DNA of 64,000 nucleotides from Lytechinus variegatus (lineage: Eukaryota; Echinodermata; Echinoidea; Temnopleuroida; Toxopneustidae), in the NCBI RefSeq assembly GCF_018143015.1, contig NC_054746.1:12453532-12517531 (forward strand), read 5' to 3'. Below, in pieces: positions 1-64,000 of this stretch. Numbering within the stretch: the stretch's first letter is position 1; every line of letters starts with the position of its first letter. The translations under genes and the position numbers were made by a program. The notes beneath the pieces were generated by a model, which worked only from the letters and a program-made list of their open reading frames with translations, searched no databases and was not told where the DNA came from.

Positions 1-840
1 ATTAAAAATGAAAATAAGAGAATTATCAGGCGAGAGTGGAATATATAAATAGAGGAGAAGAAAGTGTTATAATATGAGATAAGGCAAGAGTTATTAATTA
101 AAAGGACTGCAAACGAGATGAGATACGATGGCTATATAGGAATAGGAGAAGAGCAAATGAGGTCAAGAGTAGGTGTGGGAGGAGTCTCTACAGTGATGAG
201 TAGGTGGGATAAGGAGTAATAGTGGTAAAGAGTAGAAAAGATAAGGAGTCTCGGTGGCGAAGAGTTATTGATATTAGGAGTCTCAGCGACGAAGAGTAGA
301 TGAGAAAAGGGTTCTCGGTAGGGAAGGGAAGGCGAGATAAGGAATCTCGGTGACGAAGGATACATGAGAATATAAAGGGGTCTTGGCGGCAAAGAACAAG
401 AGAGATAAAGAGTCTTGGTGGTGAAGAGTTGATGAGATATTAAAGGAGTCGCAGCTCTCCATTATGATGCAACTTGCATTTTTAAAGGAATGGTGTGTTG
501 TAGAGAGCGGCCGAATCGTCACTACCAAAACTCCCTCACGAGATGAGCCTCGATGACGAAGAGAAAGTGAGAAAATGATTCTCGGTGGCAAGGAGAAGAA
601 GAGATAAGGAGCCTGGCGGCGAAGGATAGATAGGATGAGGGGTGTTGGTGACGAAGAATAGATGAGATAAAGAATCTCGTTGGCGAAGGGTAGATGAGAT
701 GAGGGGTGTCGGTGACAAAGAGTAGACGAGAAGAGGAATCTCGTTGACGAAGAGTAGATGAGATGACGGGTGGCGATGACGGAAGAGTAGATGAGACAAG
801 GTGTCTCGGCAAGATAATAAGGAATCAGTCAACCTCCTTC
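1..840. repeat. Decayed GA-rich minisatellite
   Basis: The stretch repeats variants of a roughly 40 bp purine-rich unit built from GATGAGAT, AAGGAGTCTCGG and TGACGAAGAGTAGA. Units differ by small changes and the array is interrupted around 430-540. Overlapping minus-strand ORFs rich in Ser, Leu, His and Pro are by-products of the repeat and show no protein family. The array may continue before the window. Confidence 0.75.
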
Positions 841-899
841 CCCGCCCCATGCATGTCATCAAAATTAAAGTTGTGATTAAAGAACAGATGCATTCTTTG

Positions 900-1040
900 T
901 ATTTGACTTCCCCAGTGCAATAACGCTTCAGTCACAACTGTGAAACCGACTCCAAACCGACAAAGTTATTACATTATTACCGATGACAGGCATTCGGTCA
1001 TTTGGAATCTGTTTCATTGATGTGACCGCTGCATGACGTC
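900..1040. repeat. Possible small inverted-repeat element
   Basis: The segment starts near CAGTCACAACTGTGAAACCG and ends near TTCATTGATGTGACCGCTG, resembling the element at 28136-28258 (GTCACACC ... GGTGTGAC, with GGTCATTT near the right end). It is probably a degenerate copy of the same MITE. No coding content. Confidence 0.4.
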
Positions 1041-1139
1041 ATCTAATCTATGAATATAAGAATATTCAATACGATATTCTACTTTTAAGAAGCAAGTAAA
1101 CATCTTGATGAACTTTCATTTCTTTTGTTATAATTATAG

Positions 1140-1272
1140 GCGAAGATATACCATTCATATACGCTGCAATGGAGCATTGGACTAACAAGGCGTGTGTTCA
1201 GTTTGTACCATATTCCGAATTAGCAGGTTCACTTAGTCATAACCAATATCTTCGGTTCGTGCGAGAGGATGG
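1140..1272 (+). CDS. Astacin gene, first exon in window
   Basis: Acceptor ...ATTATAG and donor GG|GTAAGT bound the exon. It encodes IPFIYAAMEHWTNKACVQF and following residues, the amino half of the astacin catalytic domain with the first conserved Cys. The exon enters with two bases of a split codon, so at least one coding exon lies upstream of the window. Confidence 0.93.
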
Positions 1273-4200
1273 GTAAGTTGGTCATTATAAGCAAAGGCGT
1301 GCATTCTTTGATGTTTGAAGTTGCTCATAACAGTATTTCTATGTCTGTTACCAGCATGTGGCTAGCGATCAAAATTTAAGGTTATGTAATGAATGTTATG
1401 TATTACTTATTGAAAACTTGCTTTTTTGCCCAAAATGATTTGAGCAGATCAATTGGTCCCACAGTTTCATCAGATTTACCCAATTACCAATGAAATTTCC
1501 TCGCTAAACAATATTTGTCGAATATTGGCTTAATTGTTTCTCAGCGAAAGATTGTCAGACTTGTTCACCAGATACGTGCAAAACGAAATGAGCAGGTTTG
1601 GGGTCGAACCATTATTTACGCCTCAGAATACGTTTGGGGAAAAGAAATATAATTATCAAAAGGTCAAGAAAATGGAGTCATGATAATATTTATACCGTAA
1701 CAATCTTAGGAAACTATTTTAATGACTCAGAGAAATAGTATGATATGATTTGGATGAATCTTTAAGAATGAATTTGATTTCGTTCTAGGTGCTGGTCATA
1801 CGTTGGCAGGCAACCAACATCAGGCACGGCAGGGATGTTTCCACAGAAAGTATCAATCGGAACTGGTTGCACGGAGGCAAGTAATATTTAAAGACAAGAG
1901 CATTTTACAAGAACCAACTGCTTAAAAAACAACAACTGAACTTGATATATGCTCTGCAGTTCAAAAAAACATGTCTTCCTGTCCTAATTTATTAAGTATT
2001 AATTGTAATTGTTTGTGATTGTTATCGATTTCTATTATTACCTGTAGTTGACTTAATTCTTATTATTGTTGCTAAATGAGACCTTCCCCCCTTCACAGAA
2101 AGCAGAAGATGGTAGAAATGCGGGGGGGTTAAGTGGGTTAATCAATTTGTCAAAGAATACGGCCATGCACAGCGCAGCGGGAACTGCTATACAGTGCGTA
2201 TCCAAAAAAGTTTACACTTTGAAAGAGCCCTGGGAATTAAAAAACATACATCATGCGGGTAATTTTTCATATATAATATTGGGTATGGGTCTCATTTATC
2301 CGATGAAAGTAAAAGTTTTGATAGAATGTTACACTTGAGTGAGCACGGTCCATTTTTGTAAAGCTCGCAAAAATCTGCGCAGAAATGGTCGTTTTCACGC
2401 TGTATCAAGGGGAAAGGGCGAAATCAAACTTACCCTGCGAAACATTTTTCAAACATTTCCCTTGCACTTTTAGTCAATTTAACTAAAACGGATACATTCA
2501 AGCATTTTGTACCAATTTTGCCACCCAAATTGAAATTTCAACACTTAGTAAGCACAACCTTTACCCTTTTTGTGTCAGCTGGATCTGAGGACATAACTGA
2601 ATCTGAACAAAAAAAAATAGACATCTCTAGCATTTTTTCACTAAGTTTTTTTATCATTTAAAGGGTGTATATACATTTCATGTTTCATTTAATACTTGTT
2701 TCTCCACACTTTTCCCAAGCTTGAGAATGATTAACAAAATGAAAATCGAGCAAGCCGTAGCCATTTCATGTAAATCACAGCTCAGTGTAAAGCACATATC
2801 GTCACGAAAGCCTCGGTGTGTGGGGGAGTGGGGTGGGGCGCAGTGCACTCTTCGAAGTGTTTCGGGCAAGGAAACAGGTTTAAAAAGCTAAAAGTTATCC
2901 TCAAATCAATACTAGCTAAATTCTACGTGTTCATCATGATTAAGATCTACTTCTATTCGCATAACTATTACAAAGTTCTGCGCAAATCATTTTCACTAAC
3001 TTTTCAAAAGTAAGTGCTGCTCATTCAAGCGGAAATATTTTTCGACAGTTATATCGTCATTTGCATAAATGGATCTGTACCAATGTTAAAATGTGAAAAA
3101 AATCCTCAGGATATTTCAAATATATAACTTTACAGGTTTTTTTTTCTAAGTGTAAATTTTTTTGGATACGCACTGTACTGTATGAAGAGCAAAAATTACT
3201 TCTGACGTGACAGAGTCTGCATGGTTTCCGGAAACCCATTTTTCACTGTGTAGACTTTAAACATGCTCAAAGTCCACGTAACGATCTTCTTAGGACTTAC
3301 TAACAGCTCCAGCGACATAGTGATGTAGCGAACCAAAGCGGACACGGAAAGAACGTAGCAGCACGTCCGTCCATAAATTGCTACTGCCGCACGGTCACTA
3401 TATGCATAATGGTCAAGTCTGCAAGGAGAAACACAACATGACCGTCAAGTTATGTGCATTTTTTTTCCATGAAAGTTGTAGTATAGGGTATGTACTTCAA
3501 GAATCCGACGCGCGAGGGGTGCCACTTGGGCACCCTTGGGCATTTTTTTAAACTGACGTCATATGCCACGCCCACGTTTTTACATACCTCTTAAATATGA
3601 CTTTCATATTCAACGAAATAAACATCATGTTTGGTATAAAATTAAGGCTAATGAAAAATCAAATTCAAATATATGGATCACTGGGCATTTAAATCACACG
3701 TATGTCAGTTAAAGGTCATTTAAAGTCATAAAAGGTAAATTGCAAATGTAAGTAATACATATAAGGCTTTGAATACAAATAAGTTAGGAATTATGTGCAT
3801 TTTTGTGCCGAAGGTTTAGTTGAGAGTGCGAATATCAAGAATCCGAAGGGTGCGACCTTGACATCCTGAGGAATTTTTATTTTTCTGACGTCACAAACCA
3901 TTCAAACTTTTTTACATTCCTCTTAATTAATGAGCGGAATATACATATCATGGTTGATATCAAATTATAGCAAATGCCAAATCAAATCACGTATATAAAT
4001 CACAAGGCATTTATATTGCGTTCAGACCAATTAAAGGTCATTTAAAGGACAAGTCCACCCCTGCGAAAATTGATTTGAATAAACAGAAAAAATTCCAACA
4101 AGCATAACGCTGAAAATTTCATCAAAATGGGATGTAAAGTTGGTCAAAAGTTAGTTTCAAATTTGTAAAAATTGAAATATTGTATAATTCAAACAATAAA

Positions 4201-7200
4201 AACCAAAAGAAATAGTGAGTGATGGACATCATCGACCGACTCATCTGCATGTCACTGAGTTGTGCACATCACTTTTTGTGAAAAATAAGGGAAACTTTAA
4301 TATGCCACAATTTTCTCATTCTGCATCCGATTTGGATGAATTTTTTAGCGTTCTACTAGTTTGATTTTTCTCTATTTATTCAAATCAACATTTTTCTTGG
4401 GTGGACTTGACTTTTAAATAGCTGTATAGGCCTACTTCGTCATGTTCGTTCCAAACTTGCAGTATAAATTATGACATACATGATTCGACGGCTGGGCAGC
4501 AACTGCATTAAGCCTCATAGAACAAGGTGACACTGACTTGCATCTGCAAGCAAGTTAATTCATGGGGAGCAACCACTGTGTCATGATCAAGTACGGGTAG
4601 GCCTAATGTCTTGTTCCACGTACTATCAGTTATCTTCTGAAGATGTCATTGGAGTAGAGCATATACTGACATTTGTGTTCTACCAGATTGCTCTCCTTTT
4701 AGGGTTCACAAGTCCTCTGCATACTGATGAAAAAGTGATCGATATTAGGGTTATGGTATTGAAACTAGGAGAAAAAAAAAGCTGGCTGTGCACAGACAAT
4801 ATATTAGGTTGGGATACCATATTGTTTCAATCGGGCAAGGGAAAGACTTCCACTCTGAACTTGCTGAATCCTCTTCCAGACTGATTACCCCCTCTGCAAT
4901 CACAATACGATACACCAAAGTGGCAAACGCTAGCCCTAGATATGCATGGTGGCCTCGATATTAATCCACATGGAACAAGTTCTGACAGTTCCATGATGGG
5001 AGTATCCACTGTGCTACGAAAATGTACAGGAGTGCCCTCCTAACATTATACTTCCCATCCATACATGAAAGGTAAGTTGCAGGGGAGTCTTTCGGATAAG
5101 TTTTTCTCCGGATAAAGATCCTGGAGAAGAACACATTTGACACGCTCTTTTGCTGACTTATCAGTTGGGGTACGTAGGCTCTTAATATTTACATTTATTA
5201 TTACTTAAATAAGAGATAAAGTATGAATATACTACAGCTTTAATTAATCCTGATTCCTATCCACTTCTACATCAGGCTCTGTAGAGTAAGAAATTCAGTT
5301 CAGAGTGAAAGTATTTCCATTGCCAATTTAACACAACTGGTCTGTGCACAGCCAGCATATTTTCCTCCTAATTTCAATACCATACATAATATAGATTACC
5401 TCTTCCTCAGTATGCAGAAGACTTGTAAACCCCAAAAGGAGACCATTCTGGTAGAACAGAAATATCGGTGTCGTCAGAGAAAAACTATATATGCTTCTAC
5501 TCCCGTGACATCTTCAGAAGATAACTGATAGTACGTGGAACGGGACATTAGGTCTACTCGTACTTGTTTATGATACAGTGTGTTTTATTTTTGTATAAAT
5601 GAACATTCCATTTTCCATAAACTTTAATTTGATACCAAACATGATGTTTATTCCATACACTAGATCAGATTAATTAATCAAGAGGTTGACCTATGTGAAA
5701 AGGATGGTGTTGTTTATGACGTCAGAAAAAGAGGTTGCCCCAAGGTTACCAAAGTAGCCCCTGTCAGATTCTTAATATACACATCCTCAGCATAACCTAA
5801 AGTCCAAAATAAATATGATACCCAACTTGTTTGTATTCCATTCATGAGTCCGCATTATCAATAATAAATAATTGAGGTCGTGTAGCTAGTTGTCTTATAT
5901 TTTTTTTTTGACGGGTTTCTGCTTCCATACAGACTAGGTCTTAAGGGCCGCACCTATCCATACACTCGCATTAAATACACGGATGCCCCCGGTTTTTTTT
6001 TAAGTCGTGGCGGGAACACCGTTAAAATGAAAAAAAGGGGGGCAGTAAAGGTAACTAACAGTTGTTGCTACGCCGCAATGTTGTAGCAGTTCACGCTGCG
6101 TCATGCCATTTTAAGAGGGGATAAGAATGTGTGGATTTTCCTGTTTGCGCCACTTCGCTTAGCAATTATGGCAATTAAGAGTTGCACGTATGGTTAGCCA
6201 TTTAGGGTGCATTGACATGGATGGACAGGGGTGATCATAAAAGACGTAATAATTTGTTTAAATGATATTTTCAAACTTCCTTTTCAGCTTGGAACCGTCG
6301 CCCATGAGATCGGGCATGCAATGGGATTCCAACATGAACAGTCAAGACCCGATCGCGATGACTACGTCGATGTCGTATGGAGCAACATCGAGACTTCACA
6401 GCGACACAACTTTGACAAGTATACTCTCGACGAAGTTATGAGTAGCGATGTAGTAGAATATGATGTCATGTCCGTAATGCATTACGGATCCCACGTGAGT
6501 AAACCCACATCGATATTATGCAATATTACATGCTATAGTGTATTTGAGTCCAGACTTAATTTGCAAATATTCAATGCTGCCTATGGTGCCTATGCTGCCT
6601 AAGGCTGCCTATGGTATGACCGAAATACATTTTAGTACAAGTATTTTTTTATATTAAACAGAGGGGGTATTTATGGAAGCTTAAAAGTGCCACCCAGATG
6701 TTGAGATAATTATCTTGGGAAGTCGACATCATGATATCATGATCAGACGACGAGATCCCGGATCTCATCATGTCAACATCTTTTAGAAGAGATGATCAGA
6801 TGACAAGATCCCGATTCTCGTCATGTTGACATCCTTTAGAAGAGATGACCAGATGACAAGATATTCGATCCATGATCATGTCATCTGATCATCTCTTCTA
6901 AAAGATGTAGGCATGACGAGTTACGAGATCATGACATCTGATCATCTCTTCCACTGGATGTAGACATGACGAGATAGAAGATCTTGTCATCTGATCATCT
7001 CTTCTACAAGATGTCGACATGACGAGATCCAGGATCTTGTCATCTGATCATCTCTTCTAAAAGATGTCGACATGACGAGATCCGGGATCTTGTCATCTGA
7101 TCATCTCTTCTAAAAGATGTCGACATGACGAGATCCGGGATCTTGTCATCTGATCATCTCTTCTAAAAGATGTCGACATGATGAGATCCAGGATCTCGTC

Positions 7201-10200
7201 ATCTGATCTTTTGCTATCATGATGTCGACTTCACAAGATAATTATCCCAACATCTGGGTGGCACTTTTAAGCTTCCATAGGTATTAAATCAAAAGGAGAA
7301 TTTGGTTTGCTAAGGATCGATTTATTTATCGTTTGTATCGTATATGTAAAAAAAAGTCAGGTTTGTTTTTATTGTTGGCAATTTCTTCTACATCTTATGC
7401 AAGGATGTCAACCAAATGATACGATTGATGATTAATGATGTAAAGGTTTCCGCTTACACCCAAGAAAGAATGCTCAACCAAATGAAACGATTAAGCCTAT
7501 AGCCTGATCAATGTAGGCCTATAAAATTCCACCTACACCATGTAGGCCTATGGATGCTCAAACAAATGAAAGGAATGAGCCTATATATATATAGTCTGAA
7601 CAATTTATAGGTTTCCACCTACATCGAAGTAAAGAAGCCCAAGCAAATGAAACATTTTACCACATGCACCCAAGTAAAGACGCGCAACCAAATTAAATGT
7701 TTAGGCCTATGCATAGGCGGCGGAAGCGGGGGGGGACGTGTCCCCCCCTAAATTTTAGTTGGGGGGGACGGTCCCCCTCCCCCTAAATTTTGTTTTGATA
7801 ACCTTTTTTCCCTGCGTCCCCCCCCCCTAAATTCACGTGGACCCCCCTGAAACGTGTGTTGTCCCCCCTAAAATTTAGGTTGATTACCTTTTTTTTTGCT
7901 TTTTTTTTTGCTTGTCAAAAATTTTTTGGTGGGCAACTCATGAAATTTCAGGTGGACACCCCCTAAATTTTCTGGCTTCCGCCGCCAATGGGCCTATGAT
8001 AATTTGATCAATGTATACGTTGTACGGGTATCCAATTATTCCGATGTCTTGAAGCCCAACGAAATGAAATGATTAAGCCTACACTGCAAAAACGCCGGTG
8101 TTAAGTGAATACCAACCTGGTATCGATATCGGTCCACACCAGAGAGGTTCTGGAACATGCAAACACCCATTGGCGGATCGTGACCCGGAGGAGACAATGA
8201 TTGTAGCTTTGGAGGGGCACTGTACTCTTTGTGAGCAATGATGTCCCCCTCCAGTGCTAATAAGGCATTTAAGCAACACCACCAATATCGGTTTGATTCT
8301 GGTGTTGTTTCAACGCTTCTCTGGTGTTTTCCGATATAGATACCGGGCTGGTTTTAAATTAACACCGGTGTTTTGCAGTGTATATACATGTATCTATATA
8401 TGGTTTGATCAGTTTATAAGTTGTGGACTTATTGGATAACTGTTCAATCTTTGGTATGCAGGGATTCGCCATCGATGCCGCTATGCCGACTTTGCTGACG
8501 AAACGACCTTTCGACATGCAGTACATCGGCCAAAGGTCGGAGCTCAGTTTCTACGATGTCAAACTTGCGAATTACATATACAACTGCAATTCGAGATGTC
8601 CTAGTCCACTTCCTAACTGCGCAAATGGAGGCTTTGTGGACAAAACATGCACGTGTCAATGTCCCCCTGATTGGACAGGATCTCTTTGCACAGAGAGCTC
8701 TAATGTCGATAAAGTCGGTAAGTGCTCATAAATATTATATAAATAAATGAATAAATAAATAGATTTAATTAAATAAACAAATAAATTGTGGAGCGTTGTG
8801 GCCCAGTGGATTAGTCTTCTGACTTTGAAACAGAGGGTCGTCTGTCTGTTCTTTAAAACTTTTAAACTTGAACTTGAACACAAAGCCAACATGGACGAAA
8901 AGATGTCAAGCGCGTTACACAATATGAGAAAATGATACTATTAAAAGGGTTAAGGCTAGGTTAGGGTTAGGTTATACGATAAGGAACCTAATTATTTGGC
9001 GGGGCCGAGTTGATCTGAATCCAAGAAAAAAGTGTGGATCTCTGTGCTTTCTTGACCTTTTGGAGTACTTCTAAGTTTTTCCAATGGCCTCAAAAGAGCG
9101 CGTTATTGCTATATCCATTTTCGTAAAATCACTTATTTCCATTTCCAACATTTTTCGTATAATAATACAGATATATAAGCAATGAAACATACAAATTTCT
9201 TCGTACAAAAATTACAGTTACGATAATCATTATAGCAGGTTTGAAACGGATGGTAGTAAGGCCAAAAAGGGTTACAAAATTATAAAGAGTATACGGATTC
9301 AATCCATATGTGGTGAGGATACATCGAGAGGTGGGGAGCATTTCATGATGATAGAGGCCTACCGGCGACTTTCACTAATTTGTGGTTTTGGATTCATTAC
9401 ATCTGATTGTCAATGGAAATCATTTGAAAAGGTGCTTCATGAGACTCCCTTCTTCGTGCTAAGATAAATGTATAAGTTTTCCTGAAAATGAATCAGAAGA
9501 TGAATGTCAAATCAACAACAAACGTAACATAGATTGATACCAATGCCGTCTTTCGGGTGGGTGTGATTGATATACGTTCCCTGTCTTTCTCTTCAAGTGA
9601 CCGAAATCACAAGAACTGAGGCATCGGGGGTGATCACGTCCCCTAACTACGAATCGGGACAGTACCTCATTAACTCTTACTGCATGATTTATATTCAGGT
9701 AAGTTCAATTCATACGCCTAGCTTTTGTGCAATGTAACTTTATTATCAGCGAGTATATCCACACCGCCACGCAGAACGAATCTTAGAACACAGTTCAAAA
9801 ACAGCTGGGAGGTCTTTGTCGAAAATTGGTTAATCGGAACAGAAACGGATTTTAAATTCTCTTTTTTTTGTAGCACCATTGGCACTGACGAAGATTGTGT
9901 CTTTTCCTTTCATTATTTGAGAGCAATACTCGTTTTTGTCTTACCTGGTGCCCGTTTCATAAAGGACTTGCAACTGTTGTAACTTTGCCATTATGGCAAC
10001 TACCATGGTAAGCTTGATTTTGATTGGCTGCTGAGCCCTGTTACCATGGTAGTTGCCATAATGGCAAAGTTACAACAGTTGCAAGTCCTTTATGAAACAG
10101 GCACCTGGTGGGTGTTTCATAAAGCTGTTCGTAAAGTTACGCACAACTTTACGCACGACTGGAACATGTTCTTAGGTTATAACTCAATTATCAATTACAT

Positions 10201-13200
10201 GGGGATATCACATAGCACAAGAAAGGATCACCAGTCGTGTGTAAAGTCATTTGTATCATACGAATGGCTTTATGGAACACCCACCTGCATAGCAGAGAGA
10301 GTCTCTAGGCGCTGCTTTTCCTCCGCGGCGGCGCGTCAACATCAAATCTTAACCGAAGATTAAGTTTTTGAAATGACAGCATAACTTAGAAAGTATATGA
10401 ACCTAGTTCATGAAACTAGGCCATAAGGGTAATAAAGTATTACTAAACATCCTGCTTGAGTTTCAAGTCACATGACTAAGGTCTTTTAGGGTCAATGACC
10501 TTTTTCCAAGTTGTTGAATTGCCATCATAACTCTGTAAGTGTATTGGTCTAGTTCATAAAACTTTGACATAAGAGTAGTCAAGTATCATTAAACATCCTA
10601 AGCGAGTTTCAGGTAAAATGACCAAGGTCAAAGGTCAATGAACTCTGGCCATGATGGGGGGTATTTGTTGAATTACCATAACTTTGAATGTTTATGAATC
10701 TGATTCATAAAACTTGGATATAAAAGTAATCAAGTATCACTGAACATCCTGTGCGAGTTTCAGGTCACGTGACCAAGTTCAAAGGTCGATGAACTTTGGC
10801 CATGTTTGGGGAATTGTTGAATAACCATCATAAATCCTCGAGTGTGTGGACCTAGTTCATAAACTTAGACATTTAAGAGTAATCAAGTATCACTGAAAAT
10901 CTCATGCGAGTTTCAGGTAACATGACCAAAGTCAAAGGTCATTTAAGGTCAATGAACTGTGGCCATTTCGGAGGTAATCAGATTGCTGTCATAACTTTCA
11001 AATTTTATAGATGTAGTTTATAAAATGTTGATATAGGGGTAATCAAGTATCACTGACGACAGGTCTTAGGTCGCATGATCAAGGTCAAATGTTATTTATT
11101 GTCAATGAACATAATACTGTAAAATTAAATGAATTGTGTTTCTTTTGTGTGAATAATGCTATATTAGTTTTCAAAGTCAGCACTGCTGCTATATTGAATC
11201 GCACGATGGAGGTGAGACTGCCAGAGACGCTCCACTTGTTTTATCTATGATTTTCGTTTTCATATAACATTCAATTTTAGCATACAAGATTACGCCAAAT
11301 CACACTTTCTTACAATCTTTCGGTACCCAACTGATGGCATTCAAGTTTATATACTATAGATATTACACGAGTTGAAATGAAGCAATTGAACAAAGCTGAA
11401 AGCAACAGGAAATAACAGAGTGTGATGATAGCATTAAAAGTGAAATATGAATCGAAAGAAATAGAACACCTTAAGATATTATGGAAAAGAAGAAGTGGAA
11501 TTTAAAAAATAAAGCGGACTCGACAAAAACGTATAATGAGCAGAGTAAACTGATCAAAATGAAAAGTGCATGTGCGATTGCGTGTCTTAAAGAATATAAA
11601 AGAAGCAGTATTTTATATAGGTCTAATGATCTTTGATTGTAAACTAGCCCTGCTTCTTCTTTCAAAGGGCCAACCTGGATCTACGATAACACTGTGGTTT
11701 GATGATTTTGACTTGGAAAGTCCAAGCAACGGCAAATGTTGGGACTACGTCCAGGTTAACACTGATGACCTTCGATACGGTGGTGTCAAATATTGTGGAA
11801 ACTCTGTACAAAGCCCGATAACTGCGACGGATGGTATGATGATATGGTTCTCCTCCGACGAAACTGTTACTAAAAGAGGATTCAAAGCTCACTTCACCAT
11901 TGATAAACCGCTTACAACCTCCGAAGCACAGGCCGTAACTACCGCAGCACCAACCGAAGCACCAGTTGTGACAACCATTGCACCAACCGAAGCACCGGTC
12001 GTAACTACCGTGGCGCCAACCGAAGCACCGGTCGTAACTACCGCGGCGCCAACCGAAGCACCGGTCGTAACTACCGCGGCGCCAACCGCAGCACCGGTCG
12101 TAACTACCGCGGCACCGACACAAGCACCTGTTGTGACAACCACAACTGGAGGTATGCCAAGTTTCTTGGTCGTATATTGACCTTTTAAAAACAGGTGCAT
12201 TGTAAATACCAAATCCATTCAAATAAAAAAAAATATATAATCGTAATACCTCATTTACAATTTTTTTTTTTTTACAGATTCTTTCCTTGGGAACAAAAAA
12301 TAATGAATCTTTACATGTACATTACTGAATACTGTACAATGTAAATGGCTCTAAAATTGCCAAAATTGGGAGGGAGCGTATAATTGTTACAACTGTAATG
12401 AGAATTTGAGGCATTATTTAGAGGAGAAAAAAAATCAATAAAATTTCTTGTTTAAGGTATTGGATCGAGGGATGAATACTTTTTTATAACTTGTAGGATA
12501 TATTGGAACAGTTTACCCACCCCTCCGGCCTCCATCCCACCCACATGGTTTGTACGTTGAACGATATAAATGTGGTTGTTGTAAATGATATTAGAATTGT
12601 TAAATTTCTACATTGACCAAGCTAAATTTTGACATGTTTTCCTCCTAATTATTTTTGTAAGACTTTGCATAATTTAGCTAAAAATACTTACGTTTACCGT
12701 CTATTTCAATATTATTCATGTTTTACAATGTAAGAAATTGTACTAAAATGTCCCCGAAGAATATTTTGTTAGAGTTTTCTCAACTTTCATGCATCAAATA
12801 GTAAAAATAATTGTGATAGTTTAAAAGTTGTATTGTCTCACAATACGTTCAAATCATTTATGATATAGGGCCTATTGATCGCAAAAGAAATTGCCGTCTT
12901 GCCCGATCAAACTAAACACCTCGACATATAACTGGCTATATCATCATATCAGCCATGTTCAGCCCACTGCAGGGCGAAGGCCTCCTCAAGTTGGTGCCAA
13001 AGGTGCTTGTCTTGTGCTGATGCAATCCAATTTATACCAATGAATTTTGTGAGCTCGTCACTCCATCTCAATTTTTGTCTAAACTGGCTATATACACGGA
13101 AATAAAAAGTTGAAAAATTACTTCTGCATTGATAGGCTTAGGTTTATAAGTCCCATTTTTTTCACTTTTGTCATTCTTTCAGCACCAATAGCTTTAGTTC

Positions 13201-14073
13201 AATCACCGAACTACCCGAATCTTTACCCAAATTTGAGGAGAAATGTGTGGAATATTAAAACCCAAGAAGGCCAGCGGATATCTGTATTTATCATCGACAT
13301 GCAGATCGAGTACAGTTACAATTGCCGCTACGACGTCTTAATCATCGATGATTATTTTCAACCAAAACGGTAAATATATCTATCAGGCAAATTGTTCTGA
13401 ATATAAAAGGAGCCGAAAAATTACAGAAAAAAATGAAGTAAAGTAAGAAAAAAATGAGGAAGTTTTGAATTGTCATAAGTTGTTATCACTGCATGGGGGA
13501 TTTCTCATTGATGGAATGGCAATCTGACATAGTTTATGGAAAACACCTTTTGCTCTTGTGCTAAACAATGCATCGTCACCATATATCATTATCATTACTA
13601 TCATTATTGTTGAAATAATGATTATTATAAAGATTATCATTACTATTTCTATTATACAGATTATAATCATTATTTTTGTGATTATTATTATTATTAGCCC
13701 TACTCTTATAATCTTATCACTAAGAATAATTTTAAAATAATACGTAGTAGAAGTAGTAGTATTACTAGTGTTATTATTTTCATCAACGTCATCATCATAA
13801 TCATCATTATCATGATTATAAATATTCTCATCATTAGTACTATTACTATTTTTTTCACTATTATATCACTCTCATTATTGTTGTTATAGCTACTTTCACT
13901 TTAACCATCATGCTATTGACACTATATCCCTCTTTCTTTATTTCAGATTTTGTGGATCTAGAAGTGAAGACGGTCCCTTTATATCCACGTCCAACCGAAT
14001 GCAGTTGACCTTCGAGTCCGATAGTAACGTCCGGTATAGAGGCTTCCAACTATCCTACAAAGCCATAATATAG
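1140..14073 (+). CDS. Astacin-family zinc metalloprotease, EGF and two CUB domains (BP10/SpAN-like), 3' part
   Basis: Eight exons (1140-1272, 1789-1876, 6288-6494, 8462-8717, 9598-9698, 11668-12151, 13183-13369, 13947-14073) join in one open frame of 526 codons to a TAG stop. The signal peptide, propeptide and first part of the catalytic domain lie before the window. In numbering from the first codon seen, the zinc motif HEIGHAMGFQH gives ligands His79, His83, His89 and catalytic Glu80; the Met-turn SVMHY is at about 135-139. Then come an EGF-like module (about 191-218), a CUB domain (about 229-340), a Thr/Ala/Pro linker with six 11-residue repeats (355-420), and a second CUB (about 424-526). 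This order matches the sea-urchin blastula proteases BP10 and SpAN. The product should be a secreted extracellular endopeptidase. CUB2 has only the second Cys pair and CUB1 lacks the first Cys. Intron 2 appears to be GC-AG. Family is certain; orthology to BP10 is inferred. Confidence 0.95.
1789..1876 (+). CDS. Astacin gene exon, GCWSYVG segment
   Basis: This exon encodes GCWSYVGRQPTSGTAG and MFPQKVSIGTGCTE, the conserved Cys-x-Ser/Gly-rich segment just before the zinc helix. The acceptor is TTCTAG. The donor reads GAG|GCAAGT, a GC-type donor; only this junction keeps frame with the next exon (Cys-Thr-Glu then Leu-Gly-Thr). Confidence 0.92.
2190..3177. mobile_element. Tc1/mariner-type inverted-repeat element, non-autonomous
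   Basis: The left end TACAGTGCGTATCCAAAAAA and right end TTTTTTTGGATACGCACTGTA are inverted repeats of about 29 bp, flanked by TA, the target of mariner-type transposons. About 985 bp lie between the ends and no transposase could be read in any frame. It lies inside intron 2 of the astacin gene. Confidence 0.75.
3480..5800. repeat. Composite inverted-repeat block
   Basis: Two direct copies of a motif set (ATCAAGAATCCGA, CTGACGTCA, ACATACCTCTTA, AAACATCATGTTTGGTAT) start near 3490 and 3830, and an inverted copy runs back from about 5800 to 5590. A second inverted pair lies inside: TCTTGTTCCACGTACTATCA near 4610 and its complement near 5530. A separate element sits inside at 4044-4415. No credible coding region; the ORF at 4606-4884 is made of this repeat. 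Confidence 0.6.
4044..4415. mobile_element. MITE, AAAGGACAAGTCCACCCC family, copy 1
   Basis: The ends AAAGGACAAGTCCACCCC and GGGTGGACTTGACTTTT are inverted repeats. The inner arms also match (CAAATCAA ... TTGATTTGAATAAA). Related sequence is at 43010-43263 and 56666-56815. About 370 bp, non-coding, nested in the inverted-repeat block. Confidence 0.75.
6288..6494 (+). CDS. Astacin gene exon, zinc-binding helix and Met-turn
   Basis: This 207 bp phase-0 exon carries the whole active site: LGTVAHEIGHAMGFQHEQSR, then PDRDDYV and, near the end, SVMHYGSH. The three zinc-binding histidines, catalytic Glu, the salt-bridge Glu after the third His, and the Met-turn Tyr are all present. Acceptor TTTTCAG, donor CAC|GTGAGT. 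Confidence 0.96.
6672..7279. mobile_element. Foldback element copy 1, arms of 53 bp tandem repeats
   Basis: The ends TATGGAAGCTTAAAAGTGCC and GGCACTTTTAAGCTTCCATA are perfect inverted repeats; the similarity continues inward about 50 bp. The arms are tandem units of about 53 bp containing GAGATCCGGGATCTTGTCAT, which flip orientation at a centre near 6870 (GATCCATGATCATG). GGTATT flanks both ends and may be a target duplication. No ORF. A larger copy is at 20418-21758. Confidence 0.85.
7711..7988. mobile_element. MITE-like element, GGCGGCGGAAGC ends
   Basis: The left end GGCGGCGGAAGC is complementary to the right end GCTTCCGCCGCC. The interior repeats CCCCCCTAAATTT several times together with long C and G runs. 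About 280 bp, non-coding. Confidence 0.65.
8082..8380. mobile_element. MITE with TA target, CACTGCAAAAAC ends
   Basis: The ends CACTGCAAAAACGCCGGTG and CACCGGTGTTTTGCAGTG are inverted repeats flanked by TA on both sides, consistent with a Tc1/mariner-type non-autonomous element. Inner parts are also palindromic (GGTATCGATATCGG against CCGATATAGATACC). Related sequence lies at 15783-16030. Confidence 0.75.
8462..8717 (+). CDS. Astacin gene exon, end of protease domain and EGF module
   Basis: The exon begins GFAIDAAMPTLL, continues with IGQRSELSFYDVKLANYIYNC (the end of the astacin fold, closing Cys included), and goes on to an EGF-like module from CPSPLPNCANGG to CPPDWTGSLC. Acceptor ATGCAG, donor G|GTAAGT, leaving phase 1. 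Confidence 0.95.
8787..8850 (+). mobile_element. SINE head fragment (tRNA-derived)
   Basis: GGAGCGTTGTGGCCCAGTGG and the following TTAGTCTTCTGACTTTGAAA match the start of the full SINE at 63329-63620. The copy stops before the B box, so only the tRNA-like 5' part is left. It sits in an astacin intron. Confidence 0.7.
9598..9698 (+). CDS. Astacin gene exon, start of CUB domain 1
   Basis: The exon encodes TEITRTEASGVITSPNY and continues to CMIYIQ, the first strands of a CUB domain (G-x-I-x-S-P-N-Y motif). Acceptor CTTCAAG, donor CAG|GTAAGT. The first of the four usual CUB cysteines is not seen here. Confidence 0.93.
9945..10110. mobile_element. Hairpin MITE, near-perfect inverted repeat
   Basis: CCTGGTGCCCGTTTCATAAA leads one arm and its complement closes the other at about 10110. 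Each arm is about 70 bp and nearly identical (CTTGCAACTGTTGTAACTTT; TGGCAACTACCATGGTA), leaving a short loop holding GATTTTGATTGGCTGC. A related degenerate element is at 60223-60391. Confidence 0.85.
10109..10287. mobile_element. MITE, GGTGGGTGTTTCATAAAGC ends
   Basis: The ends GGTGGGTGTTTCATAAAGC and GGCTTTATGGAACACCCACC are inverted repeats. It abuts the previous hairpin element and shares a few bases with it. The interior (CGACTGGAACATGTTCTTAG; ATCACATAGCACAAGAAAGG) is found again, in the opposite orientation, at 62128-62863. Confidence 0.8.
10288..11229 (-). mobile_element. Tandem-repeat-cored element, copy A
   Basis: This is a reverse copy of the element at 22632-23709. The core is several diverged units of about 160-190 bp with CATGACCAAGGTCAAAGGTC, TTCAGGTCACATGACC and GAACATCCTG-type blocks. 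The flanks match copy B: AAAAGCAGCGCCTA-type sequence near 10320 in reverse, and ATTGAATCGCACGATGGAGG to GTGAGACTGCCAGAGAC near 11200. Non-coding. A perfect AGGTCAAAGGTCA is at 10625-10637. It lies in an astacin intron. Confidence 0.75.
11668..12151 (+). CDS. Astacin gene exon, rest of CUB1 and Thr/Ala/Pro repeat linker
   Basis: The exon encodes GQPGSTITLWFDDFDLESP through CWDYVQV, YCG and the GFKAHFTI end of CUB domain 1. Then follow six copies of an 11-residue repeat APTEAPVVTT-x from 11947 to 12144 (33 bp each), a likely O-glycosylated spacer. Acceptor TTCAAAG, donor G|GTATGC. Antisense ORFs over the repeat are by-products. Confidence 0.95.
11947..12144 (+). repeat. Six 33 bp coding repeats
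   Basis: The units GCACCAACCGAAGCACCGGT and following GTAACTACC-x differ mainly at third positions and at one Glu/Ala/Gln site. They keep the reading frame exactly, encoding APTEAPVVTT-x six times, so copy number can change without breaking the protein. Confidence 0.9.
12946..13083 (-). mobile_element. RTE-like LINE 3' end fragment
   Basis: Read on the minus strand, the segment encodes LRWSDELTKFIGINWIASAQ and, after DKHLWHQ, LEEAFALQWAEHG then a stop. This is the C-terminal pattern of RTE-class reverse transcriptase ORFs (R-W-x-D ... W-x-x-L-x-E-A-F-x-x-Q-W). A short (TGA)/(TAT)-rich tail follows. The 5' part is missing. Confidence 0.65.
13183..13369 (+). CDS. Astacin gene exon, first part of CUB domain 2
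   Basis: The exon encodes APIALVQSPNYPNLYPNLRR, then NVWNIKTQEGQRISVFIID and CRYDVLIIDDYFQPKR. The CUB landmarks SPNYP-NLYP and C-x-YD are clear. The position of the usual C-x-W cysteine is Asn-Val-Trp, so the first disulfide is absent. Acceptor TTTCAG, donor CG|GTAAAT. Confidence 0.93.
13570..13900. repeat. ATT/ATC microsatellite tract in intron 7 of the window gene
   Basis: Imperfect runs of ATTATT, ATCATT, GTAGTA and TCATCATCA fill this intron between the last two astacin exons. Low complexity; the ORFs over it (Ile-rich) are not genes. Confidence 0.8.
13947..14073 (+). CDS. Astacin gene terminal exon, end of CUB domain 2
   Basis: The exon completes a split Arg codon, then FCGSRSEDGPFISTSNRM and LTFESDS...YRGFQLSYKAII, ending at TAG (14071-14073). 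FCG, the F-x-SD motif and GF-x-x-x-Y are standard CUB end motifs. Acceptor TTTCAG. No convincing polyadenylation signal was fixed. Confidence 0.95.
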
Positions 14074-14099
14074 TCGGAAGGCCAACAACGATACAGTCA

Positions 14100-14385
14100 C
14101 ATCGAAGAAACCGATACCAAACCGATCGATATCTCTACTGAAAAGAACACAGTGTCCCACACTGTGGAACACAATGTGAAATCACCTTCACACTGTTAAA
14201 ATTTGAGCATATTCACGTAGTCGACCATGAAAAAAATGTCATCACGCCGTGTACAGTCACACTATTGAGCTGTCCACGGCGTGAAAATATTTCTACACTG
14301 TTTAATTTGAGCGTTTGAACAGTGTGAATGATATTTTCACATAGTGGACTATGTGAACAAACTGTGATCACACTGTGTTATTACC
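14100..14385. repeat. Degenerate palindromic repeat after the astacin gene
   Basis: Short inverted motifs recur: CACTGTG/CACAGTG, TTTGAGC, TCACGCCGTG against CACGGCGTGA, and GTCGACCATG against ATAGTGGACTATG. It looks like a decayed MITE that supplies or abuts the 3' UTR. About 1.4 kb after it (to 15780) I see only AT-rich unique-looking DNA. Confidence 0.5.
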
Positions 14386-15782
14386 AGCATGGTTGGTTTA
14401 TCAGTTGATCGTGTTACCGAACACCTTTTATAAATTCAATCATATCAAACGAAATGAAATTCATCAAACTTATTCCACCATGAATACGCCAATACCTATG
14501 AAAAAATGTGAAATTTTGAGCAGATGTCCGTTTTCCTTCTTCCGAACGCTCCCCTCTTCACATGTAAAACGTTTTGGTCGCTTGGAAATGATATCGTATT
14601 ACCGAACATGTATTTCCTGGAGGAAAAAAATCATTAAATTGCTGATTAGGCATTTCGACCACATTTTGTTGTTTTACTTTCAAATTATTTTTGGGTCCTT
14701 TTTTAGCACCATCCTATTCAAATTCCATTTGGAAGGATCTTGCATAGTTTTAAGCGTATAGAAATTATTTTATGATGCGTAAGTATACGCGTTCTGTAAT
14801 ACAAGGCCAGTCAGTAATGTTTGTCGGTGTTGGGTCGGTTTAGCCGATGCGTGACTGTAGGGGTACCAAGTTGATCCTGAATGATCTACTCATCCCAAAA
14901 TATCACTGACTTTTTACATGAATTCTTCGTAAAAGACCAGTGATTAGTTGACAAAGAAATATGATATTTTATTGAGCATATAGGTCTAGTATTAGTGTAA
15001 ATGATGTAACATGGAGGAAAGACGAATAATGACTCAAAATGTCAGAAATCATGCTGTGAATAATTTTTGGTAGGATTGTTTTATCAGATTCATATCCTTT
15101 CCTTTTATCATCTAATTTCTAAACATGTTTTGGTTAAAGAAAACAAATGCAATTCTTAAATGACATGAATTTTTTGCATGGTGAAAAGTTGATACTCGTA
15201 AGTAATCCTCATGAAAAATATATATTAATCCGATCATAATAATCATGAAACTCACAATGGAAAAAAAAATTATCGAGGGTAAAAAGACGATTTTATGTTA
15301 TAACGTCAGGTATTCTCTCAATAACTATATTGCCTGTCATAATGATCTCCGGCTTTCATATCCCACGAAAATTAAAATTTTCTTTTCTCAAATTAGCCTA
15401 TTTCGATAGATCGTATGCATAAACTCTATTCGTCAGGCCTCGCAGAGAGGGTGAAATTTGTCGTAGCAGAACTTCTACCCCCCCCCAAAAAAAATATATA
15501 GTCCTTCTCTACCATATGGTATACATTCACCTCACCTTAGTTCCAAATTAATAGATCTATATTAGAAGTTGCTGTTTAATGAATTTAAAATCATCAGAAG
15601 AATGAAATAATGATCACCATTAGTCGTAGATGGAATAAATAGTTAATAAATGCAATCGTTTCGATTAGTACTTTGTGCATTTGTTTTCTTGTGTGTCTTT
15701 CTCAAGTTCAGTGTGTGTCGCCTTGTAACTGGGGACGAAAGTGTGGCACCGACTATTTCATTTGGGGCGTTCCAAACACACG

Positions 15783-16030
15783 CTGCAAAAACTCCGGTGT
15801 TGATTCAACACCAGCCCGGAATCCATATTTGTCCACACCAGAGAAGTATTGAATCAACACCAGTTTGGAGTCAAACCGATGCTGTTTATAATACTAACTG
15901 GTGTTGTATAAACACCTGTCTGGTATTAGACCAAAACAAAACTACAAAACTGGTGTTGTTTAACACTGCTCTGATGTGGACAGATATAGATTCCGTGCTG
16001 GTGTTAAATCAACACCGGAGTGGCACGATC
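15783..16030. mobile_element. MITE-like, GCAAAAACTCCGGTGTTGA ends
   Basis: It opens with CTGCAAAAACTCCGGTGTTG and closes with GGTGTTAAATCAACACCGGA, related to the element at 8082-8380. Internal CAACACCAG and CTGGTGTTG blocks face each other. No coding evidence; an ORF at 15650-16051 merely runs through it. Confidence 0.6.
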
Positions 16031-16119
16031 TCAAAATTTTTGGTCTCTTAAATCAGGCTACAAATCGAAGGTATGGTGCTTAATTGTCTACTTTTAGACA
16101 TGGCCCAGAGGTTATACAC

Positions 16120-16360
16120 ATGCAAAACTGTGGTGTTAACCGGCGTGCATAAAGGACCACACCAGTTGTTTTACCCCGGTGTTAAATTGACAGTGTTAGT
16201 TTAACACCTATAGGTGTTATTACAACACCTTTGGTGGTCACATTTACACTCTTTGGTGTTATATTTGATATAGGGTGTAATTTTGACACGTCATGGTGTG
16301 GTCCTCTATTAACACCAACTGGTGTCAGTTTCAACACCACATTTTTTCTACAGTGTATGC
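16120..16360. mobile_element. Second GGTGTT-rich inverted element
   Basis: The ends TGCAAAACTGTGGTGTTAAC and TTTCAACACCACATTTTTTC are roughly inverted, and the interior repeats GGTGTTA, AACACC and GTGGTCC many times. It is a cousin of the neighbouring element at 15783. A GT-rich stretch (GTGTGTGGGTG) follows at 16390-16480. Confidence 0.5.
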
Positions 16361-17184
16361 ATCCCTTAAATACGGTGAAATAGTGTGGGCCCTACATGAG
16401 GGTGGGTGTGTGGGTGAATATGTGCGTGTACAATAATGTGGGTATGGTCGTGTGTGCATGTGAATGTGTGTGTCAACGAAGTTATACCACCATTGGAATG
16501 TTTAAATGATTAAAAAGTCCTTACGTCATAAACTATCTCTCAATATTCCTCGTTCAACAAAACTTATAGCAGAATATACATTAAAAAAACACATGTAGGG
16601 CTTTTCTCTGTGGAGAGGGGCACAAAACGGGTTCCCGTTACTGAAATTAGGCGTAGGTGATCTTCTCACTCGATATAACCTTACAAATCGAAGATAAGTT
16701 TCTTAAGGAGGCCATCAGGCTGAAAATAATGTCTAAATGAATAGAGTAAAATTCTTTAAGAACAATACTGAAAATTGCATCAAACTCTAATGAAAACAAT
16801 GAAGTTATCGAAGTTTAAAGTACGGCAAGGTTTCGTTAAAAACAGTAGCTTGCGTGCCGTCAGGAAATACGCAATAAATGGGCTGCTGCCCCCCCCCCTT
16901 TCCCATTTCATCTCATGAAATCATGATTAATTTACGTGTGCGTAAAAACATGTCTTTTTTCATGAAGTAATTTTCAGCAGTAATTATCTCACAGCGGTAA
17001 TCAAAAGTCGATCCTATTCCTACATTCTACAAAGACAAATTGTGAATATACATACTTTTATATCACAAAATAAAAGTGAATAAGAGGGATATGACGTCAT
17101 GAACTCGCACATTGCATATTTTTATTTCATGAGGACATGCATATAACTGTTTCAACGAAATAATATTAACTTTTAAAATATATA

Positions 17185-18238
17185 CAGTCAGCAAAAAAAG
17201 TTCTTGGACACTTATAAAAGTTAAAATATTCGATATCGATATTTGATTAAAGGCAAATTATTGTATGTCAACATGACCAGACAATATTCCTCTTCCAGTA
17301 TGACATGACATTTTCATTTGAACAGTCATGCATGGGTGGTTAAATGCTTTAAACAATAGCAATGTCAGTAAAAGAAAATTGCAAGAAATGGATCAGTCAG
17401 TGCATGGCTGGTTACAGGCATTAAACAATAGCAATGTCAGTAAAAGAAAATTGCTCGCAAACGATCAGTCATTCTTTCAGTTGTGAAAGTTTGTGTGGCA
17501 TAAATATCCATTAAACGATAAAAGCAAACTTAAAGTCAAATACCACTCTAATAGTGAAGAGAAAGTTATCCACCTTGGATGCATCACTATTCCACTGGAA
17601 TTTTAAGTCAAAGTTAAGTCGATGAACAAAATGTCAAATTTCAGTATCTTGGCATAAGCAAAAGAAAATTATCCTTATCCTCCTATCTACTACAGGGGTG
17701 GTGGCCCTAAGTCGACCACTCCTAGGACGGTCTCTAACTTCATTAGTAGCCAAATACCTCTGGTTCAAATTTGAAATTGTTGTTGGTGACACTTAGAAAT
17801 ATTGAGCCACTTGTCTAAATGACTGCCCAGACTGCAACATTCCTATTGCTCTTGCATGCTTTTGGTTGGAAAGCTTCATCTTGAAAGTGAGTGTCCAAAT
17901 GATCCATCTCATTATGCATCTCATGATGCATCCCTATAAAGCATTCAATTCAAATGATATATATATTACGCATGTTGATATTGCTGAATGTATGCCTACA
18001 GGATGGCCATGATCATTAGCATTTGAATGGTCCATTTCTGCAATTTTCTTTTACTGACATTGCTATTGTTTAAAGCATTTAACCATTCATGCATGACTGT
18101 TCACATGAAAATGTCATGTCATACTGGAAGAGGAATACTGTCTGGTCATGTTGACATACAATAATTTGCCTTTAATCAAATATCTATATGGAATATTTTA
18201 ACTTTTTTAAGGGTCCAAGAACTTTTTTTTGCTGAGTG
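17185..18238 (-). mobile_element. Tc1-like DNA transposon remnant with 200 bp inverted repeats
   Basis: TA flanks both ends. The terminal repeats begin CAGTCAGCAAAAAAAGTTCT and are nearly identical for about 200 bp, the long-TIR form known in Tc1-like elements. The interior holds only the DNA-binding part of a transposase on the minus strand (about 17879 to 17660): MKLSNQKHARAIGMLQSGQS, FRQVAQYF, a stop, then VSPTTISNLNQRY and DRPRSGRLRATTP. This is the paired-type helix-turn-helix plus GRPR-like motif of Tc1. The DDE catalytic domain is missing, so it is non-autonomous. Confidence 0.85.
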
Positions 18239-18970
18239 TATAATTTGTTTATTCCTTGCCCAATTTTGATGACATTTTCAGTGTTTGTTTATCATTTTGT
18301 ATTATAATTTGATTAAATAACATACTAGTAATTTTTATCCTAGAGTACCCCCGTTAAGCGAAATACCTTAGAATTAATGGCGTATATAATATTGAAATAT
18401 CGATTGCTAAAGGAGATTTCTGGGTCTCATCACTAGTTACAGAAATACAATTTTGAGAAATTTCATGAAAAAGAAAGTAATTTTTTAAAGAAAACCATAC
18501 ACAAATTTAATATCTACTTTATATTATTTGACATAACAAACTCACATTAGATTGAACCATTTTTCTTTTAATTTTCACTGTATAAACATTTATTTTCTTC
18601 CACTTCACAAATCTCTCATTTTTTCAAAACATTAAGTCATACAAAATCAATTTGTAGTTAAAACATATTATGATAGCTTTACAATATTATTGAGGCGTGG
18701 GCCTAGAGGCAAAAACTTGTGGTGGGGTACACTTGCAGACACATATTATACAACGAATGGCTCTTAATGTCATATGAAGTTGGCCTGAATATGAAGTAGA
18801 AAAATAATTACGGTTTCACCACAGTACAATCGCACTTAAACCCCATGTTTATCATGTTGATTGTATAAAAGGTGCGGAAGTACATAAAATATTAAATGTG
18901 AATAATTTGATTCAGATACTGTCATAAAACATCGTTTCACAATACTAAAAACTAAATCATATTTACCCAG

Positions 18971-19106
18971 GCACCCACTTCAATTCCTAAAACTGTTCCT
19001 CCGGTGGGCCCTATTTAATGTTATATTACTCTGGTTTCAACTGGCCTGTCTTGGCACTCAAGAATTTCTTTCTACCGGGTACTTATTTAACTACACCTGA
19101 GTGGAG
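18971..19106 (-). mobile_element. SINE body fragment
   Basis: Read in reverse the segment has TACCCGGTAGAAAGAAATTC, TTGAGTGCC, then GGGCCCACCGGAGGAACAGT and AATTGAAGTGGGTGCC, matching the 3' body of the SINE at 63329-63620. The tRNA-like head is absent. Confidence 0.7.
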
Positions 19107-19129
19107 GGTGGCAAATTTTAGAACTTGAC

Positions 19130-19260
19130 AGGCAAGCGAGATCCCCATGGCCCTGGGAAGTGGGGGTGCCAAAGCACCCGTCAACATTTTTTTTTTTTGC
19201 TTGTCAGATTTCTCTTCCAAATCAGCACCCCTTATTTAAAAACAAGTTCCCAGGGCCCTG
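19130..19260. mobile_element. Short C/G-run inverted element
   Basis: CATGGCCCTGGGAAGTGGGG near the left and GTTCCCAGGGCCCTGG near the right are imperfect inverted repeats around a T run. Similar sequence occurs at 31600-31675. Non-coding. Confidence 0.45.
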
Positions 19261-19516
19261 GCAATCTCCCTCTAAATAGCATTCGACATAAATCTCACCC
19301 TGCCCTGCATTCGTTATGAAAATGGACATCAGTGATGTCGATCCGCAGAAATTTCTATTCATCTGTGGGATATTACGTAATAATACAAAGCGCCACACCC
19401 TTTGAATGAATAGAAAACTCAAGCAGATGTACCTCCATACGACGGACATCATAACCTTTGGATATCCAGATTGTTGGTAGGCCTACATTGGCATGATGAG
19501 TATTCAACACTTGACC

Positions 19517-19651
19517 TGGGGCCCGTAACACAAAGGTTAGCAATGATCGTAGAACATTTTTCTACGATTGATTCCATTGATTACAATGTACAATCGATCG
19601 TGAAAATCAAGCTTATGATTAATCGCTAACCTTTGTGTTACGGGACCCTGG
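19517..19651. mobile_element. MITE, GGGGCCCGTAACACAAAGG ends
   Basis: The ends GGGGCCCGTAACACAAAGGT and ACCTTTGTGTTACGGGACCC are near-perfect inverted repeats; the arms also pair inside (TAGCAATGATCGTAGAA... TTAATCGCTA). About 135 bp, non-coding. Confidence 0.8.
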
Positions 19652-20417
19652 TGTGTCGAACATGATTTATAATTGTGATTTAAATTGATCAATTGAGTCT
19701 TGGAACTCTTGTTGGAATGCTCCCCCAGGGAGTGGAGATAGTGCATACAATGTGTGCGGACATGACCGGGCTAATAATCATTATAATGGAAAACGCTTAG
19801 AAACAAAGTATTAAACGCTACATAAATGTAACTATTACCATATGACTTTGTAATTAGTTATTAAATGATTATTTCATTCAATGAAGGTGAAAATAATTAG
19901 CATTAACATCCCTCTGCAACAATTAGCATCAACTAAACGTCTACCATTAACGTCTGCAGTTTATTTTTAATGAAAAACTAACCCAAGTCCATGATATGAT
20001 TTTCATTGTATTTTGTAAATGTACACAGTAAAGTGAATAAAGACAATTCAACAAGATATGAAGTAGCTAAAATTGCTAATCTAAATTTCTAAATGTCATG
20101 TAATTAAAAGTTAATTCTTGGGCTATGAATAGAAATAATACAAATCAACCTGTCAATACATAGAACAGAATCATTCATATATTTGGAATCATTCATTTCA
20201 GGAATAAAAAAAATAAACGATTTTATACATTCCAAAATTTTGACTGCTCAAGAATGTCTGTCAAAACTGGAAAAAAATAAAAAAAAATAAAAGATTCCGA
20301 AAGGTTTTAAGCAATCAATGGGTAGGTACATCTTGAGATTAATCCTATTGTTGGGACACAGTAAAGTCCACTCGTATTATCATTGTTTTGTTCAATCTTT
20401 TCTAGCGCATATCATAG

Positions 20418-21758
20418 TATGGAAGCTTAAAAGTGCCACCGAGATGTTGAGATAATTATCTCGGGAAGTCGACATCTTGATAGCAAAAGATAAGATGACG
20501 AGATCCCAGATCTCATCATGTCGACATCTTTTAGAAGAGATGATGAGATGACAAGATCCCGAATCTCATCATGTCAACATCTTTTAGAAGAGATGATGAG
20601 ATGACAAGATACCGGATCTCATCATGTCAACATCTTTTAGAAGAGATAATGAGATGACAAGATCCCAGATCTCATCACGTCAACATCTTCTGGAAGAGAT
20701 GACAAGATCCCGGATTTCATCATGTTGACATCTTTTAGAAGAGATGTTGAGATGACAAGATCCCGGATCTCATCATGTCAACATCTTTTAGAAGAGATGT
20801 TGAGATGACAAGATCCCGGATCTCATCATGTCAACATCTTTTAGAAGAGATGATGAGATGACAAGATCCCGGATCTCGTCATGTCAACATCGTGTAGAAG
20901 AGATGATGAGATGACAAGATCCAGGATCTCATCATGTCAACATCGTGTAGAAGAGATGATGAGATGACAAGATCCAGGATCTCATCATGTCAACATCTTG
21001 TAGAAGAGATGATCAGATGACAAGATCTTCGATCCATGATCATGTCATCTAATCATCTCTTCTTAAAGATGTAGACATGACGAGATCCAAGATCTTGTCA
21101 TCTCATCATCTCTTCTAAAAGATGTTAACATGATGAGTTCCGGGATCTTGTCATCTCATCTCTTCTACAAGATGTCAACATGATGAGATCCGGGATCTTG
21201 TCATCTCATCATCTCTTCTACAAGATGTCAACATGATGAGATCCGGGATCTTGTCATCTCATCATCTCTTCTACAAGATGTCAACATGATGAGATCCGGG
21301 ATCTTGTCATCTCATCATCTCTTCTACAAGATGTCAACATGATGAGATCCGGGATCTTGTCATCTCATCATCTCTTCTACAAGATGTCAACATGATGAGA
21401 TCCGGGATCTTGTCATCTCATCATCTCTTCTACAAGATGTCAACATGATGAGATCCAGGATCTTGTCATCTCATCATCTCTTCTTAAAGATGTTGACATG
21501 ATGAGATCCGGGATCTTGTCATCTCATCATCTCTTCTACAAGATGTCAACATGATGAGATCCGGGATCTTGTCATCTCATCATCTCTTCTACAAGATGTC
21601 AACATGATGAGATCCGGGATCTTGTCATCTCATCATCTCTTCTAAAAGATGTCGACATGATGAGATCTGGGATCTCGTCATCTTATCTTTTGCTATCAAG
21701 ATGTCGACTTCCCGAGATAATTATCTCAACATCTCGGTGGCACTTTTAAGCTTCCATA
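20418..21758. mobile_element. Foldback element copy 2 (1.34 kb palindrome)
   Basis: Same family as 6672-7279: ends TATGGAAGCTTAAAAGTGCC and complement, each running about 50 bp. The left arm has about ten and the right arm about thirteen tandem units; typical spacing is 53 bp (for example GATGTCAACA at 21171 and 21224). Units carry GAGATCCGGGATCTTGTCAT. The arms switch direction near 21035 at GATCCATGATCATG. No ORF and no clear target duplication. It ends 28 bp past the oxidase A stop codon, on that gene's 3' side. Confidence 0.9.
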
Positions 21759-21785
21759 TTTTCGTGATAAGTGTGTTGGTAATCC

Positions 21786-21853
21786 TCATAGCTTGGCGTA
21801 AATGATTTGTCTCCTCAGCAAGTCTTTTGTTACGTCAGCAACACTAAGTGAAC
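21786..21853 (-). CDS. HAO1: HAO A exon 8, terminal, PTS1 AKL
   Basis: After acceptor TTCAACAG the exon reads (G)[21 protein letters not shown] and stops at TGA. The phase (two bases completing Gly) matches exon 7. Though variable, it has the spacing of hydroxyacid-oxidase tails and ends in a consensus peroxisomal signal. The nearest AATAAA on this strand that I see is at 19960-19965, beyond the foldback element. Confidence 0.88.
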
Positions 21854-24800
21854 CTGTTGAAAACAAACAAATAATACGAGTTGACAACGATGTATGAAGA
21901 AACTCTTACGTCATCGAATAACGCTGTGCTCATTGGTCTCAAACTATATGAAGGATGTTACGTTGTTTATAATGTTATACAGCGCTATTTTACTATTTGA
22001 ACTTTACAGTAGTTGTTTAACAGCTTAAACAGCCATGCTTAATTTATTGAGAATTGAGTATCAAAAGTTAAACATGGTTGTTTAAGATTATGAACACTTG
22101 TTTAAACCGTTTAAACTACTGTTAGGTTCCGATATCAGCATTGTATAAAAATAAACATCGTTTTTACTGTGTGTAATGGGGGGACGTGAAAGACACGTTT
22201 AATTTCAAAGCAAGCGTAAGTCCAAAAATCATGCGTAATTGGGCTTTACAGAAAAGTTGTGTTGCAATAGAACTAAACAATTTGCGTTTAATCAAAGGAG
22301 TTACTTTTCATTTTATTTTAACTTATGCTTCATTCGTTATTGAACTTAATTTTCTAGCAACGCCCAATTGGTCTAGTTTTTGCCCGATATGTCATGTTTT
22401 TGCTCCATAAGTAATGTGCTTGCCCCGGAAGTCACAACTTTGCCAGGTTCTTGCCCAGTAAGTCATGTTCTTGCCCCATAAGTCATGTTCTTGTCGCATA
22501 AGTGAAGTTCCATCCCCGTAAGTCACGTACTTGTACGACAGTCATGTTTTCGCCCCATTATGACAGAGCTGCTAACCTTGTGTAAAAAAAAAAAAATCAT
22601 ACCCCCCCCAAAAAAAAATAAACAAGTGGAATGTCTCTGGCCGTCTCACCTGCATCACGCGGTTCAATATAGCAGCAGTGCTCACTTTGAATACTACAAG
22701 ATGTTCAGTGATACATGGTTACTCTTATGTCCACTTTTTATGAACTAGACCAATAAACTTACAGAGATATGATGGTTATTCAACAAAAAACCCCAACATG
22801 GCCAAAGTTCATTGACCTTACATGACCTTTGACTTTGATCATGTGACCTGAAACTCGAACAGGATGTTCAGTGATATTTGATTACTCTTATGTACAAGTT
22901 TCATGAATCAGATCCATAAACTTTCAAAGTTTTGATGGTAATTCAACAGATACACCCAATTCGGCCAAAGTTCATTGACCTTTGACCTTGGTCATGTGAC
23001 CTGAAACGCACACAGGATGTTCAGTGATACTTGATTACTCTAATGTCCAAGTTTAATGAACTAGACCAATAAACTTTCAAAGTTATGATGGTAATTCAAC
23101 AGATACCCCCGATTCGGCCAAAGTTCATTGACCCTAAATGACCTTTGACCTTAATCATGATACCTGAAACTTGCACAAAATTTTCAGTGATGCTTGATTA
23201 CTATTATGTCCAAGTTTCATGAATCAGATCCATAAACTTATAAAGTTATGATGGGAATTCAACAGATATCCCCAATTCGGCCAAAGTTCATTGACCCTAA
23301 ATGACCTTTGACCTTGGTCATGTGACGTGAAACTCATGCAGGATGTTCAGTGATACTTGATTAACCTTATGTCCAAGTTTCATGAACTAGGTCCATATAT
23401 TTTCTAAGTTATGATGACATTTCAAAAACTTAACCTCAGGTTAAGATTTCGATGTTGATTCCTCCAACATGGTCTAAGTTCATTGACCCTAAATGACCTT
23501 TGAACTTGATCATGTGACATGAAACTCTAATAGGATGTTTAGTAATACTTAATTAACCTTATGGCCAAGTTTTATTAACTAGATCCATATACTTTATAAG
23601 TTATGATGTCATTTCAAAAACTTAACCTCAGGTTAAGATTTGATGTTGACGCCGCCGCCGCCGTCGGAAAAGCGGCGCCTATAGTCTCACTTTGCTTCGC
23701 AGGTGAGACAAAAAATGGATTTCCAACAAGAAAAATTAATTTCTCAACACGTTGCTAATTATTTTCTTCAATCTAGAAGCAGCACTGCCTTATACCAACT
23801 AAGTCTATTCAAAGCATTAAGTCCCAGTTTGTTCACCTTTTTTCCCAAACAGAGCAGAAGAGACAAAAAGTTATAAAAAAGACATCATTGCAAACACCAT
23901 CAATAATGAAATGGAAGGAATGGTATCAGTCAAATATTGTTTGCTATCTATTCTCATAGTTGCAATTATTATTACATTATTAACGATTAAACATTGGAAG
24001 ATATTCTTTATGACTCACGCATCGCAGTCTATCTTTCTTACCTGTCAAAGCCATGGCAACGCTAAATTCTTTTTTAAGAATATCCAGCATTTTGCAGACT
24101 CCCGCAGTACCCTGGAATCATTTTGGAATAATTAAAAAAAAATAAAATGATATTCAAACATTTCACTTGCAATTTCTGTTTTTAAAAATCATTTTAATTC
24201 TGATTTCTGAGTTCAGGTTTCTGTGGTCAATGATCCAATATTGAATATGACCCTGTCTGGCTTCTATGAACTTCAGATGCATAGCTATGGTAACGGGAAG
24301 ATATTTTCTCAGGGTTCTTGTACGAATCTTGGCAAACTATTACCTTAAAACTTGAATAATCAAGTGTAATCGCTTTACGCATACCTTCCTTCATTAAATC
24401 ATTATACACCTTTCTTCTCGAGATGTGAGCGGGTTAATATCCTCTTTTTGTTTTGATTGTAATTGATTGGCGCTTAAGCAATTTCATTTGAAGAAGAAAA
24501 TCAAACGGCAAAATGGGGTGTCAAATAGGAAATGGAAGCGATGGATCTCACACTTTTTGTATTTTGTTATATGAAATATAAATAATTTGATTCTTTCCGC
24601 ATCTAATAAAAGACACGGTCTGATCTCATCTTGAACAAGACAGTGGAAACAGCATTATTATAACTTTTCGCTCATTCTAAAATATAAAAAAATATCATAA
24701 AACAAAATACAAAACAGATGTCAAGTTTGTGGTCCAATCAGCTCTCTCTCCCTTGCATATCATCCAGGGGCCGCGGAAACGGGGGCAGACCCCGCACTTT

Positions 24801-27800
24801 TTTTCCCCAAACCGGGCACAAAAACGTATATGATAATGATTTTTTTGCATGATCACCCCCTCCCATTTTCGGCTCAGCCCCTGCACTTTCAAAACCGTTC
24901 CGCGGCCCCTAGCATAGCCATCTGTGTTGTGCGTGTAATTTATGCGGAATCAAGTGAAAGTAAAATATATCACTCGCACAACATTATTTCAACACAAAAT
25001 TGAAATGCTTTTTATTCTTTTTTATTCAGATCAACATAAGGGGACCTGTTTGATAAATTTATGGCAATTTTTCCACTATGGTAAGTACCAAGGTAACATG
25101 ACTCAACACCCAATCAACGTCAACATAATCGTAAGTCTATGAATGATGGGGCAGAGGTTGTAATGGACTTGATCTTTAGAATGACCTTTGGAAGCGGATA
25201 TAAATACAGACTAACCTCCGACCGAGGTATAATGCACGTACCGTATACCACGTACTACTGGCCCCATGAAGGACCAGCGGCAAAAGTTATAGTTGCAGCT
25301 GAAAATATACTACCACAGTCTACCAGCCGTAATTTTACTTTGTTTATGTACTTTTGATTTGTAATATTATGCAACGGTCCATGATTTGATAGACCTATGG
25401 CACACATTTGTATTTCTTATATTTGTGTCATGTGCAAACTTATGTTTGCTGTTACAACTTTATGTAGGCCCATATGCATTCGTCTTTTTAGGCAAATGTG
25501 AAATTAAATGAATTGAATATGATTTAGTTTTATCTTACGGAAATAAGAACAACAACTTACATCATAATTAAGAGCCCATAGAGCCGGTCGACCTATGAAT
25601 GCAGCTCGGGCTCCTAGCGCCAGAGCTTTGAGGACATCATTTCCAGATCGAATACCGCCATCAAAAAATACTTCAATACTGGATCCTCGAACAGCATCCA
25701 CAACCTCCTCTAGGACATCGATCTGAAAGTGCGAAGAGTTTTGAGACAAGTAAGAGAAAGGAATAGCCCAATGATTGGATGTGTGGGGAGATATTTTTTC
25801 CCTTATAAGGATTGTCTAGTCCAGGAAAGGTGGATATTCATACATTAATACAAGTCTTGATGAATAAAAACTGTGCCCAGTTACTTATGATTTGTATTTG
25901 GCAAGATGTTATTTATTTCTCTGGAAACACCCCCTTAAGGAAACCTAGCGCATGCAGTTATCATTTACTACCAGGCCTAAGGAACACGAACTGTAAAGTG
26001 GGTTTTGCTATAAAAAGAATTATAGGGTACATTTCGTTTAACATTCCACTCGATTTATAACCTTTTTTTCCGTACGTGGTACTTCTCACAAAGCAGAGAC
26101 AGTGCTATTATAGGGGGCAAGTCTATAAGACACATGTCTTATCGATTTGCCCCCTTTAGTAATACTTTGCCCCAATGTCGCAATGCACATGATGTAAGAA
26201 ATCGCAACAATGAAAAGGGAGAAAGAGAGAGGGGGGGGGAGGTAGGGTTAAAAAAAAAATAGAGATATTTTTAAAAGGCATAAGAAATAGAGAGAAAAGG
26301 AAGCTGGTTACGATATAGATTGTGACATTACCGATGCAGGAACTCCATCTAATTGTCTACCTCCGTGATTCGACACACATATACCCGCTACACCACGCGA
26401 TACTGCTTCTCGGGCATCAGCAGCTAAAGAAAAAAAAGAGTCCAAACTTTATCATCGAATAATGGTAGGCCTATATTTCGATTTGAATCGTATGATCACA
26501 AGGAGATTGAGAGAAATTGTAAACATCATGGAGGTCTACAATAACAGAACAGTATCCTTTCTGACTTTGGGAGCCAGATAAAAAGGGGAACGCCTCTGGC
26601 ATGCAGTCTCAATCTCGCCTGCATCACGCGATTCAATATAGCAGCAGTGCTGACTTTGGAAACAACGAAGATTGATAATTAGGCCTAATAAAAAATCATT
26701 CACATCAAAATAAAATGCTAAGTTCATTGAACATGAATTACAGTTGATCTTAGACATGTGACCTGAAACTCAGCAGGATGCGCAGTGATATTATGTCCAA
26801 GTTTCACCAAGTTCTACCGAGACGGTTGTTCCATCATTGCTATAACACACCTACATATCCTCTGAAAAGTTGAAGATAGATTACAATGTACCTGTAAGAA
26901 TGCCTTTGACGACAATTGGCAGTGACGAGATGCTTCTGACCCACTCTATGTCGTCCCAGCTAACGGCATCATCGATTTGGGTGTCCACGTATTGCGGGAA
27001 GGTGTCATTATCTGCCCCATCCTCAATCTCCAACTGCTTTGGAAAGCTCTGTAATCTGCCAGGAATTAAGTCAAACTTAGAGTAAATATACTAGGATTAC
27101 AAGGCTAGTTCGCCTTTTGGATTTGAGTTAAATTGCATCACCCTAAGAATTGAAAAAATATTGCAAATATCTGGATTTTCATATTGACTAAGCCACAGAA
27201 CATTGATAGTTAAGTGCTTGACATTAAAGGGGGTTTGGGGGGAGAATTACATCATCCCGTAATGTGGCTAACTAGTTGCTACAAATACTTAGACTACCCT
27301 TCTGCTATGTAAAAGCAATTAAGCATACAAGAATTAAACTAACCGTACCTGACAGGCCTACCATAATGAGTAATCTATATCACCTGGTATTCAAACTCTG
27401 ATCTAAAATAGAAAGATTGTAGTCGTTTGTACCTGAATTTGGACGGTAACGCGAATTCACTCCTCAACGCTCGAAGCCTCCTTCCCAGGACAGGTGTGTC
27501 ACCAGAAACGAAGATAGCCTTGTAGCCCGCCCTCTCCGCCCGTTCAATGATCTTCCTCGTAATTGACCTGTCCCTGAAGATATGCACGTGGAACCAGCGC
27601 AGTCCATCACCTGATGCCGCTGCTACTTCCTCTATTGTACACGTTGTCCAAGCACTCAAAACCATGCCGGTTCCCATGGCTGAGGCGGCTATAGCAAGGT
27701 TTTAAAAACAGGAATTACAGAAGAGTAATTCTCCGGAAGTACCTGAACGATGTCTAGCAGTGACAACAAAAAATCTGGTGACTAGTCACTAAATACATAG

Positions 27801-30800
27801 ACGTATGACAGTGGGTTCATGAAAGAGTTGGAGAAGTTATTATTTACCTCACAACCAGATGAAGTATTGAAGGTCATCTTCATAAAAAAAAGTCATATGG
27901 ATCGAAGTAAAAGACCTACGACCTTTTCCTGATTTCATATCACGATGGCCGGACAATGAGTTTTCAGGAGGAATGGTGCACCAAATATAGATAATACGAT
28001 GCCATGAAATTGATTATAGATTCAATTTTCTCCTTTACATCATACATTTACTTTTCCATTTAATTCAGATAAAACATTAACCCGATGGCTTCGTAGGCCT
28101 TTCCTTAAATTTCCTTTTTTCACCAAATCTCATGCTACAGTCACACCGGTGATACAACGTGAAAACCACTCAAGAGTCCACGCAGCTCAACCGATTGATA
28201 CGTTATTACCCACGACATACCATCGGTCATTTAAGAGTTTGTTTCGTTGGTGTGACTGCATCTTTTGGGGACTTCTGATTTTCGACGGATTCAAGAACAT
28301 AGAAAACGTAGCCCTTCACGACAATGACCAACCAAGAAGTCTTTGTCGAAAATTGACGAATCAACACGGTAGTTTCATCTTGGACTCGGGAAAGACGATT
28401 GCAATTTTTCGTCAGCTCCGGGACTTAGGATAACACTGCTGTTCCGGCATACCAGTTTTCGACAAAGACCTTCCTAGCTGATCATTGTCATTTGACGGGC
28501 ATTTTCAAAACAATATTATTGTGTTCTTGAATCCGTTTTGTGTTGTGGAAGCGAAATCTCCCTATATTAGCAACATCAGTGATCCTACCTCTAGCCATGG
28601 CCACTTCTCCTTCCGGGTGGGCCATCTTCTGCATAGCTGTAGGGGCGATGGCAAAAGGGAAGGGTACCTTCTGTCCCAGGATGGTGGTCGATATATCCCT
28701 CGATGACACATCCCGTAGAATATATGACTGTAAGCGAATTCTATGTTCAGGATATATAGATATCAATTATGAAAGGAGGAATGAATAATCAGACAAGCAG
28801 CATTTGAGAGTTCAAAATACCATAATTTCTGGAGATTAATCGCTTCGGTCCCTAATTTCACAGCATGTAGACCTTATCTTTAGTATCAGCTCGCCATTAG
28901 TAATGAGAATCAGGACTTCGGATATTGAAGGATTTTGTGAATTCGATTCCATATCTTTAAAACCAAGAAAACAAATATGAATTCACCAATGACGAATGTT
29001 TTTAATAATCTACGCACCTTCCATTTTGTGCATTTCTTTCATCCTTACCGACAAGTCCTTTCATAAAACGCGCTTCCCATGTATTATATACATGTATTAT
29101 CATTATCGTGTATTTAATTAAGCATCACGTATAATTGCTTATTGTTTTTATGTCCACACAATAGATTCTGTATGCTTACTTTGGTTGTGCATATTTACAA
29201 TTCATTGGAACACCCCTCCCCTCCGCCATGGGATGAACAGCTGTAACAAAAGATGTTTAATGTCATAGAAGGTCCAAAGTATGTTTGTGTCAGGGTCCTG
29301 TCTTACAAAGAGTTGCGATTGATCCGATCAATCTTAAGTAGGCCTACATGGAAATTCATCAATATCATAATTTTCCTTCTGGAAATTTGCTCAATATCCT
29401 TTGAAAACATAAAGAAGCATACTGAATTGTCAAGAAAAAAACAGTAAATGTATGATTATACGCCATTTCCGGAAAATATTTTGAACCAACATGTATTTAA
29501 TAATAAAAAATAAAAATTAACAACATTTCTGATTATTGTTGACAATCCATAGTTGCAATCAATTGGATCAATCGCAACTCTTGGTAAGATGGGCCCCAGG
29601 AGTTCAATATTAACATCCAGGATGATCGTGATACAAGCAAACGCACAATTTGCGCCTTGGTTAAACTCATGAAAATATAGGAAGTGATCATTTACACAGT
29701 CACTATCGGTAAAGACCGAGAGGATCCGTTATAAAACACTTCTGGATCCCGTTTCATTAAGCCAATTTCTAAAAGCCACTGCACAATTTCTATAATAATT
29801 TTTATCGCCAATCAATCATTTTTAATGATTTCAGTAGCACGAAACTGTAATTATAAAAGTTAAATGAAACGGGCCCCTGGATAAAAATGTGCTATAATAA
29901 TCAATAATTATCTAGATAATTAGACAGAGAATGATCTTAGATAGATTTGTCATCTTGTGTGAAAGACATGGCCGCCCCCATTTCAATTACAGCCATATCC
30001 ATATTTTTTTTCGCTGGGGGCAGCAAGAGTAAACTTTATCGAAAAGCGCAAGGGCGAAGCGACTGAACTTGTCACTGGGGTGTTTTTGCCCTATTTAAAG
30101 TGGAATTGAAGGATTTCTTACATACTATTTTATCAAACTTTTCAGTAAAAATGAAAGTAGTCCAAATTTCTGGGGGGGAGGGCAACTGCCCTCTCCCCTG
30201 CTGCGTCACGGTCATGATTTGAATGAGCTTTATAACAGCAACTCGGCAAGTATTTTTTTAAAGATGTAGTCATTTTTCAGAGCATCTCTTTTCCCATATT
30301 ACGACCCCCCTCGTTCTTCATAGAGTTACGCTACTCTTTAGTCAATATCTGAATTACAAAATGTGTGATTTATACATATCTGAACTAAAAATGTAATTTA
30401 TACTATTAACCGATGCTTTGTGTTTCATTTATATTCACGGCAAATTGAATAAAATTTGTACATCTCAAATAAAAAATACAATTAAAACACATTGAAATAT
30501 AAGTTACAATACTTTAAATAGTTGAATAATTATATTTCTGTTTGATCATTCAACTTAAGTGCTGTATTATTGTGGATGAAACCTTGAGAAAAAATCGTTT
30601 GTGAATCAAATTTCCCGGTAATTAACATGATATTCGTACGCCTTGATTAACAACTTCAGACTTAACAACCACATAACCATTGTATATAGAGATGTATTAG
30701 ATATAAACATCAATTAACATCAACAAGAGTGAAAAGATTTGTTTTATTCGTGTTTGATCTAACACTTGAAGATTTGCAACTGAAATTTTGTAATTGATTG

Positions 30801-31174
30801 CAAATATTTTCTTGCAACACCCCTTAGTCTACTTTAGTATTTTTATACGTACTATTGCATTGGGAATTTTGCTGGCTAGTGCTATGTCTGGCAAACCTGT
30901 TCAGTGTTAGTAAAAGAAAAAAAATGAAGAAAAAATGAGTGTCTACTCACCGTTTAAATGCCTCTTGATTATCTCTCACACTCTGTTCAGTACCAGATCC
31001 CCCTGCATAGTAATCAAATATTTCTTTCGTCATGTTCTTCTTTGCATATTCCTCAAAGTCTGGTAAACAGACGACATTTGGCTTGCATTGTAGATCTTGA
31101 CATGGCCAGCATTCCTCATCTTCGGCTTCGCATGGTTTCTTTCGGCATATTGTTGGATTTCCAATTGCATCCAT
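21786..31174 (-). CDS. HAO1: 2-hydroxyacid oxidase paralogue A (HAO1-like), complete 8-exon gene
   Basis: Exons in transcript order: 31174-30951, 28740-28589, 27688-27433, 27055-26892, 26423-26332, 25722-25561, 24111-24042, 21853-21786; 1188 bp, 395 aa. The start has a good context (ACAATGG). The product is an FMN-dependent alpha-hydroxyacid oxidase with a TIM-barrel fold, which in the family oxidises glycolate or longer 2-hydroxyacids to 2-oxoacids with H2O2. Tyr55 (FDYY), Trp139 (LSAW), VVKGIL lysine, [10 protein letters not shown] His and Arg, and the FDGGIRSG and GRPALW FMN-phosphate loops are present. The C-terminus YAKL is a peroxisomal PTS1. Oddities: residues 159-161 are His-Val-His where the family has Gln-Leu-Tyr, and an extra N-terminal stretch holds six Cys in the first 36 residues (10, 15, 22, 25, 30, 36). 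It is a tandem duplicate of the gene at 38220-48538. Substrate and activity are uncertain. Confidence 0.95.
22370..22560. repeat. Short tandem repeat, about 20 bp unit
   Basis: Variants of AAGTCATGTTCTTGCCCCAT repeat about nine times with small changes. It lies in oxidase A intron 7, just before the tandem-repeat-cored element. Non-coding. Confidence 0.7.
22632..23709 (+). mobile_element. Tandem-repeat-cored element, copy B
   Basis: An 11 bp inverted pair, GTCTCACCTGC (22643-22653) and GCAGGTGAGAC (23699-23709), bounds a core of five to six units of about 150-190 bp; GGATGTTCAGTGATA recurs near 22861, 23014 and 23340. The left flank has GTCTCTGGCC and CATCACGCGGTTCAATATAG; the right flank has AAAAGCGGCGCCTATAGTCT. 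Copies are at 10288-11229 and, as a fragment, 26585-26811. No protein. The layout recalls non-autonomous Helitron-like elements with central tandem repeats, but that family call is only a guess. Confidence 0.75.
22976..23314 (+). promoter_or_regulatory. Three perfect DR1 nuclear-receptor motifs inside the repeat
   Basis: TGACCTTTGACCT, the complement of AGGTCAAAGGTCA, occurs at 22976-22988, 23139-23151 and 23302-23314; one- or two-mismatch versions are at 22823 and 23494. DR1 is the consensus for HNF4 and PPAR/RXR-type receptors. They lie in the last intron of oxidase A. Whether any is bound is unknown; they recur because they belong to the repeat unit. Confidence 0.45.
24042..24111 (-). CDS. 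HAO1: HAO A exon 7
   Basis: The exon encodes [20 protein letters not shown] then ALT and a split Gly, the family's final helix (E-x-x-x-A-M-A-L-x-G). It is 70 bp, the same as exon 7 of paralogue B. Acceptor GATTCCAG, donor CAG|GTAAGA on the minus strand. Confidence 0.94.
24766..24911. mobile_element. Short inverted element, AGGGGCCGCGGAA ends
   Basis: AGGGGCCGCGGAAAC and its near-complement GTTCCGCGGCCCCT close a 146 bp segment with a CCCGCACTTTTTT and AGCCCCTGCACTTTC interior. The same ends recur near 31855-32020 and 32808-32950. It lies between exons 6 and 7 of oxidase A. Confidence 0.7.
25561..25722 (-). CDS. HAO1: HAO A exon 6, FMN-phosphate loops
   Basis: The exon runs [40 protein letters not shown] and [17 protein letters not shown]-x-R and GRP are the two FMN phosphate-binding loops of the family and both are intact. 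162 bp, phase 0 at both ends, as in paralogue B. Confidence 0.96.
26332..26423 (-). CDS. HAO1: HAO A exon 5, catalytic His/Arg
   Basis: The exon encodes [20 protein letters not shown] and [10 protein letters not shown]. The His and Arg of SNHGGRQ correspond to the catalytic base and substrate-carboxylate Arg of the family. It is 92 bp, the same as paralogue B. Confidence 0.95.
26585..26811 (+). mobile_element. Tandem-repeat-cored element, copy C (fragment)
   Basis: It has the left flank (GCAGTCTCAATCTCGCCTGC, ATCACGCGATTCAATATAGC) followed by less than two degraded units with CATGTGACCTGAAACTC and GTCCAAGTTTCACC. The right end is missing. It sits in intron 4 of oxidase A. Confidence 0.65.
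26892..27055 (-). CDS. HAO1: HAO A exon 4
   Basis: The exon encodes [40 protein letters not shown] and [14 protein letters not shown]. The flexible loop 4 region is diverged, while SW-x-D-I-x-W and P-I-V-V-K-G (catalytic-site Lys) are kept. 164 bp, nine shorter than in paralogue B. Confidence 0.95.
27433..27688 (-). CDS. HAO1: HAO A exon 3, altered active-site strand
   Basis: The exon encodes [20 protein letters not shown], then [36 protein letters not shown] and [16 protein letters not shown]. Trp139 and the DTPVLG-x-R Asp/Arg are kept. The family strand F-Q-L-Y reads F-H-V-H, replacing the Gln and Tyr that contact flavin and substrate. 256 bp, as in paralogue B. Confidence 0.96.
28136..28258. 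mobile_element. MITE, ACAGTCACACC ends
   Basis: CTACAGTCACACCGGTGATA and GTTGGTGTGACTGCA are inverted ends of a segment of about 125 bp in intron 2 of oxidase A. It is similar in parts to 900-1040. A second imperfect pair, TCTTTGTCGAAAATTGACGA near 28340 and GTTTTCGACAAAGACCTTCC near 28455, follows. Confidence 0.55.
28589..28740 (-). CDS. HAO1: HAO A exon 2, FMN-binding TAMQKMAH
   Basis: The exon encodes [37 protein letters not shown] and [14 protein letters not shown]-x-x-I-A-P-T-A-M-Q-x-M-A-H-P-E-G-E is a family signature around the flavin. 152 bp, the same as paralogue B; acceptor AACATAG, donor GAG|GTAGGA on the minus strand. Confidence 0.95.
29293..29597. mobile_element. MITE, GGGTCCTGTCTTACAAAGAG ends
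   Basis: GGGTCCTGTCTTACAAAGAG and CTCTTGGTAAGATGGGCCCC are inverted; arms continue with TTGCGATTGATCC and GGATCAATCGCAA. About 305 bp, in oxidase A intron 1. Confidence 0.8.
29742..29880. mobile_element. MITE, TGGATCCCGTTTCATTAA ends
   Basis: TGGATCCCGTTTCATTAA and TTAAATGAAACGGGCCCCTG form imperfect inverted ends of a 139 bp element in oxidase A intron 1. Between it and exon 1 (to 30950) I see only AT-rich intron. Confidence 0.7.
30951..31174 (-). CDS. HAO1: HAO A exon 1, Cys-rich extension and first helix
   Basis: The exon starts [20 protein letters not shown], then [16 protein letters not shown] before the conserved family start [18 protein letters not shown] carries the substrate-contacting Tyr55. 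The first Met gives about 28 residues more than paralogue B. Donor ACG|GTGAGT. No Met lies between residue 1 and the conserved start, so the extension is read through in this model. Confidence 0.93.
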
Positions 31175-31849
31175 TGTTTAATAAATCGGTTTTCTCGACA
31201 GATATATAACTGATGTGTACCCGATCTGAACAAGGGATGCTAAACTTTCATCTAGCTAGCGCTACGAAACACCACTTATCTTTATTAACATATCATCTCT
31301 GAAATACGTACTCCCATGACCTTGTAGTATGCAAGGCAGCTCAGCCAAGTTCATAGCAGCATCATTGCGTTAAGTCAACAACACCATGCACGAATTGAAC
31401 ACGTGCTACGTGTAGTTTGTTTGGACTAGACCAATTGCAAAGCAAGATCAAGTGCATTACTCTACGTAGTCTTATATGCAACCACATATCAGGTACCACG
31501 AGATACACCTACAAGGTGCTGCGTGTGTTAAGCAGCATCCCTTGAAAAATCCTGTATGCTAAAAACGAGAAATTTAACCAAATCACCTTCATTTTGTGAG
31601 CCCCCTTTTATTTGCCTGTCAAATTTTTGTTCCACACCCACACCCCCTATTCAAAATCGTTTCCAGGTCCCTGTTAATATTGGAACGCTCGTTCATAAAC
31701 ATCTGCACGTGGATGGAGAAGAATCATGTCATGGTCCTTGATCTTGACATTCTGTGGTTTCGTAAGGAAGAAAGTTATTTTTGTATCAACGTGAAAACCA
31801 ATTTCTTGCAAGCACGTGATATCGCTTTGTTAGCTTTGTTGTAAGCCTG

Positions 31850-32020
31850 GTCGCGAAATTGCGGCGGGGGGGGGGGGGACTAGGGGATATAGCCCTGCCC
31901 TCGAAAATATTTTCTTTTGTAGAGAAGACCATTTTAGTTGTCGGTAGTGTTTTTATTTTTTATTTTTGTATGGTCAGCCGCCCCCCCCCCATCACTTTCA
32001 AAACGCGCGGCCCCTAGCTG
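31850..32020. mobile_element. Short inverted element with G/C runs
   Basis: GCGGCGGGGGGG near the left and CAAAACGCGCGGCCCCTAGC near the right enclose an A/T-rich core. The right end matches the family at 24766-24911 (TTCCGCGGCCCCTAGC). Confidence 0.5.
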
Positions 32021-32807
32021 CCTATAAGTGAAAGTTGGATTGCATAGCTGGCAGTTCAAACAAATTACTAGGCCCTATATAGATTTTTTAAAAATATATC
32101 TTTATTTTGCTTCAGAAACCCGATCGAACGATTGATCTAAATAGTATTCAATGAGAATGAACATCGTCTCAATTATATACATGCATCGTTTTGAGAAATA
32201 AAGATCATTTGTCTCAATTGACTTGAGGGACAAGATTTACACAATAAAGACCTCTCCTTTAGAGGCTCTTCGTTGATTTTTCTCGTTTTTTTTTCTTTCT
32301 TTTTTCTTTCATTCTCCACTTTTGTATTTTGCTTTTCCACTTCTAAAAAAGAAACGGCTGGGGGCGGTCACCAAGGACCCCATGAGGCATGGCGCCACGC
32401 CCCTGCCATAATACAAAAGATATGACATGAATCGTTAACTTTGCTTTATATCTGGAACAACCTGTCCTGAAAACGGATTATTTCATGAACTTGTATATCG
32501 CTACCACTTATTCCAAAGAAGAACCTATAGGGCGCCACGATGAGACGCGTTCGAGTTTGGGTTTACCCCTGGTTAAGAAACCCGTCTTTCGCTATATTAA
32601 AGAAAAACCATAAATGCGTTAATCGTATAAAATAAAAACATGTATACAAGTGGTGTTTTTTTTTAAATACTACGAATGCTTCAAAAGTTGGATCGGCCAA
32701 GAGTGGCAGAGTTGCCAAATTTCCACAAACATGCATGAGAGGGTTGCACGCAGAATCTCCTTCAGATCCCCTTTGGGTCCTAATTGTTGAGGTCTCAGAG
32801 GAGGATA

Positions 32808-32950
32808 TTTGCCGCGGAACGGTTTTCAAAGTGGGGGAGGGGGCTGACTATACACAAAATCACAATCCTATGGTTATTTTTACGTTTTTGTACGCGGTTT
32901 TTGTAAAAAGTGGGGGGCTGAAGCCCCCTCAGCCCCCCCCCCCGCCCCTG
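32808..32950. mobile_element. Short inverted element, TTGCCGCGGAACGG end
   Basis: GCCGCGGAACGGTTTTCAAA at the left is the complement-type end of the 24766-24911 family. The right end has GGGGGCTGAAGCCCCC and a long C run. Non-coding. Confidence 0.55.
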
Positions 32951-34133
32951 TTATACAAACTGACCGAAATTTCCATCACGGGAAGGCGGATGAAAAATCA
33001 AGTAATACCCTACCATATAGCATGCCAATAAAATCTGTATCCTATAATCTTAACTTTTGAGTAATAAACCGATTAAGCCTAGGTCTAATACAATATTATG
33101 TTTTGAGTATGACAATTCTGGTCGTGCAAATAAATTTCAAAAATTACTCAGGCATATTAGTTTTTACCGGTTTCTATTCATTTCCAGGATAATTGAAAAA
33201 GCACACACCTAGCTACTGAACGCTTCTCTATACAGGAATACTCGAGTGCTAATATATTTTATATTCTGTCACCCGAATGTTTGCATGAATATACTTTTTA
33301 TATAAAATTACTAATTACTGCACGAATAGAAGTTATCCAATTGATGGTCTTATTTTATCAACGTTTCTACTTTTATAACGACTTGTCAGACAGTTAGAAG
33401 CATACAAATATGATTTAGAAATGGTTAAAACTTATTTGTATCTAGCATAATCGTAGTCTGCAAATATGACATGTTTAATTCTGTGTAAAAGATATGATAA
33501 AGTTTTTTAGGTATTGCGAAACTTTCTGTATATACTCCGTAACTCAAATAAAACAAAACTACCAAGGTAAAATTCCGAGGGGGGGGGGTGAATCTCTTTA
33601 CTTTTGATAATAATAAGCAAAATTGTCCTGGAGATAAGAAAGAGAAGGATATCTGATGCTAATTAAAGCAATAATAAAGGAATAAAGGAAAACTTTGAAT
33701 ATCTTGTGAAAAACAGTAACCATCATCTAAAAAAATAAACAAAGAAGTTCAAGGTGATCTAACTTTGAGTCATCTATAACACATCAATATCTGATTAAAT
33801 GATTTAATTAATGACCACATGAATTGTTAATATCAAAAGAGAATAATTCCAGGTCAATATTTACGTTTATATACCAAAACATTTGTTATTCCACGACAAC
33901 AGTAAGATTAAAAGGGGCGAAGAAAATGAAAGAGGAAATGAATAAGTACGTCCCTCTTCAAATCACACAATGCATTTTTTGCTTAAACACGTATAGTACA
34001 ATAAGGTGCTATGTATGAATATTTCAACAAACATTGGAAATGATGATAAATATCTTAGTAATGACCCTTACCCACCCCTTGTAAATAGGGATAACAAAAG
34101 TAGTTAATATTATAGGGAAAGCTCGAGATTAAC

Positions 34134-34353
34134 GATGTTTTATTTACTCAGGGTAGCCACTTCAGATTGGAAACTGCTCCACCAGCGGGCCCTGTACGAA
34201 TTATTACCCTTCTCCAATCTTAATACTGAGCGCCTTGCAAGAAGGCAGAAGGTCCCAATTTTTAAAAGTCTTTGGTATGACTTGGCCGGGTATCAAACCC
34301 ACGACCTCGTGTTCATGAGGTGGACACTCGACCACTGATCCACCATGCCCGGT
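34134..34353 (-). mobile_element. SINE, tRNA-derived, near full length
   Basis: In reverse the copy begins ACCGGGCATGGTGGATCAGT (A-box region) and has GTCGTGGGTTTGATACCCGG (B-box region), then a body ending GGGCCCGCTGGTGGAGCAGT and TGAAGTGGCTACCCTGAGTA. The tail matches the SINE at 63329-63620 while the tRNA-like head differs. Confidence 0.75.
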
Positions 34354-36012
34354 AAAGATTTGAAAAAAGGAGATTAAAAAGAGGAAAAAAAATTCTGAGA
34401 AATTGAAAGAGAAGTACGAAAGAATATGAAAAACCTATTATATATTTTTTATTACTAAAATTTCATATTAAAACAAACGATGATATGTTTGCCGTTTACT
34501 AGTATTTGATTTTAAGAAAACACATTGTAATGTTTCAAATTACAGCTGGCGCTATAACATTTGGAATGAGCTTTTAGACATTGAAAAAAATATATCAAGA
34601 TGAAATAAACATATCAGATGTACATAAAAGCTGAATACACCACTTTCCAATGTACATTTAATTAGTTATTTTGTTTGGAAATCTTGGCGCTATCTTAAAA
34701 AAAAAGATTTAAGAAAGTTTTAATCAAACAATAATATTTTTACAAGAGGTAGGGCCATGTCACTTTACTGCAAAATGGCTGGGAAAATAAAACATAGTTC
34801 TGATTTTAAATTGAACCTTTGTTGGTAATATTGGTGTTGAAGTTGTTTGCCTTTAAAAATGAATTTAAACCTTCACAAATATTTTTTTTTACTTGTTTCT
34901 GCTTTTATAAAAACCAAATTGTCATTGGTGTGAACTTTTCCTTGAAGATCCTCTCTGATTGACTGGGTAAAAAGAGTAAATGCTTATTACCATATGGCAC
35001 ATAGGAGTGATCAAACCTGGGTCACTGAATGGCAAAACCACCACTCTTCTGACCAAGAACACCTTGTCAAGAATACAACTATGATACAAGAATGAAATCA
35101 ATAAACCAGTTTGCATCATTAACCACATATAAATGTGAGCCATTTATTTTGCCCCAACATAAAGAATATAATTTGTTTGTATTGCAATATTTATGTGTCA
35201 AGAATAGAATGATATAAGGCATGGTTCTAGTACATTTAAATATTAAAAATAAACCTCGAAATTAAACATCACGTCATGAGGTAATTTCAGATTAATTTGA
35301 AAAAATACACATAATCAAGGAAACAAGTTATTCTCCTTGGGAGAATAACTCCTCTGATACAATTCCCACATGAAAAATCCAGTGGAGCACAGTCCCATGG
35401 AGAAAAGTTTCCATGGGGGGGGGGTCTCCCTAGAGGACACCTCACCTTAAGGACAATAACTTTGAGGATAACTGTGAGCCAGTCACAGGGAAAGGACTTG
35501 AGCCATCACATCGGGTAATCGCATGTGGTTAGGCAACCACATACCTTGACCATTTAAGTAAGGGGCGCCCTAAATTCCAGAAAGGTAAGGTTCAATTTGA
35601 CCTGACCCTTTGTATATTTGGTTTATAGTTTTCACAAAACATCGGGTAAACTGGACCCAACCTTCCAAAAATTTAGGGGCATTTTCTCAGATGGTTGGAT
35701 TCACGATTGCCCGTCCAGATGTGACGGCACAAGCCCTGGAAAGATGCCCTCTTGGGGATGAGAGTTGTCCTATAATCCCAATACAAATTCCATAAAATGA
35801 ATTTTCACACAGTGAATAATAAAATGGATATGATTGAAGTTAAAAAATAACCTAGACATTATAGAAAAATTTTATCAAGTATAACAGGATAAAAAGTCAC
35901 ACACCTATTTTCATTATGACTAATAAGGAATCATATGGCACAACTCAAACTTTAGTCATTAACCTACTGCATTATATATGGAGATGTTAAGTAAAATACC
36001 ATAGGTGATTAT

Positions 36013-36489
36013 AGGTGGTTTCAAACCGCCTCGATCACAAGAATCCCCGTTAAATTACGAGAACTTTTTAAGGCTAAAAAATACCCGTTAATTATTCCTG
36101 CATTCACACCGCCCCGAAACACATCCTTCGGGATAAGTTCCCGAAGTTACGAGCATGCGCAGTGTGGTCTGATAAGCAGGCAAGGCGCGAGATTCAAAAT
36201 CACTAGCCCAGCAGCCACCAACGCCGCCGCGCCCAACGACACGCTGGGCTAAAAGTTCCCGTAATTTTGCTTTCACATCGCCAAAATACCTGCGACCTTG
36301 GAAAAATCCCCACGAAAGTTCTCGTAATTTCGCCAAGTACCTACTATTTAGCGGGTATTTTCTTTCGGGGAAATTACACGTAGTTTGCTTTCACATTACC
36401 AAAATACCTGGTATTTTCTGATCGGGGTAAATTTCCCGATCAGAGAATACCTGGAACTGGCGAACTTCGAGGCGGTCTGAAACCACCTA
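36013..36489. mobile_element. MITE, GGTGGTTTCAAACCGCCTCG ends
   Basis: GGTGGTTTCAAACCGCCTCG and CGAGGCGGTCTGAAACCACC are inverted ends. Sub-blocks repeat inside in both directions: AAATTACGAGAAC, GTTCTCGTAATTT, CCCGTAATTT, TTTCACATCGCCAAAATACC. About 477 bp. Confidence 0.8.
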
Positions 36490-37124
36490 ATGACATCGGA
36501 AGCTTTTTTTCTCTCTCTCAAAAGCAACTATTAACATTGATAATACTGTTTCAAAATAGCTTCCAGGTTTCATTTGAATTTTTTTTTTCACAAATGTGAA
36601 TAAAAATTAGTCATTCATATATCTCTATTGAAAATAGAGAATAAAAAAATGAATTTATAGAAATAAATAGAAGAGTTACTCGCAATGAAATGAAAATTAA
36701 ATCACATTTGAACTAAATCATGAATATGGCATAATTCCTCTGAACAATAGCAGTGTATTCTGGCAAGAAACCATGCCACAGTAGCATTGTCTACACATCA
36801 ATATTCAAAACTGATAAATGGGCATTCTTATCAGATTTCATCACACATTATTGTTCTTCAATGATCCGTAAGACCCGTAATCATTGATATTGCCAATTTG
36901 TCAGAAGTACACAGTGTAGCAAGTGAATAACTATGTACTTGACCTGATATACTCATACCAATCTGCAGTATGCATATCCAACATTAACATTTCTTATGCC
37001 TAATATGATCTTACTGTACATTACTGATCTTCTTTTTTCATATCATGATTTCAAGTTTCTAAATTGTCCACAAAGTAGAAAATATCAAAGTTTAACTTAA
37101 TTTTTCGAGATATCTGTCAAGGAC

Positions 37125-37297
37125 AACAGAAATTTGAAGAGAGGAGACCACCAGGATGGCCCCCCATCCAGATGGAGGGACCATGTCAGAAGTGATGTGG
37201 GATTCCTCCTACAGCCACTACAGGATGCTGTAGTCCTAGCCCAGGGTAGAACTGAATGGAAAAGAATCACCCGTAGGAGTCTTATGCAGTCTTAAGT
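37125..37297 (+). mobile_element. LINE ORF2 C-terminal fragment
   Basis: One plus frame reads GPPSRWRDHVRSDVGFLLQP, LQDAVVLAQGRTEWKRITRR and SLMQS before a stop. The pattern R-W-x-D ... A-x-x-R-x-x-W-x-x is the usual end of a non-LTR retrotransposon reverse transcriptase ORF. Only the end remains. Confidence 0.55.
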
Positions 37298-38219
37298 CAG
37301 TCAGTCATTGATATTTATGAATACAGATAACTTTTCTGAAATCAAATCTTTTGGGATCACAGAAATCTGATAGACTAAGAAGAAATTTGATGAGGTATGT
37401 ATATATAACTCGTTTGCATAATGTGGTCATGGGCGAATATTGGACTTATTGTATGCAAGTTTATCTGTACATTAATGTTGCGGAGGCCAAGATGTATTAC
37501 ATAAAATTAAAAAAATACAGATATCCATGTTTTCCATATTCTAAAGTTCTAAACTGCCTAACATCATAAAATTTTAATAAATTTTATGGTACACTTTTTA
37601 TATTGTCATCAACTCCATTGGAATAAGAGATATATTCCCTTTAAATTGCAGTAAGTCAATGGTGTGGGATGTATCAAATGAGTTCATTCAAAAACCAACT
37701 TTATTGATTAAAGTGAGATATGGGCATCATTTCTCAGCACTGACAAGTTTTCATTCTTTGGCCACAGTTACCATAGTAACAGTCATAGACCACCGCTTTT
37801 CAGCCAATCAAAATCGAGGATTTCACTTAACCTGTCAGAACTGATTTTTTTTTTAAACTCCCAGGTGGAGTGCTCCTCATTCACTAGTAACCTTACATTA
37901 AATGCATGCACAAAGAAGGATTAAAACACTGAATGGTCACATGCCCATCAACAGACACACCTTTAAAACTTCTATACACAATTACATTATAATGTATATC
38001 ACAGATTTGACAAAGGCAGTAAAAAAATATACATTCATTTTTAATTATTTGTATAGAGGAATATATGATGACCAGTGCCCGGTAACATAGAGCATAACAA
38101 GTGACCGTAGAGCTGATTTCTACATTTGATTGCCATGACCATTGTGCATGATCAATGGTCAAATACAGCCCTAAAATCAATTGTTAGCTTTTTTTGTTGT
38201 GGGTTCCAGATAATTTCTA

Positions 38220-38296
38220 TTACAGTTTTGAAGAGGTATAAGATGGCGGTTGTCTTCGGACTAATCTCCTGTTGATTTCTGAGATTTTTGTTGCAC
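38220..38296 (-). CDS. HAO1: HAO B exon 8, terminal, PTS1 SKL
   Basis: After acceptor TTTTCAAG the exon reads (G)[24 protein letters not shown] and stops at TAA. The I-x-E-I-x-R-x-L-V pattern is typical of hydroxyacid-oxidase tails, followed by the peroxisomal tripeptide. Possible ATTAAA signal near 38039-38044. Confidence 0.93.
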
Positions 38297-41200
38297 CTTG
38301 AAAAGAATTATGAAAAAAAAAGGAAATAGGTCAATCATTGTATGTAAAATATAAATCATATGCGCTTAAATGTGTAGAATTTTAAAGTACCCGTGAAACC
38401 AGTTGCTTTTGCTGAGATTGATTCCATCTGGAATGTATTGCATAACGGTAACTTTTGCATCCAATGGCAACTTCCATAGAATTCTATATATATATTGGCT
38501 GTTGAGTTATGTTGGTATGGTAATTGCCGATGGATGGTACAGTCACAGTAATAGTGATTTTTTTCAAGGCAATTGCCCCTGACAACTTTTAGTAGTTGTG
38601 GGAAGATGAATGTTTTCAGGAAAAAAATACAATCAAATAAAAAAAAAGAAAACTTGTGAGAAAGCATATAATCGAAGGTTACTTGTTAGGAAGGGTACCC
38701 CTATTCATCAGCTCATCATAATATCTGGAAATTTGATTTCAAAACATCTGCTATTCAATTCAATTCAATTCAATTTATTTACATTCTCTATAAAAATATT
38801 AATAACATACATGAACAACATACACAAGATACACAAGATACGCACGTAAAACATAAGTATAAAACATGAAGGTCTTACCCGAAAGAGCCATGGCAAGACT
38901 AAACTCATCCCTCAAAATTTCAATCATCCTCTTCACTCCTGCCTCACCCTGGTCAATAAATGTGGAAAGAAAACAAAAGATTAACGAATAGGAGCAGAAG
39001 AGAGGTGGATATTTCAATTGTTAATTGTGTGTACCCTCAGCAACCCAATTGCATATTTTCAGAACATTAGTTTTTTTTTTCTATTTCTTAGATTAAATCT
39101 ATTTTTTAATGATAGCCATAGAAATCCGATCCACTATGATTGGTATGCTAACATTTACCCCCAGCTTACATGATTCTCAGAGAAGATGAATCAATATTTT
39201 TCTTGTTCTCATTGACAATGTTTTATTGTAATTTCCCTCTACACATCCAGTATTCATTTATGACTAAGGTAGCAAATGAGCACTCAACTAATATGGTCAA
39301 ATGAAATATTAATTCTTAAGCAATTTTTTTCTTCTCTGAGCTATGATAAGCCACTCAAATAATCAATCCTTGAAATCCTGTTTGTATACAATCATATGCT
39401 GTGATGTTCAGTAATCTTCAGGAAAGTTTTCAGATTGTCAAAATGACCTCCGTTTGGAAGGTATGTAAAAACTGAAAATCAAATCCTGGACTAGCCTATT
39501 CAAAGACTATGCGTGGTCTTGTGCTCTGTAAAAAAATAAAAATTCAGGTAGTTTATTTATAAATACTACACAGCGTTGCGAGTATTATTATGAATTATAC
39601 ATGCACAAGATACCTTTGAAAACCTTTGAAACAGTTTGGACAATGTCAAAGGTAACAATTGTGGTTAGATATTCTAATGCCCATTTGATAAACCATCCTC
39701 ACCTCAGAACAATAACTGGTCAATACAACTAGTCATTAGTATTAGCCATTAACAACTTTGCCTGTTAGCTACAATAAATGAGTGGTCACATGATAGATAT
39801 CAGCCAATCATATAAGTAGGATCCATATCACAATTTTATATAGGATATTGACAAGAAAGTCAATATTCTATGACTGCACTTACATTGTATGCCAAAGCCC
39901 ACAATGCTGGCCGACCAACGAATACCGCCCTCGCTCCGAGGGCTATCGCCTTGAGAACATCTGTTCCAGTCCTGACGCCACCATCCAGATAAACCTCCAA
40001 CCCAGTGCCTTTTAAAGCATCAACAACCTCGGGCAAGGCTTCAATCTATTCAAAAGGTCAATACAAGTATTCCAAATAATATTTTCAATACTGTCAACAA
40101 AATGGTCGACATTTTCTGGGTGGTTTATGATTTCCAAATCATCCAGCTAACAGGAAGGGTTTCTTTTATCAAAAGAATGAAAGTACAACAACTGCTACTG
40201 GCTATCATGGTAAAACATGTAAATAAACTGAATGACACATCATTTTACAAATTAAGACAGTTTCATCTAACAAATAACCTTTTTTCAGTTGCATCTTAAC
40301 TTGTTTAATATTTCAGCTAAGTTGAGGAGAAAATATGCTCCAGAGAAATTCTGGCAAAGGGTTTTGATGAATAATTCAATGTCCTTAGACAGTTCATGTC
40401 ATTGGAAATTATACAAATATAGTGGTAAACATAAATATACTGAGCTTACTGTAGATGGAACCCCATCGAGCTGTCTAGCTCCATGATTGGATACGACCAC
40501 ACCTGCTACATTGTGTGCTGCTGCTTCTCGTGCATCCTCAGCTAGACAAGAATAGAAAAGAAATATTTCTAAGATAAAACCATTTCCAAGGAAATATGAA
40601 GTCTATTTCTATCTCCTTTCCAGTAATTACTACAATCAATTTTAAATCACAAAGGCTAAACCAGGGAATCTCAAGAAGCGGCACACATTGTACTTAGTCA
40701 GGCTTGGATGCAAGGGGGGGGGGGGGCAGGGTGGCTACACCTTCTCGACCCCCAACTGGTTCCCATATAAACCTGTTTTTCTTAGAACTGATTTCTTGAT
40801 AAACAAGAGCTTTTCAGAATCTTATCTTCAATAATGTCTTATCTCTATGCATAATGTTGCATATATTTCTTTAATTAATGCCATCATTAGCTAACTATTC
40901 ATTATTCTATTGATTACTAATTCATTGAATCATTTAATTCTATCTATTTTAATTCAATGATTCATCAATCACTCATTTTTAACTTTCAATGATATTCCAA
41001 TTCATTTCCTTTAATTTTTTGTTGAAAACCCTTCTCTCCTTTTCTGTTTGCGGTTGTGTGGGTTTGCTGTGTGCGTGTGTAGTTTCCACAATCCTAATTT
41101 ATTTATTTATTTTATTTATTTATTGTTTCATGTGTGTTCACATCATCCACAATCTCATATATGAAAATACAGTGATACATGTTTATTACATAAAGACAAT

Positions 41201-44200
41201 ATTACGTAAAGAAAATAATACATAATTACCTGTGAGGACACCTTTGAGAATGATTGGTAATGATGTGATAGTCTTCAACCATTCAATGTGCTTCCAGCTC
41301 AGCGTAGGATCAATCAGTGACGCTACGTACTCTGTTAGACCAGAACTGGATGATCCACGTACACCACACGACTCGATCAGCTTCGAAGTGAAGTTTGCCA
41401 ATCTGTTATAAAGAAAAACAACATTTATTAATTGAAAAAGAATATAACACACGAATGTATGTTCAATTCAATCCATATATTTGGTTTAGCAGGATTCTTT
41501 TTAGTGCAGAGCACTAGCTTGTAACAGAAAAGGAGTATTTGTAATGTTTTTAAATATTCAATTAGTTTGCACAAGAATGCCTGTGTAAATGCCACATTCA
41601 TATCTGCTCATGTGTAGTCTTAGCTCAATTTTTCCTCATTGTGACCTTACATGTATGTGAGCATTTACTCGCTGAATGAAAAATAATAAATGAAAATATC
41701 ATTACTCAAAACCTGAATGGTGCAAATTTTACTTTCAAATTAAAGCATTGTAAATAGCAAACATAAAAGCTATAGGCCTATATGTCACAGAACACATACT
41801 GACTATTACTCCTGTGCTTTCACTTGACAAGAATTGAGTTAACTTTTTAAAATCCTCATGGAAGATAATCATTACTGATTTTTTTTTTGATAATATTCTT
41901 TTTTTTCATATAGCACTTATCACAGCATCCTTAATAGTAATTAAGAAATAGTGGAACATTTATGGTTGCTTGATTTTTTTCTTTATTAATCATTTTTATT
42001 TCAAACATTGAGCTTGGACTTTGACAGACTTCTAAAAATATGCATGAACAATATTTACATTATCTCAGGATATCCTTGGCATAACATGAAGCTATTCAAT
42101 TTCATATTTGAATAAGATGATTTATAAAAAGATTTATTACATACTACCTTGGATGGGGTTTGTACTTTGAAACTATAAAACTTTATGTCCTTAAAACAAT
42201 CGCTGCCATCAAATTTGCAATGTTAATTCTTTATAGTTTGACACTCGCTTGTAGTCATGCAAAACAAAACCAAGCTTATAAATACATATTTCGGTTGTGA
42301 TATGAGTTAGCAATTTCTAATGTATGTGAATCTAAATTACAGTTCCAAAATATTCTGTTTCTGCCCAGACTGCCATAATTTTTCTTTTTATTTCATTATT
42401 TTAGAGGCGATTTGCAATTTTGCAGTATCCAAAGAAATCAGCAGTGAGTTTTGATTGTGGAAATCCCAAAATGCTATCCTAAATCTATAATATGCTTTGT
42501 ACCTTTTGTAGAAGAAATCGTAAGAATTCTTAAGAACTTTAAAAGCACCATGGCTATATCATTTCTTGTTCTATAATTATTCTGCTGCTGTATACAAATC
42601 AGACTAACTTTTTAAAGGCCACACCAATTTGAGTAATTTGAGTACAATAGATCTATGCATTGGCATCATCGAGCCGCCATGTTAGAGGTCAATGCCATTG
42701 CCTTGCGTACACATGTAATCTCTGACAATGAGATTTACATGTATTTCTATATCCTCTAAGGGAGGGGGCTATAAGATTATGTCACATGTATAAGGTCTCT
42801 ATATGCACCATGGACGTTCAACACAACGAGAGGCCTACTTGTCCTTGCAGGTTGACATTTTCAGAGATGGCCTCCAAGGCGAGTATTGACAAATTTAAGA
42901 TAAATACAACTGAACAATGACCTCCTTGCCTGAAGCACAAAATGTTAAAATAATGGAATTCCACATGTTTGGGGAGGAATGAAAATTCATTTCACATGAC
43001 AATGATGAGAAAATAAAAATATTTCAAATTTCATATAATATAATAAAATACAAAAGAAATAGTGAGTGAGTGATGTCATCAGTTCCCTCATTTGCATACT
43101 GACCGATATGTGCATATAACTGTTTTGTGAAATGAAGCGAAACTTTAAAAAGTCATAACTTTCTTAATTTACATCCGATTTTGATGAAATTTTCAGTATT
43201 ATGCTTGTTGAATTTTTCTCTTTTTATTCAAATCAAGTTTTTGTCGGGGTGGGCTTGTCCTTTAATCAGTAGAACTAGAAGTAAGATCCAAGAAAACTAA
43301 TATTGTAATCAATAATAGAAGCAACACACAGCACTTGATGTTATCAACCAATCTCTCAGGACTACAAGGAGGACTCAGGAGACACACGTCACAACAAGTA
43401 TGCAACCTAAATATGCAAAGGACTGTGAAATGCACAAATATATTGACAATTGAATTGAAAAATGTTCATCCTCACAATTCAGCATATATGATTTAAACAG
43501 TAATGGGATCATTACAAGTTCAAATTAAAATATTTCGTTTCTTCCAATAGAGATCAATGCTACAAAGGGTTGAAAGATTCAAAGTGTACCTCAGTGCTTT
43601 AAATTAATCTAAAGAACTAGTCTAAGAATTAGTCTAAGGACTGGCTTTAGATATTTTTTTAACTTTTTATTTTTTTCACATTTTTGCTGTAATAAAAAAA
43701 ATATTCACCTAGCAGGAAAAGAGGCCTTTCCCTACAATATAAAACTTTAAAGCCTGTTACCTTAGTGGCTCCGGTAATGAGAACTTGTTCCTGATATCGG
43801 CCAGTCTCTTCCCGAGCACGGGCGTATCCACCGTCACGAAAATGGCCTTGTAGCCCGCCCTCTCTGCACGTTTGACCAGGTCCCTGGTGACCTCTCTGTC
43901 CTTGTACACGTAGAGCTGGAACCATCTTAGTCCCTTCCCAGAAGCCTCTGCAACTTCCTCGATGCTACTGGTAGACCAGGAACTGAGGATCATACCGGTG
44001 TCCATTGCTGTAGCAGCTGTGAAGTAAAAGGGAGAGAGAAAGGGTGAAGGGGAGGAGGGTAGGGTATAGTCAAGAAAACAAACAATATGAAAGGTTTTAA
44101 AATGCTCAGCAGATGGACTCTTACTTGGCGTTTACCCAACCTACTATTTTAGAAAGTCTTATTTATTCAGGAAGCATGATTTACTAGAAATAAACCAAAG

Positions 44201-47200
44201 ATTTATTTTTCCATGAGGAAGCAGCCAAAAAATAGTTTAAATAAAACAGTTAGTCAAAACAGTTCAGGTGAAAATTTATTAAACACTTTTCTTGGCAGAT
44301 TAAAGTTGAAAGGTACATAATTGAAACTGTTTTTTGGGACACCTACTATTTCTTTTTTTTCCCAGTGCTACATTGACACAAAAATTTCTTAATGAGATAG
44401 ATTTAAATCACTATCAGGATGTGCAATGTTGATAAAAAGCACAAGTTCCCAGAATTATTAATCATATTTTATGAGATAACAACACACAATGTTTCTCTTC
44501 ACATTCATTTATAAAGCATCATCTTGATTGATCATCATCATTGTCATCATAATGATTGTCATCATAATCACCATCATTACCATCACCATCACCACCATCC
44601 TAATGATCAACAAATCGATCAGCATCATCATCATCAATACCATCATCATTATCATCATTGCCATCATCCTCATCATCATTTTATCATCACCATCATCATT
44701 ACCACCTCATCACCACCACCATCATTATCATCATTGCCATCATCATCATCATCATCATCACCACCATCATCATCTCTATTTTCTCTATAATGTATTTATA
44801 CCTCGTGCTGTTGCCACTTCCCCATCTGCATGGGCCATTCTCTGCATAGCTGTAGGTGCGATAGCAATGGGATAGGGGAGCCGTTGACCAAGGACAGTCG
44901 TTGACATGTCACGCACAGACACATCTCGAAGAATACGAGGATAAAGCCTCAGTCTGAAAAAAATATCAAATTAGATTGGTAATGAATTCAGGCAGGTGTG
45001 TTTCAGAGTATTATGCTTGGTTTCCACAATAAATTTAACATATTTATAAAAGTAAAAATTATTATGAAACATTAATAAAGTAGCACTACAAATACTAGTA
45101 ACAATTATGTAACCAAATAAATTGAAGTATTTGTAAATATTGCTTTGCATCAAATCAATAAGACATTTAAGAAAAATGTACACCTTCTGGTTACATATTT
45201 AAGTTGTAGAGCAGAGACTGGTAAAGTATGGTCCAAAGTCTACAGTGACACTTCCCACAATTACTTGTCTCCAATAAACTCTTTACTTATAAATGGAAAC
45301 AGTAACTTGGATTATTCATTGGATATCTTATAAAATGAGGTCCTTGAACCCTTAGAGACAAAGAAAATGAACTCTGAGCTGATTTTTTGAAGACTGCTTC
45401 ATCATTGAAATGGCATTCCTTGAATTTACTGGACCTTCTCATTGTGCCATCTAAGAGGGGCACAGTCTTTCTGCAAATGTATTGAGATCTATAGGCAGAT
45501 ATAAGATTATACGCACACCAAAATACATTTTGATGATGGAAGCATGAAAACGCTTGTCCATTTTATTATTGTAACAGTTTGTTGTATGGGCTCTCCTCAG
45601 CTCAAATCAAGCGTCTCCAGCAAGTACATGTACAGATGACATGTGTATGGCTGATAAATCAGCCATACACATTTACTTTAGTCAACCAAGATTTTCCCAG
45701 GATCACCCCTATCCTAAAGATCTGCACTGGCTATCAATCTCCAATGAATATCTTTTAAGATTTTGTTAATTGTATACAAGGCACAAACTGGTCAAGCCCA
45801 GAGCTTTATTTCTGAGCTTTTACCAAAGTTCACAGGCACACTCACAACCAGCACAGTTCTCTGACTCGTAACACAAAGATAACTTTGGGAGATCGTGCAT
45901 TTGCCTGCGAAGCCCTAAAATTATGGAATGGCTTGCCATATGTAATAAGATTGTCTCCATCAGTAGAAACATTCAAATGTAGACTAAACACCTATTTTTT
46001 CCAGTAATTTCCATACAATTTTATTTTCTTTCCCTTTTCTAAATTTGTTTGCAAGCATTTCAACAGCTCTTAATTACAGCACAGAGTACATGCACATAGT
46101 TTCTGCACTATACAAATCAGTATATTATTTATTTAACATTTATATAGCATATCATATATGATATGGTATAAGGTGTGATTTGTAGTTTGGATAAGCTTTA
46201 GAAAGACCTAGATCTAGAAGCATTGGAAATTTGTCGTTAAAAATTCACTTATCAACTTAAAATTGAAATGAAATATATAATAAAAATGTAACGTTTCATT
46301 TTCTATTATCGAAATAGATGCATGATGTAATACTTTATGATTATGAAAATGAAAGTAAATGTGCCTGCTAACCAACCCCTTTTCATTCAATAAAATATTT
46401 ACTTTTTTATAGATGGAATACACTGTAGGCCCGTATTCTGAAGTCGGGTTTAACCTAGACCATGGTCTAAATCTGTGCTAAAATTATGGGAAGCCAAGTG
46501 TCAAAATTTTTATTACGTTGTATGTTTCTTATTTTACTGTGCTTTTTCCTGATTCATCGATGGTGAAGACAATCATCTATTAATACTTCCTAGACAATTA
46601 TGAATGATTTGAGAGCAAAATTAGCTGACGTATGATATCTCTACTGTTAGTAATTTATGAAACAATTGGCTATCCATACTTAAACCACAACTTTAAACCT
46701 GAGTTTAAGTTAAACCTGCTATCAGAATAGGGGCCCATGAATTACATTAAATTAGAATGAAAATAGGTCTAAATATTAGAAAAAAATAGGAAAAGAAAAT
46801 TAATATCAATGAGACTCCTTTACGAGATATCATTGTGAAACTGTGCCCTGCTCATCAAATATTTAAAGATAGTGCAGTTCTACAGGTTGACATTAGTAAA
46901 AATATATGTATTTCCAATACATCACAAGAAATTTCTCCTTTTTTAGCAGAGAGAAATTTAAAAATGTAGGCCAAAGAGATTGAACAAGGAGATGGAGGAC
47001 GAAATGAATGGAAACAAAATAGGAGAGAAAAAGAACAATAAAAGAATAAAGAAAATGGAGAAAAATATTCAGGCCATGAAATTGACAGAGAAAGGAGTGA
47101 ACCAGAAAGATAAAAAAAGGAAAAGGGAAAAAAGATAAAGTAATGTTCACTCAATGAACAAACAGGAAGAAAAAAAGATTCTTCTACTATTCAATAAGAA

Positions 47201-48538
47201 AAAAATATGAAATAGGAAAGGAAGAGAAAACACTATCTAAAGCCAAGGTCTACATTTACAAAAAAACAAAGATGAAGAGGTAGAGAAAATGAAGAGAGAA
47301 ATATAATACAAGAGAAAATGAAAAAAATTTTGAGTGATTAAAGAGAAAGAAAATAATGTTTTTTAAAAGGTAACAAACGTGGCAAAGAAAAATAAATAAA
47401 ACTAAGTGGAGAAAATAATTGAATGGAGAGCAAAGAACAAACAAAAATTATCATCATGGCATATGGAATAAAAATAGTATACTAAACTCCCTCAAATGAA
47501 GGAACTGTTTCTTTTCTTCACTTTAATCAACAATTCAAACAAGAACTTCATCATGACATTCAAGCAAATTTATAAACACAAACATTGCCATTGGATCAAT
47601 TATTGCTCTTTCACTAATACCCTTTTCATAAACCTATCCTCCAATTAGCCGCCTAAGAGTAATGCGGATAATTCAATAAATATTGTGTTCATAAACTCCA
47701 AAAATAAGCCGCATTATTTTTACGAGCGCCCGTCCTGAAAAAGGCGGATAATCGCCATGACAACTGGACACGCCCCCTCCGATGCGGTTGTGTTGGAAAA
47801 GGGTGACCTTGTGACCGCACCATGGCAATTATCCGCATTATTTGGAAATGCGTTCATAAACTCAAAATCTTATCCCGATGCCAGCATCAGAGTAATGCGG
47901 ATAACTCTTGTCCTCCTCCAATTTTACGACCAAATTATGCTGCTATTAGCCGCCTAATTCATTTTAATTGGGTTTATGAAAGGGTATAAGTTTCTGTCTC
48001 ATCTTCCCCAATGTCATTTGCATAACCATAATAAGTCCCAAAAGCTGGTTGAACCTTGACCTTGAGGGGGAACATCCTGAAGGGGAAATTAATCTTTTAA
48101 AGTGTTAAAAGCTGTTTTGGGATCTCAACACCTGAAAGTGGGCGGGGCATGGGCGTGACCACAGGGGATCGCTGAAATGGATGAACGAGAGGATATGATC
48201 GGTCTTAGTACGCAGTCCTTACCTTCTACTAGAGCGATTTCTAAGCACGCAAAGAGAAAAAGCATTGTCACGTTCCCGTGATATTTGCTTACGAATTACA
48301 CATGAGATTAATCTCCAGGTAAAGCGGTTGGGTTGTGCGAGATTAGTTTTTCGGAGGGGTTAACCAGAAACATGTGAAGAAGTGAACATCTATATTACCT
48401 TTCAAATGCGCTTCGATTATCTTTCAATGTTTGTTCGGAATTTGCACCACTCCTATAATAATCAAGAGCATTCTTTGGGAGGTATTTGATAGCAAAATCT
48501 TCAAAATCTTGGAGACAAACCGCGGCGTCCATGTCCAT
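38220..48538 (-). CDS. HAO1: 2-hydroxyacid oxidase paralogue B (HAO1-like), complete 8-exon gene
   Basis: Exons in transcript order: 48538-48399, 44953-44802, 44016-43761, 41402-41230, 40541-40450, 40045-39884, 38948-38879, 38296-38220; 1122 bp, 373 aa, close to the 370 aa of human HAO1. The product is an FMN-dependent (S)-2-hydroxyacid oxidase of peroxisomes, making 2-oxoacid and H2O2. The active-site set is intact: Tyr27 (LDYY), Trp111 (LSSW), Gln131 and Tyr133 (FQLYVYKDR), DTPVLG-x-R, ILKG Lys, [10 protein letters not shown] His and Arg, DGGVRTG and GRPALW. The C-terminus is SSKL, a textbook PTS1. The start ATG is followed by a second in-frame ATG two codons on; the first has A at -3 and G at +4. 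It matches the neighbouring paralogue A intron for intron. Glycolate oxidase is the likeliest activity. Confidence 0.96.
38755..38785. repeat. (CAATT)n run
   Basis: TTCAATTCAATTCAATTCAA then TTTATTTACATT lies about 95 bp beyond the 3' border of exon 7 of oxidase B. It may be the tail of a retroelement. Confidence 0.6.
38879..38948 (-). CDS. HAO1: HAO B exon 7
   Basis: The exon encodes [20 protein letters not shown] and ALS plus a split Gly, the conserved last helix. 70 bp; acceptor TTGACCAG, donor CGG|GTAAGA. Confidence 0.95.
39884..40045 (-). CDS. HAO1: HAO B exon 6, FMN-phosphate loops
   Basis: The exon encodes [40 protein letters not shown] and [14 protein letters not shown]. Both phosphate loops are intact. 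162 bp; acceptor TTGAATAG, donor AAT|GTAAGT. Confidence 0.97.
40450..40541 (-). CDS. HAO1: HAO B exon 5, catalytic His/Arg
   Basis: The exon encodes [20 protein letters not shown] and [11 protein letters not shown], carrying the catalytic His and the substrate-binding Arg. 92 bp; acceptor TTGTCTAG, donor ACA|GTAAGC. Confidence 0.96.
41090..41130. repeat. (ATTT)n microsatellite
   Basis: ATTTATTTATTTATTTTATT lies in intron 4 of oxidase B. Confidence 0.75.
41230..41402 (-). CDS. HAO1: HAO B exon 4
   Basis: The exon encodes [40 protein letters not shown] and [18 protein letters not shown] Ser-rich loop 4 precedes the conserved SW ... W-L and I-L-K-G (active-site Lys). 173 bp; acceptor TATAACAG, donor CAG|GTAATT. 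Confidence 0.95.
43010..43263. mobile_element. MITE, AAAGGACAAGTCCACCCC family, copy 2 (right part)
   Basis: The right end reads CGGGGTGGGCTTGTCCTTT and the interior shares AAAGAAATAGTGAGTG, CATCCGATTTTGATGAAATT and TTTTATTCAAATCAA with copy 1 at 4044-4415. The left end is not recognisable. It lies in intron 3 of oxidase B; 41410-42900 otherwise shows only AT-rich intron. Confidence 0.7.
43761..44016 (-). CDS. HAO1: HAO B exon 3, intact active-site strand
   Basis: The exon encodes [59 protein letters not shown] and [15 protein letters not shown]. Trp111, Gln131, Tyr133 and the TVDTP Asp are as in characterised glycolate oxidases. 256 bp; acceptor TTCACAG, donor AAG|GTAACA. Confidence 0.97.
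44527..44775. repeat. CAT/CAC trinucleotide repeat in HAO B intron 2
   Basis: Runs of CATCATCATCA, CACCATCAT and ATTATCATC fill this 250 bp, starting about 26 bp inside the intron from the exon 2 donor. On the transcript strand it is GATGATG and GGTGGTGATG. Three ORFs over it (His-, Ile- or Ser-rich) are not genes. Confidence 0.9.
44802..44953 (-). CDS. HAO1: HAO B exon 2, FMN-binding TAMQRMAH
   Basis: The exon encodes [40 protein letters not shown] and [10 protein letters not shown], the family signature around the flavin. 152 bp; acceptor TTTTTCAG, donor GAG|GTATAA. Confidence 0.96.
45690..46045 (+). mobile_element. Degenerate LINE reverse transcriptase tail (CR1/L2-like)
   Basis: Across shifting frames the segment resembles I-T-P-I-L-K-D-L-H-W-L, then [18 protein letters not shown]-like sequence and a final [13 protein letters not shown]. 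This is the C-terminal domain also seen in the LINE at 53362-53942. It is broken by several stops and shifts. It lies in intron 1 of oxidase B. Confidence 0.6.
46428..46736. mobile_element. MITE, GGCCCGTATTCTGAAGTCGG ends
   Basis: GGCCCGTATTCTGAAGTCGG and CTGCTATCAGAATAGGGGCC are inverted; GGTTTAACCTAGA pairs with TAAGTTAAACC. About 309 bp in intron 1 of oxidase B. Confidence 0.75.
47618..47986. mobile_element. MITE, TACCCTTTTCATAAACC ends
   Basis: TACCCTTTTCATAAACC and GGGTTTATGAAAGGGTA are inverted ends. TTAGCCGCCTAA recurs near both ends and AGAGTAATGCGGATAA near the left is matched on the right by GAGTAATGCGGATAACTC. About 369 bp in intron 1 of oxidase B. Confidence 0.8.
48399..48538 (-). 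CDS. HAO1: HAO B exon 1
   Basis: The exon encodes [40 protein letters not shown] and NRSAFE plus a split Arg. Tyr27 of DYY contacts substrate in the family. Donor AAG|GTAATA. The length of this N-terminus is normal for HAO1, unlike paralogue A. Confidence 0.95.
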
Positions 48539-50820
48539 GATTCAAGTTCTCTACAACTTCAACTAGCAAGAATGTAGTCTCTAGAAAAGATTTAAGTGTT
48601 CTTGTTTTGAACATCTCCTCAATAAATGCTTAAAAATTCAGATAATCATTTTATATTACATATTTGATCTTGATAAAAATAAATTTTGTATTATGAATTC
48701 TACGGTTTTTGCAGATATTCAAATTAAATGGGATTTAAATATTCAACTCCTGTGGCCTAGCCTGGAGCTAAATCTAACCTTAGCTCAAATTTCTGAAAAG
48801 TCGTGCTGCGCTTCTTCAAAATTTCACAAGAGCGAGGCCGATTTGTCAACAATTTTGAAGACAAGAGACCAGAAACCAGGTAGAAAGATACATTTTTAGG
48901 TATGCTGTTTTGCAAGTAGTAAATTTAATTCTGTGTGGTGGTAACTAAAGTTTAAAAAAAGACCAAAAAATCGTGTTTAAATATTTTAGTTACGATACCG
49001 TAAGGGCACTAGTATTCAACCCGGCATAATTCAAAGATTTTGACATATTTCCAAAAATATTTAGAAATATGGAAACTATTTTAATTTCATACCTTTGTTA
49101 TTTCCAGGGTAATCTGTTGTCGGTATTTTCTTTATCAATCTGTCGACTGTATGCGCGTAGGATCGAATTATGCGCCGATGGCCTTTTGCACTGAATTGCA
49201 CTAGTATTCAACCTAGTGAGGATAGATAGCAAATCTCAAAAGGGTTTATATTGCTAAATTAGTTTAGATCTATGTAAGTATCTGGCTTTGATTAATTCCC
49301 TGTTTGGTCTCATCTCAAATGGTCTAGTCCATAGTCAGATGGGACAAGGGCAGATTGAGAGACAGGACCATCTTTCATCGCTAGGTTGAATACTAGTGCA
49401 GACGGGTTGAATACTAGTGCAAAAAACCGTCGCCGTATAATTCGATCGCCCGCGCACGCTGTCGACTGGTTGAAGAAAAAAATAACGGAAAAAGAATAAC
49501 CAGCATTTGCTCTTGGAAATAAGACGGGTCTGAAATTCAGGTGAATTCTATATTTCTATATATTTGAGGAAACTCTCCAAACGGGTTGAATACTAGTGCC
49601 CTTACGGTACGCACTGTCTGTATGATACACGTCTGCGACCGGGGCGTGGCGGCGTGGCGCGGTATTCAAAATGATTTCAAGTTCGGTGTTGGCCTTGGTG
49701 TTGGTGTTAGTGTTGAAATTTTGATTGCTTCCCCTAGCTCCAAAACTTATTCAGAGTTTGTAAAACTGATTCAGATCACATTATTGACATCTCAACAACG
49801 AGTGAGTGACTTTTTGGGACCATCCTCATTTTATGTTTGGTGTTTATATAATCGTGTAAAAATTGACCCAACACCAAAAGGTCAACACTGAACTTGAAAT
49901 CACCCAATGGCTGTGAAGTGTACCGTATAAAAATAGAAGCTAGGGCCTATATCATTAAGTCTCTGTGATGGGGTGTCCAAACTTTGCGGACTTTTCAAAA
50001 ATTTTCCTTAGGCTTAAATTTGTTCACAAAATATTCACAATTTATGCAAAACCAATTTTAAGAAATAGTTACCAATTGAAGAAGAATTCATTAAAAAAAC
50101 AAGGAATTTGTTATGAAAAGATGGGAAGAGCTTACCATGCTTACGGCCGTGTTTACGTCGCCATCTTGATTTCTTTGTCTTCCGCTTGGCGACGGCACGC
50201 AAATCGCGCGATTTTTAATGAATTCTTCTTTTAAAATGAAATCAATATCGCAGAAATGTTGGAAATGAAGTTGGACCCCATCATGTACATCTTACATGTT
50301 TTAGGGCTAGTCTAGATCTTGGTTTAGAGGGAAAGTAGAAATCTCGGGGGCGAAAGTTTCAGGTTTTGAACCCGTACGTGGGTGAATATAGCTTGGGATC
50401 CCAGGCGTCAGTGGGGAGTAACCCTACGTAGAGTAGATGACTTTTACTCCCCAGATGCCTCCAGGCTAGATGAGTGGTGTAATCCAAAGACAAAAAAGAA
50501 GGCTTCAAAAAGATAAAGTGTCCGAACACCCGACCCCCCATCCTATAAAATCATTGACAAAAATGTGAAGTAGGTCAAGGGGATTCGCCGGTATCGCGAT
50601 CACAAAATTCTATTCCCATTGTTGAATGCGCACTGTGCTGGAAAACCATTCTGAAAAAGTGTGACCTGACTTCGGGGACCAGAGTTTTTGAGGAGATTTA
50701 AACAAAAACTCGAGCTCAAAATCCAAAGGTGAGATATTTATATCAGATAGACAACAAAATGCTGTGGCAAGTTCCCCCAAGTCTGTGCACACACGTATCT
50801 GCACGATTCTAGTAAAAGAA
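48539..50820. other. Intergenic region upstream of oxidase B
   Basis: Apart from the MITE at 48996-49609 I recognise nothing. It contains the upstream region of oxidase B (48539 onward), with no clear TATA box. ORFs at 49586-49891, 49965-50234 and 50610-50945 have no recognisable domains. Confidence 0.5.
48996..49609. mobile_element. MITE with multiplied subterminal motif
   Basis: TACCGTAAGGGCACTAGTAT and ATACTAGTGCCCTTACGGTA are perfect inverted ends. The 16-mer GGTTGAATACTAGTGC or its complement occurs five times (about 49007, 49198, 49384, 49405, 49583). GTCGACTG-GCGCG-ATCGAATTA blocks also pair across the middle. About 614 bp, non-coding. Confidence 0.85.
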
Positions 50821-50826
50821 GATATG

Positions 50827-52921
50827 CATGGCTCGACACTAGCGGCGGTCCGACAGTCCCAGACCGGTAAAAATCGCTGTCGGGCCGGTAGATTTTCAAA
50901 AATAGGAAGATTTACTGGTCCGACATGACCAGTAAAATATATCATTGTCGGGCCAGTAATTTTTCAAATAATAGCAAGATTTTAAGGATCCGACACGACC
51001 AGTAATAAAAAACCATTGTTGGGCCAATAACTTTTCCAGAAATGGTCAAATTCACTGCTAACTATTTCCCCCCGATAAATTCTGTCATTCACACACAGAA
51101 TACACACAGAATGAATCGCACGTAATTGTTACTAGAGTAGATACAGTGTACATGTAGCCAGCCACACAACCCACATGGTAAATTCTCTACTGGCTGTGCG
51201 AACGAAGCTTGGCTAAACTCTTGCAAAAATCACTCACAGAACTGTCAAAATTCACGATTCATACTCATGAAAGGCTCTTATAATGTCCATATTTCCTAAA
51301 AATTGGAGTAACTGTCATTTGTAAGCAGTAAAAGGATAAATTTTCACTTCTGTTTGGTTCAAACAGATCGGGTATCAGATGATATCATCTGAATACATAT
51401 TAGCCCCACATATGCATTTATGTGTGTGTTGATACACATGGTTTCTGACTTTCTTTCGTAGCTATTTTAATTGAGCCAAAAAGAAATCAATAAATTATTT
51501 ATGATGATAGTTTTAGCTTTCTTCCTCTGTTTTCTTCCTATCTTTCTTTCCTTCTTTCTTTTCAATCTTTCTTTGTTTCTTCCCTCCTTTCATTTTTTTG
51601 TTACTGTCTTTTTTATTTTTCCTTTTTTCTTTAATTCCTTCTTTCATTCTTTCAATCCTTTTAAAAAATATTTTTCTCTATTTCTTTCTTTTTTTTTTTG
51701 ATATTTTTCTTTCTTTAATTCTTGAGTCCATCCATCCTATATTCATCTATTCTCTTCTTTCTTTCCTTCCTTCCTTTTACCCTTTCTTTCCTTCATTCTT
51801 CATTTCTTTCTTTGTTTCTTTCTTTTTCCTTCCATCCATCATTTATTTACCTTTTTTATTTCTTCCTTTCTTTGTCTCTCAGTCTTTCTTTTTTACTTCC
51901 TTTCATCTATTCTTTTACCTTTTCTTTTTTTTATATTGCTTGCTTCTTTCCTTCCTTTATTACTTTCCTTCTATCATTTTACATTTCCTTTATTTCTTCC
52001 TTAATTCCTTTCTTCCTTCTTTCAATTCTTCCTTCCTCTCTTTCTTTCTTTTGTCCTTCTTTCCATCTCTCCTTTAACCCTTTCTTTTTTATTGCTTCTT
52101 CTTTCTTTCCTTTACTACTTTCTGGATTTGTTCTTTCTTTCTGTATTGTTTGCTTCATTTCTTTCCTTCATTTCCTTTTTCTTTTCTTTTCTTTTCCTTC
52201 TTTCTTTCCTTCTTTCTTTCTTTTTTTCTTATTTTTGTTCCTTCTTTATTCCTTCCTTCCTTTCCTTCTTTAGTTCTTTCTTTTTTTCCTTCACATCTAT
52301 CCTTTCTTCACCTCTAAGTTTTTTTTTCTTCCTTCCTTCCTTTCTCTTATTCTTTCTTTCTTTTTCCTCCCTTTCCTTCCTTGCTTCCTTCCTTTCTCTT
52401 ATTCTTTCTTTCTTTTCCTTCCTTCCTTCCTTCCTTCCTTTCATTCTTTCTTTCTTATTTTTGTTCCTTCTTTATTCTTTCCTTCTTTAGTTCTTTCTTT
52501 TTTCCTTCCTTCACATCTATCCTTTCTTTACCTTCTATTTTTTCTTCCTTCCTTCCTTTTATTCTTTCTTTCTTTTCCTCCCTTTCCTTCCTTCCTTTCT
52601 TCCTTCCTTCCTTTTTTTCTTTCTTTTCCTTCTTCCTTTCTTTCTTTTCCTTCCTTCCTTCCTCCTTTCCTTTCCTTTCCTCCCTTTCCTTCTTTGTTTC
52701 TGTCTTGCTTTCTTTTTGTCCTTCATTCCTTCATTTTATTTGGGGGGGGGGGGTAATGAAAGGCTAGAAAAATAAACTTGCGCCTTTTTTTAATGTTTTC
52801 TTTATTTTTTGGGACCAGTAGATTTAAGTTCGGACCAGTAAAAATTTGAAAAACTGGGTATCTACTGGTCCGACATGAATAGGTTGGACCAGTAGAAAAA
52901 AGGGGTTAGTGTGGAGCCCTG
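50827..52921. mobile_element. hAT-like non-autonomous element holding a polypyrimidine tract
   Basis: The right end GTGTGGAGCCCTG and the left end CATGGCTCGACACTAG are imperfect inverted repeats of the CAGGGCTC type used by hAT elements, and AGATATG flanks both ends as a 7-8 bp target duplication. Next to each end are repeats of GGTCCGACATGACCAGTA type (three on the left, two on the right). The interior is the pyrimidine tract at 51520-52740. No transposase is visible. Confidence 0.75.
51520..52740. repeat. 1.2 kb polypyrimidine (CTTT/CCTT)n tract
   Basis: For about 1220 bp the plus strand is almost wholly C and T, mostly CTTT, CCTT and TTCC units, and ends in a G run at 52742-52752. All plus-strand ORFs over it (Phe/Leu/Ser-rich) and the Lys/Glu-rich minus ORF are translations of the repeat. 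Confidence 0.95.
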
Positions 52922-53361
52922 AGATATGCAACGAGCATGAACTCTACACATGCAATACATAGACAGGTATTCATTAAAAAATCCAATTCAAAATGGTGGA
53001 AAAATAATGAATTTAGGGCATTTCATATGACGGCCTCAAAATGCAGCCTTTCTCATCAAAATCCCTGATTCGTGTGCGAAGTGAATGAGTGTGCGGACAT
53101 TTTTTTTTCAATCTGAAAATGACTGCCTGAGGTTTTTTTCAAGAAAATCCTATATTTTCTTTCATTTTTTAATGAGAAATTTGGTATACTTTTAATGATA
53201 TAAGGAACATTATTAACTGAAAGATTTTGTGAAATAAGCAATTCATGTTAAATCTTAACTCAAGTTGTTAGGTGTGCAGACTTGGGGCCCACCATCATAG
53301 AATTAGTCAGTACCACATTCAACTCACCTTTTTTTATTATATCTGCTTGCAAAATGATATT

Positions 53362-53942
53362 GTGATAATAATAATAGGCATTTATATAGCGCCATCTATC
53401 TAGAAATATTCTATTCCGAGGCGCACAAGAAAAGAAAGAAAGAGAAAGTTTGGATGAGTGTCAAAGTGTCAATAACTAATACTGTTAGAAAAGATAAGAT
53501 TTCAGTTTGGATTTAAAGGTCTCCAGTGATTGTATAATTCTTAAATTTAATGGCAAATAATTCCAGAGAGAAGGTGCTGAGGCAGAGAAAGCTCGTGCAC
53601 CATATGCTACACGTGTCTTGGGAGTCTTAAGAAGTTGCTGGTGTGATGATCTCAGGCTTCGAGCTGGTGCATAAGGCGTGACAAGCTCTTGTAGATATTT
53701 TGGTGCCAAACCATTAAACACTTTCCAAGTGAGAAGAAGTATTTTAAATTCTATACGCTTCCGGATTGGCAACCAATGTAACTTTTGGAGAATTGGTGAG
53801 ATGTGTTGATATTTTGATGTACCAGTTAAAACCCTGGCAGCTGTATTCTGAGCATACTGAAGTTTATTAACATTGCGTGAGGTTATATGAAAAAGAAGAG
53901 CATTTCCAACATCTGATCGAGATAGTACAAGTGATGCTTGAG
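53362..53942 (-). mobile_element. CR1/L2-like LINE 3' end
   Basis: In reverse the segment encodes ASLVLSRSDVGNALLFHITS, QYAQNTAARVLTGTSKYQH, ILQKLHWLPIRKRIEFKILL, FNGLAPKYLQELV, and ends near APSLWNYLPLNLR and LETFKSKLKSYLF before a stop. This is the standard C-terminal domain after the reverse transcriptase. The 3' UTR ends GGCGCTATATAAATGCCTAT and an ATT microsatellite tail. The ORF from 53772 down is intact; the 5' part is missing. Confidence 0.85.
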
Positions 53943-55043
53943 GATATCAGATTTCTTCGAAACGGGCGCTAACACAACAAATTTGCTGATCTTTTGTCAA
54001 TGTTTTTGTGAATACTGAACTCATCTTAAAGAAACTTACACCAAAGGGTAATTTTAGGTTGCTTTTCACGTTGATGTCAGATTTTAAGGATATTGGCTAC
54101 TTTTTGAGATAATGACCGTCCGCAAAGTATGGACACACATGAAGTTTGGACTCACTGCCATACAATAAGATGAGCCCTTTTGATCACTTAACTTACTTTA
54201 GAAATTTGAATAGAAACCTACATTATACAATATACATATCACTCTATGAAGATTTCAAATATGTCCAAGCTAGGAAGACAACAAGATAAACTGCAGGAAA
54301 ACTTTATTTTCCAGTAGATGCTGTATAACTTTAAAGATATAAAGATTATGCCTTTATGGTCTGAAATTATCAGCCCAAATTCCATACTTGAGATTTCTGA
54401 GATTGAGAAGTTCAGATATGTGATTGTGAGAAGGGATCTCACTTTATTGTCGTACAGCCTACAGGGACTGCAGAACGGTAAATTGAAAGTGGGTGGGGGG
54501 GGGCTGATGACCATTAAAAAAAATCACAGTCGGAACAAGACGGTATGATGGGGTGACCATAATCATGAAGTTGATTTTCAATTAAAAGTTTCTCACAGTT
54601 CACACAAAATTAATAAAAATCATAGGCCTGAGTACCAAATGGAAGGCAAGATCCCAAAGTCGAATTCGCTTGACAGAATTATGTACAGGAACTTATGTAG
54701 AGGAAACCTTCCTTGACGATTTAATGTTGATTAAAACTTTGCGGTTGCTGTTCGAGGGAAACCATTACATGGAGGCTCAGGCCCTCAGGGTGATTTTGCC
54801 CCAAAGTGCTCATAAGAGCCCTGGAAAGAAAAGAAAAAGAAAAAAAAATCAATTTTTTGCAATGTTGAGTATTTTCCAACGAAGCAGGTTTAGACAGTCA
54901 GTTGTGAAAAGTAGGCTAGCCCCAAAAATGAAAAGAAGAAAATTCCCCTGTGCGCAGTTGGACACTCATGGAAGTCTTTCCACTTTTTCTTCAAAAAGGT
55001 TTTCGAGGATTGCTGAGCTTCACTAAGTTGAGAACTTGACATC
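53943..55043. other. Region upstream of the SRBD1 start
   Basis: No family is recognised. The ORF at 54670-55026 (118 codons, Lys/Arg-rich near its middle) ends 17 bases before the SRBD1 start in another frame; it could be an unspliced piece of 5' UTR or of an upstream exon, or chance. Confidence 0.4.
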
Positions 55044-55198
55044 ATGGCCAGGAGGAGATCTCTAAGATTACATCCATCTGATGGTGATGATGACGTTGTA
55101 TCCGATGAGGAAAATCTGAATGATTTGTCTTTCTATGATGGCCCTCCCTGGCATCCTCCCAACGTCATCTGTGATAATCTGAATGAGTCAGGCATCAG
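55044..55198 (+). CDS. SRBD1: SRBD1 exon 1 (of those seen)
   Basis: The exon encodes MARRRSLRLHPSDGDDDVVS, DEENLNDLSFYDGPPWHPPN and VICDNLNESGI plus a split Arg. It is acidic and probably disordered. The donor reads CAG|GCAAGT; only the GC donor keeps frame with exon 2. Because this region is poorly conserved, the start is less certain than the rest. Confidence 0.75.
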
Positions 55199-58100
55199 GC
55201 AAGTTTATTCTTGTAAATTGTAATAGTATATCCTGGGATAACCCTGACACACTGATTGAAATGCAAGCTAACAAAAACAGCATTTGTCATGTCAGTTTGT
55301 ACAATTATCCTGAGGCCCAGACGGATTCAGAACTACATCTATAAATTATTTAGGAATTACAAATCAGATCATTTTGGATGATGCATATAAGATAACCACC
55401 ACAATGTTTAAAACCTGGTTTTCTCTGGGCTCAGAAAGGTTTTGCAAACATTTAAAGCTTCCAACAATTTTATGCATATTTTCAACAATTTCATGCATAT
55501 TTGGCATACTTTGCCACATTAAATGTGAATGTTGAACGATTTTTTTGACTTTCGTGTCCTTGTAAAACCTTTGCAAAAGGATTGTAAATCCCATGAAAAA
55601 TGCAACATCTAAGTGTATATTACGATTTTTTTCTCCAGATTATAGTAAATGAATTTATATTGATTTTCTCGCAAATTCATTTGCCATGAATTATTAATAA
55701 ATCATATGTTATAAATAGATTGCCTTGAGTGTGGGATTGAATCTGCAACCAGTCTTAGTTACTATGACTGAGCAATAACCATATAAACCTGATAGTATTC
55801 TGTTGAGTTGCTTGAAATGTTAAGGATTCAATTTCATATCTTCGTTCTTTTGTATTTATGTTGAATGCTTATTGTTTGAAAGTTAATTTATTGCCAGTGA
55901 AGGAAAGAAATTGTGTAGTAATTAAACAAACCATTAATAATATCCTGAATCTTGATTCTTTACAGGAGTAATGGGCACCTTGTTCAACAGCGAGATGTTG
56001 AGAATGTGGTGAAACTTTTGGAGGAGGACTGCACCGTCCCCTTTATAGCACGTTACAGGAAGGAACAGACCAGTAATATGGAGGCAGCAGTAATAAGAGA
56101 AATAAAATCTTCACTCGAGGAGCTGAAGTATGTGTACAATTGTGAATTTTACCCCCCCCCCTCTGTTTTTGATAATCAAATCAGCTAAATTGTTGATATC
56201 ATTTTTACAGTGTTGATAAAAAAAGTTAGTGAGCCCCACCGTAAAATCTACGTATTCAAAAGTGTTCAAATTATGCCATCTACATTCAATATTGTTTGTT
56301 TCTCTGGGCTTGCTGGACAGTGTGCTATTGTAGGGTTGTTGTCTACGTTCAACACCCAGAAGAAAGGAGTTCATTTTCTGAATGGGGTTCACTAACTTTA
56401 AATCACCATTGAAAATTGTTACATTCAAGGCTTTGACTAAACCCAAACTATCAAAGTCCATGTCCTTGAATGCCTTATTGTCTGGCCTGAATTCCCCTCT
56501 CATTGGCCTGATGTATTTAATTTTTCCTTTTCCCATTTGTGCCCTGTAGAATAATGGCCTTGTCCTAAGAAATTGAAGACCTGGAAAGCTTGAAACTGAA
56601 AATCGTATTGCCTTTTGCAATTTCGCAACAAATCACACTCATGATATAGTATTGAAGAAAGTCATAAAGGACAAGTCCACCCCAACAAAAATTTGATTTG
56701 AATAAAAAGAGAAAAGTCCAACAAGCATAACACTGCAGATTTCATCAAAATCAGGTGTAAAATAAGAAAGTTATGACTTTTTAAAATTTTGCTTAATTTC
56801 CAAAAATAATTTCACCAAAATCCTTCCCTATGACATATTGAGGGTTTTGGTGTGATATTTTCATTTCCATTAGTCATCATGTTATTAAATATCTTCAAAT
56901 TGATTGAATTGAATACGTACCCAAATCCTACCTTTGGACTTGTTATGATTTTTAAGGAGAGAGGTGGTATACTTTTATTAGTCTAAATGTGATTGAATAC
57001 ATTTTAAAGAAAATTAACCCAAATTTACCTAAAAATCCTTCTTTTTGGCTAATCATGATTTTTAGAAGCAGATTGGTCACATGTATTTTCATTAGTCGAA
57101 ATATTAATATTTCAAATTGAAGGAATTGATTATGGACTAAGTATCATACCTTTTGACTTATCATGATTTCATTTTAAAGAGTGGTCACATTATTTCATTA
57201 GTGAAATGCTATTGAATGCATTCAAATTGATAGCATTTTTTTTGCAATTTATCTTCTTTGAATGCCAGGGCAGTCCAGGAGAAGACAAGATTTCATCTGC
57301 TGAAACTTGGAAAGGAAAAAAAGTTATCGACGGACATACGGGAAAAGCTCTGTAACTCCTACAGCATGGAGCAACTGGAACAATTGGTTTGTTTTATTTC
57401 CATCATTTGATCTTCAAGGGCATATGAACCTGCAGCCATATCAGTCCCACCTCAAGCCCTTGGCTACTCCTATCTATTCTGGCCAATATCCTTACCCACA
57501 ATTCAACATTCTCAGCTGTGTAGTCTTCTAATATAGGCCCACTTGAATAATAACACACTCATTCAATACTCATTACATTCATACTGTAATAACTATGTTA
57601 TGAAAGAGCTAGACAGGTACTATTCCTCTCAAAGCATTTTAGTTTTTTTTAATGAAATAATGTAGGCTATGTTTGTAGATGTATTGATAATTATGAATCT
57701 CAAATGGTATCTCTCAAGACTAGCTATTCACACAGTCGACGAGAGACCACACCCGGTGTTGGACAGTTTGATTTCCCTGTAATGCCTGACTAAACTTTTG
57801 TAAAGGATCAGTAATATGAATAACACTTGATTATCATCTTACAAAAGGGTAATATCCTTACATACTTTTTTTTTTTCAAATTCAGGTTTATAGTGACAAT
57901 TCAAATAGTCAAATCTTAGATATGTTGTGCTCTCTTCTTGGCGATGTGTCTATTTTCCTCGGGAAAGGCTCTTTGATCAGTTATCTTCCAAATATGCAGA
58001 TAAGATATCTAATCCCTCCAGACAGAGTATACCTTGCAGAATTTATCTTGTAAAATACATTTTCATTTCATATCTGCAGCATTCTAACTGTTTATGAGCA

Positions 58101-61100
58101 TCCACATTTTAAAGTTACAGACGGGAGCTGAAAGTTAAATTGACAAATGGATTGTTATACACCAAATAACCTATACTGTAAAATATGGGAATATGATGAA
58201 ATTTATTCGAGTATAGCAAGTGTCACATGCATTAGCTGCACATATATTTGGCACAAACATATCAGCTGTTTGGGGTCATAGTACGAATAATAATATTTCT
58301 TGGCCAATTCAAATCTAAGATTTCACTAAAGTTGTCAGTAATTCAATTTCTTCTTTTTTTTCCAAAAAAAAATGAATAATTTAAATACCTAGATTTTTAC
58401 TAAAAATATTTTTGTTTTTGTGAGTAAAAAGAAATACAAATTTGTTAACCTAGGATACAACATTCAATGAAAAACAATATTCACCCCTGGTAATTGATTT
58501 AATTCTGTAATATAATCCTACACCAATAATTGCTAGCAAATTGCTTTGAATATTAACGGCTAGCTTTATATAACTGGATATGTTTTCATGTCATATTAGG
58601 ATGCTTCAAATGTAAGTTAACACTTCTGTTCTTTTCCTGTTCAAATGGTCAGTAAGGATTTTGTCTTTCCAGAATTTATTGCTTTTGAATGTGAAAAGTT
58701 GAATGACTGTCGATGCCTATGCATGTGCTTTGTTTTTATCTGCAGGTTGCTCCTTTTAAAAGTGGTTCAAAAACAACATTGGCTGAGAGAGCCAGAAAGG
58801 CTGGATTAGAGCCTGCAGCAGAGAAAATTTTGGGAGATAAAGGTCTCTTTAACGTACAGGACTACATCCAGTCAGAAGGTGATTTTTACTGCCCTGTTCA
58901 AACCTCATTTCTTAACATTTACCCCCCAAAAATGAGAGCAGGGCCAGGCCTGAGATTCTCCCAATATTTTTTCACCAACATAGGTGGTCTCTGAGATCGA
59001 TGTAAATGCGGTATAAAATTAAGGGGGGTTAGGGTGTCTATTTTCAATGCCTTATTAGCAAAAATTGCTAGAAAATGAGGGGCACATTGCGCCCAAATTC
59101 ACACAAAGTTATAAGTTCTGGCAACTTGCTATTGTTACTTTTTATGAAAATTGCCTTCATGCATTCGAAAACTTGATTCTTCAACGGCTATTTGAAGTTT
59201 ATTGCACACGGTCGGGATTGATCGTGGGCACTGCCATTCTGTATTACCCACCAGACCGTTTGCGCGTTGCAGCGGAGGAAACCGGTGCGCGCGCGATGGC
59301 TGCATTCAATTCATGCAGCATGCAGGCGCTAGGATAACCCAGGGAACTCTGGTCCGCGAAGCGGGGCACGGGAGCTCCCTGGGTTAGCGCTAGGCGCAAT
59401 TACGGTGATTTGTCAATACAGGAGTTCTTTCGTGCGAGCAAAAAAACAAGAAAAGTTTATGAAAAATTATGGCTTTTCAACGGGAATTTCTTGATGGAGG
59501 GGAGGAGGGGAGTTCGTGAGAAATGGACTTGGAAGTGGGTTGATAAATCAGTGGATGGTAGGGTGGCAAGTGAGTGCATACGGAAATTTAGGAACCCAGT
59601 AAAGCTTACTGTATGTGGTGTAATAAGGAAGTCAAGTACGCGATCACGGCTGGAGCATGATCATGCAGGAATGCCAAATAAGCAATTACTAGTACTGTGA
59701 TCATCTAATAAATTTCAGTCATGTAATATGTTGTACAGAACTTTCATGTATGCTCGGCTTTTTCATGATTTTGTATCTTGAATAGTTTGGTCCAAGAACA
59801 CTATGCACACGTATGATGCTCACAAGTTTTGCTAAAGAATTATTTAATATACGTATTGTGCATTTGATTCAGAAATATTGAACTCAAAATCTCCTAAACC
59901 TCTGACATGTATAATTGAGAGGTATTGTTGCATGCACTACCAATGAAAGTATATTTCCTGGTGAATTTAAGCACTTTGTGCCTCAGAAACACAATTCTTT
60001 CCCTTTTATACAGCAAATTCCAGGCACTTCATGGTGTTTAGGAGATGCCTTCTAGATCCTCTGAAACCCCCAAATCCATGAGCTTTGGGGAGCTATGCCC
60101 CCTCGACCCCTCCGGGGTGTTGCCCCTGGACCCTCGGCTGTTAGGTGCGAGGTTCTGGTCACTTCGCTCCCAACGTTCACAAAAAACAGATATTTTTGAA
60201 AAGGGCCACTCTCAGGCCTGGCAGGGCCCATTGAATAAGAGTTACCAATCTGGCAACATTGCCATCCAATTGTAACTTGAATGGAATCCTTGATTGGTTT
60301 GATTTTGATTGGCTATTGATCAGGATTACCATGGTATTTACCATTGTATGGCAAAGTTACCATAATAGAAACGTTTATGCAATGGGACCCAGGTAATAAA
60401 AGCTATCTTTTAGAAATATGGCGAAAGAATGTTGCTACATTTCGTCACTACTATCTAGCTTTTTCTGAGCTTTCCTATTTGTTTTCTTCATTTTTTGGAT
60501 AGTTTTATCACTCCAGCAACAAATTGATATAAGAGACATTTTCTGTAAGGCACCTTCACAGTCTGAGCTGCGTCTTTCAGCTGGAATCCTGATCAGTATC
60601 TTTGCTTCCGTTTGTCCATCTTAACTGAAATCCTCAGCGCCTTTTTACTTCCGATTGTCCAGCTAAACTGGAATCCTCAGCTCATTTTCATTTCCAATCA
60701 TCCATCTGAACTGGAATCTTCGGCACCTTTTCACTTCCAATTACCCAACAGAACTGGAATCCTGCTCAACGCCTTTTGCTTCTGATCATCCAGCTGAACT
60801 GGAATCCTCAGCACCTTTTAACTTTCAATTACCCAACTGAATTGTAGTGTTTTGTGAACAAATTTTCGGCATTACTACTATGTATTCAAGATCGCATGCT
60901 TGATCTTTTAATGAAAATCATAAGTCAGAAAGATGTATTTACATTGATGAAATGGAGTCCTTCTCGGGGCCTTTTGCTTGCTATCGTCCAGGTGAGCTGG
61001 AATCCTGCTCGGTGCCTTTTTACTTCTGATCGTCCATTTGAATTGGAATCCTGCTCACAGACGCAGCTCAGACTTGTTGAGGTGCCTAAAAGAGCAACAT

Positions 61101-62024
61101 GCCACAATATCTTACTAAACATCTCTCTTTATAGCATGACAGGTGTTTTTCATGCAAGGAATATGACTTTGAAGAATAGCTCACAAGGTTCAATGTAATA
61201 TAAACATATTGATGACAATTCTTTTTAAGAAATTCGGGACTGGAAAGTCGATATCAAATTTTCAACATTTGTAATCTGAAATGACTGTTTATTACCATTT
61301 TGCACTATTTCAATCTTGGACTAACTTGGAATAATTTTATCATTAGGATGTACAAGGACTGCTAAAGAGGTAGAGGAAGGTGTGCAGCACATTGTTGCTG
61401 AAGTGATATCCAAGGACAAGGCCACAGTGGACTATCTGAGATCTTGGTAAGAAAAAAGATAGTTTTAGAACCTTCCACAAATTATTTTTAAAAAATTAAT
61501 AGAATCTAAGTAGGTATAAATCAAAATATAATGATGCTGGTAGAAAATGTGTACTTTGCTGAGAAATTGACAAAATAAATTTCCCTGTGAAGTGTTTATC
61601 ATTTTTTATTCCCACCATTTGCTTTGTAATTCAACCCATAGATCAGAGATACTTAACATTTAGAAAACAAATCCTACTATTTAACAAAACTTGACATATT
61701 GATATTCAGACATTCATAACTCATTGTGTTGGTAGTGTCGTTAAACCTCACTCCGTCTATCAATTCAGACACTGCCTGATCCACAACTAGAGTAATCTAG
61801 TGGAAGATGGATGTTTAAATATATCTTAAATTACTGAAAAATCCCCTTAATCTCAATTTGTTTCCATTTGTAGTGTGAAAGAGATGAGTTCACAGATATT
61901 CTTATGTGTGAGCAAAGCCTCGCAGGCGAGGAAGAAGACCAAGAAAGACCAGCAAGTAGACTTTGAGAAATTCCAGTCCTACATGGACAAGAAGCACTGC
62001 ATAAATACGGTCAGACCTCATCAG
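55044..62024 (+). CDS. SRBD1: SRBD1, Tex-like S1 RNA-binding domain protein, 5' part
   Basis: Six exons (55044-55198, 55966-56127, 57269-57386, 58746-58878, 61347-61446, 61874-62024) join in one frame of 273 codons; later exons lie beyond the window. SRBD1 is the animal relative of bacterial Tex, with an N-terminal Tex helical region, a YqgF/RNase H-like fold, helix-hairpin-helix and a C-terminal S1 domain. Only the first region is here: CTVPFIARYRKEQTSN at about 71-86, SLEELKAVQEK, VAPFKSGSKTTLAERARKAG at 146-165, VEEGVQHIVAEVISKDKA, and INTVRPHQ. The start has A at -3 and G at +4 with an in-frame TGA 13 bases before it, but an upstream non-coding or coding exon cannot be excluded. The acidic N-terminus is much shorter than in human SRBD1. 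Intron 1 appears GC-AG. Confidence 0.92.
55966..56127 (+). CDS. SRBD1: SRBD1 exon 2, Tex N-terminal motif
   Basis: The exon encodes SNGHLVQQRDVENVVKLLEE, DCTVPFIARYRKEQTSNMEA and AVIREIKSSLEEL, the hallmark T-V-P-F-I-A-R-Y-R-K-E block of the Tex/SRBD1 family. Acceptor TTTACAG, donor AA|GTATGT. Confidence 0.96.
56666..56815. mobile_element. MITE, AAAGGACAAGTCCACCCC family, copy 3 (left part)
   Basis: AAAGGACAAGTCCACCCC is at the left end, followed by CAACAAGCATAACACTGCAG and TTTCATCAAAATC, as in copy 1. The right end is not found. It lies in SRBD1 intron 2. Confidence 0.75.
57269..57386 (+). CDS. SRBD1: SRBD1 exon 3
   Basis: The exon encodes AVQEKTRFHLLKLGKEKKLS then TDIREKLCNSYSMEQLEQL, matching the helical segment after the ARYRKE block. 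Acceptor ATGCCAG, donor TTG|GTTTGT, a weak but frame-consistent donor. Confidence 0.92.
58746..58878 (+). CDS. SRBD1: SRBD1 exon 4
   Basis: The exon encodes VAPFKSGSKTTLAERARKAG, then LEPAAEKILGDKGLFNVQDY and IQSE. A-P-x-K-x-G-x-K-x-T-x-A-x-x-A-R-x-x-G-L is a strong Tex-family motif. Acceptor TCTGCAG, donor AAG|GTGATT. Confidence 0.95.
59200..59395. repeat. GC-richer patch ending in a palindrome
   Basis: A segment with GCGCGTTGCAGCGGAGG and GTGCGCGCGCGATGG stands out from its AT-rich surroundings. It ends in a hairpin, TAACCCAGGGAACTC against GAGCTCCCTGGGTTA (59335-59389). Probably a MITE or promoter-like piece; nothing coding. Confidence 0.45.
60223..60391. mobile_element. Degenerate hairpin MITE
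   Basis: AGGGCCCATTGAATAAGAGT and TTTATGCAATGGGACCC are rough inverted ends. GATTTTGATTGGCT and TTACCATGG are shared with the hairpin element at 9945-10110. It is in intron 4 of SRBD1. Confidence 0.6.
60548..61087. repeat. Inverted-end element with tandem CTGGAATCCT repeats
   Basis: The ends AGGCACCTTCACAGTCTGAG and CAGACTTGTTGAGGTGCCT are inverted, with GCTGCGTCT and AGACGCAGC inside. Between them the phrase (C/G)AACTGGAATCCT-CAGCACCTTTT-CACTTCCAATCATCCA repeats about seven times at a spacing of about 45-60 bp, interrupted by unrelated DNA at about 60845-60950. An ORF at 60854-61198 crosses it but has no family. Confidence 0.7.
61347..61446 (+). CDS. SRBD1: SRBD1 exon 5
   Basis: The exon encodes (G)CTRTAKEVEEGVQHIVAEV, ISKDKATVDYLRS plus a split codon. 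V-E-x-G-V-Q-H-I-x-A-x-x-I-x-K-D matches SRBD1/Tex. Acceptor ATCATTAG, donor TTG|GTAAGA. Confidence 0.95.
61874..62024 (+). CDS. SRBD1: SRBD1 exon 6, last in window
   Basis: The exon encodes VKEMSSQIFLCVSKASQARK, KTKKDQQVDFEKFQSYMDKK and HCINTVRPHQ. The F-x-x-Y ... I-x-x-x-x-x-H-Q pattern leads into the next family motif (I-L-A-I-N-R-G-E), which is not found before 64000. Acceptor TTTGTAG, donor CAG|GTATAG. Confidence 0.93.
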
Positions 62025-62042
62025 GTATAGTATTAAAGTCCT

Positions 62043-62127
62043 GGGAGGTGTTTCACAAAGATTTAGGAATGACTTCAGTTCTTAAAGTCGCTCTTAACTT
62101 ACAAATAGCCTTATGAAACATCCACCT
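62043..62127. mobile_element. Short MITE, GGTGTTTCACAAAG ends
   Basis: GGGAGGTGTTTCACAAAGAT and TTATGAAACATCCACC are inverted ends of an 85 bp element, with CTTAACTTACAAAT and GACTTCAGTTCTTAAAG inside. It is a short relative of the element at 10109-10287. Confidence 0.6.
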
Positions 62128-62863
62128 GGGGTGGGGGCATTTCATAAAGTTTTTGTAAGTTACGAATTATCTTATGCCGGACTGATGACCCTTTCTTATG
62201 CCATGAGGCAAAACTATCATTAGAGAAGGCAAACCCCTGTTTCGAACCATAAAACTCACCCTGGTACCGTTATTTTAAGGATCTGAACATGTGTTTCTTG
62301 ACCTTGATGGGTCCGAAAGAGCTTACCAGCACGTACATACGCAGTGTGACAAACTTGCTCGCCAGCGCATGCAGTCATTTTTATTTCTCTTTAATAGTTT
62401 CTTTATTTCGGGGCTGATTTTCTTTCATACTAAATTGAAAACAAAATGACGTTTGATTTCAAAACACGATATGCCTTTGAAAACTTGAACAAATATCAAA
62501 TACAATAATTTAATTCTGAAAGGCCTGCTTCAGGCAGAACTACACGTACATAATATAACAGCTGCTGTTTATGGTCGAATAGGTTCTTATGGGGAGGTGA
62601 AAGAAATGTGGATTATCGGGCGATACAGGGTTGATAACGCTTGGGATTGAAATATCTTGGATCCTCTAACAAGGTTTTTGTTAAGGGGGTGTGAAACAGC
62701 AGTTCAGGGCCTGAACTGCTGTTGTCTCCCCAACAACGGTTTGACATAATGGCTTCATGATATTTTCCTTGGTAGCTGACTTTCCCACCTAAGAACATGT
62801 TCCAGTCGGCCATAAAGTCATTCGTAACTTTATGTTTAGCTTTATGAAACACCCACCAGGGGT
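62128..62863 (-). mobile_element. MITE of the 10109-10287 family split by an insertion
   Basis: The left part GGTGGGGGCATTTCATAAAG to GACCCTTTCTTATGCCATG and the right part from about 62757 (ACCTAAGAACATGTTCCAGT, GCTTTATGAAACACCCACC) align, in reverse, with the two halves of 10109-10287. About 540 bp of other sequence lies between (about 62215-62755), including a GCAGTTCAGGGCCTGAACTGC palindrome. Confidence 0.75.
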
Positions 62864-63328
62864 TGATTGCATGAATGGGTCTTTGCAAAGACCGTCTTTC
62901 GGGTCGCCGATTTATCATGATGCCCCTTTGAGATATCCATTTGATAGATTTGACCTGTATATCTATTTTATTCATCCATTCATTTCAAATGAACAAAATA
63001 CATTGTTAATAAATGAACATTGATTTAAAATTGAGGTAAATGATTTTAATAGTAATAAATTTTGAAAATGTGCTTTATATGTTACATCTTAACAAGTGGT
63101 TAACCAAAAGTACACGTCTTGCAATGAACATTTCATGCAATTGGCCCTATATCTTTAGAAATTTGTCTAAAATGAAGAGTCTTAATATGAAGCTTTTAAT
63201 ATAAGGCTATATTAACTCTTGGCATAGGCCCAATTCAGAATGCAGGGGCCTGTATTCTGGTGACCATTTTATATGACAGTTACCATATTTAACAGTACTC
63301 CGCCAATTAAATTCAAGAAGATTTTTTG

Positions 63329-63620
63329 GAGCGTTGTGGCCCAGTGGATTAGTCTTCTGACTTTGAAACAGAGGGGCGTGGGTTCGAATCCCAGCCATGG
63401 CGTAATTTCCTTCAGCAAGAAACTCATCCACATTGTGCTGCACTCAACCCAGGTGAGGTGAATGGGTACCTGGTAAGAAGAAATTCCTTGAATGCTTGAG
63501 TGCCTAGGCAGCTCAGCTAAAGCCGGGGTAATAATTATAGCAGGGCCTGCTGGTAGAACAGTTTTCGAAACTGAAGTGGCTACCCTGGGTAAATATACCT
63601 ATATTATTATTATTATTATT
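63329..63620 (+). mobile_element. SINE, tRNA-derived, full length
   Basis: The head has GTGGCCCAGTGGATTAGTC (A box) and GTGGGTTCGAATCCCAGCC (B box). A body follows with GGTACCTGGTAAGAAGAAAT, AGTGCCTAGGCAGCTCAGC, GGGCCTGCTGGTAGAACAGT and TGAAGTGGCTACCCTGGGTA, then an ATT repeat tail. Related copies are at 8787, 18971, 34134 and 63934. It is in an SRBD1 intron. Confidence 0.9.
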
Positions 63621-63933
63621 ATAAGACTTGTCAGATTTGACAAGTTTGCAAAAAACAAATCTTGACAAAATGCTCATGTGGCATCCAGTTATTCTTAGTG
63701 TATGGCTGTGCTTACTCTATCAAAAGCTGAAAGTGTCAAGATTTGGTATACATTGTATATTTCTCATGTATAATGTGCTTTTTCCTTATGTTTTAAAGGT
63801 GCAGAAAACTAATTTTGATATTATTCCCAAATGAGAATGGATGTAAAATGATCTGTTAAATGAAACCCTTACCGTAGAAATACATTGCGCCACAAATAGT
63901 TAAACCGCACCTATGTAATTCAGAATACAGACC

Positions 63934-64000
63934 TGTGCTCAAGCATTCAAGCAATTTCTTCCTACCAGGCACCCATTTATTACACCTGAGTGACAAGTGC
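63934..64000 (-). mobile_element. SINE body, reverse copy running off the window
   Basis: CAAGCATTCAAGCAATTTCT, TCCTACCAGGCACCCATTTA and ACACCTGAGTG are the complement of the SINE body near 63440-63510. The tRNA-like head would lie past 64000. Confidence 0.75.

Follow-up and report, generated by a model that had tools for sequence, protein, structure and literature searches.

The locus studied here raises the question of what it means that one of two tandem genes for FMN-dependent 2-hydroxy-acid oxidases in the sea urchin Lytechinus variegatus (gene A) carries His-Val-His at the place where its neighbour (gene B) has Gln-Leu-Tyr: a changed enzyme, an inactive one, a gene in decay, or an error in the sequence. 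The window, i.e., the whole stretch of DNA that was analysed, comprised 64,000 nucleotides, and positions refer to it unless genome positions in Mb are given.

Structure of the two tandem genes

Gene A consisted of eight coding exons on the minus strand, running from 31174 to 21786 in the 64-kb window, and its product comprised 395 amino acids plus the stop codon. All its introns were of the GT-AG type, the intron phases were equal in genes A and B, and an in-frame stop lay two codons upstream of the ATG. The spliced frame was open; the eight-exon model and its intact splice sites thus upheld the claim of the earlier note that the frame is clean over 395 codons. The C-terminus AKL was judged by eye to be PTS1-like, and we take it, under PTS1 rules, as a predicted peroxisomal targeting signal. 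The coding features were as follows:

Gene A exon 1, 30951..31174, minus strand: start codon, Cys-rich extension (Cys10, 15, 22, 25 and 30) and the equivalent of Tyr26
Gene A exon 2, 28589..28740, minus strand
Gene A exon 3, 27433..27688, minus strand: FHVHIF and SGDTP; GT-AG, phase as in gene B
Gene A exon 4, 26892..27055, minus strand: equivalent of the catalytic Lys236
Gene A exon 5, 26332..26423, minus strand: [10 protein letters not shown], with the equivalents of His260 and Arg263
Gene A exon 6, 25561..25722, minus strand: FMN-phosphate loops DGG and GR
Gene A exon 7, 24042..24111, minus strand
Gene A exon 8, 21786..21853, minus strand: stop codon and the PTS1-like C-terminal AKL
Gene B, 38220..48538, minus strand: canonical HAO1-like paralogue of 8 exons and 373 amino acids, ending in SKL and keeping QLY and TVDTP

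A mutually exclusive exon 3 encoding Gln-x-Tyr was considered for gene A and rejected, since a tblastn of HAO1 against the whole window returned a single exon 3 per gene; the sole extra exon 3 match was a 20-bit chance match at 53842-53750, ending before the site. Tandem arrays with units of 163 and 192 bp were present in the last intron of gene A (22696-23649).

Residue changes at the active site of gene A

The codons of interest, whose coordinates were counted from the exon ends, were located as follows:

27582..27590, minus strand: His159-Val160-His161 (CAC GTG CAT), replacing Gln-Leu-Tyr; His159 at 27590-27588 (CAC), Val160 at 27587-27585 (GTG) and His161 at 27584-27582 (CAT)
27501..27506, minus strand: Ser187-Gly188 (27506-27501), replacing Thr-Val ahead of Asp-Thr-Pro

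Comparison with neighbour B, human HAO1 and spinach glycolate oxidase confirmed two observations of the earlier note, namely that gene A reads FHVHIF (159-161) in place of Gln-Leu-Tyr and that TVDTP has become SGDTP. Gene B retained FQLYVY, with Gln131 and Tyr133 as had been described, and its codons at the site were CAG CTC TAC. At the exon 3 sites tabulated, the changes of gene A against human HAO1 were Q130H, L131V, Y132H, Y134F, T158S and V159G. Therefore, the Gln-x-Tyr motif of HAO1 and glycolate oxidase (HAO1 130/132) was absent from gene A, whereas the substrate residues Trp110 and Arg167 of these enzymes were both present. Residues unchanged in gene A (HAO1 numbering) included Ser108, Trp110, Asp160 and Arg167 in exon 3, Tyr26, Lys236, His260, Arg263, Asp291, Gly292 and Gly314 in other exons, and also Tyr208; the catalytic His/Asp dyad, the Lys, the Arg and the FMN-phosphate loop residues of the FMN_dh superfamily were all retained. 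The statement that Trp, Lys, His, Arg and the FMN loops stay intact stood for the listed residues, but "FMN loops intact" was slightly too strong, given that the site is also affected by Y134F and T158S.

The changes of gene A at 130-135 were not significantly clustered (p 0.137; longest run 5), nor were active-site and FMN residues, taken as a chosen set, enriched in changes (3/18 changed vs. 45/169 overall); clustering and enrichment were consequently dropped as independent evidence.

Family membership and phylogeny

The whole protein A matched PF01070 (FMN_dh) with an E-value of 8.5e-130 and 433.3 bits (cut-off 24.9) over profile positions 1-349 of 350, and exon 3 alone matched HAO1 structures at 1.7e-25; because of these two matches gene A is regarded as a true family member and not a chance match. 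Among solved structures, the top E-value for protein A belonged to a two-copy lactate oxidase construct, whose two copies sum, followed by hydroxyacid oxidase 1 entries. Identities were 57.2% between A and B, 50.7% between A and human HAO1, 59.3% between B and human HAO1, and 48.3% between A and spinach glycolate oxidase. A limited literature search found no paper on sea urchin HAO genes, and such papers may exist.

Trees were built from 275 columns and, with ten bacterial outgroups, from 279 columns. The A and B pair received a support of 95 in the first tree and 93.8/98 in the second, and the grouping of A, B and human HAO1 against the rest received 73 and 93.6/98, respectively. With a single vertebrate HAO1 sampled, the trees place A and B as tandem co-orthologues of HAO1, and gene A by descent in the HAO1 branch of PF01070. 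As its activity is judged from sequence, and Gln-x-Tyr was tested and is absent, the label of a functional glycolate oxidase would be unwarranted for it. Branch lengths were 0.40-0.42 for A and 0.21 for B; gene A thus evolves about twice as fast as gene B, which also fits a partly relaxed constraint.

Constraint on gene A

Differences between genes A and B by codon position were 127/74/225 over 367 codons. Pairwise dN was 0.33-0.34, dS was saturated (2.0 by LWL85, undefined by NG86), and 65 of 101 four-fold sites differed, corresponding to a divergence of 1.46. The comparison shows purifying selection, by measures that are pairwise and do not refer to A's own branch; with the whole of dN but half of the LWL85 dS assigned to A, the ratio comes to about 1/3, which is a bound and not a branch test. 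Gene A had the common residue at each of the 39 columns that did not vary among the other 18 aligned proteins (columns with a letter in at least 16 of these 18 rows). Among sites common to B, HAO1 and GOX, 45 of 170 were changed in A (169 with A aligned), and among those common to A, HAO1 and GOX, 10 of 134 were changed in B. In a neutral simulation the frame stayed open in 0 of 2000 runs, whether 0.2, 0.4 or 0.8 substitutions per site were applied.

The interpretation of gene A in the earlier note found support in part, namely in its preference for divergence over decay, which agreed with the intact eight-exon frame, the pairwise dN/dS measures, the four-fold divergence and the retention of all 39 invariant columns. 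A pseudogene was not favoured in view of this divergence, of the frame remaining open where simulated ones did not, and of the same columns.

Variation of the site among prokaryotic relatives and sea urchin paralogues

Prokaryote genomes were scanned with patterns that leave out the Gln-x-Tyr site, the scan being a sample without animals and not a census. It yielded 69 relatives, 64 of which cover the site and five of which do not; Gln130, Tyr132 and Thr158 were each kept in all 64 informative loci.

The search of the sea urchin genome itself (869.6 Mb, 33 contigs) with PF01070 gave at least 83 exon-level matches, grouped into at least 17 loci: A, B and 15 HAO2-like loci. Two bindin loci were also present in this genome; bindin being an echinoid protein, this fits a sea urchin and agrees with the earlier note's pointing to echinoderms. 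The gene models of the latter were automatic and comprised exons 2-7 only; in the alignment a tblastn fragment was substituted for exon 3 of C13_31.70, and exon 7 of C2_15.65 was left out. Gln130 was kept in B and in 10 of the 15 HAO2-like loci and was Asn in the other five, His being found in A only. Tyr132 was kept in B and in 12 of the 15, His occurred in A and in two HAO2-like loci, and Leu in one. The two HAO2-like loci with His132 were the near-identical 26.69b and 33.75b, reading Asn-Ile-His, so that Gln was changed too at all three His132 loci. This pair and A lie far apart in the tree; at least two separate origins of the Tyr-to-His change are therefore probable in the family of this genome. 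A second copy of A was rejected, as none of the other 16 grouped loci (a lower bound) pairs with A rather than with B.

Several further features of the HAO2-like genes were observed. The expansion (L009-L028; C2, C10, C13 and C16 of the genome) included at least 15 loci with variable Trp110, Gln130, Tyr132 and Arg167 columns, and Lys236, His260 and Arg263 were kept in 15/15. Locus 33.75b (L017, 3105-4077) contained exon 6 once in full and in five partial tandem copies at a spacing of about 158 bp. Near-identical HAO2-like genes occupied C2 of the genome at 26.66-26.69 Mb and at 33.72-33.76 Mb, representing a segmental duplication or an uncollapsed haplotype, and in each of these copies genes a and b were oppositely oriented.

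The cysteine-rich N-terminal arm

The N-terminus of gene A included about 30 residues missing from B, HAO1 and GOX, with five extra cysteines within residues 10-30 (CX4CX6CX2CX4C) ahead of the shared Cys36. Residues 1-30 of A matched only A itself in the genome, and four other first exons matched A from residue 31-34 on; at most of the remaining loci this search matched no first exon, and an unlike extension is possible there. The Pfam search gave no match over the arm. Its cysteine pattern suggests the idea, offered simply as such, that the arm may bind metal or form disulfides.

Foldback element and neighbouring features

One feature lay immediately downstream of gene A:

20418..21758, minus strand: foldback element 3' of the gene A stop codon, possibly in the 3' UTR

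This element of about 1.34 kb started 27 nt downstream of the stop codon; its terminal arms of 291 nt were 95% complementary, and it contained tandem units of 53 bp. The mRNA of gene A may carry the hairpin, because the first AATAAA/ATTAAA after the stop codon (19971 and 19965, about 1.8 kb downstream) lie beyond the element, which could affect the expression of the gene.

Elsewhere in the window, on the plus strand, an astacin metalloprotease match (6231-6599, 3.5e-25) and a CUB domain with Thr/Ala/Pro repeats after it (11566-12177) perhaps belong to one astacin-CUB gene.

Possible function of gene A

We hold with moderate confidence that gene A arose by tandem duplication of a sea urchin HAO1 gene and is intact, with a product that is probably sent to peroxisomes and would fold and bind FMN as a 2-hydroxy-acid flavoenzyme with a rebuilt active site. 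Its catalytic properties can be proposed from the observed sequence, gene structure, pairwise constraint and phylogeny, and from residue roles that belong to general knowledge of these enzymes beyond the papers on HAO1 and Hmo (p-hydroxymandelate oxidase). We take Gln130 and Thr158 of HAO1 to make flavin contacts, and Tyr146 of lactate oxidase to be the same tyrosine as HAO1 Tyr132. In A, Tyr26, Arg167 and Arg263 would still grip the substrate carboxylate, His260 and Asp160 would still remove the proton of the alpha-OH, and Lys236 would still support reduced FMN; as these carboxylate-holding, proton-removing and flavin-supporting parts are unchanged, the protein probably still works with a 2-hydroxy acid and FMN. 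The phenol of Tyr132, a hydrogen-bond partner of the alpha-OH, would be exchanged for a shorter, titratable imidazole, and the flavin-side Gln130 for a second imidazole; Thr158 would become Ser, and the Tyr134 hydroxyl, which helps to hold the gating loop, would be lost. Such an enzyme would likely depend on pH and differ in rate, in substrate or in what becomes of the reduced flavin, and would not be a plain glycolate oxidase; more of the keto-acid intermediate might be handled in the site, with less free H2O2.

Published enzymology bears on this proposal. In human HAO1, a drug target for primary hyperoxaluria, Tyr132 is one of the residues that line the pocket for the substrate, and Tyr134 belongs to the gating-loop network of hydrogen bonds (PMC9114433); Tyr146 of lactate oxidase binds the C2 oxygen (PMC4908395; PMC7039449). 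The Y128F variant of Hmo converts mandelate to benzoate by a four-electron oxidative decarboxylation with a kcat of 4.5 per s, H2O2 being inverse to benzoate; R163A, H252F and R255A were reported to lose activity and R163L was called low-activity (PMC6677016). Benzoate is also formed by Y128C (PMC6778850). The spacings Tyr128/Arg163 and His252/Arg255 of Hmo are 35 and 3 residues, as for Tyr132/Arg167 and His260/Arg263 of HAO1, and from this equal spacing, not from an alignment, we infer that Hmo Tyr128 corresponds to HAO1 Tyr132. Altered catalysis in A is favoured by analogy over loss of function, because in these reports the loss of the matching tyrosine changed the reaction of Hmo without killing the enzyme. 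A more specific proposal, which we put forward as speculative and rather improbable, is that, through His-x-His, a peroxisomal 2-hydroxy-acid oxidase has come to catalyse a different reaction, for instance an oxidative decarboxylation that releases little free H2O2, perhaps in conjunction with a Cys-rich arm that binds a metal or forms disulfides, as one of several separate rewirings in the expanded family.

It is unlikely, though retained as a rival reading, that A is instead a low-activity or non-catalytic FMN-binding pseudoenzyme, whose retention would be due to binding, to sensing or to a place in mixed tetramers formed with B. The loss of two residues that all 64 informative prokaryote relatives keep would agree with this, as would the N-terminal extension missing from B, HAO1 and GOX. 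Of the ten EC 1.1.3.15 candidates that proved inactive in a published screen, eight had lost one or more of seven conserved residues, and the full set was present in 12 of the 14 active candidates (PMC8491902; its section 8 does not name the seven); by analogy this weighs towards low activity of A, and low or no activity fits equally. Nevertheless, a pure scaffold would not need His260, Arg263, Lys236, Asp160, Tyr26 and Arg167, all of which are retained.

We likewise doubt that A works as a normal glycolate or lactate oxidase, with His130 and His132 taking the place of Gln and Tyr at a modest kinetic cost. Neither Gln nor Tyr was substituted in any of the 64 informative prokaryote relatives and the A branch is accelerated, even though certain HAO2-like loci of this genome tolerate changes of Gln and Tyr and A has retained the PTS1. 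In addition, it keeps the Trp and, by our own mapping, the Thr of Thr-Trp-Val, listed in Table 2 of PMC7020209 as the glycolate signature of plant-type enzymes.

Early decay, or a silencing recent enough to leave the frame unbroken, is very unlikely as an explanation. The foldback element 27 nt past the stop codon, the distance of about 1.8 kb to the first AATAAA/ATTAAA and the faster branch of A could be read in this way, and a very recent silencing is possible, but no neutral run was stop-free at any of the three simulated distances while the four-fold divergence between A and B is 1.46, and 39/39 invariant columns are retained. An assembly or base-calling error is hardly credible: two errors could suffice, each His being one base off an ancestral-type codon (CAC from CAG/CAA, CAT from TAT), but the neighbouring L131V, Y134F, T158S and V159G would require more of them in a frame that is otherwise clean.

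Taken as an intact HAO1 duplicate with a rebuilt active site, gene A would offer a constrained, natural His-x-His beside a canonical tandem sister, in a genome with at least 17 relatives and several separate changes at the site. Such a natural experiment bears on how the Gln/Tyr site sets substrate, oxygen reactivity and reaction outcome.

Comparison with known enzymes

Human HAO1 and spinach glycolate oxidase (EC 1.1.3.15) resemble A in the FMN_dh domain, Trp110, Lys236, His260, Arg263 and a PTS1-type end, whereas A departs from both in Q130H, Y132H, T158S, Y134F and the Cys-rich N-terminal extension of about 30 residues. Gene B is the tandem neighbour of A, with 57.2% identity and the same intron phases, but has kept Gln-Leu-Tyr and has a branch half as long. 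The HAO2-like 26.69b and 33.75b share with A a Tyr-to-His change of separate origin together with the loss of Gln; in contrast to A, they belong to the HAO2-like branch and have Phe in the Trp110 column and Asp in the Arg167 column. In the Y128F and Y128C variants of Hmo the same tyrosine, by spacing, is altered and the His and both Arg are retained as in A; these are, however, forms of an engineered bacterial enzyme with measured activity, with Phe or Cys instead of His, and the available excerpts describe no Gln change. With oxidative decarboxylases of the LMO or Hmo Y128F type, which convert a 2-hydroxy acid to an acid one carbon shorter, A shares the altered tyrosine only.
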